A stretch of 64,000 nt of DNA from Xenopus tropicalis (taxonomy: Eukaryota; Chordata; Amphibia; Anura; Pipidae): contig NC_030686.2 in NCBI RefSeq assembly GCF_000004195.4, positions 45,894,961 to 45,958,960 of the forward strand. The letters run 5' to 3'. Below the pieces are notes generated by a model. It was given only the letters and a program-made list of their open reading frames with translations, searched no databases and had not been told where the DNA came from. Below are positions 1 through 64,000 of the stretch, in pieces (positions within the stretch are counted from its first letter, which is position 1; every line of letters begins with the position of its first letter). A program made the position numbers and the translations under genes.

Positions 1-796
1 GCACCCCCAGTTCTGTATGGCCCCGCAGGCACCCAGAGAGACTCACTTACTTGGGCTGAGTTACCCTAGTAGTTTAACACTAGCACCCCCAGTTCTGTAC
101 GGCCCCGCAGGCACCCAGAGAGACTCACTTACTTGGGCTGAGTTACCCTAGTAGTTTAACACTAGCACCCCCAGTTCTGTATGGCCCCGCAGGCACCCAG
201 AGAGACTCACTTACTTGGGCTGAGTTACCCTAGTAGTTTAACACTAGCACCCCCAGTTCTGTATGGCCCCGCAGGCACCCAGAGAGACTCACTTACTTGG
301 GCTGAGTTACCCTAGTAGTTTAACACTAGCACCCCCAGTTCTGTATGGCCCCGCAGGCACCCAGAGAGACTCACTTACTTGGGCTGAGTTACCCTAGTAG
401 TTTAACACTAGCACCCCCAGTTCTGTACGGCCCCGCAGGCACCCAGAGAGACTCACTTACTTGGGCTGAGTTACCCTAGTAGTTTAACACTAGCACCCCC
501 AGTTCTGTATGGCCCTGCAGGCACCCAGAGAGACTCACTTACTTGGGCTGAGTTACCCTAGTAGTTTAACACTAGCACCCCCAGTTCTGTATGGCCCCGC
601 AGGCACCCAGAGAGACTCACTTACTTGGGCTGAGTTACCCTAGTAGTTTAACACTAGCACCCCCAGTTCTGTATGGCCCCGCAGGCACCCAGAGAGACTC
701 ACTTACTTGGGCTGAGTTACCCTAGTAGTTTAACACTAGCACCCCCAGTTCTGTATGGCCCCGCAGGCACCCAGAGAGACTCACTTACTTGGGCTG
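1..796. repeat. 82-bp minisatellite, about 9.7 copies
   Basis: Units begin with GCACCCCCAGTTCTG at 1, 83, 165, 247, 329, 411, 493, 575, 657 and 739, so the period is exactly 82 bp. Copies are nearly identical and differ at a few positions (TATGG/TACGG, CCCCGC/CCCTGC). The left end is cut by the window start, so the array may be longer. The last unit diverges after GGGCTG near 796. Confidence 0.97.
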
Positions 797-1012
797 GTCA
801 CATCGCTGCTCAGTTTCCTCAGTCTCCCGCTGGTAGTACGTGTCACACCTGGGGAAACACACACAGGGGAGAAGGTTATCAAAATGCTGCATTGTGGGTA
901 GGAAAAAAAGGCTGCACTTTGCACTCGCTTCATAGATGAGCTTGTTTCAAGCATGTGATCCAACTCATCCACTCACACCAGAACGGTCGCTACACGTGTT
1001 TCAGGATGCACC

Positions 1013-1382
1013 AAAGGGGCGGTTCACCTTTATGATAACATATGTTATAGAATTCCTAGCAACTTTTCAACTGGTCTCCTTTTTTTTATTTATTCATGTT
1101 TTTGAATTATTATCGCTTCAATTGTATTGTTATTGCTACTTCTGATTACTTATCTTCCAGTTCAGTCTCTCTCCTATTCATAGTCCAGTCTCTTATTCAA
1201 ACCACTCCCTGGTTGCTAGGGCATTTTGGCCCCTAGCAACAGATACCTCCTGAAATTCCAAACTGGAGAGCTGCTGAACAAAAAAGCGAAGTAATTCAAA
1301 AACATCAGTAAATAAAAAGTGAAGACCAACTGCAAATATCAAGCTCTACATCAGGTAATTTTTAGGGGAACAACCCCTTTAA
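1013..1382 (+). mobile_element. T2/Kolobok-type MITE
   Basis: It starts AAAGGGGCGGTTCACCTTTA and ends GGGGAACAACCCCTTTAA. The interior matches the other copies of this family in the window: a TAGCAACTTTTCAA block, a CCTCTCCTATTCATA-like block, GGTTGCTAGGG and a CTCTACATCA block. The family targets TTAA; the left TTAA is degraded here. Confidence 0.75.
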
Positions 1383-1913
1383 TGTCATATATATTGAAAT
1401 AGAAAAAAGATAATTCGTTACTGCCACTACTGCAGAGCAGAGGAATTCTCTTTTTGTAATTTTTACAGGGAATTGTCACTTCGCCCCTCTGATAAATAAG
1501 CCCCAGAGTGACAAGATAAATTGTGTTCGACGGAGGCGCCAATAAAGAGCACTAATCTTTTATCAAGATATGGGAACTGGGGAGATGGCTGTAAATCTGT
1601 CACTGTCAGAGCCAGCAGCTGAGGAAGGAAATACAGAAGATTAAGGGCTCGGCTCTCTGAAGGGCGATATTTCCTCATCTTTAAATGGTCATTTTACTTT
1701 CTAATGATTCACTAAGGCATTGTTTCTATCCAGTAATGTTTTCCAGCCATATCTAACAGTAATAACACCTTTTATTATTGTACCTGTGGGTAAAAACAAT
1801 GCATTGTGGGTACCCATACGTACAATTAATGTTATTATGATTAGCCATTTCAAATTGCACAGATAGAGTCAGACTGGGTGTCGTAGAGAACCTGACACCC
1901 CAGGCCCAGCCTA
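1383..1913. other. Intergenic, no recognisable feature
   Basis: AT-rich DNA with no open frame that has domain-like content, and no tandem array. I see nothing further in it. Confidence 0.5.
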
Positions 1914-2640
1914 AAAGTGCCCATACATGAACCGATATTATCATATGAAATAACGTTTTGTATGATATTAGTGTGTATATGGTGGGTTGACGAGGCAACT
2001 ATTGCCAAAAGCCTTGGATATTGATCGTCTCGTCAGTCAGCCAGTGTGGCGCCCGAACATTGGCAGGAGGTTAATGCTGATTTGTATAAAATAAAAAATA
2101 ACACTGATTGGGTTCCCAGAGTGCACTCTATTGCTGATTTGTAAACCCTGCAGGGTGTGAGCCTCTACTCTGGAAGATGAACCCATACACTGCCTAAAAC
2201 AAGGATAGGACTTTATCAACCATTTTTTAAGTGACTTTCGTCTGATAGAGGTAGAATTTAGTGTTGTGTGGGTCAAGAAAAACTCCCTAACCCTACCGCT
2301 CCCAACCTGAACCCTACCCGACCATGCTTCTCCCCTTTGTTTATAGATCTGTGCCCAATCTGCCCCGCAAAGGATGTCACAAAAGAGGCGGGGCAGGGGT
2401 GCTCCTATAAATCCGGAAGTGTAAGGTTGCCACCCGCAAATGGTGTGCCGAGGTTGGCCCAAACCTGCCCGACCCACTGGGAAACCTGCAGGTATCCCAC
2501 ACATCACTTGGAGAATTCTATTGTTTCTATCAGCTCCTAACATTATTGCAGTGGACGAAAAATCTTTTCCACAACCAATGGTTGCAGGACAGATCGTTAA
2601 TGTAACGTGTACGGCCACCTTACCTGCAATTATTACATAC
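1914..2640. mobile_element. MITE of the GTGTATGGCCACC family, split by a nested insertion
   Basis: The left half (about 1914-2042, with GCCCATACATGAACCGATATTATC) and the right half (about 2525-2622, ending ACGTGTACGGCCACCTTA) match the two ends of fuller copies at 26015-26329, 53970-54285 and 57867-58160. The DNA between them is unrelated to that family and includes a repeat-like segment around 2405-2500 (GGTTGCCACCCGCAAATGG). The boundaries of the inner insertion are not clear. Confidence 0.55.
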
Positions 2641-3590
2641 AGATATTGCCAAATGGTATAGGATTATATAAACTGCCTACTATGGAAATAAGGATGGGCT
2701 GATGGGATATATTCTAGGCAGGGATCCACTCTGATAGGCCTGTCCCACCCTGCATAGACATAAAGGAGAATAGGAAGAGAAAGCTGTATTTTTTAAAATT
2801 CTATTTATACCAATAGAAGGAAAATATCACTTTTTGGAGATTGCTGCATCTACCTTATCCCTACAGGACTATACCACTGCCGTAGGCCAGTCTTTCCATA
2901 GTAAGCAGTCGTCTAACTACCCCTTTATTAGTTCTTCCTTAGCAAACTCCCTTTTAGCTGCACACTGCCGCGATCTTGTGATAGTCAAGTTAATAATACA
3001 GGGCTTTGTGGGGCTGCTGTTTGTTATCTACTGATCGGTGCCAAGCCGTTTAAGGCCAGTTAACTTCAAAAAGGGGTGAAACAGAAACAATCAGGCGTTT
3101 GTATAACCCGTGGGCATTCATCTATTCAGAAGAACAACTCCCATCATTCTCTGCCATCTGGAGCCATTATTAGCCCCATGCAAGTGATGTGCTGGGTACA
3201 GTAGTGGGAGTGAATGTGAAGCCTCAAGGTCTCACAAAGCTGAAACTGTCAGGTTTCAATTACTCATCATTTATTATAATTATCCTTTTATTTATATAGC
3301 ACAGTAAGCCTGTGGGGAAGAAGGATAAAAGGATTATTTCCAAAATTCCCTCTAATGTCTTGCAGACTGTGTGCGCATTTTTGTTTTTGCTTTCATTTTT
3401 TAACTTGCAGCAGAGGGTTCAAAGTTATTGCCTATTGGTGTTAGTATGGGCAACTGCCTGTTACACCTTCTATTTAGTGCCTATGTTAGTAAATAAGCAC
3501 TTGTATACACAGAAGTCCAAGACTGCAGCGGCCATTTTCAAATGCTCCAGGCACAAGTGCAAGAGCAGTTAGGTGTGCAAAATTGTGCCC
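2641..3590. other. Intergenic, no gene seen
   Basis: Mostly AT-rich single-copy-looking DNA. Short open frames at 2834-3034 and 3312-3572 have no recognisable domain, signal peptide plus splice context, or repeat similarity. I consider them chance. Confidence 0.5.
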
Positions 3591-3602
3591 CTCAACAAAT
3601 AC

Positions 3603-4208
3603 ACATATAGGGGCACTCTACATCTAGGGCATAGGGGCACTCTACATCTAGGGCATAGGGCCCAAGGGCATAGGGGCACTCTACATCTAATGCATAGGGG
3701 CACTCTACATCTAGGGCATAGGGCCCAAGGGCATAGGGGCACTCTACATCTAATGCATAGGGGCACTCTACATCTAGGGCATAGGGCCCAAGGGCATAGG
3801 GGCACTCTACATCTAGGGCATAGGGCCCAAGGGCATAGGGGCACTCTACATCTAGGGCATAGGGCCCAAGGGCATAGGGGTACTCTACATCTAGGGCATA
3901 GGGCCCAAGGGCATAGGGGTACTCTACATCTAGGGCATAGGGCCCAAGGCATAGGGGCACTCTACATCTAGGGCATAGGGGCACTCTACATCTAGGGTAC
4001 AGGGGCACTCTACATCTAGGGCATAGGGCCCAAGGGCATAGGGGCACTCTACATCTAGGGTACAGGGGCACTCTACATCTAGGGCATAGGGCCCAAGGGC
4101 ATAGGGGCACTCTACATCTAGGGCATAGGGCCCAAGGCATAGGGGCACTCTACATCTAGGGCATAGGGCCCAAGGGCACTCTACATCTAGGGCATAGGGG
4201 CACTCTAC
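3603..4208. repeat. Minisatellite of mixed 39-bp and shorter units (GGGGCACTCTACATCTAGGGCAT)
   Basis: The core GGGGCACTCTACATCTAGGGCATA recurs about 19 times. Most repeats carry a GGGCCCAAGGGCATA extension, making 39 bp. Variants have ATCTAATGCATA or ATCTAGGGTACA and lack the extension. Because 39 bp is 13 codons, long periodic open frames run on both strands; these are artefacts of the period. The G-rich strand is the plus strand. Confidence 0.95.
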
Positions 4209-4314
4209 AGCTCATATGCAGAGGGAAGCACAGGTGGGCACAGAGGATCCCTGCCCTTACTATGGGTGTTCCCTAACTTAGGGGGCCTGTTGGAGACTCT
4301 GGTGGTACAAATGT

Positions 4315-4437
4315 TTTTTATGCCTCCAAAACTTGCCCCCAAGTCAGGAATTCAAAAATAACTACCTGCTTTGAGGCCACTGGGAGCAACATCCAAGGGG
4401 TTGGTGAGTAACATGTTCCCCCTGAGCCACTAGTTCA
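4315..4437 (+). mobile_element. Fragment of hAT-type MITE (CAAAACTTGCCCCCAAGTCAGG family)
   Basis: It matches the 3' part of the fuller element at 43752-44057: CCCCCAAGTCAGGAATTCAAAAATAA, then GGGAGCAACATCCAAGGGGTT and GAGCCACT. Both terminal repeats are missing. Confidence 0.7.
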
Positions 4438-4529
4438 CAGGGGTTCACTGCCCTAGTATTTGGGGGCACCTATGTAACTAGCACGTCATGAATACACTGC
4501 TGCCAAATGTTTCTTGGTACTCAATTAAG

Positions 4530-4860
4530 GGTTGCCACCTTTGCCAGGTCTTAAACTCGGATAAAGGGACGTGCATAATGACGTCAGCGCTGTGTGTTCA
4601 TGGCATCATCACGTAAACCGCCGATGTCATCATGCGATGTCATCACATGATGACGTTGAGTTGCACTTGATGACATCAGGGGTGGGGTCATTGCGTCCAT
4701 CAGACGCAATTATGATGGTTTCTGCACGGTTTTTACCAATGGCAGCCTGTCATCAACTGACTTGCCCCTGTAAATGCTAGGTGTAATGCAGTGATCGGTG
4801 TTCCCACTAAGCTGTGTGCTAGTGTATGCACACATGGAATCACACTAGGGTTGCCACCTG
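4530..4860. repeat. Repeat bounded by AGGGTTGCCACCT motifs, with clustered TGATGACATCA-like words
   Basis: AAGGGTTGCCACCTTTGCC near 4528 and TAGGGTTGCCACCTGTCCGG near 4849 recall the ends of a short element at 14698-14835. The interior 4575-4690 has several copies of TGATGACGT / GATGTCATCA, on both strands. The element type is not resolved. Confidence 0.45.
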
Positions 4861-5140
4861 TCCGGTTTAGACCCCGGTTTGTTATAGTCTATTTTATTAG
4901 ATATAAGTATATGCGGTAATGCATCTGCACAGAATGTGAGGATCAGCTTTAGATCTTTGCTACCTAGGCTTAGCTCCTAGGTGTACCATTCAAAACAATC
5001 CTTTCCTGAATTTGAGCATTTATGTCACTATGTGGAGTGCTGCTCCACCTTGTGGATAGTTGGTGAATTTTATTTTCATTGGTTTCTTATGGGTCTCTTT
5101 GCACAACATACAATTTTCTTGTAATTTGACATACAGAGGT
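4861..5140. other. Intergenic spacer
   Basis: AT-rich DNA between two repeats; nothing recognised. Confidence 0.4.
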
Positions 5141-5598
5141 TTAAAGGGGTGGTTCACCTTTAAGTTAATTTTTATTATGTTATACAATGCCCTATTCCTA
5201 GCAACTGGTCTTCATTATTGGTTTTGTCTTCAAAATTGGTCTTATTTATTTTGTATAGTTTTTTTAATTGTTTGCCATCCATGTCTTCCCCTTTCCAGCT
5301 TTGAGATGTTGGTCCCTGACCCCAGAGTACAAAAAACTATTGCTCTGTGTGGCTATATTTGTATTGTTATTGTTACTTTCTACTCCTTTTTCTTCCTATT
5401 GAGTCCTGCTCCTATTCATATTCCAATCTCTCATTCATATCAGTGCCCGTGACTAGGGCAAATAAGACCTAGCAACCAGATAGTTGTTGAAATACCAAAG
5501 TGGAGAAGCTAAATAACTTGAAAAAATGAAGACCAATTGCAAACTGTCTTAAAATATCAATGTCTGTAAAAAAAAAGTTAATGCAAAGGTGAAACAAT
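5141..5598 (+). mobile_element. T2/Kolobok-type MITE
   Basis: Begins TTAAAGGGGTGGTTCACCTT and continues with TAGCAACTGGTCTTCA, TTTGCC, a GAGCAACCAGATAG-like block (AGCAACCAGATAGTTG here) and a degraded CAAAGGTGAAACAAT right end. The open frame at 5060-5452 runs through it and is not a gene. Confidence 0.75.
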
Positions 5599-6567
5599 AA
5601 AGAAAGCAGATTCAGCTACATTTGGGGGGCCCAGGAGTTAGATACCTCCCAGTTAGGGAACTGCCGGATGAGCTAAGTCAATATAAGTCACTGATACATG
5701 ACATCTGCCCGATTAAAAATTTTAATGACACTTGTAGAATCTGTCACCACCAATCACCCCATTCTGGTTGTCCCCAAAGTTGCTCAGCCCCCCACTTGGT
5801 ACTTTGTCAGCTCTTTGGTTCTGCTCCTCTCTGGCGGCTGTAAAGCTTTGCAGGATGGATCTACTTTCCATTCCCCCCCCCAGGGCTCTGTGATGGAAAG
5901 CCTCCTAGGCAAGGAGAGCAATAAGTGGATGTAAGCCTGTTTTTTATTGTATATCATGGCAGTTACAAGACTTGCGGTTTAGTCACTATGAGATACAATG
6001 GGAATGTTCTTTATGCCGCATACAGACCTGCCATGAAATGTGAGCCAGAAATATGCTGTAAATATTGATTTTTTTCGCTACGACAAGCTGCGACCTGCAT
6101 CCGGGGGAAGAGCAAGTCATTTAAACTCATTCAAAGTCTTTAAAGAAAGTTTTAATAAATCAAAAAAGGTCTTGAAATAACAATGGCACACACCATTTCC
6201 CCTTCTGGCCCATCATCGTCATCTCTAGGAAAGGTGAATGGATTTCTTCTAAATGGACAGCAATGTTCCCTCTTAATTGTTTTTGGCTGGGTGCGCCAAA
6301 ATGATTTTGTATGTTAACACCTGTGCTCGCTTTTAACAACTTGGATGTGGATGGGTCAGAATAAGTGCAATATTAGGTGGTGACTTACTTAAATACATAG
6401 TGATACAATTTTGAAATTGGTTTTCATTTTTTATTTTTTTGTGTTGAGTTATTTAGCTTTTTGTCCAGTAGCACAGTTGCTAGGGTCCTGTTTACCTTAG
6501 TTACCAGGCAGTGGTTTGAAAGAGAAATTGGAATATAAAAAGGAGAGGGACTGAATAAAAAGACAGG

Positions 6568-7570
6568 TACAGGTATCAGATCCCTTATCCGGAAACCCAT
6601 TATCCAGAAAGTTCAGAATTACAGAAAGGCCATCTAACATAGACTCCATTTTAATCAAATAATTCATTTTTAAAAATGATTTCCTTTTTCTTTGTAATAA
6701 TAAAACAGTACCTGTACTTGATCCCAACTAAGATATAATTACCCCTTATTGGGGCAGAACAGCCCTATTGGGTTTATTTAATGGTTAAATGATTCCCTTT
6801 TCTCTGTAATAATAAAACAGTACCTGTACTTGATCCCAACTAAGATATAATTACCCCTTATTGGGGCAGAACAGCCCTATTGGGTTTATTTCATGGTTAA
6901 ATGATTCCCTTTTCTCTGTAATAATAAAACAGTACCTGTACTTGATCCCAACTAAGATATAATTACCCCTTATTGGGGCAGAACAGTTCTATTGGGTTTA
7001 TTTAATGGTTAAATGATTCCCTTTTCTCTGTAATAATAAAACAGTACCTGTACTTGATCCCAACTAAGATATAATTACTCCTTATTGGGGCAGAACAGCC
7101 CTATTGGGTTTATTTAATGGTTAAATGATTCCCTTTTCTCTGTAATAATAAAACAGTACCTGTACTTGATCCCAACTAAGATATAATTACCCCTTATTGG
7201 GGGCAGAACAGCCCTATTGGGTTTATTTAATGGTTAAATGTTTCCCTTTTCTCTGTAATAATAAAACAGTACCTGTACTTGATCCCAACTAAGATATAAT
7301 TACCCCTTATTGGGGGCAGAACAGCCCTATTGGGTTTATTTCATGGTTAAATGATTCCCTTTTCTCTGTAATAATAAAACAGTACCTGTACTTGATCCCA
7401 ACTAAGATATAATTAATTCTTATTGGAGGCAAAACAATCAGTTTGGGTTTAATTAATCTTTAAATAATTTTTTTAGTAGACTTAAGATATGAGATCCGAA
7501 TTACAGAAAGACCCCTTATCTGGAAAACCCTAGGTCCCAAGCATTCTGGATAATGGGTCCCATACCTGTT
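6568..7570. mobile_element. TIR element (TACAGGTAT...CATACCTGT) with an internally expanded 112-bp array
   Basis: The left end reads TACAGGTATCAGATCCCTTA and the right end GGTCCCATACCTGT, imperfect inverted repeats. Inner flanks TTATCCGGAAACCC and TTATCTGGAAAACCC also mirror each other. The middle is an array of seven 112-113-bp units. The same element with 17 units is at 21263-23334. Confidence 0.8.
6690..7425. repeat. 112-bp minisatellite, 7 copies
   Basis: CTTGATCCCAACTAAGATAT recurs about every 112 bp from about 6717 to 7390. Each unit contains CCCTTATTGGGG, CCCTATTGGGTTTATTT and a CTCTGTAATAATAAAACAG block. Copies differ mainly by TTTAATGG/TTTCATGG and four or five Gs. The first and last units are the more diverged ones, as expected for an array expanding from its centre. 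Confidence 0.95.
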
Positions 7571-7786
7571 ATACAAAATAACAATAACAAGAAAATTGTA
7601 GCCTCACAAAGCAATAGTTTTTGGCTTTCTGGGGTCAGTGACTCCCTACATTGAAAGCTGAAAAAAATGTAGAAGGCAAATAATTCAAAAACTATAAAAA
7701 TAATGAGGTACTAGTTGTAGAGTTGCTAGGAATAGGACATTCTGTAACATACTAAAAGATAATGTAAAGGTGAATCCCCCGTTTAA

Positions 7787-8635
7787 TTGAAACCCTCATT
7801 TACACTTCTTTAACCCTTCTGTATTCTAAATTACATATGTCAATTAGGATTAGTACTCAGCCGAATCTGAAAATAGTGAATTCAGTGCATCCCTTAATAA
7901 TGCTGGAAATGTGGGAACCAAACTGCATTTTGAGTAAAAAAAAATATGGCTTTTATGTTTAATCTCTGCATTTACTTTATAAATAGGCGATTGTACTGCT
8001 GCCTGGAGAGAATGCGGGGGGATATGCTTGTCTACAGGGGGGAAGACAAACTGAAATAACAGAATGCTTTATGGCTTTATAATGGAGCTCATATAAGCTG
8101 CTGTCACTGAGTGTAATAACCCCGGTATTATTCCAGTCTCAGGGTTGTATAACTGCCGAGAGAGCTATGGAAAGCCTGGGTCTGACTGTTCCAATGAATG
8201 CAGCACATATGATCTGCACAAAGGCTTCCGTGGGATAAACAGGGAAAGAAAACAAGTGGATTACAAAACAGAGTCTGGCTCTGCAATAACCCATCTGCCA
8301 CGAGGAGGCCAAATATGGGCAAAGAGTAGGAAGTTTGGAAACACGAGGGCATTAAATCTCATACATACACTAAATATATATATATAGGAGATGTTCCAGC
8401 CCACAACCATATACACAGGTCCTTGCATGTTTATAATCCTCTAAACCTTTAACTACAGCTGATAAATGGTGTGGGTTTATTATAAGTGTGCCAGCTTGCA
8501 TCCGATTCTTTTGCACATGAGTTTACTTTTCTCGTAAAAATTCTGTTCGTTTGCTCTTGTCAGGCCTGTAACTCTGTAAGCTTTGTAATAAAATAGTCCC
8601 TGCTCATCCCTGGGGAGGTATACTAACAGTGAGTT
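7787..8635. other. Intergenic, short (TA)n only
   Basis: There is a short TATATATATATA run near 8374-8386. The overlapping open frames at 8128-8387 on both strands show no domain. Nothing else is recognised. Confidence 0.5.
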
Positions 8636-8966
8636 AGGGTGGCCATACACTGTGTGATCCGCTCGTTGGCAAGCCTATGGTGGGCGATATCAGGATAATT
8701 CCATTGTATGGCCCTAGGGCCAAATTATTAGATTAAAAGAGTGGGTATACATGGGCCGTTGGACCTAGGACTGCATCAACGAGTGGATGTGGTCCCCGAT
8801 CCGATGGGAAAATCTGCCCTATTGAGATCTTGCCAATTTAAGGCCAGATATTAAGCAAGTAGGTCCATCCAGGGTGCCCATACACGGGCAGATAAGCTGC
8901 TGAATCGGACTGAAGGAACCAAACCGGCAGCTGAAATCTGCTCATGTATGGCCTCCTTTAGGCAAG
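8636..8966. mobile_element. MITE with GGTGGCCATACAC ends
   Basis: It starts AGGGTGGCCATACACTG and ends ATGTATGGCCTCCTTTA, an inverted pair. Internal words GATCCGCTCGTTGGC and ATCAACGAGTGGATG are partly self-complementary. It is a different subfamily from the 26015 copy. Confidence 0.6.
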
Positions 8967-10900
8967 AACTGCCATAAAGCAATACCACATTGCTCTAGTT
9001 CTATTGAATGCATTCAGGGGCAAGCAGTGTCGGACTGGCCCACCAGGGAAGAAAGAGGATAAATAGATGGAAGAATGGATGCTAGCATGTAAATAAAAGT
9101 GATTAAGTGAATAAAGGAGACTAGGAGAAAAATTCTTTGAAAAGCAGGCCTAGGGTCTAAGGTTTTCTGGTGGCCCCCTTGGTTCCCAGTCTGACACTGG
9201 GGACAAGTAAAAAAAAATAAAAATAAAATTCTGCCAGGTAATGTTATAGAGAAATCCCTACCGCTTAAAGGGGAGCTGTTACAATGTGTTACATTAGCTG
9301 CTGGCATTTATCAGTTACAGCCGTTTCAGCCCCTATCGAGCCCTCTCATTGGCTTGAATCTTTACTAAACTGCTGCAGAACAACTGTTACAATTAGAAAC
9401 ATCTAAGCAACGAGTGTATCAAATGAAGAGTTGGTATATAGGCCGTGAGAGACATGAGAAAGGGGAAAAGGCAGATTTTATTTTACACTAACAACTTGGC
9501 TCATTCCCCCAGGGATTATTAAAGTTATGTATAAAGGTAATTGCAATTAAAATAGACATCATGTGAAAATTAAGAATGTACCAGTGCATTATACTCCTCT
9601 AAATATAGAATGATTGTGCTTTAAAAGATTGTGTTTCAGACTGATTTATTGAGAAATTCCCCCAAAGCCCCACTAGTCCCGCCCACCTGTGCCACTTCCT
9701 GCTGGCTCATTTCCCAGGCTGTGCAAGAGCCCTGTAGGATAGGAACCAATCAGCAGCTAGGCTGACCTGATAGGGAACTGAAGCCTGTCTTTGCTTATGT
9801 AACTGCAGGGCTGTGATTGGCTGTTCCCCTCCTACTGTGCTTCTGGCAGGGACCATTAGGACACACCCACCCCTCATTTGAAACAGGGCCAGGGACCTGA
9901 GAAGATCCCTAGGGTTAGGGTTTTTTCCGTTTATCCTATATGTCTCCATAAAGAAATATTTATTTATCCCTCTGCGTTCTCCAGTTCTGATTTTGAAGAG
10001 AATTTATGTGTAACAGCCAGCCACTTCTTTCATAGCAATTACATTTACACATAATGTTAAAACCCACTGAAAATACTTCATGTATATCATGATGATGATC
10101 AATTCCCTGTTTGTCAGAAAATTTTAGTTAAGAAATATGGGTTTTTAAGGAACATGTCAATGCAACCTCTTTATAAAAAAAAAAAAATATTAAAATCCTA
10201 TTTTCTGGAAAAAAAAGACCAGGCTGTGTTGAATTTAGGGGCCCAAACAACCCCCATAACTGCTGAAAGGTTCCTGCTAATGAATGCCCGGCCATGAATG
10301 CTCTGTGCCACACTTAAGGTCAAGCAATGACACTTTGTAGACACCGCAGCCCCTAATGTTCTCAGTAGAAATAGAGAAAGACGTCTTGGCCCATGATCTC
10401 TCATTGCAATTCATGCCCGAGGGGGGTTTGTCACAGGGTCACGCAGAGTTGACAAGGGCGCCCTGTCTGCGTGTCACACATTTGGCATGTTTCCGTGCAG
10501 ATAACCACACATACCGGCGCGTCGGCCCCTCCATTCCCTGTCACTTGTCACTGCGCCGCTAGGCAGGATGGATGGAGAGAACACTGCACCTTCACAGAAC
10601 TTCAGATTCCAATGTGTTTGTTTAATGCAAGGAGACCAAGTCACACTGAGGCCAAACACACTTTGATAATAGATAATTAAATGCATCTGTAGCTCAGGGG
10701 CCTGCAGCAAAGCCATCAGTGTTTTATTGTACAATTATATTGCTCTATGGAAATGGACATTTTAATGAGTACATGTATAATCATTTTCCTTTTGCATTTC
10801 TCTGGCGTCTATGATGATAGTGTGTAATACAGGCCTTTAGGCCTACACTGTTTTCAGCCAGCCACAAACTTACTTATCAACTTCCATAGCCCTCCTAATC
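8967..10900. other. Intergenic; one probable palindromic repeat at about 9660-9915
   Basis: The stretch 9660-9915 contains GGAACCAATCAGCAG and, about 80 bp on, GTGATTGGCTGTTCC, an inverted pair typical of a MITE, with no clear ends. The segment 10340-10570 is more GC-rich and looks single-copy. No gene is supported. Confidence 0.45.
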
Positions 10901-10904
10901 TGTT

Positions 10905-12172
10905 ACGGTTATACACTGGTATAACCCTGGTCACCCTGCTATAGTTCCAGGGGTACCCAGGGCACAAATAAGCACTCACCCCAAATCCCCCCCTAACTGG
11001 CCTTCAGGCTGGGCCCCCTTAGCCCATAACAAGGTTACAGATATATAGAAACATTGGGGTAACAGTCACCCCGCTATAGTTCCAGGGGTACCCAGGGCAC
11101 AAATAAGCACTCGCCCCAAATCCCCCCCTAACTGGCCTTCAGGCTGGGCCCCCTTAGCCCATAACAAGGTTACAGATATATAGAAACATTGGGGTAACAG
11201 TCACCCCGCTATAGTTCCAGGGGTACCCAGGGCACAAATAAGCACTCACCCCAAATCCCCCCCTAACTGGCCTTCAGGCTGGGCCCCCTTAGTCCATAAC
11301 AAGGTTACAGATATATAGAAACATTGGGGTAACAGTCACCCCGCTATAGTTCCAGGGGTACCCAGGGCACAAATAAGCACTCACCCCAAATCCCCCCCTA
11401 ACTGGCCTTCAGGCTGGGCCCCCTTAGCCCATAACAAGGTTACAGATATATAGAAACATTGGGGTAACAGTCACCCCGCTATAGTTCCAGGGGTACCCAG
11501 GGCACAAATAAGCACTCACCCCAAATCCCCCCCTAACTGGCCTTCAGGCTGGGCCCCCTTAGCCCATAACAAGGTTACAGATATATAGAAACATTGGGGT
11601 AACAGTCACCCCGCTATAGTTCCAGGGGTACCCAGGGCACAAATAAGCACTCACCCCAAATCCCCCCTAACTGGCCTTCAGGCTGGGCCCCTTAGCCCAT
11701 AACAAGGTTACAGATATATAGAAACATTGGGGTAAGTCACCCCGCTATAGTTCCAGGGGTACCCAGGGCACAAATAAGCACTCACCCCAAATCCCCCCCT
11801 AACTGCCTTCAGGCTGGGCCCCCTTAGCCCATAACAAGGTTACAGATATATAGAAAACATTGGGGTAACAGTCACCCTGCTATAGTTCCAGGGTACCCAG
11901 GGCACAAATAAGCACTCACCCAAATCCCCCCCCTAACTGGCCTTCAGGCTGGGCCCCCTTAGCCCAACAAGGTTACAGATATATAGAAACATTGGGGTAC
12001 AGTCACCCTGCTATAGTTCCAGGGGTACCCAGGGCACAAATAAGCACTCACCCCAAATCCCCCCCTAAATGGCCTTCAGGCTGGGCCCCCTTAGCCCATA
12101 ACAAGGTTACAGATATATAGAAACATTGGGGTAACAGTCACCCTGCTATAGTTCCAGGGGTACCCAGGGAAG
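10905..12172. repeat. 135-bp minisatellite, about 9-10 copies
   Basis: TATAGTTCCAGGGGTACCC recurs at 10940, 11075, 11210, 11345, 11480 and 11615 with an exact 135-bp period, then about 11747, 11881, 12013 and 12147 with small indels. Units include CAAATAAGCACTC, a C-run (AATCCCCCCCTAAC), CTTCAGGCTGGGCCCC and ACAGATATATAGAAACATTGG. The later copies carry many one- and two-base deletions. Confidence 0.96.
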
Positions 12173-13365
12173 ACAGTAAGCAGTTATTAACAGGGTATAA
12201 CATATGAGATATGCATAGGAGTGATAGGTTACCCAGGGTGATGACATGAAGAGGGTTTCTGGTTTAATTTGCACTCTCAATAATCTACAACACCAAAGGA
12301 ATTTTCCATGAGCGGAATCAGTGCTATGCCTCCACCCTAAAGCATTATAGTATCTCTCAGTACATGGGAGCAGGATATATAAGAGGTAAGCTCCCACTAT
12401 CCACTTGAGCAGAGGAGCATTAAGTTCACGGTCCCATAAAACCCTGACACAGAGGAGGTATTGCCGCAGGCTCTATAGTCAGAACGTTTTTCTTTTAGTG
12501 CATTGTGTCATTCCAACGTGCCGGCTCTTGCCTGCCTTGCCGACGGAGGGATAACGGCGATAGCTTCAGCAAAGGAAGGATTAGGGGTGAGTGCCAGGGG
12601 AGCCAAGAAAAGCTAAAGCGCCTGCCTGTAAATCAACAAAAACATAGATTGTCCTATGCAGTTTCTTGCCTTCCTGCTGGGAATGCAGAGACCTTAAGTG
12701 ACCTCAGTTCTTGGTTCATACTAGCAATCTTGAAGCCGTAGTTGAACTACAGATCCCACCCTGCAGCTCATTGCAGACAGCAGTGTGCTGGGAACTATTG
12801 TAGCTATGGCTATGTAGCTATAGCTGTTATGTATGGCCTTTGTATTTAGTTTATAATGGACCTTTCTATACACTATATAACATCTCACTTACAGTACAGT
12901 ATATAACATTTTGCAGCACAGGTACAAATGTGTATTTGCGGTGACACAGCCAATCCCATATAGAGCCCAGACCTGTTCCTGGAAGTCCTTGTTGCTTCCT
13001 GAATGTCAGTTCTGTTGAGCAAACAGCCGCTTACTCTGATGCAATGCTCCGGGTTGCCAGAGACAATACGCTGTATAGATTGTGTCCTTTCCAACACACA
13101 CTACACGCCACCTACACACCCCACGGCTCTGTGTGCACAGCTGCTCAAGGTACATGCACGACACTTCCGTCTGTGCCACGCTCTGGCAGGGTGCTCCATG
13201 TTGTATTGGATCAGCCCAAGGTATGGCACACACTTTTTTGGCTATTAGTTGACCTTAAGGAAGCCACCTTTGACCTTCGTAACCTCACTGTGTGTCTAGA
13301 TTTAGTCAAGAGTTCTTTCTCATTGTCAAAATCAAGATGGCCTGTTGCATGTTGTGGGTCAGAGG
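12173..13365. other. Intergenic, no gene seen
   Basis: Several overlapping open frames of 60-130 codons lie at 12885-13436 on both strands; none shows a domain or plausible splice context. 12741-12800 contains GAACTACAGATCCCACC, a word common in vertebrate repeats. Confidence 0.45.
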
Positions 13366-13440
13366 TCCCCAACCTTTTTTTAACCCATGAGAAGCATTTA
13401 AATATAAAAAAAAGTTTGGGAGCAACTCAAGCATGAAATA
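13366..13440 (+). mobile_element. 5' fragment of hAT-type MITE
   Basis: CAGAGGTCCCCAACCTTTTT matches the start of the 43752-44057 element and continues for about 75 bp (GGGAGCAACTCAAGCATG). The 3' part is missing. Confidence 0.65.
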
Positions 13441-13461
13441 AGTTTCTAGGGGGTAACCAAT

Positions 13462-13598
13462 AAAGGTGGCCATACACATTACATTTATGACCTATACTGG
13501 GATGGCAAGAACGTTTGTACCCTTCACTGATGTTCAGGGCTGAATCGTCAGATATGGAGGTAGAGACAATAGGTATTCTACCCTTATCTGACGATTAA
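13462..13598 (+). mobile_element. 5' part of GTGGCCATACAC-family MITE
   Basis: AAAGGTGGCCATACACATT opens the element. The inner words GGGCTGAATCGTCAGAT and ATCTGACGATTAAGCCC are inverted, as in the 26015-26329 copy. The right half is cut by the hAT insertion that starts at 13607. Confidence 0.6.
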
Positions 13599-13606
13599 GC
13601 CCTAAC

Positions 13607-13909
13607 TGGTGATCCCCAACCAGTGGCTCAGGGGCAACATGTTGCTCCCCAACCCCTTGGATGTTGCTCTCAGTGCCCCAAACCAGGGAGTTATTTTTGA
13701 ATTCCTGACTTGGGGGCAAGTTTTGGTTGAATAAAAACAAGATTTCCTACCAAATAAAGCCCCTGTAAGCTGATAGGGTGCATAGAGGCTGCCTAATAGC
13801 CAATCACAGCCAATTTGGCTCCTCCATGAACCTTTATGGTGCTTGTGTTGCTCCCCAAGTCTTTTTACATTTGACTGTGGCTCACAAGTAAGAAAGGTTG
13901 GGGACCCCT
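13607..13909 (-). mobile_element. hAT-type MITE with 8-bp target duplication
   Basis: A reverse-orientation copy of the 43752-44057 family, starting TGGTGATCCCCAACCAGTG and ending AGGTTGGGGACCCCT. Flanks GCCCTAAC (13599-13606) and GCCCTAAA (13910-13917) match at 7 of 8 positions, which fits hAT insertion. Confidence 0.8.
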
Positions 13910-13917
13910 GCCCTAAA

Positions 13918-14697
13918 CGCTAGGGGGCCCCCAGGGCACACTGACTTACAGTATAAGCACAAAACCTTGCTCCCAAAGTTTAGCATGTTACATCACTGCA
14001 TAATAACATCAGAATGTCTTAGGTTATACTATAAACATTTGTGAGACGAAGGAAATCAACCCCCACACACACTTTCCCTGGTTATACAGATCTAATATTT
14101 CTTCCAGGAATGGGTGTTGGTCTATTATATTCATAGGCTAATGTTACTGCTCAAATTATTGCTAAACTACAACTACAAAATTCCACCTGCCAGCAAAGAT
14201 GGCATAAGGATATTGCAATGCATTGTGCATTTTTACCACTCTAGCTGCTGCTGCTGAACTACAACTCCCACAATCCCCTTCACTACAGGCACAAATGACT
14301 TTTTACCTGCAGGTCATTCAACCTAATGTACACATAATTATATTTAAATAGCGATAGCAGACCCTATTACTTCTATTATATCTTTATGAAAAATGTTTCA
14401 TTCTCAAAGCTTGGAGGAGCCTTAGAATGATTTTGCTGTGAGGCCCAGTAGCTATAAGTTACAGTATGACTTTGGCTATGTGGACAATGGACTGTCGGCC
14501 TACAGGGCTGACCCGTAACATCCCACACTGGCACCTGCTAGCCCATTAAAATCAGGGTGGCCTCCAACACTATCCCAAGAATGTATACAGATAAATACCC
14601 TATAGAAGATAAGCACCCTTTACATTACTGTGTGTATTATAGATTGCAAACTGCTCTTTCCCAGAGTCAGGGTGTACAAAGTTAATATATACTGGCG
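13918..14697. other. Intergenic, no feature
   Basis: It contains two repeat-like CTACAACT words (around 14166 and 14257) and nothing that supports a gene. Confidence 0.4.
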
Positions 14698-14835
14698 TTA
14701 AGGTTGCCACCTTTTTTAGAAAAAAATACCGGCCTTCCTACATTTTTGCCCTTTTTACCTATTAATAACATAGGCATTAAGTATAATTTTTAGCGGCCAG
14801 GCCAGTAAAATACCGGCCATGTGGCAACCCTAACT
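14698..14835. mobile_element. Short TIR element (AAGGTTGCCACC...GGCAACCCT)
   Basis: The left end GTTAAGGTTGCCACC mirrors the right end GTGGCAACCCTAAC. Inner ATACCGGCC and TACCGGCCA form a second symmetric pair. It is about 138 bp, a small MITE. Confidence 0.6.
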
Positions 14836-16689
14836 GGTGCGCAAGATTAATATATATACTGTGCATAGAGCAAACACTGTCAGTAGCATGAAAGACACCA
14901 ATAGAATAAATGCTTATTTACCAGTATCCCGGCTTTTCCCAGCGCATATAAAGCAAAGCCAACAAGAGGGAAGATGGATGTGCAGGGGCTGTCAGTGCTT
15001 ACCTGGATAAGAAGACTTTCTCATGGCCCCTGGGACTTGTGCAGCTCCCAACGCCAAGATCCTGTGGGGATTAGTGACCTCCCCAGAGAGACAAATCTAG
15101 AATGGGAGGGTTGGGGAGAGAAGCACACTCACACACACTTCCAGTACACTCCCATCTGCGGGAACACACCTTTTGTGAACTTCTGCACAGTTATGGAATG
15201 CACCAAGGCAGCACTTAAAGAGGGGCTTGGTTTGCACCCCCATCTCCTTTTTTTTTTTGTTAAACCACCAAGGCTACCTGGCACTGCAGGGGTTAACATT
15301 TGACAGTAACAAATCCGAAACAGAAATGGATTGTGAAAGATGCAACAATGAAGCTTGTGTTCTCATATTAAGAGCTGTGTATAATCAATGGCATAATATT
15401 CTAGTTCAAAGATTCTAGGTCCCCAGATTCTCTGCTGGTTTTAAAACCACTCTCCGTTGGACATCTGTGTAACTGTATAGACCGGGCAATCTAGATGTTA
15501 AGGTGGCCATACAATATTTAGTTGGATAAGTCTGACAGGGAATGCTGGGAACTGTAGTGTGGATGACTCTATCAATAGTTAATTACGAGCCCTGTGTATT
15601 GAGCAATTTTCTCTCACCTGATGGAGAAGCCCTTATTTGGTCCTTTTTGTTCCCATAAACTTGGCCGGTTTGTATGCCAGGAACATTTCACTTCCTTTAT
15701 TGTACTTATTTACCTTTTGCCACCTCTGCCCGTAGGTCATGGAATGAATCCACTCCCCTTTCTGACAAGCTGAACATCCAAAGGGCATCCTGCCGTGGGA
15801 AGGGTTGGGTTAACCTCTGCAATACTGATCCTTAGATGATAACATGTTACACTGCAAAGAGTGTTTTGTTTCATTTTATGGGTAAAGCCTTCTTTATGTA
15901 CCCACTCATTTAACCCCTTTGTGCCATAGAGACAGTGACAATAAAGGGTTACACATATGGCAGCAATATATATAAAGAATAATGTACGGTTAATATTAGG
16001 AGTAACCTGCCTATGATTTGTCAAAGTCATAATTTTTGGTCTTAAAACGATAATTGCAGCATGTGAATACCTTAAAATGCATGAAAAATCAGTACAAAGG
16101 GAACATTTTTGACATGGCTGTATGCCTTTAAAGGCAAAGATCTCTTGGTAGAGAATGAAGGAGTGCTACCCCTCTGGTGAATGGTACAGCTCACTACAGT
16201 CCCAGCAAGATAATCTCTATCAGGGCAAAGTGCTTCTCTCTGTTAGGGAAAAAAAGGAGGGTTTTTATTCCAGGCTGCTGTAAGTGTAAACATATCTAAT
16301 TTCAGGGCTTGGTGTAGGGGACTGACGTCAGAAGGACATGCACATTCTGGACCTCCTGTATTGGAAGATGAAGGGAAATCCTTTGACTTTAACAATGAAG
16401 ATTTGAAACAGTCTAATATTTCCCTTTTTTTGTGCTAGAGACTGAGCTGTCAAAAAAGAAAAAACTGGGTCTTCCCCTGTTTTTCTTCTCCTTGCCTCAT
16501 TATACCTCAGGGAGTGTTTGAACTATGGCCTTTTGGTACCTACATTAATGGGGACCCATTAGGGTCCTTCTCAGGGTCTGTAGTTCAAGTGAAAGGATCA
16601 ATCAATATGCTGTGTGACCAGGAAAGGGTTAATCTCGGTGCTGGCTAGCTGGCTGGCAGTAAGGTGGTGACTTATATCCTTCAATGGTA
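14836..16689. other. Intergenic, no gene supported
   Basis: Open frames at 14974-15303 (plus) and 15737-16030 (minus) have no signal I recognise; the latter has a hydrophobic run but no consistent splice sites. The window 15500-15560 contains a GGTGGCCATACAAT repeat word and AATGCTGGGAACTGTAGT. Confidence 0.45.
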
Positions 16690-17300
16690 ATGGTGGCCAT
16701 GCATGTTACAATTGTGATCTTTCCTGCCACCAATGCTTACAGGCAGTGGTGATCCTGGGGCTACTTCTGCCTGAGGATGCCGCCCCCTCTCTCCCGCTCC
16801 GTGCTTACAATTTTAGTGTCAGAGCGGGGCCAGAGGGGGCCGCATCATGTTCTCTGCACTAGCAGAGCCGAAGTTTTGTTTTAAAAAGCCAAAATTCTGC
16901 TCTTAAAGTTACCAGAGGCAGCTTTTTGCCACCCCCTGGTAACTGCCCGCTCCCTGAGAACCTTGCCTCAGGGCAGGAACAGCCCTGGTCGCAGGAAAGA
17001 TCATTTGTACCCTCCACTCATGTTTAGAGCTCAATGGTCAGAAGCAAAATTATTCTACCCCTATCTGATGATTCAGCGCTAAATGCTTGCCTCTGCTGGG
17101 CACCTTCAAAAGCCAATTTGCCATCCAGCCTGATCAACAAGATGACCGATATCTAACGCCTTTGGCAATATCGGTCACCTTGTTACCAGCCATCAGTGCA
17201 TGTATGGCCACCATAAGTTACTGGTTCAGAAGGATCAGAAGGCATAAATGTGCCAATAATCGTACAAACTGAATATCATTGGTGCATGTATGACCAGCTT
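16690..17300. mobile_element. GTGGCCATGCATG-family MITE with a nested repeat
   Basis: The outer element opens AATGGTGGCCATGCATG and closes with GTGCATGTATGGCCACCA near 17200. Inside, about 16746-16987, lies a second repeat that starts CAGTGGTGATCCTGGGG and ends GGAACAGCCCTG, a hAT-like end pair. A related fragment is at 42055-42280. Confidence 0.55.
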
Positions 17301-19440
17301 ACATTACCCCTTACTAAAGAAATAGGAAACAAAAAGAGCACAGAGCAGGTAGATAAACATAAAAAAGAAGAAAATCAACTAGGAAAAGTGATTGAAAAGT
17401 AATTTAGGGAAAGAAGGAGGGAAGTAAGAAAGGCAGAATAGTAGGTAGGATTGGCTCTCTATATTTCTTCATTTGTATGTATGTGTAGCAAGAGCAGTTA
17501 CTTGTACAGAATAATACTTCACATTACACTATGCATACTTTCTCTAATGAAAATATTGCAAAACTAAAAAGTCTTGTTTGTTCTGAATGCAACTATTATT
17601 GGTGGAAATTATATCAATTTCTCTTTGCTTTAAAAAGTAGTTGCAGCTCATCTGCTGACAGATCCCAAAAGTGCACTTACATGACTATGGACTATATAAA
17701 GCTCTGCTTTACACCAGTGCCCCTCACTGAGCCTCAGACATACTAAAGCAGAGAGCGGCTGATGGATTATCTTTGCCAGGTTACCAGTAATGGAGGTGCC
17801 AAGTTGTTGTGAAAAGTATATTGTTCATGTAAAATTCCAATGAGGCTGATGATGGCAGGCAATCATATACCAGGAATTTCAGAGCAGTGAGAACTCTTCA
17901 TATCTCCAAACAATAGGAGGGGGGGTATTTTGGATAGTGGCACTACTTAGTGGTACAGTGCAGGAATAACAGGTACAGGTCACACACCTTGCAAGGTCAA
18001 TCCCTTGTGGCCTAATTCCTGCATCGCACCCTTGCTGAAGCACAAAACAGCCTCATAGCTGTCTACAAGGTTAAAACTGACCCTGTAAAAGGCTTCACCT
18101 ATATATTTGATTCATTAGTTAATACATTTTTCAGCAGTCATAGCTGATGCAGCTGCATAAATGTATCAATTCATGCATTCATTTAATAATGAATCCAGTA
18201 ATGTACCTATGTATTGTCCCAGCCGAACGATTAGCATTGCACATATCGTGTGTGGCCCCTTATAGAGTCTCTGTCCGTTAAGCCCATGGGCTAATAGTGA
18301 TTTTTCTGGGCCAATCTGTGCTTTAACATGCAGATCATAAATTAAACATAAATGCTGACACTGCATGAGCAACGCTTAAATCCTTAAAACAGAATAAAAG
18401 CCTGTAAAATTTCAGCCCAGAATTAGAGCCACGGCTATGAAACCCTTGTCTCCTCCAACCTGTGATGAAGAGATTTTTCCAGCTGTTTAATGAACCAAGC
18501 TCTTTGCCCTACGGCGCTCTGCATGATTCCTTTAGGCCCATAAAGCCACCTATAATGATGTAAATACCAACTGTGTTTTAGGTTGCTAAAGAACTGAACA
18601 GAATCCTTGTGTCGAGTCTTTTCCTCTCCTGGAGGAGAATTTACCCTGCGGCGGTCAGTGAAATATGATAATTATTATTTTTTGCTCTGTAATTACTCTG
18701 CTAAACTAGTGAAGAAAGACAGAACGCATGTCCCAAAAATTCCATCATCTCTCAATCCATCTCCCTTTACAAATTTGCTACTTTCAATTAAAGTGAATGC
18801 CGGCTTTGCCCTCCAGCCCTGTAGAGATTCTGCTTTGTGAGTTACCTGGCTACGGACGGATCTTATTTAAGTAAAGCATAAAAAAAAAGATAAAAATCTT
18901 CTACCGTTAAAACATCTCTGACAATGTAAAGATGATGTACGAGGTCTTTTCTTTTGCCAGCTCTCCTTTCTAAACGTCAATACATCTGCAAAGTATCTGT
19001 GTGTTACTGACAGGAAGGGACCCGTGAAAAAAAGGGTTGTCAGACAGATGCACGGCTGCCTTTTGAGGTTTCTCTGAGCTCTGAAGGTTTAAAAGCTTTT
19101 ACAGAAAGAATCCGCCGATGTGGTTCAGTGATCCTGGGTGTATGTGAAAGACTACTGTAGATCGTATGGTTTGGAATTCTCTTTATGTATGAAGAATGGC
19201 CAAGGAAATGACAAAAAATTCTATCCGCTAAAGGAGTGTATATAATAACAAAGCTTATAATTAGGATTAATACCAGTGGATATGATGGAAACCATTGCCC
19301 AATCTAAATAGCAAATAAATGAGATGTTTCCAAAAGTTATTTATAATGCAATTGAATGCAGTATTTATTCTTTCTGTTCTATGGTTGTTACTCAAGAAAA
19401 TAATGTAGCATAAATCAGTTCTCCAAATCTATTAAAGCAA
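17301..19440. other. Long repeat-poor stretch
   Basis: The 2.1 kb between two repeat blocks contain no recognised transposon. Composition is more even at 18400-19200 than in surrounding DNA. Open frames are short and without domains. It may hold non-coding conserved sequence, which cannot be tested from one genome. Confidence 0.4.
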
Positions 19441-19975
19441 TACGAACAGGCCCAGACTGGAAATCTGTGGATTATGGAAAATGGCAAAGGGGCTGCTGTA
19501 AGGTGCCATAGACAGTCACTATTTATTGGGCTGGGGGGGCTGTTTGGGCCTCTGTGTACTTGGAATGCCAGGACCCAGGCCCAAATTGGCAATCTGTGGG
19601 TTCATGCAAATGCCAGAGGCGCTGCTGTAAGGTGCCATAGACAGTCACTATTTATTGGGCTGGGGGGGCTGTTTGGGCCTCTGTGTACTTGGAATGCCAG
19701 GACCCAGGCCCAAATTGGCAATCTGTGGGTTCATGCAAATGCCAGAGGGGCTGCTGTAAGGTGCCATAGTCACTATTTATTGGGCTGGGGGGGCTGTTTG
19801 GGCCTCTGGGTACTGGGAATGCCAGGACCCAGGCCCAAACTGGCAATCTGTGGGTTCAGGCAAATGCCAGAGGGGCTGCTGTAAGGTACCATAGACAGTC
19901 ACTATTAATTGGGCTGGGGGGGCTGTGTATTTATAATGCCAGGGCCTATTCTGAATCCCAGTCTGGGCCTAAATA
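19440..19975. repeat. 125-129-bp minisatellite, about 4 copies
   Basis: GCTGCTGTAAGGTGCC starts at 19492, 19621, 19750 and 19875 (last as GTAAGGTACC). Each unit includes TTATTGGGCTGGGGGGGCTG and GCCAGGACCCAGGCCC. The 136-codon open frame over it is produced by a 129-bp unit (43 codons) and is not a gene. Confidence 0.9.
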
Positions 19976-20029
19976 CAAATGAAAATCCATAAGAACATTT
20001 CAGTAGATGTACCCAAAAGTCCAGTAAAG

Positions 20030-20366
20030 CAGACCTCAAACTTTTTAAACAGGGGGCCAAGTTCACGGTCAGACTGTTGGGGGCTGGACTACAGTTTGCG
20101 GCTTGGCGCATCCTCACCCCTGGTTACTACTGTCTGCCTCAGTGTGGTCCTCAGCCCCAGCGCGTCACATCACCGCGTCACACCGGCCCAAGCTAATGAC
20201 ACTGTGTCATTAGCATCAGCCTGTGGGACGCGGTGACATGATTGCCTACAGCCGAGGACCACGCTGAGGCAGACAGGTAGTAGCCGGGGTGAGGATGCAG
20301 CGAGGCTGGGTAAATGACCTTGGGGGGGGCATATAGGGCATGTGGGCCGTAGTGTGAGGACCCCTG
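20030..20366. mobile_element. hAT-like palindromic MITE
   Basis: The left end CAGACCTCAAACTTTTTAAA and the right end AGTGTGAGGACCCCTG are imperfect inverted repeats of the CAGNG...CCCTG type. The middle has long inverted words (GTCTGCCTCAGTGTGGTCCTC and GAGGACCACGCTGAGGCAGAC, each about 21 bases). No matching 8-bp duplication is seen, so the insertion is old. Confidence 0.65.
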
Positions 20367-21262
20367 TTCCATAGGCTGGTTTGAAAATGAAAACAATACT
20401 TTAGCCTCCAGCCCAGCGTGACTGCCACAACCAAACAAGATGTTTAAGCTAAGCAAATGGGGGCTTGGAAAGGCTTAAGGAGCAGAAAGAGTTTGGTGCC
20501 TCACCTCCTCTATGGATTTTAATAGGAAGGTGTCAGTATTAGCTGTTTCACAATTTAGAACCTCCAGTGCAGAGAATACAAACATTCAGACATACACTGA
20601 TTTTAACTGCAATTACAATTTCTCATGATTTTAGAAACCACTGGAAAGTTTTGGCGTTATCAACCATTTTTTGAAAGGTTTTCATAAACAATAATCTCAC
20701 CCGTGAGTGGAAATGTTCCTCTGGCATGTGGAATGAAGGCTTAACTGGCAAGTGAAAACAAAACCAAATCCTATGGGGGATGAGGTGGGAAGGTTAAAGG
20801 GAAATATGTGAGGAGGAGGACTGCCTTGTACACTGCACTGAGTGGTGTCTGTATATGGGGCTGGGATCTGCCAGCTCCAATAACTTGCACTGTGCACTGT
20901 GTTTACTGAAGAGGCCAGAGGCCAAGTGCTGTGTGGTAAATAGACATTTATCTGGGGATACACACAGCTTGATCTCTCCTTGCTCACAATGGGGCTGGGG
21001 GGCTGGACTTATCCACCAAAAGTCCCTGCATCAGCCTTTAGTTTATACAAGGTAAAGCCATAATCCTTTATAGAGCAGATACATTTTATTTTCATATACA
21101 TACATTTACTGCTACACCTTCGAAATTAACCCTTGTTTGGTACTAGGGCAAAATAGTTTTTTTTTTCAAGGGTCCAACAAACCTTGGGAAAGATAAACTG
21201 TTTTACAAGTATATATATATATATATATATATAAACTGCACACCAGTCATGGTGCTCCATAG
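20367..21262. other. Intergenic, (AT)n at 21209-21232
   Basis: No gene is supported. The dinucleotide run just before the 21263 element is 12 or so AT units. Confidence 0.5.
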
Positions 21263-23334
21263 TACAGGAAGATCCCTTACCTGGAATATCCCAAGTTCAA
21301 AGTGTTCATGGTTAAATGATTCCCTTTTCTCTGTAATAATAAAACAGTACCTGTACTTGATCCCAACTAAGATATAATTACCCCTTATTGGGGGCAGAAC
21401 AGCCCTATTGGGTTTATTTAATGGTTAAATGATTCCCTTTTCTCTGTAATAATAAAACAGTACCTGTACTTGATCCCAACTAAGATATAATTACCCCTTA
21501 TTGGGGCAGAACAGCCCTATTGGGTTTATTTCATGGTTAAATGATTCCCTTTTCTCTGTAATAATAAAACAGTACCTGTACTTGATCCCAACTAAGATAT
21601 AATTACCCCTTATTGGGGGCAGAACAGCCCTATTGGGTTTATTTCATGGTTAAATGATTCCCTTTTCTCTGTAATAATAAAACAGTACCTGTACTTGATC
21701 CCAACTAAGATATAATTACCCCTTATTGGGGGCAGAACAGCCCTATTGGGTTTATTTCATGGTTAAATGATTCCCTTTTCTCTGTAATAATAAAACAGTA
21801 CCTGTACTTGATCCCAACTAAGATATAATTACCCCTTATTGGGGCAGAACAGCCCTATTGGGTTTATTTAATGGTTAAATGATTCCCTTTTCTCTGTAAT
21901 AATAAAACAGTACCTGTACTTGATCCCAACTAAGATATAATTACCCCTAATTGGGGGCAGAACAGCCCTATTGGGTTTATTTAATGGTTAAATGATTCCC
22001 TTTTCTCTGTAATAATAAAACAGTACCTGTACTTGATCCCAACTAAGATATAATTACCCCTTATTGGGGGCAGAACAGCCCTATTGGGTTTATTTAATGG
22101 TTAAATGATTCCCTTTTCTCTGTAATAATAAAACAGTACCTATACTTGATCCCAACTAAGATATAATTACCCCTTATTGGGGCAGAACAGCCCTATTGGG
22201 TTTATTTAATGGTTAAATGATTCCCTTTTCTCTGTAATAATAAAACAGTACCTGTACTTGATCCCAACTAAGATATAATTACCCCTTATTGGGGGCAGAA
22301 CAGCCCTATTGGGTTTATTTAATGGTTAAATGATTCCCTTTTCTCTGTAATAATAAAACAGTACCTGTACTTGATCCCAACTAAGATATAATTACCCCTT
22401 ATTGGGGGCAGAACAGCCCTATTGGGTTTATTTAATGGTTAAATGATTCCCTTTTCTCTGTAATAATAAAACAGTACCTGTACTTGATCCCAACTAAGAT
22501 ATAATTACCCCTTATTGGGGGCAGAACAGCCCTATTGGGTTTATTTAATGGTTAAATGATTCCCTTTTCTCTGTAATAATAAAACAGTACCTGTACTTGA
22601 TCCCAACTAAGATATAATTACCCCTTATTGGGGCAGAACAGCCCTATTGGGTTTATTTCATGGTTAAATGATTCCCTTTTCTCTGTAATAATAAAACAGT
22701 ACCTGTACTTGATCCCAACTAAGATATAATTACCCCTTATTGGGGCAGAACAGCCCTATTGGGTTTATTTAATGGTTAAATGATTCCCTTTTCTCTGTAA
22801 TAATAAAACAGTACCTGTACTTGATCCCAACTAAGATATAATTACCCCTTATTGGGGCAGAACAGCCCTATTGGGTTTATTTAATGGTTAAATGATTCCC
22901 TTTTCTCTGTAATAATAAAACAGTACCTGTACTTGATCCCAACTAAGATATAATTACCCCTTATTGGGGCAGAACAGCCCTATTGGGTTTATTTAATGGT
23001 TAAATGATTCCCTTTTCTCTGTAATAATAAAACAGTACCTGTACTTGATCCCAACTAAGATATAATTACCCCTTATTGGGGCAGAACAGCCCTATTGGGT
23101 TTATTTCATGGTTAAATGATTCCCTTTTCTCTGTAATAATAAAACAGTACCTGTACTTGATCCCAACTAAGATATAATTACCCCTTATTGGAGCCAAAAC
23201 AATCCTATTGGGTTTAATTACTGTTTAGATATTTTTTTAAGCAGACTTAAGGTAGGAGATCTGAATTATGGAAAGACCCCTTATCAGGAAAACCCCAGGT
23301 CCCGAGCATTCTGGATAAGGGGTCCCATACCTGT
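21263..23334. mobile_element. TIR element with internally expanded 112-bp array (second locus)
   Basis: The left end TACAGGAAGATCCCTTACC and the right end GGGGTCCCATACCTGT correspond to the ends of the 6568-7570 element. The right flank has GGAAAACCCCAGGTCCCGAG, also shared. The centre is an array of 17 units. The outer left part is shorter than in the other copy. Confidence 0.8.
21308..23220. repeat. 112-113-bp minisatellite, 17 copies
   Basis: GTACCTGTACTTGATCCC occurs 17 times from about 21350 to 23150, average spacing 112.5 bp. The unit is the same as at 6690-7425. Copies are almost identical, with only TTTAATGG/TTTCATGG, one G-count difference and rare point changes, so the array is young or homogenised. 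Confidence 0.96.
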
Positions 23335-23619
23335 TTCATAGACACCTAAGGGCCACCCTCCTAAAGCTGCAGCCCTAGAGAGGAGGAGGGCTGCGGTTGG
23401 ATAGTCCTTTGCAATAATACTTTTGGCCCCACAAGGGGTCCCTAGGATCAAAGCTACCACAGTGGGGGATATGTGAGCGTTCTATCAGTGACTTGGCGGC
23501 ACTGGGCACCCAGACATGACTGCCCTAGTAGGTCCGGGAATGTGATGGCCACCCCAGCAGGGAGGGGACCAGCTAAGTAGTATAGGGCCCATTATTTCTA
23601 AAATAATTCTCTAATAACA
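23335..23619. other. Intergenic spacer
   Basis: Mixed-composition DNA upstream of the CpG-rich block; no repeat ends or coding signal. Confidence 0.4.
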
Positions 23620-23840
23620 CGGGACGCTGTCTCTGCCCGACCCTTACCGTGCGTCATTCCTCTATTACAGGCATCATGGGAGTTCCCAGAATCCTCTGAG
23701 ACACCAAGCGCGCCAATTGTCAGTCCCAACTCGCCTCTCCCCCCCCACGGCTACGTCACAGGGCGGGGCTCAGTTTCTGCGCCGCTGATTGGACAAGCGG
23801 AGTTCCCCCGGCGCTAGGTGCGAAGTGAACAGAGGTAAAT
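23620..23840. promoter_or_regulatory. CpG-rich candidate bidirectional promoter
   Basis: A short CpG-dense block stands out against AT-rich flanks. It holds CTACGTCACAG (CRE-like, 23752-23762), GGGCGGGGC (GC box, 23762-23770), GATTGGAC (inverted CCAAT, near 23788) and GTTCCCAGAATCC (like the ZNF143 site, near 23683). Possible first-exon donors occur on both strands: CAGAG|GTAAAT on plus near 23834 and CACG|GTAAGG on minus near 23648. No coding exon could be linked on either side, so the target transcript is unknown and might be non-coding. Confidence 0.45.
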
Positions 23841-24610
23841 ATTTCATTCATTTTATTTTATTAATTTTTATGAGGTAAATATTTAATGTTTTAATGATTT
23901 TATTAATTTTTATGAGGTAAATATTTTGTTTCCTGTTGGTTATTCCTCCAGCCAACCTTCTCACACACAGAGCGCTAAGTTAACCCCTTGCTGACTATGG
24001 CAGCACATACTCACACACAGGGATTACTGTATGCTAACCCCTTGGCCCAATTGTTCATTTCCCAAACTTTTCCACACAGACACAGAGTACAATATGGCAC
24101 CTGCTTAACCAGGAAGGGAAAATAAAGGTTCAAATACCAGTGATCAATAAAAATGTCACCAAAAACTGTTTTATTTTTCCCAAAATAAATTAAATAAGTA
24201 TCACAAGCGATATTCCAATATACATCCATTACCAGTTTCCAATGGCTTTAGGTTATTTGTAAATGGAATTGCTATTGAAGCAGTATCTGTCTGGCTGTTT
24301 CTATTAGCTGCACTGCTGGTTGTGACTACTGAAACAAAGTAGCAGAAGCCAGCTGAGCAATACCTTACTTCTGCCACATGGTTTCTAGAGACAGACCCAG
24401 AGAACAGAAATAGATAAAACAAAACAAAACACCACTGGCAATAGCCATTTCATGTACTTGTAACTTAGAAACCATCTGAAATAATTGTGTTTAACCTTTT
24501 TCTACTAGAAACCCCTTCAACATAGGGTCCTAATGGGAGGCCTGTATTGCCTCCTTATAATGCTAGCCTGCCTGCTCCTAAGGTTACCCCTTCGTTCCCA
24601 GGCTTACCTA
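23841..24610. other. Intergenic or intronic, small tandem repeat at 23830-23925
   Basis: GAGGTAAATATTT occurs three times with TTTTATTAATTTTTAT between copies, a short three-copy duplication directly after the putative plus-strand donor. The rest shows no gene. Confidence 0.5.
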
Positions 24611-24618
24611 CACTCCAT

Positions 24619-25103
24619 TAGAGCTGGGCTGTATGACCAAAAATTTATATCACGGTATTTTTCAAAATTATATCTGTGTCACGGTATTTGACGGTATTTT
24701 TTTTTTCCATGCATGATTAGGTGTTAACCCCATTTCCTAATAAATTGGAGAATAATTACTGCAGTATTGAAAATCAGAGTCGGGCAAGCGAAGGATCGGC
24801 AACAGAAAGTCGTAAGGTAAATCAGGCAGGCTTAGTTTCCCAGGCAAGGCCGCAGACAACATAGCACAGGAGGAGGCGTTTGATAGCTTTAAATACCCCC
24901 CACGCATGCGAAGAACCGGCGCCGTCAGCGCGTCACGGACGTGCACGCTTTGACATGTACGTGCGCATAGACGCGCGTGCGCAACGTCCCACAGACAACG
25001 GGTGAGTACCCTGACACCCCGGTATTGCGGTATCTGAAAAATGAATATAGTTTAAAAAAAAAACACCGGTATTCGGTATTAAACGGTATATCGCCCAGCC
25101 CTG
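24619..25103. mobile_element. hAT-type MITE with perfect 8-bp target duplication
   Basis: The ends TAGAGCTGGGCTGTATGACC and CGGTATATCGCCCAGCCCTG are inverted, flanked on both sides by CACTCCAT (24611-24618 and 25104-25111). The interior has repeated CACGGTATTT words at both ends and a GC-rich core (CGCGTCACGGACGTGCACGC). Confidence 0.88.
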
Positions 25104-25111
25104 CACTCCAT

Positions 25112-25646
25112 AAGGCAATCCCAACACCCAGGGACATGGTCTAGGTACCCCTCCTTGCCTACATATGGGATGGCTGGACTGCTACCCCCCCGCCGGCCCT
25201 TTCAGTAATCAGGTAGCCCTGTGGTTTGAGAGATCCTCTCCTTCATATATTGTAATAGCCACTCAGCCCCACCTAGTGATAATCCACGGGTGAGTCTAAT
25301 ACCTTATGGAAATGTTGCCTGGTTTTAATATGACTTAAAATAGATAGTTCTGCCCCTAGATCAGCTAAGCTTCCCCTGTCCCTAATGTACCATAACCCTA
25401 TCATTAACCACCTCACCCTTTTGCTTTTCTTTGGGATATATTCTCCAAAATGTACCACCACCCCAACATATATCTGCTCACCCTGTTACTGTACTTATCT
25501 TTGGGGATAGCAGTGTAAGGACTCTTGAGAACTATTCCTACATCATGTTCCATCCAACATTTGGAGTGGCCTGCTGTTTCCCCTTGCCATAGTGAAAATC
25601 AACCAGAATAACTTTTGCAACAATATCTAATTCTAATTCTGCATCA
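25112..25646. other. Intergenic, no feature
   Basis: Pyrimidine-rich DNA with no repeat ends or coding signal seen. Confidence 0.4.
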
Positions 25647-25654
25647 TAGCACCC

Positions 25655-25877
25655 CAGGGCCGGAACTAGGGGTAGGCAGAAGAGGCAGCTGCCTAGGGTG
25701 CAAACACTGGGGGGCGCCAGGCAGGAACCTCTTCTGCCTACCCCTAGCTCCTTTTTCATTGCCCCTGCCGCTTGTCAATACGCGGTGGGGGCAATTAACT
25801 ATTGCGTAGCGGAAGGTGCAGGGGCGAGGTGGCCGACCCGGTTGCCTAGGACGCCCGGTCGGCTTGGCCCACCCCTG
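25655..25877. mobile_element. hAT-type MITE with perfect 8-bp target duplication
   Basis: Starts CAGGGCCGGAACTAGGGGTA and ends GGCTTGGCCCACCCCTG. TAGCACCC flanks it at 25647-25654 and 25878-25885. An inner inverted pair (TAGGGGTAGGCAGAAGAGG and CCTCTTCTGCCTACCCCTA) makes a strong hairpin. Confidence 0.85.
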
Positions 25878-26014
25878 TAGCACCCCATCTAATTCTGTTG
25901 CCCCATACCAGCTCTTGAGGTAACACATTCTTTATATTCCTTGGCATCCCCATATCACATTATCCCATATCAGCTCCTGCATTAAACACATAGTTTTTTG
26001 CTCCTTTATGTTGC

Positions 26015-26329
26015 TTAAGCCAGCCATACACGCACCGATTATAACGTACGAAACCTTGTTTCATGTGATATTCGGTGCATGTATGGTGGCTCGACAAGGC
26101 GACCAATATCGCAAAAGGCTGCGGATATTGGTCGACTCATCAATCGGGCAGGTTAAAAGAATTTTGTTGGGCGCCAGAGCAAAATCTACATTTAGGGCTG
26201 AATTGGCAGAAGGAGGTAGAATTTCTCTTGTTTCTACCTCCATATCTGACAATTCAGCCCTGAATGTCAGTGGAGGGTGGAAACAATCTTTCAAAAGATC
26301 TAAATTGCTACGTGTATGGCCACCTTTAC
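26015..26329. mobile_element. Full-length MITE of the GTGTATGGCCACC family
   Basis: Opens TAAGCCAGCCATACACGCAC and closes ACGTGTATGGCCACCTTTA. Inner inverted pairs include ACCAATATCGC / GCGGATATTGGT and GGGCTGAATTGGCAGAAGGA / TCTGACAATTCAGCCC. It serves as reference for the copies at 1914, 13462, 16690, 53970 and 57867. Confidence 0.75.
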
Positions 26330-26573
26330 ACACACAGTTTAGTTCTCACAAGATCCGCTCATTTAGCCAGTGATACTTTTGCATTAATTTAGGCCATACA
26401 TGTACATGTATAACCCATCTAACATGTAGATCGCTATAAATTATTGCATGCAGGTTCAATTGCCACTGTGGTATGGCTAATGGCTTGCAACACCTTTTTG
26501 TTGGGGCATTGGCCAACACTTGGACCTGATGCCAGTTGATATCCCCTCCCCCCACACAACATTATGGTTGGCC
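26330..26573. other. Spacer between MITEs
   Basis: Contains GGCCATACATGTACATG and TGGTTGGCCATTAG repeat words, probably a degraded member of the same MITE family. Confidence 0.35.
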
Positions 26574-26905
26574 ATTAGTGATGAGTGAATCTGTTCTATT
26601 TCGCTTCTGCAGAAAATTTGCGAATCTTTCAAAAGATTTGCGAAACTGCAAAAATTTAGTGTGTAAAAAAATGTTGACGCTGCGACTATTCTTTTGACAC
26701 AAGACTATTTATTTTGATGCCGCGACTATTTATTTTGATGTCGTGATTATTCTTTTGACGCACAACTATTTATTTTGACGCCGCGACTATTCTTCTGACG
26801 CCACAACAATTCTTTCATCCGTTAAGCAAAACAATCCGCCAATGGCGAAACGCGGCATTTCGCCGCGAATCCATGCCAGGCGAAATATTTTGCCCATCAC
26901 TATTG
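26574..26905. mobile_element. TIR element (ATTAGTGATGAGTGAAT...TTTGCCCATCACTATT) with an internal 25-bp array
   Basis: The ends are inverted (AGTGATG ... CATCACT; inner TATTTCGC and GCGAAATA). The segment 26675-26815 is an imperfect tandem array of 24-26-bp units of the form GACGCCGCGACTATTTATTTT. Confidence 0.7.
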
Positions 26906-28012
26906 CCCATATCAAAAAAGACCAAGCTGATAGTCTTGCTCCATGTTTGGGCATATTTAAAAGGTGTGATGATTGGTCTATAAGTGTGAATAGGAAGAGC
27001 TTTGTGGCACACATGGCTGCAAATCCCATAAAAAATATAAATGTAAAGATAAGTATGGTGCAGCCATAAATCCGAGGAAGATTTCTGAGCAGAATTATGG
27101 CCCTTGGGGTATCCGACACAAGAATCCTTTATAAACACTCTGACCTCAATGTTTAGACTGCAGCATTAGGCGAAGCGGCACTTATACAAGCTGCAGTGAA
27201 ATTTGCCAGAGCTCCAGTTCTGCAGAGCTTCAGTCGGGCACATCTTGGACCGTATCAAAGCCAAAGTTATCATACATTCTTGTGGCATGTTCCTGTGACT
27301 TTTTAGCTCTACATAATTCTTTATTGCAGCTGGAGCTCACTGCACCCTGATATACCAAGTCAGATCTGTATGCACAGCTGTCCGTTTTGGCAATGGGCTG
27401 TGGATGAATGGCAATTCTTATATAAAAAATGCTAAGGCTGCACGTCTTGCTGTGTCTGTGCCGAACACCTGAAGATTAAAAATTTGCAGGTGGGATTTCC
27501 AATAAAACGCTGCTCTGCCTTTTGCTTATTCAGTCTTTGGAAATACACAGCTGTACAACCAGGAGAGAAGCGGCTACTTCCATCCAGCCAAGAAAGTACT
27601 TGCAGTTACCTGGGCCCTATGCACTTATTTATTATCTTGGGGGGGGGGGGGGGAGTGCGTTTCCTGAGATAGAATATAGGGTTTAAGTTCAAAATTCAGT
27701 AGAATGATGCCCTTTGGAGAATGGTATCCTTATCCCAATCTCAGATGTTGAGAACCAGTAGACGTGGCCACTTCAGAGGTTGGCCAGCCCCAAAGAAAAT
27801 CCACAGTTCAAAAGGAATGACAGGCTCCCTGGCATAGTATGTAAATAGATAAAATGATACTTACAAAGTGGAAGGGATCAACAGGCTCACCAAATAGTAT
27901 TGCAGCAATGCCCGCAGTGCCTTATTGTTTTTTTTCTAGTTTTTCAGGTATAAGCTGTTTTTACATTGCTTAATATAATGGACACAGTTGGTAAAAAATG
28001 TACTTTTATATT
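26906..28012. other. Intergenic; poly-G run at about 27639-27653
   Basis: A run of about 15 G lies near 27646. Open frames on both strands at 26787-27138 overlap the MITE end and show no domain. No gene is supported. Confidence 0.45.
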
Positions 28013-28354
28013 AAAGGGGTGGTTCACATTCAGGTTAAGTTTTAGTATGTTAATGTTATAGAACGACCTATTCTTAGCAAATTTCCAGTTGGTCTTTATT
28101 TTGTATAGTTTTTTTAATTATTTGCCTTCCTCTTCTGACTCTTTCCAGGTTTCAAATAGGGGTCACTGACCGCGGCAGCCAAATATTTTAGTTACATTTG
28201 TTACTTGGTTTGCATTAAAGAGGTTGTTCACCTTTGAGTTAACTTTTAGTGAGATGTAATATTCGGAGTCAATTTGCAATTGGTCTTCATTTTTTATTAT
28301 TTGTACACTCTATTTCTGCATTCAAATGTATGCCGATAGATTGTGTGAAGGTCT

Positions 28355-29020
28355 CAAGGAGAGGAGGCGATATTAATTGGTTGTTGTTACAAAAGGAGGC
28401 ATTTTGGACTTACAAATCGGGTTGTGTTGCGCCCAGGGGACTTAACGCCACACTACAGTTGAACTGTTTTTTGACAGAAAAGTGATGCTTATAAGGATGT
28501 ATAATATGGTTCTACAATGCATCCCCTACTACTTGTATCACTGTATTATTTATGATAATAATGATTGCATTACAGGAATCGCTGGAGTTTAGTAAACAAT
28601 GGGTTAGCATTGGTCAGAATTTCAGATATAATAGAATGTATGACTAGGAATGGTTTTAAAATTGTTTTAACTATGTTGCACTTTATAATATTCGCAGAGA
28701 TAGAGATTGTTACAATGTCACACAAATCATCATCCACTGGAGTGGAAAGTTTTTTAACATAGTTGCACTTTATATTGTATGGGGAAATCAAGTGAATGTG
28801 CTGCTTTTAAGAGCAGGGAGAATATTTGGTGCACTTATATATCAGTGTGATATTTGAATTTTTTAACTGGTCACTGTTGGGGGTTGTTGGTCACAAGGGG
28901 TTAATTTCCATATGATGTCACTGATACTCCCTGGGTTCATGGGAGGAAGCTATTTAAACTGAACTGTTGAATGTATTTGTATCTTGAAAAAGGGACCCAA
29001 ACGTCGGTTATACATGCAAA
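28355..29020 (+). pseudogene. Penelope-like retroelement remnant (endonuclease C-terminus and 3' region)
   Basis: The frame around 28358-28482 reads RRGGDINWLLLQKEAFWTYK and then CVAPRGLNATLQLNCFL, ending at a stop. The R-G-G-D...L-L-x-x-E-x-x-W-x-x...P-x-G-L-N pattern is what I know from the C-terminal GIY-YIG region of Penelope-like elements. About 500 bp downstream lies GGGACCCAAACGTC, resembling the end of the hammerhead ribozymes these elements carry, here with half of stem II lost. The reverse transcriptase is absent. Confidence 0.55.
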
Positions 29021-29066
29021 AACTTTTTGTTTTGAACTATAAGACCCTTGGTGCTGGCTGTGTTTT

Positions 29067-29089
29067 ATTTTATATATATATATATATAA
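29067..29089. repeat. (AT)n microsatellite
   Basis: An uninterrupted TATATATATATATATATATA run at the junction between the Penelope-like piece and the T2 end. Confidence 0.9.
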
Positions 29090-29167
29090 CGAAGACCAAT
29101 TAAAAAAGTCGCTTAGAATTGTTCTATAACATACTAAAAGTTAAGGTAAAGGTGAGCAACGCATTTA

Positions 29168-29920
29168 AGTGTTCTGTGATTTAAAGTGGACTGGCAGTGT
29201 ATTTGAATAAAGCCAGATGGGTAACTGTGGGAAGTTTTGCCAGCCTTGACTTACCCTGTGGCCAACGTTTGTGGCACGTCACCTCCCGCTGATTGATGTG
29301 GGAATCACTGGGAGTTGCGGCATGCTGCTTCTCTGCAGTAATTGCTGGGAAAGGAAACGCTAATTGCTGTAATTTCCATTGTAACGATGTAGAAGCGACC
29401 TGAGACACACAGCTAGAAGGGAAGCCGTGCAGGGTAAAGCTATGCATTGCTTCTCTTTAGACTTTACTCATTGCCCAGAGCATCTTACTTTTGTATGATA
29501 TAGAATCAGACATTTAGACTTCTCTCTGTCTAGTAGCACCCTCTTGTGGCTATGTTTGGTATGACATCTATAAAGGTTTTATTCATCCAGCTCACGCTAC
29601 ACAGTATCTAGTAGTGATACATATAAAGCAGCTGAACTTTCTGAATAATCTTGAAGACAAAATGAAACAAGAAATTTTATTACCATATTTTGGTCTGGAA
29701 TAAAGTTATGTTTCAAAGTTTGTTCAGTAAATCTATTCCACCTACTTATCTTTCTGCAAAATAAACTTATCTTGGACAGATTTTTTGAACTTCTTTCCAA
29801 AAATTTACTTCAGCAGGGGAATAATATTTTCCTTGGACAATAATAACTATGTATTACAGTGAGTTGTTCCCAGTGAGCTTTTTTTGCTGTGCTTAGGACA
29901 AGATACTGCAGGATACGATA
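29168..29920. other. Intergenic, repeat-poor
   Basis: 29180-29430 looks single-copy with three TAATTGC/TAATTTCC words within 40 bp (29339-29380), homeodomain-like sites. No gene is supported. Confidence 0.4.
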
Positions 29921-29924
29921 CTAA

Positions 29925-30420
29925 TCTTTCTGTCAGATCCTATCTGATCCACATTGTAAACAGCAGTCCTGCCCTGCTTTTATGGTTCTAGATAATAACA
30001 GAGCATTCTGTCACAGTGGCACAGATCCTATCTGATCCCCCCATTTTAAGCAGCAGCCCTGCCCTGCTTTATGGCTGAGATTCTAGCTATCTGTATAACA
30101 GAGCATTCTGTCACAGTGGCACAGATCCTATCTGATCCCCCCCATTGTAAGCAGCAGTCCTGCCCTGCTTTATGGCTGAGATTCTAGCTATCTGTATAAC
30201 AGAGCATTCTGTCACAGTGGCACAGATCCTATCTGATTCCCCATTGTAAGCAGCAGTCCTGCCCTGCTTTATGGCTGAGATTCTAGCTATCTGTATAACA
30301 GAGCATTCTGTCACAGTGGCACAGATCCTATCTGATCCCCCCATTGTAAGCAGCAGTCCTGCCCTGCTTTATGGCTGAGATTCTAGCTATCTTTATAACA
30401 GGGCATTCTGTCATAGTTTG
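29925..30420. repeat. 100-bp minisatellite, about 4.5 copies
   Basis: GAGCATTCTGTCACAGTGGC starts at 30001, 30101, 30202 and 30301, with a diverged GGGCATTCTGTCATAG at 30401. A partial first unit precedes. Units contain CACAGATCCTATCTGATC and AGCAGTCCTGCCCTGCTT. Confidence 0.93.
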
Positions 30421-31493
30421 GGCAGATCTCATTTTCAATTTTGGAGGCAACTAATCAGTTTCTGTGGTGTAATAGTTCTAGTGTATTCTGCTCCAGGTCT
30501 AAATCATCAACCTTGGAATGTTAAACTTGCTGTAAAAGAAAGATGAAAAGCACTGCTATGTTAATTGTGTATATTGCCAGGTGGGTGCCATGTAATACAA
30601 ATTGCAATATATTATAGGGGGGGTCATTTTGAGTACACATTTTATGAGCTGCCTGCACTGTGCTGACTGTTATCACAGTGAGAAATAAACACAGTTCACA
30701 CAAAGCATTTCACAGTCTCCTCATAATGTGGAGTCAGAATTAATGGGCTGTTTTTAAGGTGGATGAAAGTGACTTGACATATTCCGTGACAACATTGTTC
30801 CTCCCACAGATTTATATGTATGTTGCAAGCCTGCAGATAGTAAATTATATATCATAGGGATGTATGGAATTAATGTATTCAGAAGATCTCTAGCATTAGT
30901 ATTTATAATGTTTTGTCTTTTTGCTCAAGAATATGTGGGAAACAATTATGTAAAATAAAGTTTTAAGTTGATTTCCAGAAACTCCGTTACCACTATTCTG
31001 GAAAATAGATATAAAAGGGAATATCCATCCAAAAGCTTAAGTATGTGCGAGAGATGAAATGGTATAAATGCAAATTTGAGTTGAATTCATAAGATATTGT
31101 AAAAACTACTAAGGGAAGCAAAGAGACATTGGCTACCTTTTGGTGCAAAGAGATATTCATGTTTTTTTAATGATTTTTTTCAGAATATACATATAGTGTG
31201 GACTGTCTACCAGGGGACTGTTGCAGCACAGCATGCCTCCAATATCTTGTGGGTTATGTGACATCATCACACACATGCACAATGCTCATGACATCATCAG
31301 GAAGAACAGGATGGGTTCCTTTCTGCGCTCCCCTGCGGTGTAACACAGGAAGGAACACTCCTCAGTATGAGCACTTACAATCCTCAAATGCTCCCTGCAC
31401 ACACACGGGGCAAAACGCCTGTCTATATGAGCCCTTATACCAGCCACGTATTGAATACACATCCTGCATCAGTAATGGTTTTTGCTTTTGGGA
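30421..31493. other. Intergenic, no gene seen
   Basis: AT-rich. The 99-codon open frame at 31198-31497 shows no domain or repeat similarity that I recognise. Confidence 0.4.
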
Positions 31494-31750
31494 TTAAAGG
31501 ACAAGTTGCCCATTAATCGACTTGTAGTATGTTACAGATTGCCCTGCACTAAGAAAATCTTTAGCTGATCTTTTTTATTTATCTTTTCCCATTATGCAGC
31601 TACAAATGCTGTTTGACTGGGTCACTGACCCCCATTTAATAACATAACAGGTTAACTGTAGGGCTTCAATTTTAATGGAATTTCAGTTTTTTCTCTACTA
31701 ATCATCTTGCATTTTGACTGCAGAACCGCTCCATGGTTGCTAGGGTGGTT
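31494..31750 (+). mobile_element. Truncated T2-type MITE
   Basis: TTAAAGGACAAGTTGCCC starts the element; GTATGTTA, GGGTCACTGACCCCC and GGTTGCTAGGGTGG follow in family order. It is cut at about 31750 by another repeat (GCAGTGGTGTAACTTGG). Confidence 0.55.
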
Positions 31751-31782
31751 GCAGTGGTGTAACTTGGTTGTGCTGGGCCCCC

Positions 31783-33620
31783 CTACAAACAGATCTTATA
31801 ATGGGGCCCAGTGCGAACAGTCCCTCCTCTCCTGTCCCCCTTCTGGCCCACTTCTGTTGCACCTACCAGGCCACAACACGCCATGCCGGTATTTAAAAAA
31901 AAAAAGGGATTGGGGAAGAGGGGCTGTTATACAGCATGATCCGGGGGGGCTCATTTGCCCCAAGAGACCTGTTTAGGTTATTAGTTACAATTGTATCTGA
32001 GTGCAGGTGTTGAGTATTCTGGGCTTAAAACCTTACTTATCTAATTAAGTGTGAGAAATCAAATTAACTATGCAGGAAATCAAAGGGAAGTGAGAAAGAA
32101 TGTGGGCTGTGGGCTGAGCTGTTAAAATCGGGACTGTCCCACGAAAATCAGGCCAGTTGGGCGGTTAAAGTTATACATGTATCTTACATGGGAGTGCGGC
32201 TGTGAAAGCAGCTTGTAGTCTAAGCATATGTCCTGTTCCTTTGCCTGCCCACTGTAAGTGTAAGCCCCCCAGAGTGTGCACGTATGTGTGTTTTGGGGAA
32301 CTTTCTACTGATACCTTTTAACATTTAGAGCATGTAACCTTTTAAAGATCAAAGCTGTAGCTCCTTCCTCCCCACTCGTTGCTACAAAACAAGAAAACAT
32401 TTTATTAGAAACCCTTAATTAACTTGTTTTTGTGCTGAAAAATGTACTCACTGCGGTACTTTAGCACCTCCCATACTATACAAGACCCTAATCCGCCCCA
32501 AACCCCATCTGTGGCACCTACAGTAGCCTAGAACACCTGTACAAGGTATGGGGTTTTCACTGCTGTGTCTGTACCTCTGGGCTGGCAGCAGGAGTTACTG
32601 TATTTAATAGTAGGGATATTGGTGCAGGACTAGTACAGAGCTGGTTGGAGAGACTTTATTACTGGTCAAGTAAGGGCAGTTGACAGCATATTTTGCATCT
32701 TCTACAAACAGATCTTATAATGGGGCCCAGTGCGAACAGTCCCTCCTCTCCTGTCCCCCTTCTGGCCCACTTCTGTTGCACCTACCAGGCCACAACACGC
32801 CATGCCGGTATTTAAAAAAAAAAAGGGATTGGGGAAGAGGGGCTGTTATACAGCATGATCCGGGGGGGCTCATTTGCCCCAAGAGACCTGTTTAGGTTAT
32901 TAGTTACAATTGTATCTGAGTGCAGGTGTTGAGTATTCTGGGCTTAAAACCTTACTTATCTAATTAAGTGTGAGAAATCAAATTAACTATGCAGGAAATC
33001 AAAGGGAAGTGAGAAAGAATGTGGGCTGTGGGCTGAGCTGTTAAAATCGGGACTGTCCCACGAAAATCAGGCCAGTTGGGCGGTTAAAGTTATACATGTA
33101 TCTTACATGGGAGTGCGGCTGTGAAAGCAGCTTGTAGTCTAAGCATATGTCCTGTTCCTTTGCCTGCCCACTGTAAGTGTAAGCCCCCCAGAGTGTGCAC
33201 GTATGTGTGTTTTGGGGAACTTTCTACTGATACCTTTTAACATTTAGAGCATGTAACCTTTTAAAGATCAAAGCTGTAGCTCCTTCCTCCCCACTCGTTG
33301 CTACAAAACAAGAAAACATTTTATTAGAAACCCTTAATTAACTTGTTTTTGTGCTGAAAAATGTACTCACTGCGGTACTTTAGCACCTCCCATACTATAC
33401 AAGACCCTAATCCGCCCCAAACCCCATCTGTGGCACCTACAGTAGCCTAGAACACCTGTACAAGGTATGGGGTTTTCACTGCTGTGTCTGTACCTCTGGG
33501 CTGGCAGCAGGAGTTACTGTATTTAATAGTAGGGATATTGGTGCAGGACTAGTACAGAGCTGGTTGGAGAGACTTTATTACTGGTCAAGTAAGGGCAGTT
33601 GACAGCATATTTTGCATCTT
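31783..33620. repeat. 919-bp direct tandem duplication, two copies
   Basis: Copy 1 spans 31783-32701 and copy 2 spans 32702-33620. Every position that I compared, including an 11-A run, is the same. The junction TTTTGCATCT|TCTACAAACAG shows 2-bp microhomology. The sequence includes a GGGGCCCAGTGCG repeat word and no gene; its two identical short open frames are not genes. Confidence 0.95.
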
Positions 33621-34601
33621 TACTGGAAAAGCAGAAAGAATAAGAAAGCTGGTAGATGATATATATATATATATATATATAAGCTCAGACTGGACGTGAT
33701 ATACATTATTTTGTATGGTTTTCATGCACAAAATGTGTAATGTGTGGTTTGTCTATACATATTTCTATCTTCACTTCCTTCCTTGCACCACAGACCTGCA
33801 CAAGAAAGCTCTTCTGCACGCGGCCAGGAATACTGGGTAGAACTTTTTAATTTCTCACCATGAAATCTGCCCACTTCCCTCACTTTAAACTGATATATTT
33901 GTCTGCATTTATCTTTAGGGTTCTGGTCATTTAGCCTGTCCCCAGAATGGCCACAATCCCATATTCCTTCCCTCAGACTGGCTGCTGTGCTGGATACAAG
34001 CTCAGCACAAGGTGCAAATTGCAACCTCTGAGGGAGACACAAATTTGGGGGGGAAGAGTAGGGGTGGGATGGCTACATGTCTCTTGCCCATAAATACTAT
34101 AAGGTACATAACTGAGCATACAGGCATATATACATTGGGCAGTCACAGAACGCAGAGACCTGCAGCCAGTAACTCTATGGTGTGGTTTTCTCTCTCAAAC
34201 CCTCCCTCACCCCATCACTGCCCTCTTGCACCCAAGTAGGAGAGCAGCTACAGGGGGGAATCCCTTAACTACAGTGGAAGCTGATTCCTCGCTCTGGGGC
34301 CCCCTGTCCCCCAGATCCTACCATGACCAAAGGGTTTGCTTCCAATGAACTTGTGCCAATGCCTGCAGCAATTCAGGGCCCCAGAGAAGGCAGTGTGCAA
34401 AGTGCTTGGGAGTACATCAGAGCTTTGTGGGGTCCAATGAGTGTTATTAATGTTGGGCTCCAGATTTTGCGGACCCAAACCTATGGTGAACCGAGGCTTA
34501 TTTAATTGTGAAAGCATATAAGTATTTAGTTTATTGCAGTTTTAAACTAATATATAACAGGCACTGAAGGGACACATGTAGCTGTACCCAGCACTTTACT
34601 G
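33621..34601. other. Intergenic; (AT)n at 33658-33681
   Basis: Apart from the dinucleotide run, no repeat ends or coding exons are recognised. Short open frames on both strands at 33722-34517 have no domain. Confidence 0.45.
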
Positions 34602-35261
34602 TTAAAGGGACACTAAACCCAATCGTAAAGCTGTCCCACTGCACCCCCTAGTTCTCTATTAAAGTTGATGAAAAACCTAATTACACATGGAAACCAATTC
34701 ACCAATAAGGATTCAACTGACTGAAAACCTAATTAAAGATGCAAGAGAATTGACCAATGAGAATGCTGATTAAGCACTGTGCCAGGCATCTTGCTGTTAT
34801 CTTACATATAGAAATAAAAATGTAATTTCTTCCCCTCATTATTTGACACAGGAATCAGACATGGGGATAAAGGGACAGACTTGTTAGTGCTGGGAAACTG
34901 TGACACAGGAATCAGACATGGGGATAAAGGGACAGACTTGTCCAGTGCTGGGAAACTGTGCTTATTGCTCCCAACTCCAATTGCAGGAACAGAGAACAGG
35001 GAGCCGGATTTACTCACATCAGCTGGGATTCTCATTGGGGGATTTTTTTGCATATCAATACTGCCACAGGCACTGAAGAGCCTGAAAAGTTTTATTGTGC
35101 AATATTGCTTTAAGAATACAACCCTGATGTTGCTGGACTACAGCTCCCAGCATGCCTCACCCTTCATTATATGTGATATTATTCTGGGATTTGTAGTCCG
35201 GCAGCAGCCGAGTAAAGTTTGGTTGAGCCGCGCTGTGCAGCAGGGTTTAGTGTCCCTTTAA
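34602..35261. mobile_element. T2-type element with 19-bp terminal inverted repeats
   Basis: TTAAAGGGACACTAAACCC at 34602 and GGGTTTAGTGTCCCTTTAA ending 35261 are perfect inverted repeats that include the TTAA target. The TTAAAGGRR start fits the T2 family. The interior holds a two-copy 55-bp duplication (about 34847-34965, GACACAGGAATCAGACATGG) and an inverted pair CTACAGCTCCCAGCATGC / GGGATTTGTAGTCC. Confidence 0.88.
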
Positions 35262-35828
35262 ATGTTGCACAGAACTTTGCCCTAGTAGAGGTGTCATTTG
35301 GTTTTCTGAGATGCGTCAGGTCATTTATTTAGAGGCTATAACAGTAAAACAAGTCTAACCATGTGTGAAAAGATGCAGATAGATGTGAGAGGAACTTCCG
35401 TAGATCCCTATAAATAAAAATAAGCGACAGCTTTTGTTCCTCATTTTGCCTTTTTGCAGAGTTCAGTAATGCTGTCACCCTGGATTTGTCTCTTAGCTCT
35501 GCCGGCAGGTGTTTGTCATGTTGTGAGCGCTGTGCATCAGCTACTAACCACTTAGGCAACAAAGTGCCACAAACACTGCATGTGTTGTATTTGCAGACAA
35601 TTTATTATCAAGTCAAGTTTTAACAGTCCAGTATTATTTAGATGCAAACAGTAAAGCAATTGAATGTTATTTTACTACAGTATTAGATTAGAAATAAGAA
35701 ATGGGCCCATACTGAGTGACTTCCCTTGGCACTGACTTGCTATGTATGAGCTTAGTAGCTAAAAAGCAGCTATAGTAATATAGATAGTAAAGCAGGGTTG
35801 CGATTGTGTAGGGATGTGTAATCAAGTA
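35262..35828. other. Intergenic, no feature
   Basis: AT-rich DNA; nothing recognised. Confidence 0.4.
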
Positions 35829-36165
35829 AAAGGGGTAGTTCACCTTTAAATGAACTTTAAATTTGATGTAGACATTGGTATTCTGAGACAATTTGCTATC
35901 GGCAGGGTCGGACCGGCATGGGTTGGGTCTGGGCCGCCGGGGCCCACTAGAGCATTTTTCCCGGTGTCCCGGCGGCCCAGACCCAACCCATGCCGGTGCT
36001 CCCCCTGCCCGACCACTCCCTCCTACACGCTTGGGGGAGGACGTTGGGTGGGGGGCCCTGCGAGGGGGGTTAGGGGTTTTATGGTTTTTTAGTTATTGGG
36101 CTTTTTGTTCACAGCTATCTGATTGCTAGGGTCTTATTTACCCTATGGTTACTGCATAATGGTAC
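35829..36165 (-). mobile_element. T2-type fragment with a GC-rich hairpin insertion
   Basis: AAAAGGGGTAGTTCACCTTTAA opens a reversed T2-type piece that resumes near 36082 (TTTTTAGTTATTGGGC, GATTGCTAGGGTC). Between them, about 35902-36080, lies a GC-rich block with a perfect 30-bp inverted repeat (35912-35941 against 35968-35997). Confidence 0.6.
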
Positions 36166-36218
36166 TGCAGTAGGAGACCCTTTGTTGTTGTAAGTCTATC
36201 TAGTGGGGATAGACTTAG

Positions 36219-37196
36219 CTATGTATATATATATATATAGAAACAACAACAAGAGATCCTCTGCACTCACCCATTATCAATATATAGAACATTAAGACAT
36301 TCGGTGCATTTAAGCTACTAAGAAATGCCCTCCCCTTTAAGCAAAACAGGGATTGTTTGTCCATATATTGCAATATACTTCAAGCTGGCCAACTGCGTCA
36401 AAGTCATCCCTTTTGACCAGTTCCTACACTGACTTATGCGATTCATTAAGAATTCTACTGCTTCAATATACATTTAGCCAAGGGACTAAGTTTTACCTGC
36501 AACTTTCTTGCTTTCAAGGTTAAAACCCCCATTCGGTTAAATGCACCGAATGTCTTAATATCCTATATATATTGATAATGGGTGAGTGCAGAGGATCTCT
36601 TGTTGTTGTTTCTATGTATTTCGTGGTCACAACCTCATTGCACCCCCGCCTAATGGTTTAAAATTTAGTGGTTGAGCACAACTTTCCCTTTTTTTGCTAT
36701 AGCTTATACAGGAGCAGTGGCCAGCTCCTTGTTGTAGCTCCCACCCTTCCCAGCTGCAGTCAGGTGATCCCAGTGGAGCCAATAAAAGGGCAACCATATG
36801 GGGGTTTTAACCTTGAAAGCAAGAAAGTTGCAGGTAAAACTTAGTCCCTTGGCTAAATGTATATTGAAGCAGTAGAATTCTTAATGAATCGCATAAGTCA
36901 GTGTAGGAACTGGTCAAAAGGGATGACTTTGACGCAGTTGGCCAGCTTGAAGTATATTGCAATATATGGACAAACAATCCCTGTTTTGCTTAAAGGGAAG
37001 GGCATTTCTTAGTAGCTTAAATGCACCGAATGTCTTAATGTCCTATATATTGATAATGGGTGAGTGCAGAGGATCTCTTGTTGTTGTTTCTATGTATTTC
37101 GTGGTCACAACCTCATTGCACCCCCGCCTAATGGTTTAAAATTTAGTGGTTGAGCACAACTTTCCCTTTTTTTGCTATATATATATATATATATAC
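36219..37196. mobile_element. Foldback retroelement, possibly Penelope-like
   Basis: Arms of 293 bp (36240-36532 and 36798-37090) are nearly perfect inverted copies. A second relation is direct: about 36535-36705 repeats at about 37018-37184 (AAATGCACCGAATGTCTTAA through TTTCCCTTTTTTTGCTATA). (AT)n runs mark both ends. The start, GATCCTCTGCACTCACC, resembles the AAATCCTCAGCACTCC start of the 49779-50585 insertion. No protein remnants are seen. Confidence 0.6.
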
Positions 37197-37727
37197 TTTG
37201 TGGGTCATCTGCTGCCTGAGGCCATCAGGCCAAGTGCAGATTGCAAGTTGCTGCTCAGTTAATGGAGCTTATAACTGAATATGAATTTGCTACGTAAAAA
37301 AACAATATCCATAAGAGCTCACGCTTGCAAAGTGAACTAATCACAGTGTTGAGAAATTAGCATCGGCCATAGCTGATGTCCCTCACTCAGTGAGAGGAAG
37401 GCAAACGATGTCAGGGTCACGTTTAATTCCCATTGGCGCTGCTCATTGTGTTCCTGCGTAGGGTCTTTGTCATGTCTTCATATACACTATTGAGTGGCTG
37501 TCTGCGATTTTTCATCTGTGACCTCTTCTGTTTAAAAAGGAGGAACAAAAAATGTAATTTAAATTAGGAATCATACATGGTTATATGCTCATACAAGTTA
37601 AAGGAGACATATTGGATAAACGGAAAAAAACCCTAATTTTGTAGGCAATTATGAGTAAAATATGGTATTGGTTTTACTTTGAGCTAAAAAGTAATCCTAT
37701 CTGTAAAAATGGCCCCTTTATTGGAGC
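37197..37727. other. Intergenic, no feature
   Basis: No repeat ends, arrays or coding exons recognised. Confidence 0.4.
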
Positions 37728-37735
37728 TCCCTATA

Positions 37736-38744
37736 CAGGGCCAGCCTTAGGCCGATTGGACCTATTACCCGCAATTGGGCCCCGCGCTGTGTATGGGGGG
37801 GGTACTGTCTATGGGTGCACTGTCTATGGGTGCAACTGTTGACACTTTCTATTGGGGGCATTGTGTATGGGGGTTACTTTATATGGGGGGGAACTGTCTA
37901 TGGGGGTAATTGGGGGCACTTTCTATTGGTGCAATTGGGGACACTTTCTATTGGGGGCATTGTGTATGGGGGTTACTTTCTATGGGGGCATTGTGTATGG
38001 GGGGCACTTTCTATGGGGGTTACTGTCTATGGGAGAGTACTGTCTATGGGTGCAATTGGGGGACATTATCTATGGGAGCATTGTGTATGGGGAGTCCTTT
38101 CTATGGGGGCAATGTATGTGGGGGCAATAGAGGGCACTTTCTATGGGCGGTAATGTCTATGGGGGCACTTTCTACGGGGGGTACTGTCTATGGGGCAATT
38201 GGGGGCACTTTCTATGGGGGCACTGTCTATGGGGGCACTGTGTATGGGGGTACTGTCTATTGGGCCATTGGGGCACTGTGTATGGGGGGGCAAAACTGGT
38301 ACATAGTTATAACTCACTTATAACTGACTGCCCTCTCTATATATTTGTATTTTATATGTAGGAGTTGCTATATTGTTTTCCTTAGGTAGTACAGTATGAG
38401 GGAATAGCACATTTGCATCTGATCCCACCATTTCAGCTATATAAAAGGAGTATTTTTTTTTTTTTTTTAAATGGGGCATGGTAATTGGGGCGTGGCCACA
38501 AAAGTGGGCATGGTCAAAAAAAATTTGCTGCGCTGCCCGCGCCAAATCTTTGTGTCCCTCTTTTCATTTTTCAAATGTTGGGAGTTGTGCCTGTATTAAG
38601 CACAATTCAGCAGGAACAGCCTAAAAAACTTTAAAACAATGGCAACATAGGGAATCCTCTGCACTAAGCATAATTCACAGTGTACTAAGGGGGCCCCTTA
38701 AAAAGGGTTTCAATTGGGCCCCGCAGTTGGTAAGGTCGGCCCTG
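37736..38744. mobile_element. hAT-like element with internal G-rich array
   Basis: The left end CAGGGCCAGCCTTAGGCCG and the right end GTAAGGTCGGCCCTG are inverted; inner CAATTGGGCCCCGC occurs near both ends. Flanks TCCCTATA (37728-37735) and TCCTTATA (38745-38752) match at 7 of 8. Inside are an 18-bp G-rich array and, at about 38460-38590, a piece of another repeat (GGGCGTGGCC ... TTTCAAATGTTGGGAG). Confidence 0.75.
37793..38292. repeat. G-rich minisatellite of about 18-bp units
   Basis: Units of the form CTATGGGGGCACTTT, CTATGGGGGTTACTGT and GTATGGGGGCATTGT are mixed in no fixed order over 500 bp. Runs of four to seven G on the plus strand recur every 15-20 bp. Long open frames in all plus frames are periodic artefacts. 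Confidence 0.93.
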
Positions 38745-38893
38745 TCCTTATAGATCTTATCAGTTCTCCTTCTATATTTAGAGGAGTATAATTCACTGGT
38801 ATATTCTTAATTTTTATATGATACGTCTCCTTTAACAACATAATCAGTCAAGATGATCATAATACACAAGAGCCATGAATGTAATGTCATCTG

Positions 38894-41800
38894 TTAGAGA
38901 AGGTGCTTAGTGGTGTCATTTGCCTCACAAGTCATTGAAATATATGTATTATAAGGATGAATGTTTCTTCTTCTGTACAAATATAAGGGTATTAAATTCA
39001 CATTAGAGTCCCATGGCCTGTATAAAGTCACTTGGCCTCCTCTTGTTTTCACAGTCATGGAATCCTCAGTGGTTTTTATATCCTTATGGTTTACAGTAGG
39101 GGATTCATTATTCTCTGCATATTGAAAAGCAATTTTTCTCAAAGTAGAATCATTAGTACCTGTATTTCCACACAGATATAAAGAGTCTTCTTACTTAATT
39201 GAAACAGTTTGGTTGTTTTGTTTTGTATTTCTAAAGTACAACATTGCTTAATGTTCTGGTTATGGCTTTACTGAAACGGTTGGACATTATTAAGTTAGAG
39301 AGGGTCCAGAGAAGGGCAACTAAGCTGGTAAAGGGTATGGGAAGTCTCAGTTATGGGGAAAGACTGGCCAAGTTGGGTCTGTTTACACTGGAGAAGAGGC
39401 GCTTAAGAGGTGACATGATAACTATGTATAAATATATAAGGGGATCATATAATAACCTTTCTAATGTTTTATTTACCAGTAGGTCCTTCCAACGGGCACA
39501 AGGGCACCCACTCCGTTTAGAAGAAGGGAGGTTCCATTTAAATATTCGGAAAGGGTATGTTACAGTGAGAGCTGTGAAGTTGTGGAATTCCCTCCCCGAA
39601 TCAGTCGTGCTGGCTGATACATTATATAGCTTTAAGAAGGGGTTGGATGGATTCTTAGCAAGTGAGTGAATACAGGGTTATGGGAGATAGCTCTTAGTAC
39701 AGGTTGATCCAAGGACTGGCCATCAGGAAGGAATTTTTTCCCCTCTGCGGCAAATTAGAGAGGCTTCAGATGGGGTTTTGCCTTCCTCTGGATCAACTAG
39801 CAGTTAGGCAGGTTATATATAGGCATTATGGTTGAACGTGATGTCTTGAACGTATGTCTTTTTTCAACCCAACTTACTATGTTACTTTTCTATCACATTG
39901 GGGGATTGCTGTTTCAGCCACTGATTTGGTTGGAGTGAAAGACTACTTTTTTCTGCCACTGACAGAAAGATTCAGGCTTTTTGCCTTGTTTTATATAAAC
40001 TTAAGGCTTAATTATAATTAAGTAAGAAAGGAGTTAAGCTTGATAGACTTGGGTCTTATTTTCAACCTAAGCTATGATGTTACTATTTGCTAAAGAAAAG
40101 TACTTACATAAATCTTGTATACTGCAAATATCAGAACGGGTAGGTACATTAAAATGACAACCGGCAAGATCACATGAAGATTTTCCCCTTTGTTGGAATC
40201 TGATGCTGCAAAAAGAGAGAGATTTTTTAAATCATAGTGATGTGAATTGTAATTTGCATTGTTAGTATAATGCCTAGCCTGCATGTAAGAAAACTATCCC
40301 ACTTGTGGGTATTTCTTGTGAATTTAATAAGGGAAATAGGGGTGCTCTATATATTTACTGAGAAACCAGGAATAGCCTATGGCAGGGAAAACCAAGTGCG
40401 GGCTGCCTGCCACTTTCTTATTGCAGAACATAAACAGTGTTGATGATATTAAATGATCCCCTGAGTTTGGTACTTACCGCTACTGGAATTATTACACGGG
40501 GCAGTAACCGCCACACTCAGCACAGTCCATTTTCCGCAGAGGTCTTTGTTGTCAGGCCCGATACCATCACACAGGTAAAAACCCGTGTCCTCTTCTGTGA
40601 CATTTTTTATGGTTACAGTGAAATTGTTCACGTTCCCATATAAATTTACACGTGTGTTGTTATTGTAAACGAAAGCTTTACTTTTTGAATTGACAAACAA
40701 CATTTTAGTGAACCGATTTCGTAGGTTTACTCCTTTTACATTTTCTGTAGCAATGCAGCTAATGCTGGCTGTCCCCCCAGGCTGAATAAGGATGTGCCTT
40801 GGATGTTGGTTTATACCACCTGGAGCAGATTCTGAAAAGTAAAAATAAATTAAAAAATGTTAGACTTAAATTTGAGTATATTTTGCTCCCTTCCCAGTAT
40901 TGACTCTGCTGGCTGTAATACAGCAAATTATAGGACTAAATCTCTCTCCCTTCAACCTCACAGCAATCTCGGGTATAGTAATATCATGTAGCATATATAC
41001 TACAGCAGCACGGCATGCCAAGCACCCATGTCTACATGACCTTAATAATCCCTATTTATGGTATATATATATTTACGCAATATACTGTATTCTCATTCCT
41101 CCCTGCAGGGGCAGGGGCCTATTTTTTTCCTTAATTTTAAAAGGTATGCAATCATTACCACATTATACACCCCAGTCCCCAGAGCAGTAAATTGGAAACG
41201 GGGGGAAGTGCCGAACACAAATCTGCCCCTGTATACGGACAGGCTCTGTTTCCAGCTGCAATGTGTACAACACAGGGTAAGCATACGAGAGGCCATCTCT
41301 CTGAATATGCCTTAACTGGAACAGGGAATAAAACCTTTCCTGCCTGTCCCACATATAAATTCAAATTTTTGGTTGTCAGGACCAAGGATCCCTGACTGCA
41401 GACTAGGAAATCGATAATTTATGCTATACATCAGGGGTCCCCAACCTTTCTTATTCGAGAGCCACAGTCAAATGTATAAAGACTTGGGGAGCAACACAAG
41501 CACCATAAAAGTTAATGGAGGAGCCAAATAAGGGCTGAGATTGGCTATTAGGGGCCTATATGCACCCTATCAGCTTACAGGGGCTTTATTTGGTAGGAAA
41601 TCTTGTTTTTATTCAACCAAAACTTGCCCCCAAGTCAGGAATTCAAAAATAACTCCCTAGCTTTGGGGCACTGAGAGCAACATCCAAGGGTTTGGGGAGC
41701 AACATGTTGCCCCTGAGCCACTGGTTGGGGATCACTGCTCTGCATTGTTTCACTCTGTGTATAAAGTGCTGTCTGTTCTACAGTCCCACTAATCTGCTGC

Positions 41801-43078
41801 CACATTAAGCATTGTTTGGCTTATCAAACTATTAAATTCACTAAACTATTAATTCAGTTAATAGGTTTGTTTTTAGCAACTTCTTTGTTTTTTTGGGTTT
41901 TTTTTGGTCTAAACACAGCAGACAGAAACTGAAGGTGTTTTCAGTTTCCACCTTCCTGGTTCTTGCAAACAGTTGCGAATAGGAGAATTTGATTATTAAA
42001 TGAAAAGTGCACACAGAGACCCCCTGCTTAAAAACCTTCAGTTTATCAGTCACAGGGCCGGGGTGTTGCTGCCATAAGGCAAGTTAAGACTCTAGCCTTG
42101 GTGGGTTAGCAGGGGCGGCAAAAAGCCAAAATTCCAATCTTTAAATTAAAATCTCAGCTCTTCTAGTGCAGAGAGCACAAGTGTGCTGGAGACTCTTCTT
42201 GCCCCCCTCTGATGCTGAAAAGTTGAGTGCGGGGGGGGAATGTAAGAGGAGCAGCATTGGGAAGGCCGATGCAGGGATTATTATCTCTATTTAAACTAAC
42301 CCAGGTTATTACTGGATGCTGAGGAAGTATAAAAACATAAACGTTATCTGTTTATTCATAGTAAAGAAATAAGAAAGTTTGTTTTGTTTTTTATAATTAA
42401 AAGGCAGCATGTTTTCAGCATAAGCTCTATTGATTTTGTTTATGTTGATGAAGGTGTATATAGGTTATACATGTACAAAAGTATTAAAGGGCAAGCTCAC
42501 CTTTTTCTTTTCTTTCTGTCCATACTGTCCATCCTGACAACAGGGATTTTGCATTTTAGAATCATTTGTTTTAAAAATATATATATTTTTTTACCTCTGT
42601 TATGCGACTAGAGGCATTGTCAATGGGCTAGGAAGAGATGGGCATGCATAGCCCTTGTTTTTCTGATTAAAGCTACTATAAATGATGTCTGTAAATTCCT
42701 ACACCTTAATAATAACTACAGAGATCCAAACAGATTCTTACTAGCAACTGGGCACCTCTTTCTCTGAATGCTTAAGTAGCCACTACCACTTGCTGTGGGG
42801 GAGAAGGGGGCCGGATACTTCTTCATGGAAATGTTCCTCAAAATATTTTGTTTAGTGTAGAAGGAACTCATTTTGTGCCCCCTAAATGGGAAAATGTTAT
42901 TTACAAGGATTGCACCTCTGTTACCTGGAAATGTTGGTAAACTACATTATGAATTTCCATGAGATGCAAAAAAACAGCATGTCCCGCCCATAACAAAAAG
43001 CACTTTGTAGTTACCGCTCAGGCAGGTTGGTGCAGCCAGGGACACAAGGCAGCAGAGAGTCACAGAGATGAGAAGCAT
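38894..43078 (-). CDS. CD7-like V-set immunoglobulin receptor, long-tail paralogue (gene 1)
   Basis: Coding exons on the minus strand are 43078-43015 (signal peptide), 40831-40478 (V-set), 40205-40108 (membrane) and probably 39112-38894 (tail), about 735 nt and 244 residues. The first three exons match gene 2 in phase, and the signal exon has exactly the same coding length (64 nt). The V domain has Cys47 and Cys109, the same extra cysteines (120 and 134), LRNRF in strand C as in CD7-type domains, a typical D-T-G-F-Y-L-C strand F and five N-glycosylation sequons. The membrane helix is followed by YKIY. The tail exon is the least certain part: the reading frame needs the second AG of an AGAG acceptor (exon starting at 39112), because the first AG (exon at 39114) gives an early stop. 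The predicted 72-residue tail ends with YISM at about 229-232 and a terminal LL. Intron 3 holds a CR1 LINE 3' end and intron 1 a hAT element. It is a duplicate of gene 2, with a tail that has diverged or been replaced. Confidence 0.68.
39236..39893 (+). pseudogene. CR1-like LINE 3' end (RT C-terminus plus 3' UTR)
   Basis: The frame 39244-39669 contains LERVQRRATKLVKGM, LSYGERLAKLGLFTLEKRRL and AVKLWNSLPESVVLADTLY, the C-terminal region typical of CR1/L2-type reverse transcriptases. It is followed by a UTR with CCTTCCTCTGGATCAACTAG and ends TTTTTTCAACCCAACTTACT, the usual end of such elements in frogs. It lies antisense in intron 3 of CD7-like gene 1. The insertion is 5'-truncated, as is normal for LINEs. 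Confidence 0.85.
39985..40083 (+). mobile_element. Short LINE or SINE 3' tail
   Basis: AGCTTGATAGACTTGGGTC and TTTTCAACCTAAGCTATGATG resemble the tail of the CR1-like elements here. It ends about 25 bp from the membrane-exon donor of gene 1. Confidence 0.45.
41432..41737 (+). mobile_element. hAT-type MITE in intron 1 of CD7-like gene 1
   Basis: Starts CAGGGGTCCCCAACCTTTC and ends GGTTGGGGATCACTG. Flanks CTATACAT and CTCTGCAT match at 6 of 8 positions, so it is older than the 43752 copy. Confidence 0.85.
42055..42280. repeat. Interspersed repeat fragment (GCCAAAATTCC family)
   Basis: CACAGGGCCGGGGTGTTGC, AAAAAGCCAAAATTC, and TAGTGCAGAGAGCAC match, in reverse order and strand, the repeat nested at 16746-16987. 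Confidence 0.5.
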
Positions 43079-43283
43079 CTTGTCTTCAAATTGCTTTTGA
43101 TGTATGTGGCTTCAAGACGTCTCTGGTTCAACATTTTAACACCTTGCAATGTCACTGGTACAACGCTTCCCCTATAAAAAAGTGTTAGAAGAGTTTCCGC
43201 TGTTTGTTGGGTGTTCTAATACCTGTGAAATGTAGCTTAAGTGGTATATCTTCTGAGTGTTTCATGGGGTTCATTTCCTAGGG

Positions 43284-44738
43284 CTAGACTAGCCAGGGCT
43301 GGATGGGATTCATCCCAGGGTATTAAACGAGCTTAGCGCTGTGATTGCCAAGCCTCTTCACTTAATTTTTCAGGATTCGTTGAGGTCTGGCATGGTGCCG
43401 AGAGACTGGCGGATTGCTAATGTGGTGTCATTATTTAAAAAGGGATCCCGTTCTCAGCCTGAAAACTATAGGCCTGTTAGTCTGACATCAGTAGTAGGAA
43501 AGCTTCTGGAAGGGGTAATAAGGGATAGGGTACTTGAATACATTGCAGTTCACAATACTATTAGTTTGTGCCAGCATGGTTTTATGCGTAACAGATCTTG
43601 CCAGACTAATTTAGTCGCCTTTTATGAGGAGGTGAGTAGGAACCTTGATGCTGGAATGGCAGTTAATGGGATCTACTTGAACTTTGCTAAAGCGTTTGAT
43701 ACAGTACCTCACAGACGGTTAATGATCAAATTGAGGAATATTGGCCTAGAACAGAGATCCCCAACCTTTCTTACTCGTGAGCAACAGTCAAATGTAAAAA
43801 GACTTAGGGAGCAACACAAGCACCATAAAATTTCATGGAGGAGCCAAATAAGGGCTGTGATTGGCTATTAGGGGCCTCTATGCACCCTATCAGCTTACAG
43901 GGGCTTTATTTGGTAGGAAATCTTGTTTTTATTCAACCAAAACTTGCCCCCAAGTCAGGAATTCAAAAATAACTCCCTGGTTTGGGGTCACTGAGAGCAA
44001 CACCCAAGGGGTTGGGGAGCCACATGTTGTCCCCGAGACACTGGTTGGGGATCACTGGCCTAGAATATAATATTTGTAATTGGAAAGAGAACTGGCTGAA
44101 GGATAGATTACACAGAGTGGGGGGAAATGTTAGTGGAGTACTGCAGTTAGTGTTGTTAGGGGAGTACTGCAGGGGTCAGTCCTTGGCCCTTTGCTTTTTA
44201 ACTTGTTTATTAATGACCTGGAGGGGGGCATAGACAGTACTGTTTCTATTTTTGCTGATGACACTAAATTGTGCAAAACTATAAGTTCCATGCAGGATGC
44301 TGCCGCTTTGCAGAGCGATTTGACAAAATTGGAAAACTGGGCAGCAAACTGGGAAATGAGGTTCAATGTGGCCAAGTGCAAAGTTATGCAACGCACCAGA
44401 GGCCCCCCCTTTAGATTAGAGGAACTGAGCTTCTATTTGAAGCAGCGTCAGGGGGTTCCTCACGGGGAGGGCAGTGAGGTTGGGGAATGCCCTTCCTAGT
44501 GATGGAGTAATGGCAGATTCTGTTAATGCCTATAAGAGGGGCCTGGATGAGTTCTTGAACAAGCAGAATATCCAAGGCTATTGTGATACTAATATCTACT
44601 GTTAGTATTAATGTTTGTATATATAGTTTATGTATGTGAGTGTATAGATTGGTAAGTATAGGTTGTGTGTGCTGGGTTTACTTGGAAGGGTTCAACTTGA
44701 TGGACTCTGGTCTTTTTTCAACCCTATGTAACTAGTGG
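43284..44738 (+). pseudogene. CR1-like LINE reverse transcriptase, internally deleted and interrupted
   Basis: Fragments in order: N-terminal fingers (WRIANVVSLFKKG, ENYRPVSLTSVVGKLLEG), QHGFMRN, palm motif A (FAKAFDTVPHRRL), a hAT insertion at 43752-44057, then palm motif B/C (GVLQ... FINDLEGG, FADDTKLCK) and a thumb-like piece (LENWAANWEMRFN), then a jump to the C-terminal region and the 3' UTR ending TTTTTTCAACCCTATGTAAC. Catalytic D (motif A) and DD (FADD) are present, but frameshifts and deletions make it dead. It lies just upstream of CD7-like gene 1, antisense to it. Confidence 0.88.
43752..44057 (+). mobile_element. hAT-type MITE inside the LINE, perfect 8-bp target duplication
   Basis: Ends CAGAGATCCCCAACC and GGTTGGGGATCACTG fit the hAT CAGNG...CNCTG form. 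GCCTAGAA flanks it at 43744-43751 and 44058-44065. This copy defines the family in the window. Confidence 0.93.
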
Positions 44739-46204
44739 GATGCTGCCATCCCTGGCTGGTAGGACATGTCTGTACATTGCCTACTAGATGGGATAAGGTT
44801 GAATGTGTGATCACACACCCTTTTAAACCAAACCTCCCCCCAAACCATACCATAGCAAGAAATGAAAATTATGCGCGGTAATACCATTTCTGTTACAATG
44901 TTTCTATATGGTTAGACATGGGCAGTTAGACTGGCTGACTTAAGCTAGACTGCTTTTTGGCATGTATGACACTTGAGGGGAACCGTGAGTCTTTTCAAAC
45001 AAAGAATTTAATCTGATGTTGATGGCCCTTATTGGCAGGTGGATGGTGCACTGGAAGTGATATTAAATGGGAACTAAAGCCATTTATTAACTGGTAGGCC
45101 TCAGTACACTGCCTATTCTGCAACCATATCAGTGACTGCTGAACACTAGGCCTTGACCAGGGCCATGATAGGCCTCCAGTGTTCGTGCTCAGTGCCCATC
45201 AATAACATTTAAATTGCTGCAAGTAAATTACATAACTTATTTAATTTAACTTAATTGCAGAAAAATGAGAAAAAAGACATTTTCCCTGCAAGCAATTCAA
45301 ATGTTAGCAAAGTGAATGGCATTTCAGGAGATTTGTTGACTGCGGTAGCACATTTCTACCCCTAGTGACAAATCTCACCATGTGCCATTGCCCCATTACA
45401 GTTTGCATAGCTGCCCCCTGGCTCCCCTGCAGGTCTGTTTATATACTATAGTCGCACAGTAGTAACTATAGTCGCACAGTAGTAACTATAGTAGCACAGT
45501 AGTAACTATAGTAGCACAGTAGTAACTATAATAGAGTTTCTGAGGCAAACACACAACCTTTACCAGTGCAGGGCTATAGTACATAATAACTTAATAACAG
45601 ATTTGTTGGATGTTACTATTCCCTTACACAACTGCTGCTGGACTTCAAATGCCAGAATATTTTTTAGATTGTAAGCTGTTTTGGGCAGGGCCCTCTTTAC
45701 CACTTGTATTAGTCATTGGTTGTTTTTTTGTATGTAATCTGTATTTCATTTATTGTACAGTTTCAGACAATATTGTTGCTTTATAAATAAGAGTTCATGA
45801 TAATAAATTTGTCAAATTTAAAACATGCTGAGAGCTGTAGTCTAGCAATATCAGAGTTGCATTCTTAAAGCGACATTGTTTGAAAACCTTCCCCAGTATT
45901 ACAGGGTCAGCAAACTACAAACTAATCCTCCATTGGGAACCCAAACTCATTTCTGTAACTGTGGGACTGGAGCTGGAAGCTATAAGTTATTTGCTTCTGT
46001 ACCATAAGGTAAATGTCCTGCAATGCCGGTGAACATCCTGATGTTAATATAGCTAATAATCTGGGGCATTACTTAAAAATTGGGGTTCACAAGCGGCATC
46101 TTGAATATCTTGAATAACCTGGAGAAAATCTGCCTGGAAAAATGCACCAGTATCCTTCTGAAAAGCATGCTGTACTGTTGTGTACTTGCCCTAACAGAGT
46201 TAAA
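44739..46204. other. Intergenic; four-copy 20-bp repeat at 45443-45530
   Basis: GTCGCACAGTAGTAACTATA / GTAGCACAGTAGTAACTATA occurs at 45451, 45471, 45491 and 45511. CACACAACCTTTACCAGTGC next to it is also found in the TTAA element at 54990-55415, so the array sits at the edge of a degraded copy. No gene is seen. Confidence 0.6.
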
Positions 46205-46659
46205 TGTGGTTTCACTGGTTACTATATCAGCCTTCACACCTCTGGGTATTTCCCCACCCTCGCTTACTGATAGGACAGAAAAAATTAATCCAATCAACAA
46301 CCTTATAAGGTTCCCCCCCCCCATTAGCCCCTTGTCTTTTTTCTGTCCTCGCTTTTAGGGTGTTTGGATGCAATATTTTTATATTGTGGCTCACATGGAC
46401 CCATATTTGGGATCCCATACCCTGGAAGTTGGCCTCTCTTCCTGGTAGGGCTATGCAAATTGTATTTCCTCTCAGAGGAGGTCAGCTGGCCAGCCCCGTT
46501 ATTAGGCAGCCCGGGGTTGTTATCTTGTTAGCTCCGTGTCGGAATCATTCAGTTGGAGCAGTATACACACATTACCTAGGTCACAGACCAGGTTTTGGGC
46601 GGCACTATTAGGTTAGGGCTTCTTTTTCCTAACTCCCCAGCGTCTTACCTTATTTCTAG

Positions 46660-46960
46660 CTGGCGTTTGAGTGAATCCGGAAGTGCCGGGTGCTGGACGT
46701 GATGCGCCGCCGACGTCACTTCCGGGTTTGCGAGACGCCAAGAGTGGCGGGAACGCGGAGCAGTTAAAGGGGGCTTTTTGCTGACGCGCCCCCCTCTTCT
46801 GAGCTCCCTCCCTCATGAAAGCCCTGCCTTTGTGCCCCCTCTGCTGAGCTCCCTGTGGCTGAACCTTACTGCCGGATCGTTCTGTGAGACTGCTGGGGAA
46901 GTCCCCTCTGCTGTTAAGGTACCTTTTAAAGTTCTGTTTGGTGAGCACATTATTTTGTGT
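46660..46960 (+). promoter_or_regulatory. GC-rich presumed promoter of the DIRS element
   Basis: Within the left untranslated part, GAATCCGGAAGTGCCGG and GCCGACGTCACTTCCGGGTT give two ETS-type CCGGAAGT sites and a palindromic CRE (GACGTC) within 70 bp. The block ends with candidate splice donors (GTTAAG|GTACCT near 46917, TTTG|GTGAGC near 46939) before the gag start. Confidence 0.4.
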
Positions 46961-46997
46961 TCACAGAGGTGGTTAGCAACTTTCTTCTTTTATTTAG

Positions 46998-48230
46998 ATG
47001 ACATCTAATCTGCAAGTGCCTAGTAGCCCAGATAATGCTGCCAGTGATATTAGGAGGTGAGCCACTTTGTAGGTAGGTGTTTTGGTGCTAAATCAAAAAG
47101 AGTGCAAAAACTTAAGGGTATTGTCTGTTTATTATTTTTTTTTTTTTTAGTGTGCCTACCCCTAGTCAATTTCTAAACAAAAGCGGCTTGTGATAATCCA
47201 GCATTAAAACATTCTAAATTGTGTGAACGATGTACTAGAAGATTAGCAGGAGATGCTGCAGCTGATACAGCTGATGTCATGAGATGGATTAGAGATGCTG
47301 TAGCAGAAGGTGTAAATATGGCAAAACGCTCTTCAGAAAAACAGAGATTTGGAGAATTGTTGGCAACTTGGGGAAATAATATCAGATCACCGGAATCTTA
47401 TTCTATGGCAGATTCTGAGGAAGAAGAGAGCTTTCAGGAAGAACGTACGTCATCTTTTGATGTAGCTCTCATAGAACTTTTGATTAAGGCAGTAAGAACA
47501 CAGGTAGAACTACCGGAGAAGTCAGAACAGCAGCCCTCTTCGTCAAATCTCTTTAAATATTTAAAAAAGGAAAGAGTTACTTTTCCCTTACATGAAGTGA
47601 TCAGGGAAATTGTGGTCAGAGAGTGGGAGAAGACGGACGCGAAGTATCCTATTCCACCAAGAGTACAGAGGTACTATCCTTTTGCAAAAGAAGAGGAATT
47701 AATCTGGGATAAGCCTCCAAGAGTGGATGCAGCAGTCTCCAGACTATCTAGAAAGACTCTCCTGCCAGTGGATGATGTGGTGTCATGTATTAATCCTATG
47801 GATAGGATGATGGAAGCGTCGATAAAGAAAATACACTTAGCGTTGGGAGCAACCTGTAGACCAGCTTTGGCTCTCACCTCAGTATCCAGGGCGATGCAAA
47901 TGTGGATGCAAAATGTTGAATCCGCACTCAGAGAGGGTGTGGACAGAAGGAAGATTATTGAGGCTTTGGCAGAACTGAAGTTAGCCACAGAGTTTGTGGC
48001 AGAAGCATCAGGATTTGGTCCGTTCCTCCGCTAAAGCAATGGCTCTTTCAGTGGCAGCAAGAAGGGCCATGTGGCTGAGAGCATGGGATGCGGACAAAGC
48101 ATCCAAGATGAATCTATGTAATTTACCGTTTGAGGGTCGTATGCTTTTTGGAGTGAAGTTGGATGACATTATTAAAAGAGTGACAGGAGAAAAAAAGTGT
48201 ATTTTTACCACAAGAGAAAAAAGCATTTAA
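46998..48230 (+). pseudogene. DIRS gag-like gene, with candidate intron
   Basis: An ATG at 46998 follows a polypyrimidine-AG acceptor. The short first exon runs to 47056 and a 94-nt candidate intron spans 47057-47150 (GTGAGC...T-run-TAG). After a frameshift near 47175 comes a C-x2-C cluster (KLCERCTRR) and the long frame 47219-48034. It carries PRVDAAVSRLSRKTLLPVDD and CRPALALTSVSRAM, hallmarks of vertebrate DIRS gag. The frame moves +1 near 48003, and SAKAMALSVAARRAMWLRAW continues to 48230. Frameshifts make it non-functional. Confidence 0.8.
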
Positions 48231-48429
48231 AGTATCAAGTTTCGGAGTAGACAGAACTTCCTTTCGAATAAGGTTACATCTGCAGAGCAGAGGCAATTCA
48301 GACCTTCAAGGCAGTTCAATCAATTGACCCAATGGAGAGGGGGACAAAATTCACTGTTTAGAAGCTCTAGAGGCAGAGGAACAGCAGGAAAGCCGTCAAA
48401 AATGTTCTGAAGGCGAGGCAGTCCAGACT

Positions 48430-49629
48430 TTAAAAATACCCGGAAGATTGAAACACTTCTTAGAAGTCTGGACAAAGTCAATCACAGATCGTTGGGTATT
48501 GCAGACACTAAGTCAGGGTTATTATCTGGGATTCAAGAAGACTCCACGACACAATCACTTCATAATCTCAAACATTCCTTCTCGAGCAGAACACAAGAAG
48601 ATTTTAATCCATTATGTTCAGCAACTGTTGGTAGATGGAGCCATTCTACCTGTGCCCCTAAGGTTTCGGGGGCAAGGAATTTATTCAACTCTCTTTATGC
48701 TGAAGAAGAAAACAGGGGAGTTTCAACAGTACAAGACTGGGATCAGACAATATTCATGAAAGCCCAGGTCAGGAAGGAGCTGAAGTGGTGGCTGATAGAA
48801 AAAAATCTAAGGAAGGGCCATTCGTTGACGGAGACAATTTGGGAGATCCTTACGACAGATTAGAGTCCTTCGGGATGGGGAGCCCATCTGAAAAGAGAGT
48901 ACCGCCAGGGACTGTGGACGAAGGAAGAACAGAAGCTTCCTGCCAATATCTTGGAGTTGAGAGCGGTATGGAAAGCGATTCAAGTTTTCAATTATCATCT
49001 GTGAGGTACATCATTATTAGTGAAGATGGACAACAGAGCGGCAATTTCTTACATAAAGAAGCAGGGAGGAACTCACAGTCTGAGTCTCATGACAGAGTTA
49101 CACCCAATTCTGAGTTGGGCGGAGAAGAATCTACAGGAGATATCAGCACTGCATTTACCAGGGAAACAGAATGTGGTAGCAGATTTTCTAAGTCGAAATT
49201 TGATAGGCAGACACGAGTGGGAACTGAATTTGGAAGTGTTTGCACAAATCGTGAGAAGATGGGGTCTTCCGAAGGTAGACCTGATGGCCACCCCAAACAA
49301 TTGTAAAGTGAGGAAATTCTTCTGAAATTCTTCTGGAATTCTTCTGAAGGGCAGTGGATGCCCTTCAGCAGAATTGGAGTCACGGACTGCTCTACATTTT
49401 TCCTCCAATACCGCGAGTACTGAGGAAGATCAGGAAGGACAAGGCCAATGTCATTGCAATTATTACAAATTGGCCAAGGAGAAATTGGTTCCCAATGTTG
49501 AACCTAATGAGCATTCAGGAACATTTAGCCCTAGATCACAGAGAAGATTTGTTGAATCAGGGGCCAGTAAGACACCCCAATCCACACATATTTTGCCTCT
49601 CTGCTTGGAGGCTGAAAGGAACAGGTTAA
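48430..49629 (+). pseudogene. DIRS reverse transcriptase-RNase H, palm deleted
   Basis: 48448-48730 encodes the RT N-terminal region (WVLQTLSQGYYLGF, IPVPLRFRGQGIYSTLF-like, LPVPLRFRGQG here). The frame then jumps to the segment after the palm (VRKELKWWLIEKNLRKG at about 48770), so the catalytic palm with its Y-x-D-D box is missing. RNase H follows in frame 3: TTD at about 48855, WGAHL, LELRAVW, KMDNRAA and VVADFLSR give all four acidic positions, but a TAG directly after TTD and a TGA near 49001 interrupt it. 49325-49360 has a three-copy AATTCTTCTG stutter with a frame change, after which PRVLRKIRKDKANVI continues. Confidence 0.82.
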
Positions 49630-49778
49630 ATAAGGAAGGGATATCAGAAGCAGTAATAGAGACTAGTCTATCAGCTAGGAAGTTTTCAACCAACAAGACG
49701 TATAACAGAATTGGAAAAGTTTTTTTGGAATGGCTGTCTGCGAGGAAAATAGATTCTGACCAACTTTCTGTATCTCAA

Positions 49779-50585
49779 TAGAATGTGTGATGTGGTATAT
49801 ACAATACCAAATCCTCAGCACTCCTTAATCGAAAGTGTTCAATCAATAATAGTGAATATGTGATCTTGCTGCTCCTCCTCAGGTCACCCCTTTGACTGGG
49901 TCTCAAACGTGTATAGAAAATTGTGGCGGGAGCGCATATATAAAAATGAAAAACAAAACAAAAATAATGCAGGATTGCTTAATACGTTTAGCTAAAAAAT
50001 GAAACTCAATCACCAAATAGAAGTGTGACAGGCTGTTTCACTTAGTATAAATCACCAAGTGTTAGAGTACCAAATGCTCGCCAGATGGCGATCATTAGTT
50101 GGCCAACAGTATATCCCAAATGGAATTGCAGCTGTATCCTCCTCGTGTATGGGCACAAAGGGAAGAAAAAGCGGCAGATGGTGCAAAATCATTTATTAAC
50201 ACGATAAAAGAATAAAAAATCTACTTACAAGATGTAGATAATATACAATCTCTCAGAAACTCGACGCGTTTCGCGTACTAACGGTACGCTTCATCAGGAG
50301 TTTTACAGTATGGCCCCTAGAGACCCCTTTATATAGCCATGCAGTGTGGGGTAAGTGCCCATCCTCCTACGTAAGTGTGTGTCCCACACTTATGACATCA
50401 CTCTTCTGAGTGAACGCTGCCCTTACTAAACATGAGCGCAATAGCGCTGCCCACAAAGGGGTTGTAACACCAATCAGCCACTCAATGCTTGTGTTTCTAA
50501 TAATAGGGTATGTACCCACGTATTAAGCAATCCTGCACTATTTTTGTTTTGTTTTTCATTTTTATATATGCGCTCCCGCCACAAT
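49779..50585 (-). mobile_element. 807-bp ribozyme-bearing retroelement inserted in the DIRS recombinase
   Basis: It is flanked by a 14-bp direct duplication TTTCTGTATCTCAA (49765-49778 and 50586-50599), length typical of target-primed insertion rather than a DNA transposon. Inverted arms about 70 bp long (49917-49987 and 50518-50588, GGCGGGAGCGCATATATAAA) enclose the middle. A hammerhead ribozyme lies on the minus strand at 50257-50303. No protein frame is present, so it is non-autonomous. Penelope-like elements and retrozymes are the known carriers of such ribozymes. Confidence 0.8.
50257..50303 (-). ncRNA. Hammerhead ribozyme (Penelope/retrozyme type)
   Basis: Reading the minus strand: stem I 5' half AAACTC (50303-50298), conserved CTGATGA (50297-50291), one extra A, stem II GCGTAC with loop CGTTA and GTACGC (50289-50273), conserved GAAA (50272-50269), a minimal stem III made of palindromic ACGCGT (50269-50264), cleavage triplet GTC, then stem I 3' half GAGTTT (50262-50257). 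All stems pair perfectly and the catalytic core is intact. Cleavage is predicted between 50263 and 50262. The very short stem III suggests activity as a dimer. The single extra A between CTGATGA and stem II is a departure from the textbook core. Confidence 0.85.
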
Positions 50586-51805
50586 TTTCTGTATCTCAAG
50601 TCTTAGAATCCTGCAAGCAGGCTTTGACAAGGGTCTAAGTTTAAGAACTCTAAAGTTGCAAGTTTCAGCTATCTCAGCATTGACAGGCATACGTTGGGCC
50701 AAAAATCAGAATGTGGCAAAATTTATAACAGGAGTTTTGCATCTCAGACCCCCAGAGAGGGTACTTTCAGCTACGTGGGATCTGCCCCTGGTCTTGCAAG
50801 CACTAACAAAAATACCCTTTGAACCTATTGAGAGCATATCAGAGATGATGCTATCAATAAAAACTGTTTTTCTAACAGCAGTTACTTCAGCCAGGAGAGT
50901 GAGTGATCTTCAAGCGCTATCATCAGAAGCGCCTTTTACAGTTATTCAACCTCATCAGGTATTATTAAGGCCTGTTTCAGGATACCTTCCAAAGGTAGTC
51001 TCTGCCCTTCACATGAATCATGAGTCGGTACTGCCGGCTTTTTTTCAAGACCCAACATCAGAGCAAGAAAAGGTTTGTCATACTCTGGATCTTGTCAGGT
51101 GTCTGTCAACTTATTTGTCAAGATCCAAAGGATGGAGAGAATCGGACAGATTATTCATTATTCCAGAAGGCAATAAGAAAGGCCAGGCGGCCTCAGTAGC
51201 TACGATAAGTAGATGCTTACCAGACAGAAGGACAGCAGGTTCCAAAAGGGGTTAAGGCACACTCCACAAGGGCATTAAGTGCGTCTTGGGCGTTTAAGGC
51301 GAATGGCACAGTGGATCAAGTTTGCAGATAGGCTTCATGGATGGCAGCCAAGACATTTTTCAGACCATGTTAATCTGGTTTCCTCAAAAGATTGTAATTT
51401 TGGGAAAAAGATTTTGGAGGCAGTTCAATTCGCTAAGGAATAAAATATTAGCATCTATTTCTGTGTTATTTTTCCCACCCCTTCTGATTGCTAAGGTACT
51501 GACCCAGAGGTGTAAAAGCTGCCATAGTAACCAGGGAAAACTGAAAATTTTTGCCATACTTACCGTAATTTTAGTTTCCTGGTTACTATAGGCAGCATTC
51601 ACACCAAACCCTCCCCAGATTTAGCTCGGACTTAAAGACAAGGGGCTAATGGGGGGTGGGGGGGGGAACTTATAGGGTTGTTAATTGGATTAATTTTTTC
51701 TGTCCTATCAGTAAGCGAGGGCAGGGAAATACCCAGAGGTGTGAATGCTGCCCATAGTAACCAGGAAACGAAAATTACGGTAAGTATGGCAAAAATTTTC
51801 CGTTA

Positions 51806-52278
51806 TTGCTGAAAAAAGTTAGCTATATAAAATAATAAAATGTCTGAGCCCATGACTGTCTCTTGAACTGCCATTTATTTTGCCATATCATTTTTCCTCA
51901 ACTCTTCTTTGTGTGTCCTTTCCAGTCTCCCTAAATTGAGTTTATTGTACAATTAGAGGCCACTATCCCTAGGCCAATGGAACAAAATTGGGTCAAAAAG
52001 AGGGTCTCTGAGAAAAGCCGCAATTGCCCTGCTTATGACAGATGTGTGATCTCACAGCCAGCAAAGCAGCTGGAAACAGTCCTACTCCAGTTATTTATGC
52101 ATAAATCTTCCTTTCATATCAGCATATGGGAGGCAAATCTTTCCAGTCCCTATGAAGTTATTTTACTTTATAACTGCTACAGGTAAAGTACTTTCTGACC
52201 ACAAGATGGCACTATAGCACACTTGACACAACATTCCATGAGAAGACCAACTTAATAGATGAAACAAGATATTTTAGA
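51806..52278. other. Intergenic, no feature
   Basis: Single-copy-looking DNA to the right of the DIRS element; no coding signal. Confidence 0.4.
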
Positions 52279-52597
52279 GCACAGACCCCCAAACTTGTTT
52301 TTTTTTTTTTTACCCATGAACCACATTCAAATGTAAATAGAGTTGGGGAGCAACACAAGCATGAAAATTTTTTTGGGGGTGCCCAATAAGGGACACGATT
52401 GACCATTTGGTAGCCCCTATGTGGACTGGCAGCCTACATGAGGCTGTATTTGGCAGTACATCTGTTCCGCCACTAAAATGTTTCTCCAAACTGGGAATTC
52501 AAAAATAAGCGCCTGCTTTAAGGCCACTGGAAGCAACATCCAAGGGGTTAGTGAGCAACAGGTTCTTACAAGCCACTGTTTGGGGATCACTACAGCA
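52279..52597 (+). mobile_element. Diverged hAT-type MITE
   Basis: CAGACCCCCAAACTTG at the left and GTTTGGGGATCACTA at the right. The interior follows the 43752 family (TTGGGGAGCAACACAAGC, GGGAATTCAAAAATAAG, GCAACATCCAAGGGG). No clear target duplication. Confidence 0.7.
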
Positions 52598-53969
52598 CAA
52601 TCTTCTAAGCAGGTTATATTCAGTTAGCGCTTTACTTTACTTTGCTCCCTCATTTTTGTGATCTGATCCATGAAATTACATGATAAATACAACTATTGCA
52701 AGTACATTATAGTGTACGTTATATTAGGCTAGGGTGACATGGGCTTGGTCGCTTTAGTGCTGTGTTTGGGTAACGGAGACAGGTAGGGGAGGAATGTGCA
52801 GGGGATGGGCTAAACCAACAGAAATCAGCATAAAGTAAAGCACCTTTCTCAAAACTTTATTGCCAGTATTTCGCCAGTATTATTCTGGTTCCAACGTGTC
52901 ATAAAGAGCTTTGCAGTGGGTGATACAAAACTGATCACTGCATTGTTTATATATCAGATGTGTTCTGGAACCTGAAATAACGGTATCTGAGATTGAAATG
53001 AACTCTGATTGCATGGTGCTGCCACATCAGATTTATGAAAGGAATTGAGCAGCAAGCGCCCCTTCTGTATGTGTTACATTGGTGTGTGAATCCATTCACA
53101 GGCAATACATTCACAAGCTGGAGTAGCACATTCCTTCTACAGCTAATTATCTTAATTTAGCTTTCTAATGCGCCTATTTGGGCTGTGTCACTTCTACAAA
53201 AGCAAAACCAGAAGGCATGCCTGGCTACGTTACGTTAACTGGAAAATCACCCTTCTTTTCTCATTTAGATCACCTGGATGAATGGCTCAGCTCCCTTCCA
53301 GTATATTCCATCTATTGTTTTGAAAATCTGTATGAGCACAAAGTGGGCTAAAAGTCAGGTAAGAATGTTAATTAAATACACATTGTGATAATGCTGTCTG
53401 CCTGTGCACATATTTTGGGGGAAATTAGCTATGGTAGGCAGGTAAACAGAGGATCTGGAGCATAGAGACAGGGACACCAAGTCTTTTGGCAAAAAGACAG
53501 GTTTATTTTCGGCAAACTCTTCCCAACTTAAACATCACAGGAAAACAGTTCTGTAGCATTTCAACAAAACATATTTTAAAGGAGAAGGAAAGTCATTTTG
53601 GCATTTTACTGCCAATAGATTTGCCACATTGGTGCCACCTAGAACACTATATTTATTCAGCAGAAAGCTTTACTATACCTGAGTAAAGAGCCCTAGAAGT
53701 TCCCTCTGATAGCAGCTGCCATTTTACCTTGGTCTTGGTAGCTTCCTGCTGCAGTTATAGACCTTGGAAGCTCAGATCACACATTCCTAAGGGAGGGGGG
53801 AGTGAGTTCTTATGCATTCTTATGGGAGGGGGAGCAGCAAAAGAGAGGGAGAGAGGAGGGATCTGAGCAGCCCCAAACCTGAAGGAGCCCTAAAAGAGAG
53901 GAAGTCTGATACCAAAGAACATATTCCCAAAAAAGGAGACAAGAAATCCTGTGTTTTTTTGATAGAGGA
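52598..53969. other. Intergenic, no gene supported
   Basis: Mixed composition, no repeat ends seen. Open frames of up to 66 codons have no domain. 53790-53880 is purine-rich (GGGAGGGGGGAGTGAG and similar). Confidence 0.45.
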
Positions 53970-54285
53970 CTAAAGGTGGCCACACACGTGGCGATTTGCG
54001 ATCTTTCGTGCGACCATCGGTTCCAATCCGCCACTAACCGTTCAGGGCTGAAAAGGCAGATAAGGAGGTAGAAACAATAGGATTTCTGCCGATTCAGCCC
54101 TGAAGGCAGATTTTGCTCAGGCGCCTTCTATGGCACCCGATCAAAATCTTTTAACCTGGCCGATCGGTAAGTCGACCGATATCAGCAGACTCCTGCGATA
54201 TCGGTCGACTTGCCATACACGCACCAAATATTGTACGAAACGAGGTTTCGTACAATATTATCGGTGCGTGTATGGCCAGACCTTT
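53970..54285 (-). mobile_element. MITE of the GTGTATGGCCACC family, reverse orientation
   Basis: Begins CTAAAGGTGGCCACACACG and ends GCGTGTATGGCCAGACC. The same internal inverted words as at 26015 occur in reverse order, for example ACGAAACGAGGTTTCGTAC and TCGACCGATATC / GATATCGGTCGA. Confidence 0.72.
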
Positions 54286-54989
54286 CTGATCAAGCTTACC
54301 TAGTTTTTACCTTTCCTTCTTTAGGACTTGTCCCCTCTTTGGGACTCTCACCTTCCAGGGTAATCTTCTCACTCTTGGTTTCTCACAATCCCCAGTTTCA
54401 CACATTCACGGTGACTCTCACACTCGTTAAGACTCAGGCTTCTCACTCTCCACTCATGCCTCTCTCTACTCCTTGCAGTGGCAGGCAGCACCCCAGACCC
54501 TTGGAGTTCCTAACACAGACAGGTAGTCTTTCTGCTCTGAGCCCATAGGTGTGGGAGCACACCACTTTTACCTCTACAGGCAGCTCCTGATTATTACTGA
54601 TAATTACTGAGAAGGAATATTAACCCTATCTGCACTAGGAATCCCCCTGCAGTCTGCATCATGCACCTCAAACACACATTTTGCCATATATTTCTAGGTA
54701 AAACAGTTGTTATATAAAGAGCTGTGACAAAATGTGAGGATCCTGACGGTCTGCTATATCCTCTCTTTTACTGTAGGTGGCAGTGCTGTCCAGGCATTTG
54801 TTCTCACCTGCCATGGGTGCTACCTCATATTTTCTTTCTGGGAATAAACTATATATGATATAAATATAAACACAAAGAAAATGGCAGCAATCAAACAGGG
54901 TGAGGAATAGTACTGAGTAAGTGATTGGCCAAGGCTTATAAGAGGAACAATCACAAGAGAATGCAGATTCATGTATTTTCAGCATTAAC
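54286..54989. other. Intergenic, no feature
   Basis: Pyrimidine-rich at 54300-54500; nothing else recognised. Confidence 0.4.
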
Positions 54990-55415
54990 TTAAAGGAACA
55001 GTAACACCAAAAAATAAAAGCTTTAAAGTAATAAAAATACAGTATAATGCACTGTTGCCCTGCACTGGTAAAACTGGTGTGTTTGCTACAGTAACACTAC
55101 TATAATTTATATAATAAGCTGCTGTATAGCCACGGGGGCAGCCATTCAAGCTGGAAAAAAGGAGAAAAGGCACAGGTTACATAGCAGATAACAGACAAGT
55201 TCTGTAGAATACAATAGTGTTTTATCCGTTATCTGCTATGTGCCTGTGCCTTTTCTGCTTTGAATGGCTGCCCCCATACTACACAGCAGCTTATTTATAT
55301 AAACTATAGTAGACTTTCTGAAGTAAACACACAACTTTTACCAGTGCGGGCAGCAGCACATTATATTTTAGTTACTTTTATACACTTTCATTTTTTGGTG
55401 TTACTGTTCCTTTAA
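54990..55415. mobile_element. Palindromic T2-type MITE on TTAA
   Basis: TTAAAGGAACAGTAACACC at the left and GGTGTTACTGTTCCTTTAA at the right are perfect inverted repeats that include TTAA. Inner pairs (AGCTGCTGTATAGCC / and GGGGGCAGCCATTCAA / TTGAATGGCTGCCCCC) show that the two halves are inverted copies. Confidence 0.88.
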
Positions 55416-56029
55416 GGAAGCCCTGTGTGCCACCCCCTTTACCTGGTGGTGGGATAGAAATATTGAGGCTTTTGGGGGGTAACGGTATGATAGGTAAAGA
55501 AACTTAATGAGTATTGGATAGGGTGTTCATCAGTTTTACGCTACTGTGAATGTGCACAGCTCAGGGCAGGCACAAGGAATTGATGGGGCAGGAGGCAAGA
55601 TGGCACCTATCCACTTACTGGAATTGTGCCCTGGAAAGTGTATTTTTTCTCTAAAAAGGAGCACCAGTCTGGGGTGTGAGATTTGCTTTTGTAATCACTG
55701 GAAGGTAACCTTTCATTCTCCTTTAACTATATCTCCTATTGCTGTATGATGGTTTCTGAACCATAATCATCCATGTTAATAGGTACAGATTTTTTAATCC
55801 CTTGTAGTCCTGGTAATATTTGCAATTTAATTTATATACATTCTACAAAAATAGAACAGAACCTGCTTTTGTGCGTTACCAAACCTGAAGAAGAAGAGAA
55901 GGGATCTGTGGCCTGGAAATGTGTTTAATTCAGAAAACTTGCATAAATGTATTAAATTCCTTTAGTTTGTACTACATTTTCATATCTCTCCCCACCCTTC
56001 TAATTGTTCAGAGGAATAAGGTAAGTGCA
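55416..56029. other. 3' flank of CD7-like gene 2; possible 3' UTR
   Basis: On the minus strand this follows the gene 2 stop. 55885-55920 on plus (ACCTGAAGAAGAAGAG ... GGAAATGTG) looks like a decayed hammerhead-type element end. I could not place the polyadenylation site with confidence. Confidence 0.35.
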
Positions 56030-59000
56030 CTAAGCCAATAACCCAGTATTGTAAGCGTTGGAGTTGCTCATCGTGTTCCTTCTGGTCAGTGTCATGTCCA
56101 TGTATAGAGCGTTCTGGGGCAGATTTTGTTGGGCTTTCTTCTGAATCCACTTCTGAAAAACAGTGAAAAACCATGGACTGATAACAGCTCTGTTACAATC
56201 AAATAATATATACATTTATATTTCAGACATAGCCATCCCTATTCTTTCCCTTGAATTCCACAAAATATTTTTATATTATACTTTCTCAAGATGGCTACTA
56301 CAAACTTTTAATGTTTATTTCATATTCATCTCAGATAAAAACCTAACCTGCAAAAAAAAAAATAGGGAACAAAAGCAGAGGCATTTAGATCAGAACCATT
56401 TGGGGGAAAAGGAGGGCTCAATTGCAGCAGGTTTATTGCCTGCAACTAGACCCATCTCTCTTAAAGGGGACCTGTCACCCAGACATACAATACTATAAAC
56501 ATGAAACTCAAGTTCCTTTTTCATTAACACATCCATACCCCATTATAAAGGCATTTAGTTGTCAATCATATATTGCCTACCCTGCCCCTATGCCTTAGGC
56601 ATAGATGCGGGTTAGACAATTACTCTCACTTTCCCACTTCTTCTTCACCATCTAATTTTGTAGCCAGTGCATGATCATGGACATCCGGTCCCCAATTCTG
56701 GCATATAAACTAGATTTGGGGTGATACAAAGCTTTTCTTAATTACAATGCCCACAAAATGGCAACTGCCTGCTTGCTGTGATTGTGTAACTCCAAGACTG
56801 AAGGAAACAAGATTTACCGTATTTTTCGGACCATAAGGCGCACTTTTTTTCCCCCAGAAGTGGGGGGAAAAAGTCCCTGCGTCTTATGGTCCGAATATAG
56901 CCTACCGATATACTTAAAAAAAATGTTTTTACTTGCCCGTGTGGTCTCCGCAGGGCCCTCCTCTATTTGCCGGCGCTTAGCTATGGCGCTGTGCGCATGC
57001 ACAATGACGCGCATGCCCATACGCATGCGCGTCATTGTGCATGCGCCAGAGTTAAGCGCCGGTAAATAGAGGAGGGCCCTGCGGAGACCACACGGGCAAG
57101 TAAAAACATTTTTTTAAAGTATATCGTTAGGCTATATGCTGGTACAGATGGGGGCAATATGTTGGGTGAAATATGTTGGGTGCTGCTGGTACAGGTTGGG
57201 TTTTAATGCACATAAAATATTTTAGGACACTTTGTTTCAGAATCTTTTTTTCTTCATTTCCCTTCCCAAAAAATTGGTGCGTCTTATGGTCCGGTGCGTC
57301 TTATGGTCCGAAAAATACGGTATATAATTTATATAGTGTAAGTGAAGTTTATTTTGCTTGACAAACACAACAGAAAAGAATCTGGAATTATTTCTTAGGG
57401 TGACATGTCTCCATTAATAATAATTTTGACCAGCCTCTCAAACTAGTTTCAGACAGGTGCCCAATAAATGCTAACTGCTGATTGGTTGCTATGTGTTACT
57501 GCTCCTGGGCAAGTTTTCTGCCTTTTATGACATAACCCCATTAGTGTTCTTTAGTTCCTGGTTGTGTTTTCTAACTGTCCTAAGTAATAAAATATCAACT
57601 GAGCCTCCAGAATACTTACATAAATCAAGTATATTGCCAGCAGCAAAAGGATCACGCACTGGGCAGCAATAACCGCAACAAGGATGGGAACAAGATGTTC
57701 GTTTCTTGATTGTTCTGTATTTACATCAACACAGATATATATCAGTTTCCCTACTTGTGTATGAAAAGGCATACATTAGGACTAGTTAGAGAGAAGGCAG
57801 CATTCAGATGAGTGCAAGTCTGATATTATCCCTGTCCCAGTAGAACTTGCAAAAAATAGGTTCATAATGCTGGTCATACAAGCACCAATAGTATCGTACA
57901 AAATCTCGTTTCATAGGATATTGGATGCGTGAATGGCGGATCGACGAGACGACCGATATCGCAAAAGCTTTCGGATATTGGTTGTCTCGTCGATGGGGCG
58001 GGTCAAAAGATTTTGATCGGTGCCCAAGCAATATCTGCTTTTGGGGCTGAATCGTCAGGTGGAGGTAGAATCCCTATTGTTTATACAACAGAGGGAACGT
58101 TAACGGAGGGGACTTTCCTGCGACCATTAGATCGTTATTGGTACGTGTATGACCACCTTATCACATGTACACTAGCAATGACCAAATCTGTCCCGTTTGA
58201 CTTCGGTGAAACATCTGCGAAACTGCTAATAAAAATTCTCTAACTTTTTTTTTATGTGCGTGACATTTTTCACTTAAGATTTTGGTGTTTTAGTTTTTGT
58301 TAAACAATAAAAAATCGTTAAAAAAATAAACAAAATTAAAGGTGGCCATTCATTGGCTGATTCTCCACATATCTAACTGATAAGGATACAAAGTGTATGG
58401 CCGATTTGGTCTGAACCATCGGAACTGCAGGATTTGAAAAGAAACCAGAATTCAATCATATCACAGGCCTCTACATGCAGCAGTGCTGTAAATACAAATG
58501 GAGCTTTCTGGCTAAAGGGGTGGTTCAACTTTTAGTATGTTATAGAGTGAACTATTCCTAGCAACTTTGCAGTTCATCTTCATTCATTTTTTTTTTAATA
58601 GTTTTTGAATTATTTGCCCTCTTTGTCTACCACTTTCCAGCTTTCACGTGGGGGTCAATGACCCCGCTAGTCAAAAAACGTTTATTTTATATCTTTTTAT
58701 TTAGTCCCTCTCCTATTCATCTTCCAGTCTCTCGTTCATACCCCTGCCTAGTTGTTAAGGTAAACAAGACCCTAGTAACCAGATAGCTACTGAAGTTCCA
58801 AACTGGGGAGCTGCTAAACTAAAAGCTAAATAACTGAAAAAACTACAAAAATGATAAACAATTGTGTCAGAATATCAATGTCTACATCATACTAAGGGGC
58901 TGATTTACTTACCCACGAACGGGTCGAATGGAGTCCGATTGCGTTTTTTTCGTAATGATCGGTACTTTGCGATTTTTTCGTATGTTTTGCGATTTTTTCG

Positions 59001-62000
59001 GATTCTTTACGAATTTTTCGGATCCAATACGATTTTTGCGTAAAAACGCGAGTTTTCCTATCCATTACGAAAATTGCGTAAAAAGTTGCGCATTTTGCGT
59101 AGCGTTAAAACTTACGCGAAAAGTTGCGCATTTTTCGCGTAAGTTTTAACGCTACGAAAAATGCACAACTTTTTACGCAACTTTCGTAATGGATACGAAA
59201 AACTCGCGTTTTTACGCAAAAATCGTATTGGTAACGAAAAATTCGTACAGAATCCGAAAAAATCGCAAAACATACGAAAAAGTCGCAAAATGTTCGTTTT
59301 CAAGTCGGAACTTTTCCAATTCGGGTCGGATTCGTGGGTTAGTAAATCAGCCCCTAAAAGTTAATCTCAAGGTGAACAACCCATTTAAGGGTGCACTGAT
59401 TTTAGCTTCCTCTTGTAGAAATGGGCGTTTTTTTTTAGAGTCTAACTACACACAACAATCTCCACTCACCTTTACCTATACCGGGGCATTCGGCTGCAGA
59501 AAGCACTGAGATAAAAGTCCCACCTCCACAGAGTTTTTCATTTGAACCGATTAGATCTGCATCACACATGTAAATATCCGAGTCATCCGTCGTCAGATTT
59601 GTTAGCGTCACTGTAAAATCCCGACTCCACCCCGACAATAACAGACTTTGCCTGTAATCTGGTTCCTTGCTGGTTGTATTGGTTTTATTAATATATATTA
59701 TTTTCCTGAAACGCCTCAGTAGATGCACCCCATGGATATCCTTTTCCGACGTGACTTGGCACGTAATACTGACAGATCCTCCTGGCAGAACTACAGCAAA
59801 TTGTGGAGTTTGCCTTATACCAATAACTGAATTTTCTGAAAAGGAAAATGGCAACACTTGTTTACTCAAAATAAGTACAAAAAAACATTAATTCTCCAGC
59901 ATAGTTATTTAGTCACTGCTCCATGCCGTACAGATAGCTGTGTCTGTCACTCCCAAATGCCCATTGGCTCCCAGCACTCATTTGTTAATGACATGCTGTG
60001 AGACAAAAGTGCATTCGGTTTTCAGTACCTACAGGGTAAAAAAAAAATTAAAAAAAAAATGACCGCACCCATTTTTGTGACTGCACCCCCTAAATACCAC
60101 TCCCATTTTACAAAATTTGGGTTTTGGGGTCTTGCTTTATGTGTTTTCAAAAAATTGTTTCTAAGGGGCCCATTCATTAAACCACGATTTTTCGCCAATT
60201 AAAAGCACGATTGGAAAAAATTCAGAGTAACCACGATAATTTCTGATGTGCGAAAATTACGCATAAATTCTTTTTTTGGTCATACGATCCAAAAGTCACA
60301 ACATTTTTATATCCGAATGATCGTAAATGACGCAAAAACCTTTCTGGCTTTAAACTTCAATGCATGATTTTGGAAGCCTCCCATAGGGCTCAATGGCACT
60401 CTGCAGCTCCAACCCGGCCCAAGGAAAGTCTCCCATAGGGCTCAATGGCACTCTGCAGCTCCAACCCCCAAGGAAGTCCCAAGGCTCAATGGCCTCTGCA
60501 GCCCAACCCGGCCCAAGGAAGTCTCCCATAGGGCTCAATGGCACTCTGCAGCTCCAACCCGGCCCAAGGAAAGTCTCCCATAGGGCTCAATCGGCACTCT
60601 GCAGCTCCAACCCGGCCCAAGGAAAGTCTCCCATAGGGCTCAATGGCACTCTGCAGCTCCAACCCGGCCCAAGGAAAGTCACCCATAGGGCTCAATGGCA
60701 CTCTGCAGCTCCAACCCGGCCCAAGGAAAGTCTCCCATAGGGCTCAATGGCGCTCTGCAGCTCCAACCCGGCCAAGGAAAGTCTCCCATAGGGCTCAATG
60801 GCACTCTGCAGCTCCAACCCCCGGAAAGTCTCCCATAGGGCTCAATGGCGCTCTGCAGCTCCAACCCGGCCCAAGGAAAGTCTCCCATAGGGCTCAATGG
60901 CGCTCTGCAGCTCCAACCCGGCCCAAGGAAAGTCTCCCATAGGGCTCAATGGCACTCTGCAGCTCCAACCCGGCCCAAGGAAAGTCTCCCATAGGGCTCA
61001 ATGGCGCTCTGCAGCTCCAACCCGGCCCAAGGAAAGTCTCCCATAGGGCTCAATGGCGCTCTGCAGCTCCAACCCGGCCCAAGGAAAGTCTCCCATAGGG
61101 CTCAATGGCGCTCTGCAGCTCCAACCCGGCCCAAGGAAAGTCTCCCATAGGGCTCAATGGCGCTCTGCAGCTCCAACCCGGCCCAAGGAAAGTCTCCCAT
61201 AGGGCTCAATGGCGCTCTGCAGCTCCAACCCGGCCCAAGGAAAGTCTCCCATAGGGCTCAATGGCGCTCTGCAGCTCCAACCCGGCCCAAGGAAAGTCTC
61301 CCATAGGGCTCAATGGCGCTCTGCAGCTCCAACCCGGCCCAAGGAAAGTCTCCCATAGGGCTCAATGGCGCTCTGCAGCTCAACCCGGCCCAAGGAAAGT
61401 CTCCCATAGGGCTCAATGGCACTCTGCAGCTCCAACCCGGCCCAAGGAAAAGTCTCCCATAGGGCTCAATGGCACTCTGCAGCTCCAACCCGGCCCAAGG
61501 AAAGTCTCCCATAGGGCTCAATGGCACTCTGCAGCTCCAACCCGGCCCAAGGAAAGTCTCCCATAGGGCTCAATGGCACTCTGCAGCTCCAACCCGGCCC
61601 AAGGAAAGTCTCCCATAGGGCTCAATGGCACTCTGCAGCTCCAACCCGGCCCAAGGAAAGTCTCCCATAGGGCTCAATGGCACTCTGCAGCTCCAACCCG
61701 GCCCAAGGAAAGTCTCCCATAGGGCTCAATGGCACTCTGCAGCTCCAACCCGGCCCAAGGAAAGTCTCCCATAGGGCTCAATGGCACTCTGCAGCTCCAA
61801 CCCGGCCCAAGGAAAGTCTCCCATAGGGCTCAATGGCACTCTGCAGCTCCAACCCGGCCCAAGGAAAGTCTCCCATAGGGCTCAATGGCACTCTGCAGCT
61901 CCAACCCGGCCCAAGGAAAGTCTCCCATAGGGCTCAATGGCACTCTGCAGCTCCAACCCGGCCCAAGGAAAGTCTCCCATAGGGCTCAATGGCACTCTGC

Positions 62001-63427
62001 AGCTCCAAACCCGGCCCAAGGAAAGTCTCCCATAGGGCTCAATGGCACTCTGCAGCTCCAACCCGGCCCAAGGAAAGTCTCCCATAGGGCTCAATGGCAC
62101 TCTGCAGCTCCAACCCGGCCCAAGGAAAGTCTCCCATAGGGCTCAATGGCACTCTGCAGCTCCAACCCGGCCCAAGGAAAGTCTCCCATAGGGCTCAATG
62201 GCACTCTTCAGCTCCAACCCGGCCCAAGGAAAGTCACGATACAGAAGCAACATTACCGGTGATGTTGGCTTGCACACTATAATAAATATGCCCCTACCTG
62301 TAACCTGGGATAGTTTGGCCTTGTGGTGAAGGCCATTTGTATTGGATCAAATAATAATGCCTTTTCCTCCAGACTCAAATGGAGGTCTCTGGGCCTCTGT
62401 TCTTTCCTGTGTTCCCAAATTATTGTTTTAAACTTTCTCTAATGTATTTATGTATTAATGTTCTCTCAAGTGCCTCTTCTCTGGAGAAAACATTTAATAG
62501 GATCTATGTAGTGGAATTAGGGCTCTTACACATGGATTTCTCCAGAATTCCACCGCAGGGGAGCGCAGGACAAAACACAACCTAGTCTTCCTAATTGACC
62601 TGTACTGACACAGACCATACCTCCCAACTGTCCCAATTTTAACAGCTCAGCCTGCAGTCCCGGATTCTAACTGAAAAGTCCCTCATTTACCTTTCATCTC
62701 CTGCACTGAATGCCAAAAAAAGATACAAAGTTTCTCAAATTTAATTAAATCAGTAGCTTAACAAACTTAAGAAGCAACCCCTGCACTATATATTTTATTA
62801 TAATTTTTATAATATTTTATTAATTGTAACTAATAAGCTAAACAGGTCTCTTGGGGGAACTAAGACTAGCAACTTAAAGGCCAATTTAACCTTTTTTAGC
62901 AAAACTGTAATAACACATAAAACAAGACCCGAAAACCCCCAGAAATGTGTTCAAACTTTAAATGGCCTGCCAAATTTTGTAAAAATGGGAGTGGTATTTA
63001 GGGGCATGGTCGCAAAAAAATGGGAGTGGTCCAAAAAATGTTGCCACGCTACATGCACCATTTCTTTTAGTCCCTCTTTACATTTTTCAAATGTTGGTAG
63101 GTATGACACAGACTAAGGCTACAGCCTGGGTGCAGCCACACGAAGCGGATTTCAGCGCCAGAGAGTGTGAGTATGTATTTCACACTGAAATCCACTCCAC
63201 CTGTCTGCACCCAGGGCACCCATCTGTCTTTCACCCTTCTGCAGGTGAAATAATCACAGTATATCCAAGTAATTTCCCCTATTCCAGTTGTTTTCTCCTT
63301 TAACATGTACATTAACATTCTGCTAATGGATTTAATGAGATGAAAGTAGTTAGTAATACATACCAGTGAAACAGTTTGCTGAAGCCAGCGAGAAACTGCA
63401 GACGTGCAGCAAAAGGAGAAGCAACAT
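56030..63427 (-). CDS. cd7: CD7-like single-V-set immunoglobulin receptor with YMDM tail (gene 2)
   Basis: Coding exons read on the minus strand are 63427-63364, 59835-59470, 57714-57620 and 56152-56030, giving 648 nt and 215 residues. All junctions have GT/AG sites and matching phases (1, 1, 0). Residues 1-21 are a leucine-rich signal peptide. Residues about 23-138 are a V-set domain with Cys47 and Cys112, extra cysteines at 124 and 138, N-glycosylation sites (NKT, NTT, NLT) and no strand-C tryptophan (HLLRRF instead). Residues 151-175 are the membrane helix. The 40-residue tail carries YMDM at 192-195, then TLTRRNTMS. Human CD7, as I recall it, has V-Q-Q-S-P before the domain and a tail of YEDMSHSRCNTLS, so both ends align. 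CD7 is a T/NK-cell surface receptor whose YxxM motif recruits PI3K; the same role here is inference. The tandem neighbour at 38894-43078 has the same exon plan. A CD28-family origin is the main alternative, but the MYPPPY motif is absent. Confidence 0.78.
56461..57417. mobile_element. TTAA element in intron 3 of gene 2, with nested MITE
   Basis: TTAAAGGGGACCTGTCACCC and GGGTGACATGTCTCCATTAA form the terminal repeats. The element at 56815-57322 interrupts it. Confidence 0.7.
56815..57322. mobile_element. Palindromic MITE with TACCGTATTTTTCGG ends
   Basis: TACCGTATTTTTCGGACCAT and GGTCCGAAAAATACGGTA are perfect inverted ends. A large inner palindrome (56906-57018 against 57019-57126) has arms with CGTGTGGTCTCCGCAGGGCC and ends in a CGCATGCGC core. 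The right end shows a duplicated GGTGCGTCTTATGGTCC. Confidence 0.8.
57867..58160 (+). mobile_element. MITE of the GTGTATGGCCACC family in intron 2 of gene 2
   Basis: GGTCATACAAGCACCAATAG to ACGTGTATGACCACCTTA, with the same internal order as the 26015 copy (GACGAGACGACCGATATCGC, GGGCTGAATCGTCAGG). Confidence 0.7.
58512..59388 (+). mobile_element. T2-type MITE split by a palindromic Harbinger-type MITE
   Basis: The left part begins CTAAAGGGGTGGTTCAAC and carries the whole family order up to CTACATCATACTAA; the last 34 bp (AAGTTAATCTCAAGGTGAAC and on to TTTAA) follow the nested element. Confidence 0.78.
58896..59354. mobile_element. 459-bp near-perfect palindromic MITE, TAA target duplication
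   Basis: GGGGCTGATTTACTTACCCA and GGGTTAGTAAATCAGCCCC are the ends. TAA is duplicated (58893-58895, 59355-59357), which suits PIF/Harbinger. Almost the entire element is one hairpin, with runs such as TTACGCGAAAAGTTGCGCAT near the centre (about 59115). Confidence 0.85.
60164..62295. mobile_element. TIR element with an internally expanded 52-bp array, intron 1 of gene 2
   Basis: AGGGGCCCATTCATTAAACC on the left and AATAAATATGCCCCT on the right are imperfect inverted repeats. The left unique part (CACGATTTTTCGCCAATT) is typical of Xenopus MITEs with CGATTTTTCG words. The interior is the 52-bp array. Confidence 0.6.
60372..62236. repeat. 52-bp minisatellite, about 36 copies
   Basis: The unit is GGAAAGTCTCCCATAGGGCT plus CAATGGCRCTCTGCAGCTCC plus AACCCGGCCCAA. 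The first units (60372-60640) have indels, later ones are almost uniform. A CGCTCT variant dominates from about 60750 to 61380 and a CACTCT variant elsewhere. Periodic open frames on both strands are artefacts. It lies in intron 1 of CD7-like gene 2. Confidence 0.97.
62616..63105. mobile_element. hAT-type MITE with perfect 8-bp target duplication, intron 1 of gene 2
   Basis: CATACCTCCCAACTGTCCC at the left and AATGTTGGTAGGTATG at the right; ACACAGAC flanks it at 62608-62615 and 63106-63113. Related pieces occur at about 32115, 38460-38590 and 60056-60145. Confidence 0.88.
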
Positions 63428-63558
63428 GTTTATTCCCCCAGGCTGCGCCTTGTCACTGTGGTTGTAACGCCTGGGGAGGGGACTATATGCTGTGAATTAA
63501 CTGCCCCCTCTCCACCCACAAGGAACCTTACTCGAGTATCCTGTCTATTTTCTCTCTG
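63428..63558 (-). promoter_or_regulatory. Proximal upstream region of CD7-like gene 2
   Basis: Only about 130 bp separate the start codon from a T2-type MITE that begins at 63559, so the 5' UTR and core promoter must lie here or inside the MITE. A TGTGGTT motif at 63457-63463 fits the RUNX consensus, which is common in T-cell gene promoters. No convincing TATA box is visible. The transcription start site is unknown. Confidence 0.3.
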
Positions 63559-63966
63559 TTAAAGGGGAGGTTCGCCTTTTAGTTAACGTTTAGTGTGTTA
63601 TAGAAAGGCCAATTCTAAGCAACTTTTCAGTCTTTGTTATTATTTTTTTTATTGTTTTGAATAATGTGCCACTCTTCCAACTTCCAAATGGGGGTCACTG
63701 ACCCCGGCAGCCTAAAAACTTTTGCTCAGTCAGGCCACAATTTCATTATTATTGTTACTTTTTATGACTTATTTTTCTATTCAGGTTCTCTCCTATAAAT
63801 ATACCAGTCTGTCATTCAAACCAGTCCCTGGTTGCTAAGGCAAAACTGCTGAAATTCCTAACTGGAGAGTTGCTAAAATAATAAAAAACAAAGACCAGTT
63901 CCAAATTCATAATGTTACTCTCTACATTATACTATAAGTTAACTCAAAGGGGAACAACCCCTTTAA
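63559..63966 (+). mobile_element. T2-type MITE, complete, upstream of gene 2
   Basis: TTAAAGGGGAGGTTCGCC to GGGGAACAACCCCTTTAA, with all internal family blocks in order. It is about 130 bp from the gene 2 start codon and may contribute to the promoter. Confidence 0.88.
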
Positions 63967-64000
63967 AGGAACTGTAACACAAAAAAATGTTTTAAAGTAA
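63963..64000 (+). mobile_element. Start of another TTAA MITE, cut by window end
   Basis: TTAAAGGAACTGTAACAC matches the start of the 54990-55415 family and shares its TTAA with the preceding element. Confidence 0.7.

Follow-up and report, generated by a model that had tools for sequence, protein, structure and literature searches.

The window (the whole stretch of 64,000 nucleotides of Xenopus tropicalis DNA analysed here) contains an older retroelement split by an insert of 807 bp, which carries on the minus strand a small hammerhead ribozyme motif (table 1). The insert is flanked by an exact 14-bp repeat and lies antisense to the reading frames of its host element, the inverted ends of which pair 46209-46339 with 51634-51769. 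When the insert is left out, its flanks align gap-free over 287 residues to an X. tropicalis UniRef protein (P0001) that is named 'Core-binding (CB) domain-containing protein'; the join used for this alignment is one base longer than the exact duplication, the exact join being off by one frame, and we take this offset for a later one-base loss. The frames of the host element have no Pfam match, so that we can only infer that it is DIRS-like. As to the insert itself, we found no long reading frame in its 807 bp, no protein relative for one read-through frame and no tRNA, while an inverted match between 50518-50593 and 49912-49987 covers 76 nt (97%) and extends into the target duplication.

Table 1. 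Features of the insert, its ribozyme motif and the host element, in positions of the window
Feature	Position	Strand	Remarks
Minimal type I hammerhead ribozyme	50257..50303	-	Found by pattern, descriptor and covariance model
Stem I, 5' strand AAACTC	50298..50303	-	Inner 4 bp conserved across other copies
Core CTGATGA	50291..50297	-	C3 = 50297, G8 = 50292
Extra A, between A9 and stem II	50290	-	
Stem II, GCGTAC (50289-50284) / GTACGC (50278-50273), loop CGTTA (5 nt)	50273..50289	-	
Core GAAA	50269..50272	-	
Palindrome ACGCGT in place of stem III	50264..50269	-	Would form stem III only when two copies pair
Stem I, 3' strand GAGTTT	50257..50262	-	50262 is the first base past the predicted cleavage site
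Probable PLE fragment, 807 bp: pLTR + tail, inverted piece at 5' end	49779..50585	-	
Target-site duplication, left copy TTTCTGTATCTCAA	49765..49778	.	
Target-site duplication, right copy	50586..50599	.	
Inverted partial copy of 49920-49987, 5' end	50518..50585	+	
Palindrome GGGTACATACCC, head-to-head junction	50506..50517	.	
Tail	49779..49919	-	Only in copies ending at the distal 3' site
AATAAA 3' of ribozyme	50192..50197	-	Inside a block aligning well among relatives
TATA-box-like TATATAAAG	50327..50335	-	38 nt 5' of C3, 32 nt 5' of the first ribozyme base
Older host retroelement, inverted ends + recombinase-like frame	46209..51769	+	Split by the insert

Direct reading of the minus strand from 50303 to 50257 gives AAACTC-CTGATGA-A-GCGTAC-CGTTA-GTACGC-GAAA-CGCGTC-GAGTTT, in which the CUGANGA core, the GAAA and the NUH triplet (here GTC) that define type I hammerheads are all present. 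C17 corresponds to 50263, with cleavage predicted between this base and 50262. The initial annotation had described a type I hammerhead with two perfect 6-bp stems, CTGATGA, GAAA and GTC, and both its letters and its positions are correct: the hammerhead sequence at 50257-50303 is real. A canonical closed stem III is absent, ACGCGT being too short for a stable hairpin. The window has a single match to the core pattern, and 100 shuffles have none. A structural descriptor demanding at least 5 bp in stem I, at least 4 bp in stem II and no more than 10 nt replacing stem III also has a single match in the window, against none among 433 simulated windows that share the dinucleotide make-up of the real one; when the stem III stretch is allowed to reach 59 nt, the same simulated windows yield five matches. 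In viral and prokaryote collections, the core pattern was matched 0, 16 and 16 times (32 in total), never with both stems of at least 4 bp; of the nearest matches, one (L028) combines a stem II of 5 with a stem I of 3 and no UH triplet, and another (L017) a stem II of 6 with a stem I of 1.

A search with the Rfam hammerhead models, which had been proposed as a check, came out empty at three scales: no hammerhead was reported at the motif with the gathering score, and no hammerhead model matched at E ≤ 10 either on 1.7 kb or on 101 bases. Such a miss would be expected of models relying on a closed stem III and, since these models miss the window copy, Rfam-based annotation would miss it too. 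A covariance model (R1) built from 28 of 48 distinct genome copies, selected by ourselves and excluding the window copy, finds the motif as its sole match in the 64 kb with 64.1 bits and an E-value of 8.5e-17, the E-values of such custom models being rough.

The genome (1.45 Gb) was then searched with a pattern demanding the extra A and a stem II beginning with GCG, which is matched at 198 places (88 forward, 110 reverse), whereas the identical pattern without the extra A has no match genome-wide, as is also the case for a reversed control pattern. The additional A ahead of stem II, listed earlier for this core, is indeed present, but the ratio of 198 to none indicates that it is not a local blemish: judged from the genome copies it is a family trait, at least where stem II starts with GCG, and relatives located through DNA similarity carry it too. 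In a viroid hammerhead an extra A in the same place moderately lowers the rate of trans-cleavage, according to the passages available from PMC3705267.

From 68 loci we obtained 86 motifs, which reduce to 48 distinct ones when compared over 6 + core + 2 + 6 nt; together with the window copy these form an alignment (A1) of 49 rows. Little can be learnt from the letters of the core or, for the majority of rows, from stem II pairs one to three, as the search pattern dictates them. Over all 12 pairs of the 49 distinct motifs, double-changed cells number 33, against 13.8 (sd 2.6) after shuffling and a value never as high in 500 trials, and 83.4% of the cells are paired, against 79.0 (sd 0.8) and again never reached in 500; the count of further pair types, a weaker measure of covariation, is 22 against 18.9 and was equalled in 25 of 500. 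Slid pairings score lower than the true pairing by every measure. In the same 49 motifs stem II is paired in 95.5% and stem I in 71.4%, the lower figure arising because the outer two pairs of stem I are not conserved. The 6-bp stem I of the initial annotation is perfect in the window, but only its inner 4 bp are kept in genome copies, and the two outer pairs of the window look incidental. Uncompensated stem changes as a rule, which had been put forward as grounds for refutation, were looked for and not found, even if some genome copies do have broken stems, as single cases; on the evidence of this alignment, both hammerhead stems covary across copies.

The core, too, has a compensated pair. 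In the nearest large group of relatives, TTGAGAA replaces CTGATGA, so that C3 becomes U and G8 becomes A together and a known pair is kept as U-A. Among 37 model hits, in which some places are counted twice since L131, L132 and L133 overlap earlier loci, 28 have U3-A8, six C3-G8, two a gap and one, a weak hit, A/U, with no single change; the 22 distinct model-aligned rows divide into 13, 6, 2 and 1, respectively, most of them being close relatives, so that the change to U3-A8 may be one event. Natural hammerheads with U3-A8, as well as in vitro activity of such pairs, are reported in the accessible part of PMC3088659. Copies of the U3-A8 group range from several that are 99-100% alike to others at only ~81%; this lineage, which has conserved stems and some recently amplified members, includes L102, L103, L109-L111, L116-L119, L125, L129, L130 and others. 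In eight representatives of this group, which we selected, column identity is 94.6% for the motif minus its loop versus 81.1% for the rest, and none of 425 equal-length stretches is as conserved. These values favour selection on the motif in a recently spread lineage. Among the relatives found by similarity, 19 of the 22 distinct model-aligned rows keep G5, A6, A9, G12 and A13.

To which kind of element does the motif belong? A DNA search with the insert returned at least 53 genome matches, including the window, with 40 of 233 candidates scored. The alignments of relatives end at two 3' places, around insert positions 659-682 and 795-807, and many others end at position 727, between the two, or earlier. 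By eye, in 11 loci and the window, divergence sets in at the proximal place in L033, L037, L065, L074 and L095, and similarity extends beyond it in L038, L067, L100 and the window; within the insert, the main copy reaches as far as the distal place and the inverted piece stops at the proximal one. An optional tail consistent with two start sites of reverse transcription is thus seen among the relatives, though the endings at 727 fit neither site. One relative (L104) has the same arrangement as the insert, with a 14-bp repeat of its own, the left copy of which lies 15 nt outside the aligned arm. In three other loci (L131, L132 and L133), related terminal repeats, in inverted pairs, flank six reading frames, five of which have a domain match: two RVT_1 frames above the curated cut-off and no GIY-YIG match in L132 (E 6.9e-08 and 1.2e-07), a GIY-YIG frame above the cut-off (E 1.3e-05) and an RVT_1 frame under the curated one (E 0.0016) in L131, and one RVT_1 frame under the cut-off (E 0.00039) beside a frame without match in L133. 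In one other branch, there is a GIY-YIG match in L099 (E 9.2e-05) and an RVT_1 match under the cut-off in L098 (E 0.01).

In the excerpts of PMC3846280 at our disposal, Penelope-like elements (PLEs) are described as having pLTRs in inverted orientation and short target duplications, with palindromes where inverted parts meet and a tail that is optional; the available sections of PMC11167929 explain the tail by two internal start sites of reverse transcription, with both target strands cut and extended. The insert shows such features, among them the target duplication and the inverted partial copy at its 5' end. Since its relatives flank reverse transcriptase and GIY-YIG frames, and its anatomy is PLE-like, we read it as a fragment of a PLE pLTR. 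The link to Penelope-like elements, first raised from the window alone, has accordingly gained from the covarying stems, the insert anatomy and the frames beside related terminal repeats. A short stem III is a trait of the minimal PLE variant of the hammerhead, which the motif fits in this respect and in its place within a PLE pLTR. Very probably, then, it is a minimal, dimer-type hammerhead of an X. tropicalis PLE, and the locus a pLTR fragment with a 14-bp target duplication. The pattern of conservation among copies further suggests that this PLE motif has been kept by evolution.

The ends of the copies bear upon where the RNA of the element begins. A survey of 87 upstream stretches of 80 nt (the 86 copies and the window) gave 38 TATA-like motifs, 26 at 37-42 nt upstream of C3, none nearer and 12 farther; because the copies are related, the 26 placements are not independent cases, even if several dissimilar upstream sequences have, by eye, a common spacing. 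The standard spacing of TATA boxes would place the start of transcription about 7-12 nt upstream of C3. Copies without the TATA-bearing upstream part diverge at about this point: in the commonest subfamily, 6 of the 16 copies have that part; compared with a TATA-bearing copy (L060), nine of the remaining ten match only for 3-12 nt upstream of C3 and one for 28. Many copies in this intact-motif sample begin about 3-15 nt 5' of the core, not at the cleavage site. Seven head-to-head pairs have C3-to-C3 distances of 14-44 nt and mirrored arms reaching 2, 4, 4, 6, 8, 11 and 15 nt upstream, and the mirrored arm of L104 reaches 9 nt by eye. The 68 loci contain 18 pairs of adjacent motifs, of which 16 are head-to-head, two direct and none tail-to-tail; nearby places were mostly fetched together, and thus the number of pairs, not their orientation, depends on our choice. 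With two of the 18 on the same strand, partners in cis are uncommon in the sample. One direct pair (L064) consists of two different motif types: at 3368-3407 of its minus strand, 388 nt from the standard motif, there is a very short hammerhead-like motif with a stem II of 3 bp by our count and stem I letters that differ from the standard ones.

Alignments of the relatives of the insert start at 282-284, the first bases of the ribozyme, in L104, L113 and L125, and in many others at 213-218 or 125. A single alignment (L106:1501) starts at insert position 324, the first base past the predicted cleavage site; a search for a target duplication there gave only a 7-nt repeat of chance size, and this copy may derive from a cleaved RNA or from chance truncation. 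Because the motif search requires an intact ribozyme, copies beginning at the cleavage site escape it, and their number cannot be read from it. Crude scripted classes of 131 stretches from the 68 loci comprise 86 with the motif, one with part of it and 44 in which the projected place lacks it, 23 of the latter starting inside the query and 21 being labelled as having no hammerhead; by eye, 17 of these 21 match one rearranged query, and one stretch (L044:852) resembles a decayed motif. No clear copy starting at the cleavage site was recognised among the 131 stretches. From these ends we infer that, for sampled copies whose 5' end is clear, the template was in most cases an RNA left uncut at this site, and the positions of TATA motifs and copy ends suggest that the motif is located where the RNA of the element is expected to begin.

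In mechanistic terms, the pLTR fragment would have integrated antisense to the frames of the host element, generating the 14-bp target duplication. With a start predicted from TATA spacing and copy ends, a pol II transcript would begin about 30 nt 3' of the TATA box, at or just upstream of stem I, so that the PLE RNA would open with the ribozyme. Two ribozymes, supplied by the two pLTRs (5' and 3') of a single transcript or by separate RNAs, might then join by their ACGCGT palindromes and cut after GTC. Action as a dimer, part of the original proposal, fits the predicted folds: the monomer reaches -14.3 kcal/mol with part of the core mispaired versus -11.5 with the core open, whereas an active-like dimer (-30.3) lies 1.4 kcal/mol above the most stable dimer (-31.7). 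Minimal PLE hammerheads are reported to act as dimers, according to a review passage and to the title of Lunse 2017. The isolated window copy, whose insert has no reading frame and which lacks a second ribozyme to pair with anywhere in the 64 kb, is probably inert.

Many sampled copies start near the site predicted from TATA spacing with their ribozyme uncut, while the motif is still conserved. A rival reading would be that the hammerhead fold is kept mainly for a job other than cutting, for instance template pairing or binding of the PLE protein, cleavage being incidental. Where the 5' end of a sampled copy is well defined, it mostly lies upstream and the ribozyme is whole, and hence the template was not cut there; in addition, catalytic mutants of an anole PLE hammerhead had no effect on insertion in vitro, as stated in the available part of PMC11167929, stem III is palindromic and seven head-to-head junctions lie within a few nt of the motif. 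We nevertheless consider this reading unlikely, because the five core residues intact in 19 of 22 rows and a C3-G8 pair that is never singly changed fit selection for activity, while the intact-motif sample is blind to starts at the cleavage site, of which L106 may be one. It is also conceivable, though distinctly improbable, that the ribozyme doubles as a pairing device for 5' ends: PLE RNAs starting a few nt upstream of the hammerhead would join in twos via the palindromic stem III, and two cDNAs, one primed by each of the cut target strands, would end adjacent to each other and become joined head-to-head. If true, this would explain head-to-head PLE insertions with several junctions near the motif, as well as the keeping of a fold whose cutting, when too early, would destroy the template.

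Returning to the reading as a PLE fragment, it has to be weighed against two other kinds of mobile DNA. The initial annotation had also mentioned retrozymes, and the insert could be imagined as a non-autonomous one spreading via small circular RNA, since the type I hammerheads of amphibian retrozymes are weak and perform better in dimeric form (PMC7229834, in the passages at hand). This link is unsupported: the window contains no second unit, tandem or second hammerhead, the relatives flank PLE-type frames, and the inverted 5' piece, the two 3' ends and the tail agree with what the available descriptions of PLEs contain, so that we regard a retrozyme as highly improbable. Inverted arms of 76 nt, 97% complementary, might instead recall a fold-back DNA transposon carrying a hammerhead by chance. 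The position of the target duplication leads us to reject this reading, to which we give almost no credence: the target repeat adjoins one arm only, the other arm being internal and 133 nt from the other end of the insert, and the relatives have the pLTR body in common, several of them (e.g. L102 and L109) without such a paired arm.

Minimal type I hammerheads of PLEs are said to have been described by Cervera and de la Pena in 2014 and by Lunse, Weinberg and Breaker in 2017. The X. tropicalis motif shares with them the core, stems I and II, the lack of stem III in the monomer, the place in a PLE pLTR and the expected action as a dimer; it may differ from them in the extra A that precedes stem II throughout the Xenopus family. 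Hammerheads in interspersed repeats of X. tropicalis have been reported in PMC3088659, the seen passages of which match our case in species, repeat association and U3-A8 core covariation, while including neither PLE assignment nor insert anatomy nor a relation to transcription start. Both PLEs and X. tropicalis repeats are hence already known to contain hammerheads. Poseidon PAc of Anolis carolinensis, as portrayed in the available sections of PMC11167929, similarly has a hammerhead near the start of its reading frame, two internal starts of reverse transcription that lead to an optional tail, and cutting and extension of both target strands; the PAc frame starts at stem II, whereas in the Xenopus insert the frame of the overlapping ATG closes after 13 codons, and the tail is of 30-40 bp there versus about 140 nt here. 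In the same sections, cleavage by the anole PLE ribozyme was seen only with the PLE protein. The main text of the bdelloid rotifer Penelope paper (PMC3846280) has no occurrence of the word hammerhead, and in titles and abstract openings of the papers listed on Xenopus hammerheads and PLEs, in a library that lacks most subscription papers, we found neither a relation to the start site nor a U3-A8 PLE lineage.

PLE hammerheads are known, and those of this genome may serve as a fossil record of RNA ends. Conservation of the motif extends even to a core pair whose change is compensated, in a lineage that amplified recently, and whether and when cleavage is used can be addressed through maps of copy ends and RNA ends.

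Other repeats and coding remnants surround the locus in the window. Broken reverse transcriptase frames (RVT_1) at 43293-44499 appear to be of LINE type, and at 54989-55416 two 32-nt inverted repeats (97%), separated by 364 nt, probably delimit a MITE-like element. Two separate tandem arrays with a unit of ~113 bp, ~96% alike and 14 kb apart, lie at 6674-7570 and 21305-23335, a direct duplication of ~923 bp, 99.9% identical and end to end, at 31783-33623, and an array with a ~52-bp unit at 60372-62235, in a GC-rich stretch. V-set immunoglobulin exons are present on the minus strand at 40449-40859 and 59435-59887, the latter 97% identical to an X. tropicalis protein, with a next best match of 89% to another protein of the species that is named CD7-like in one source.
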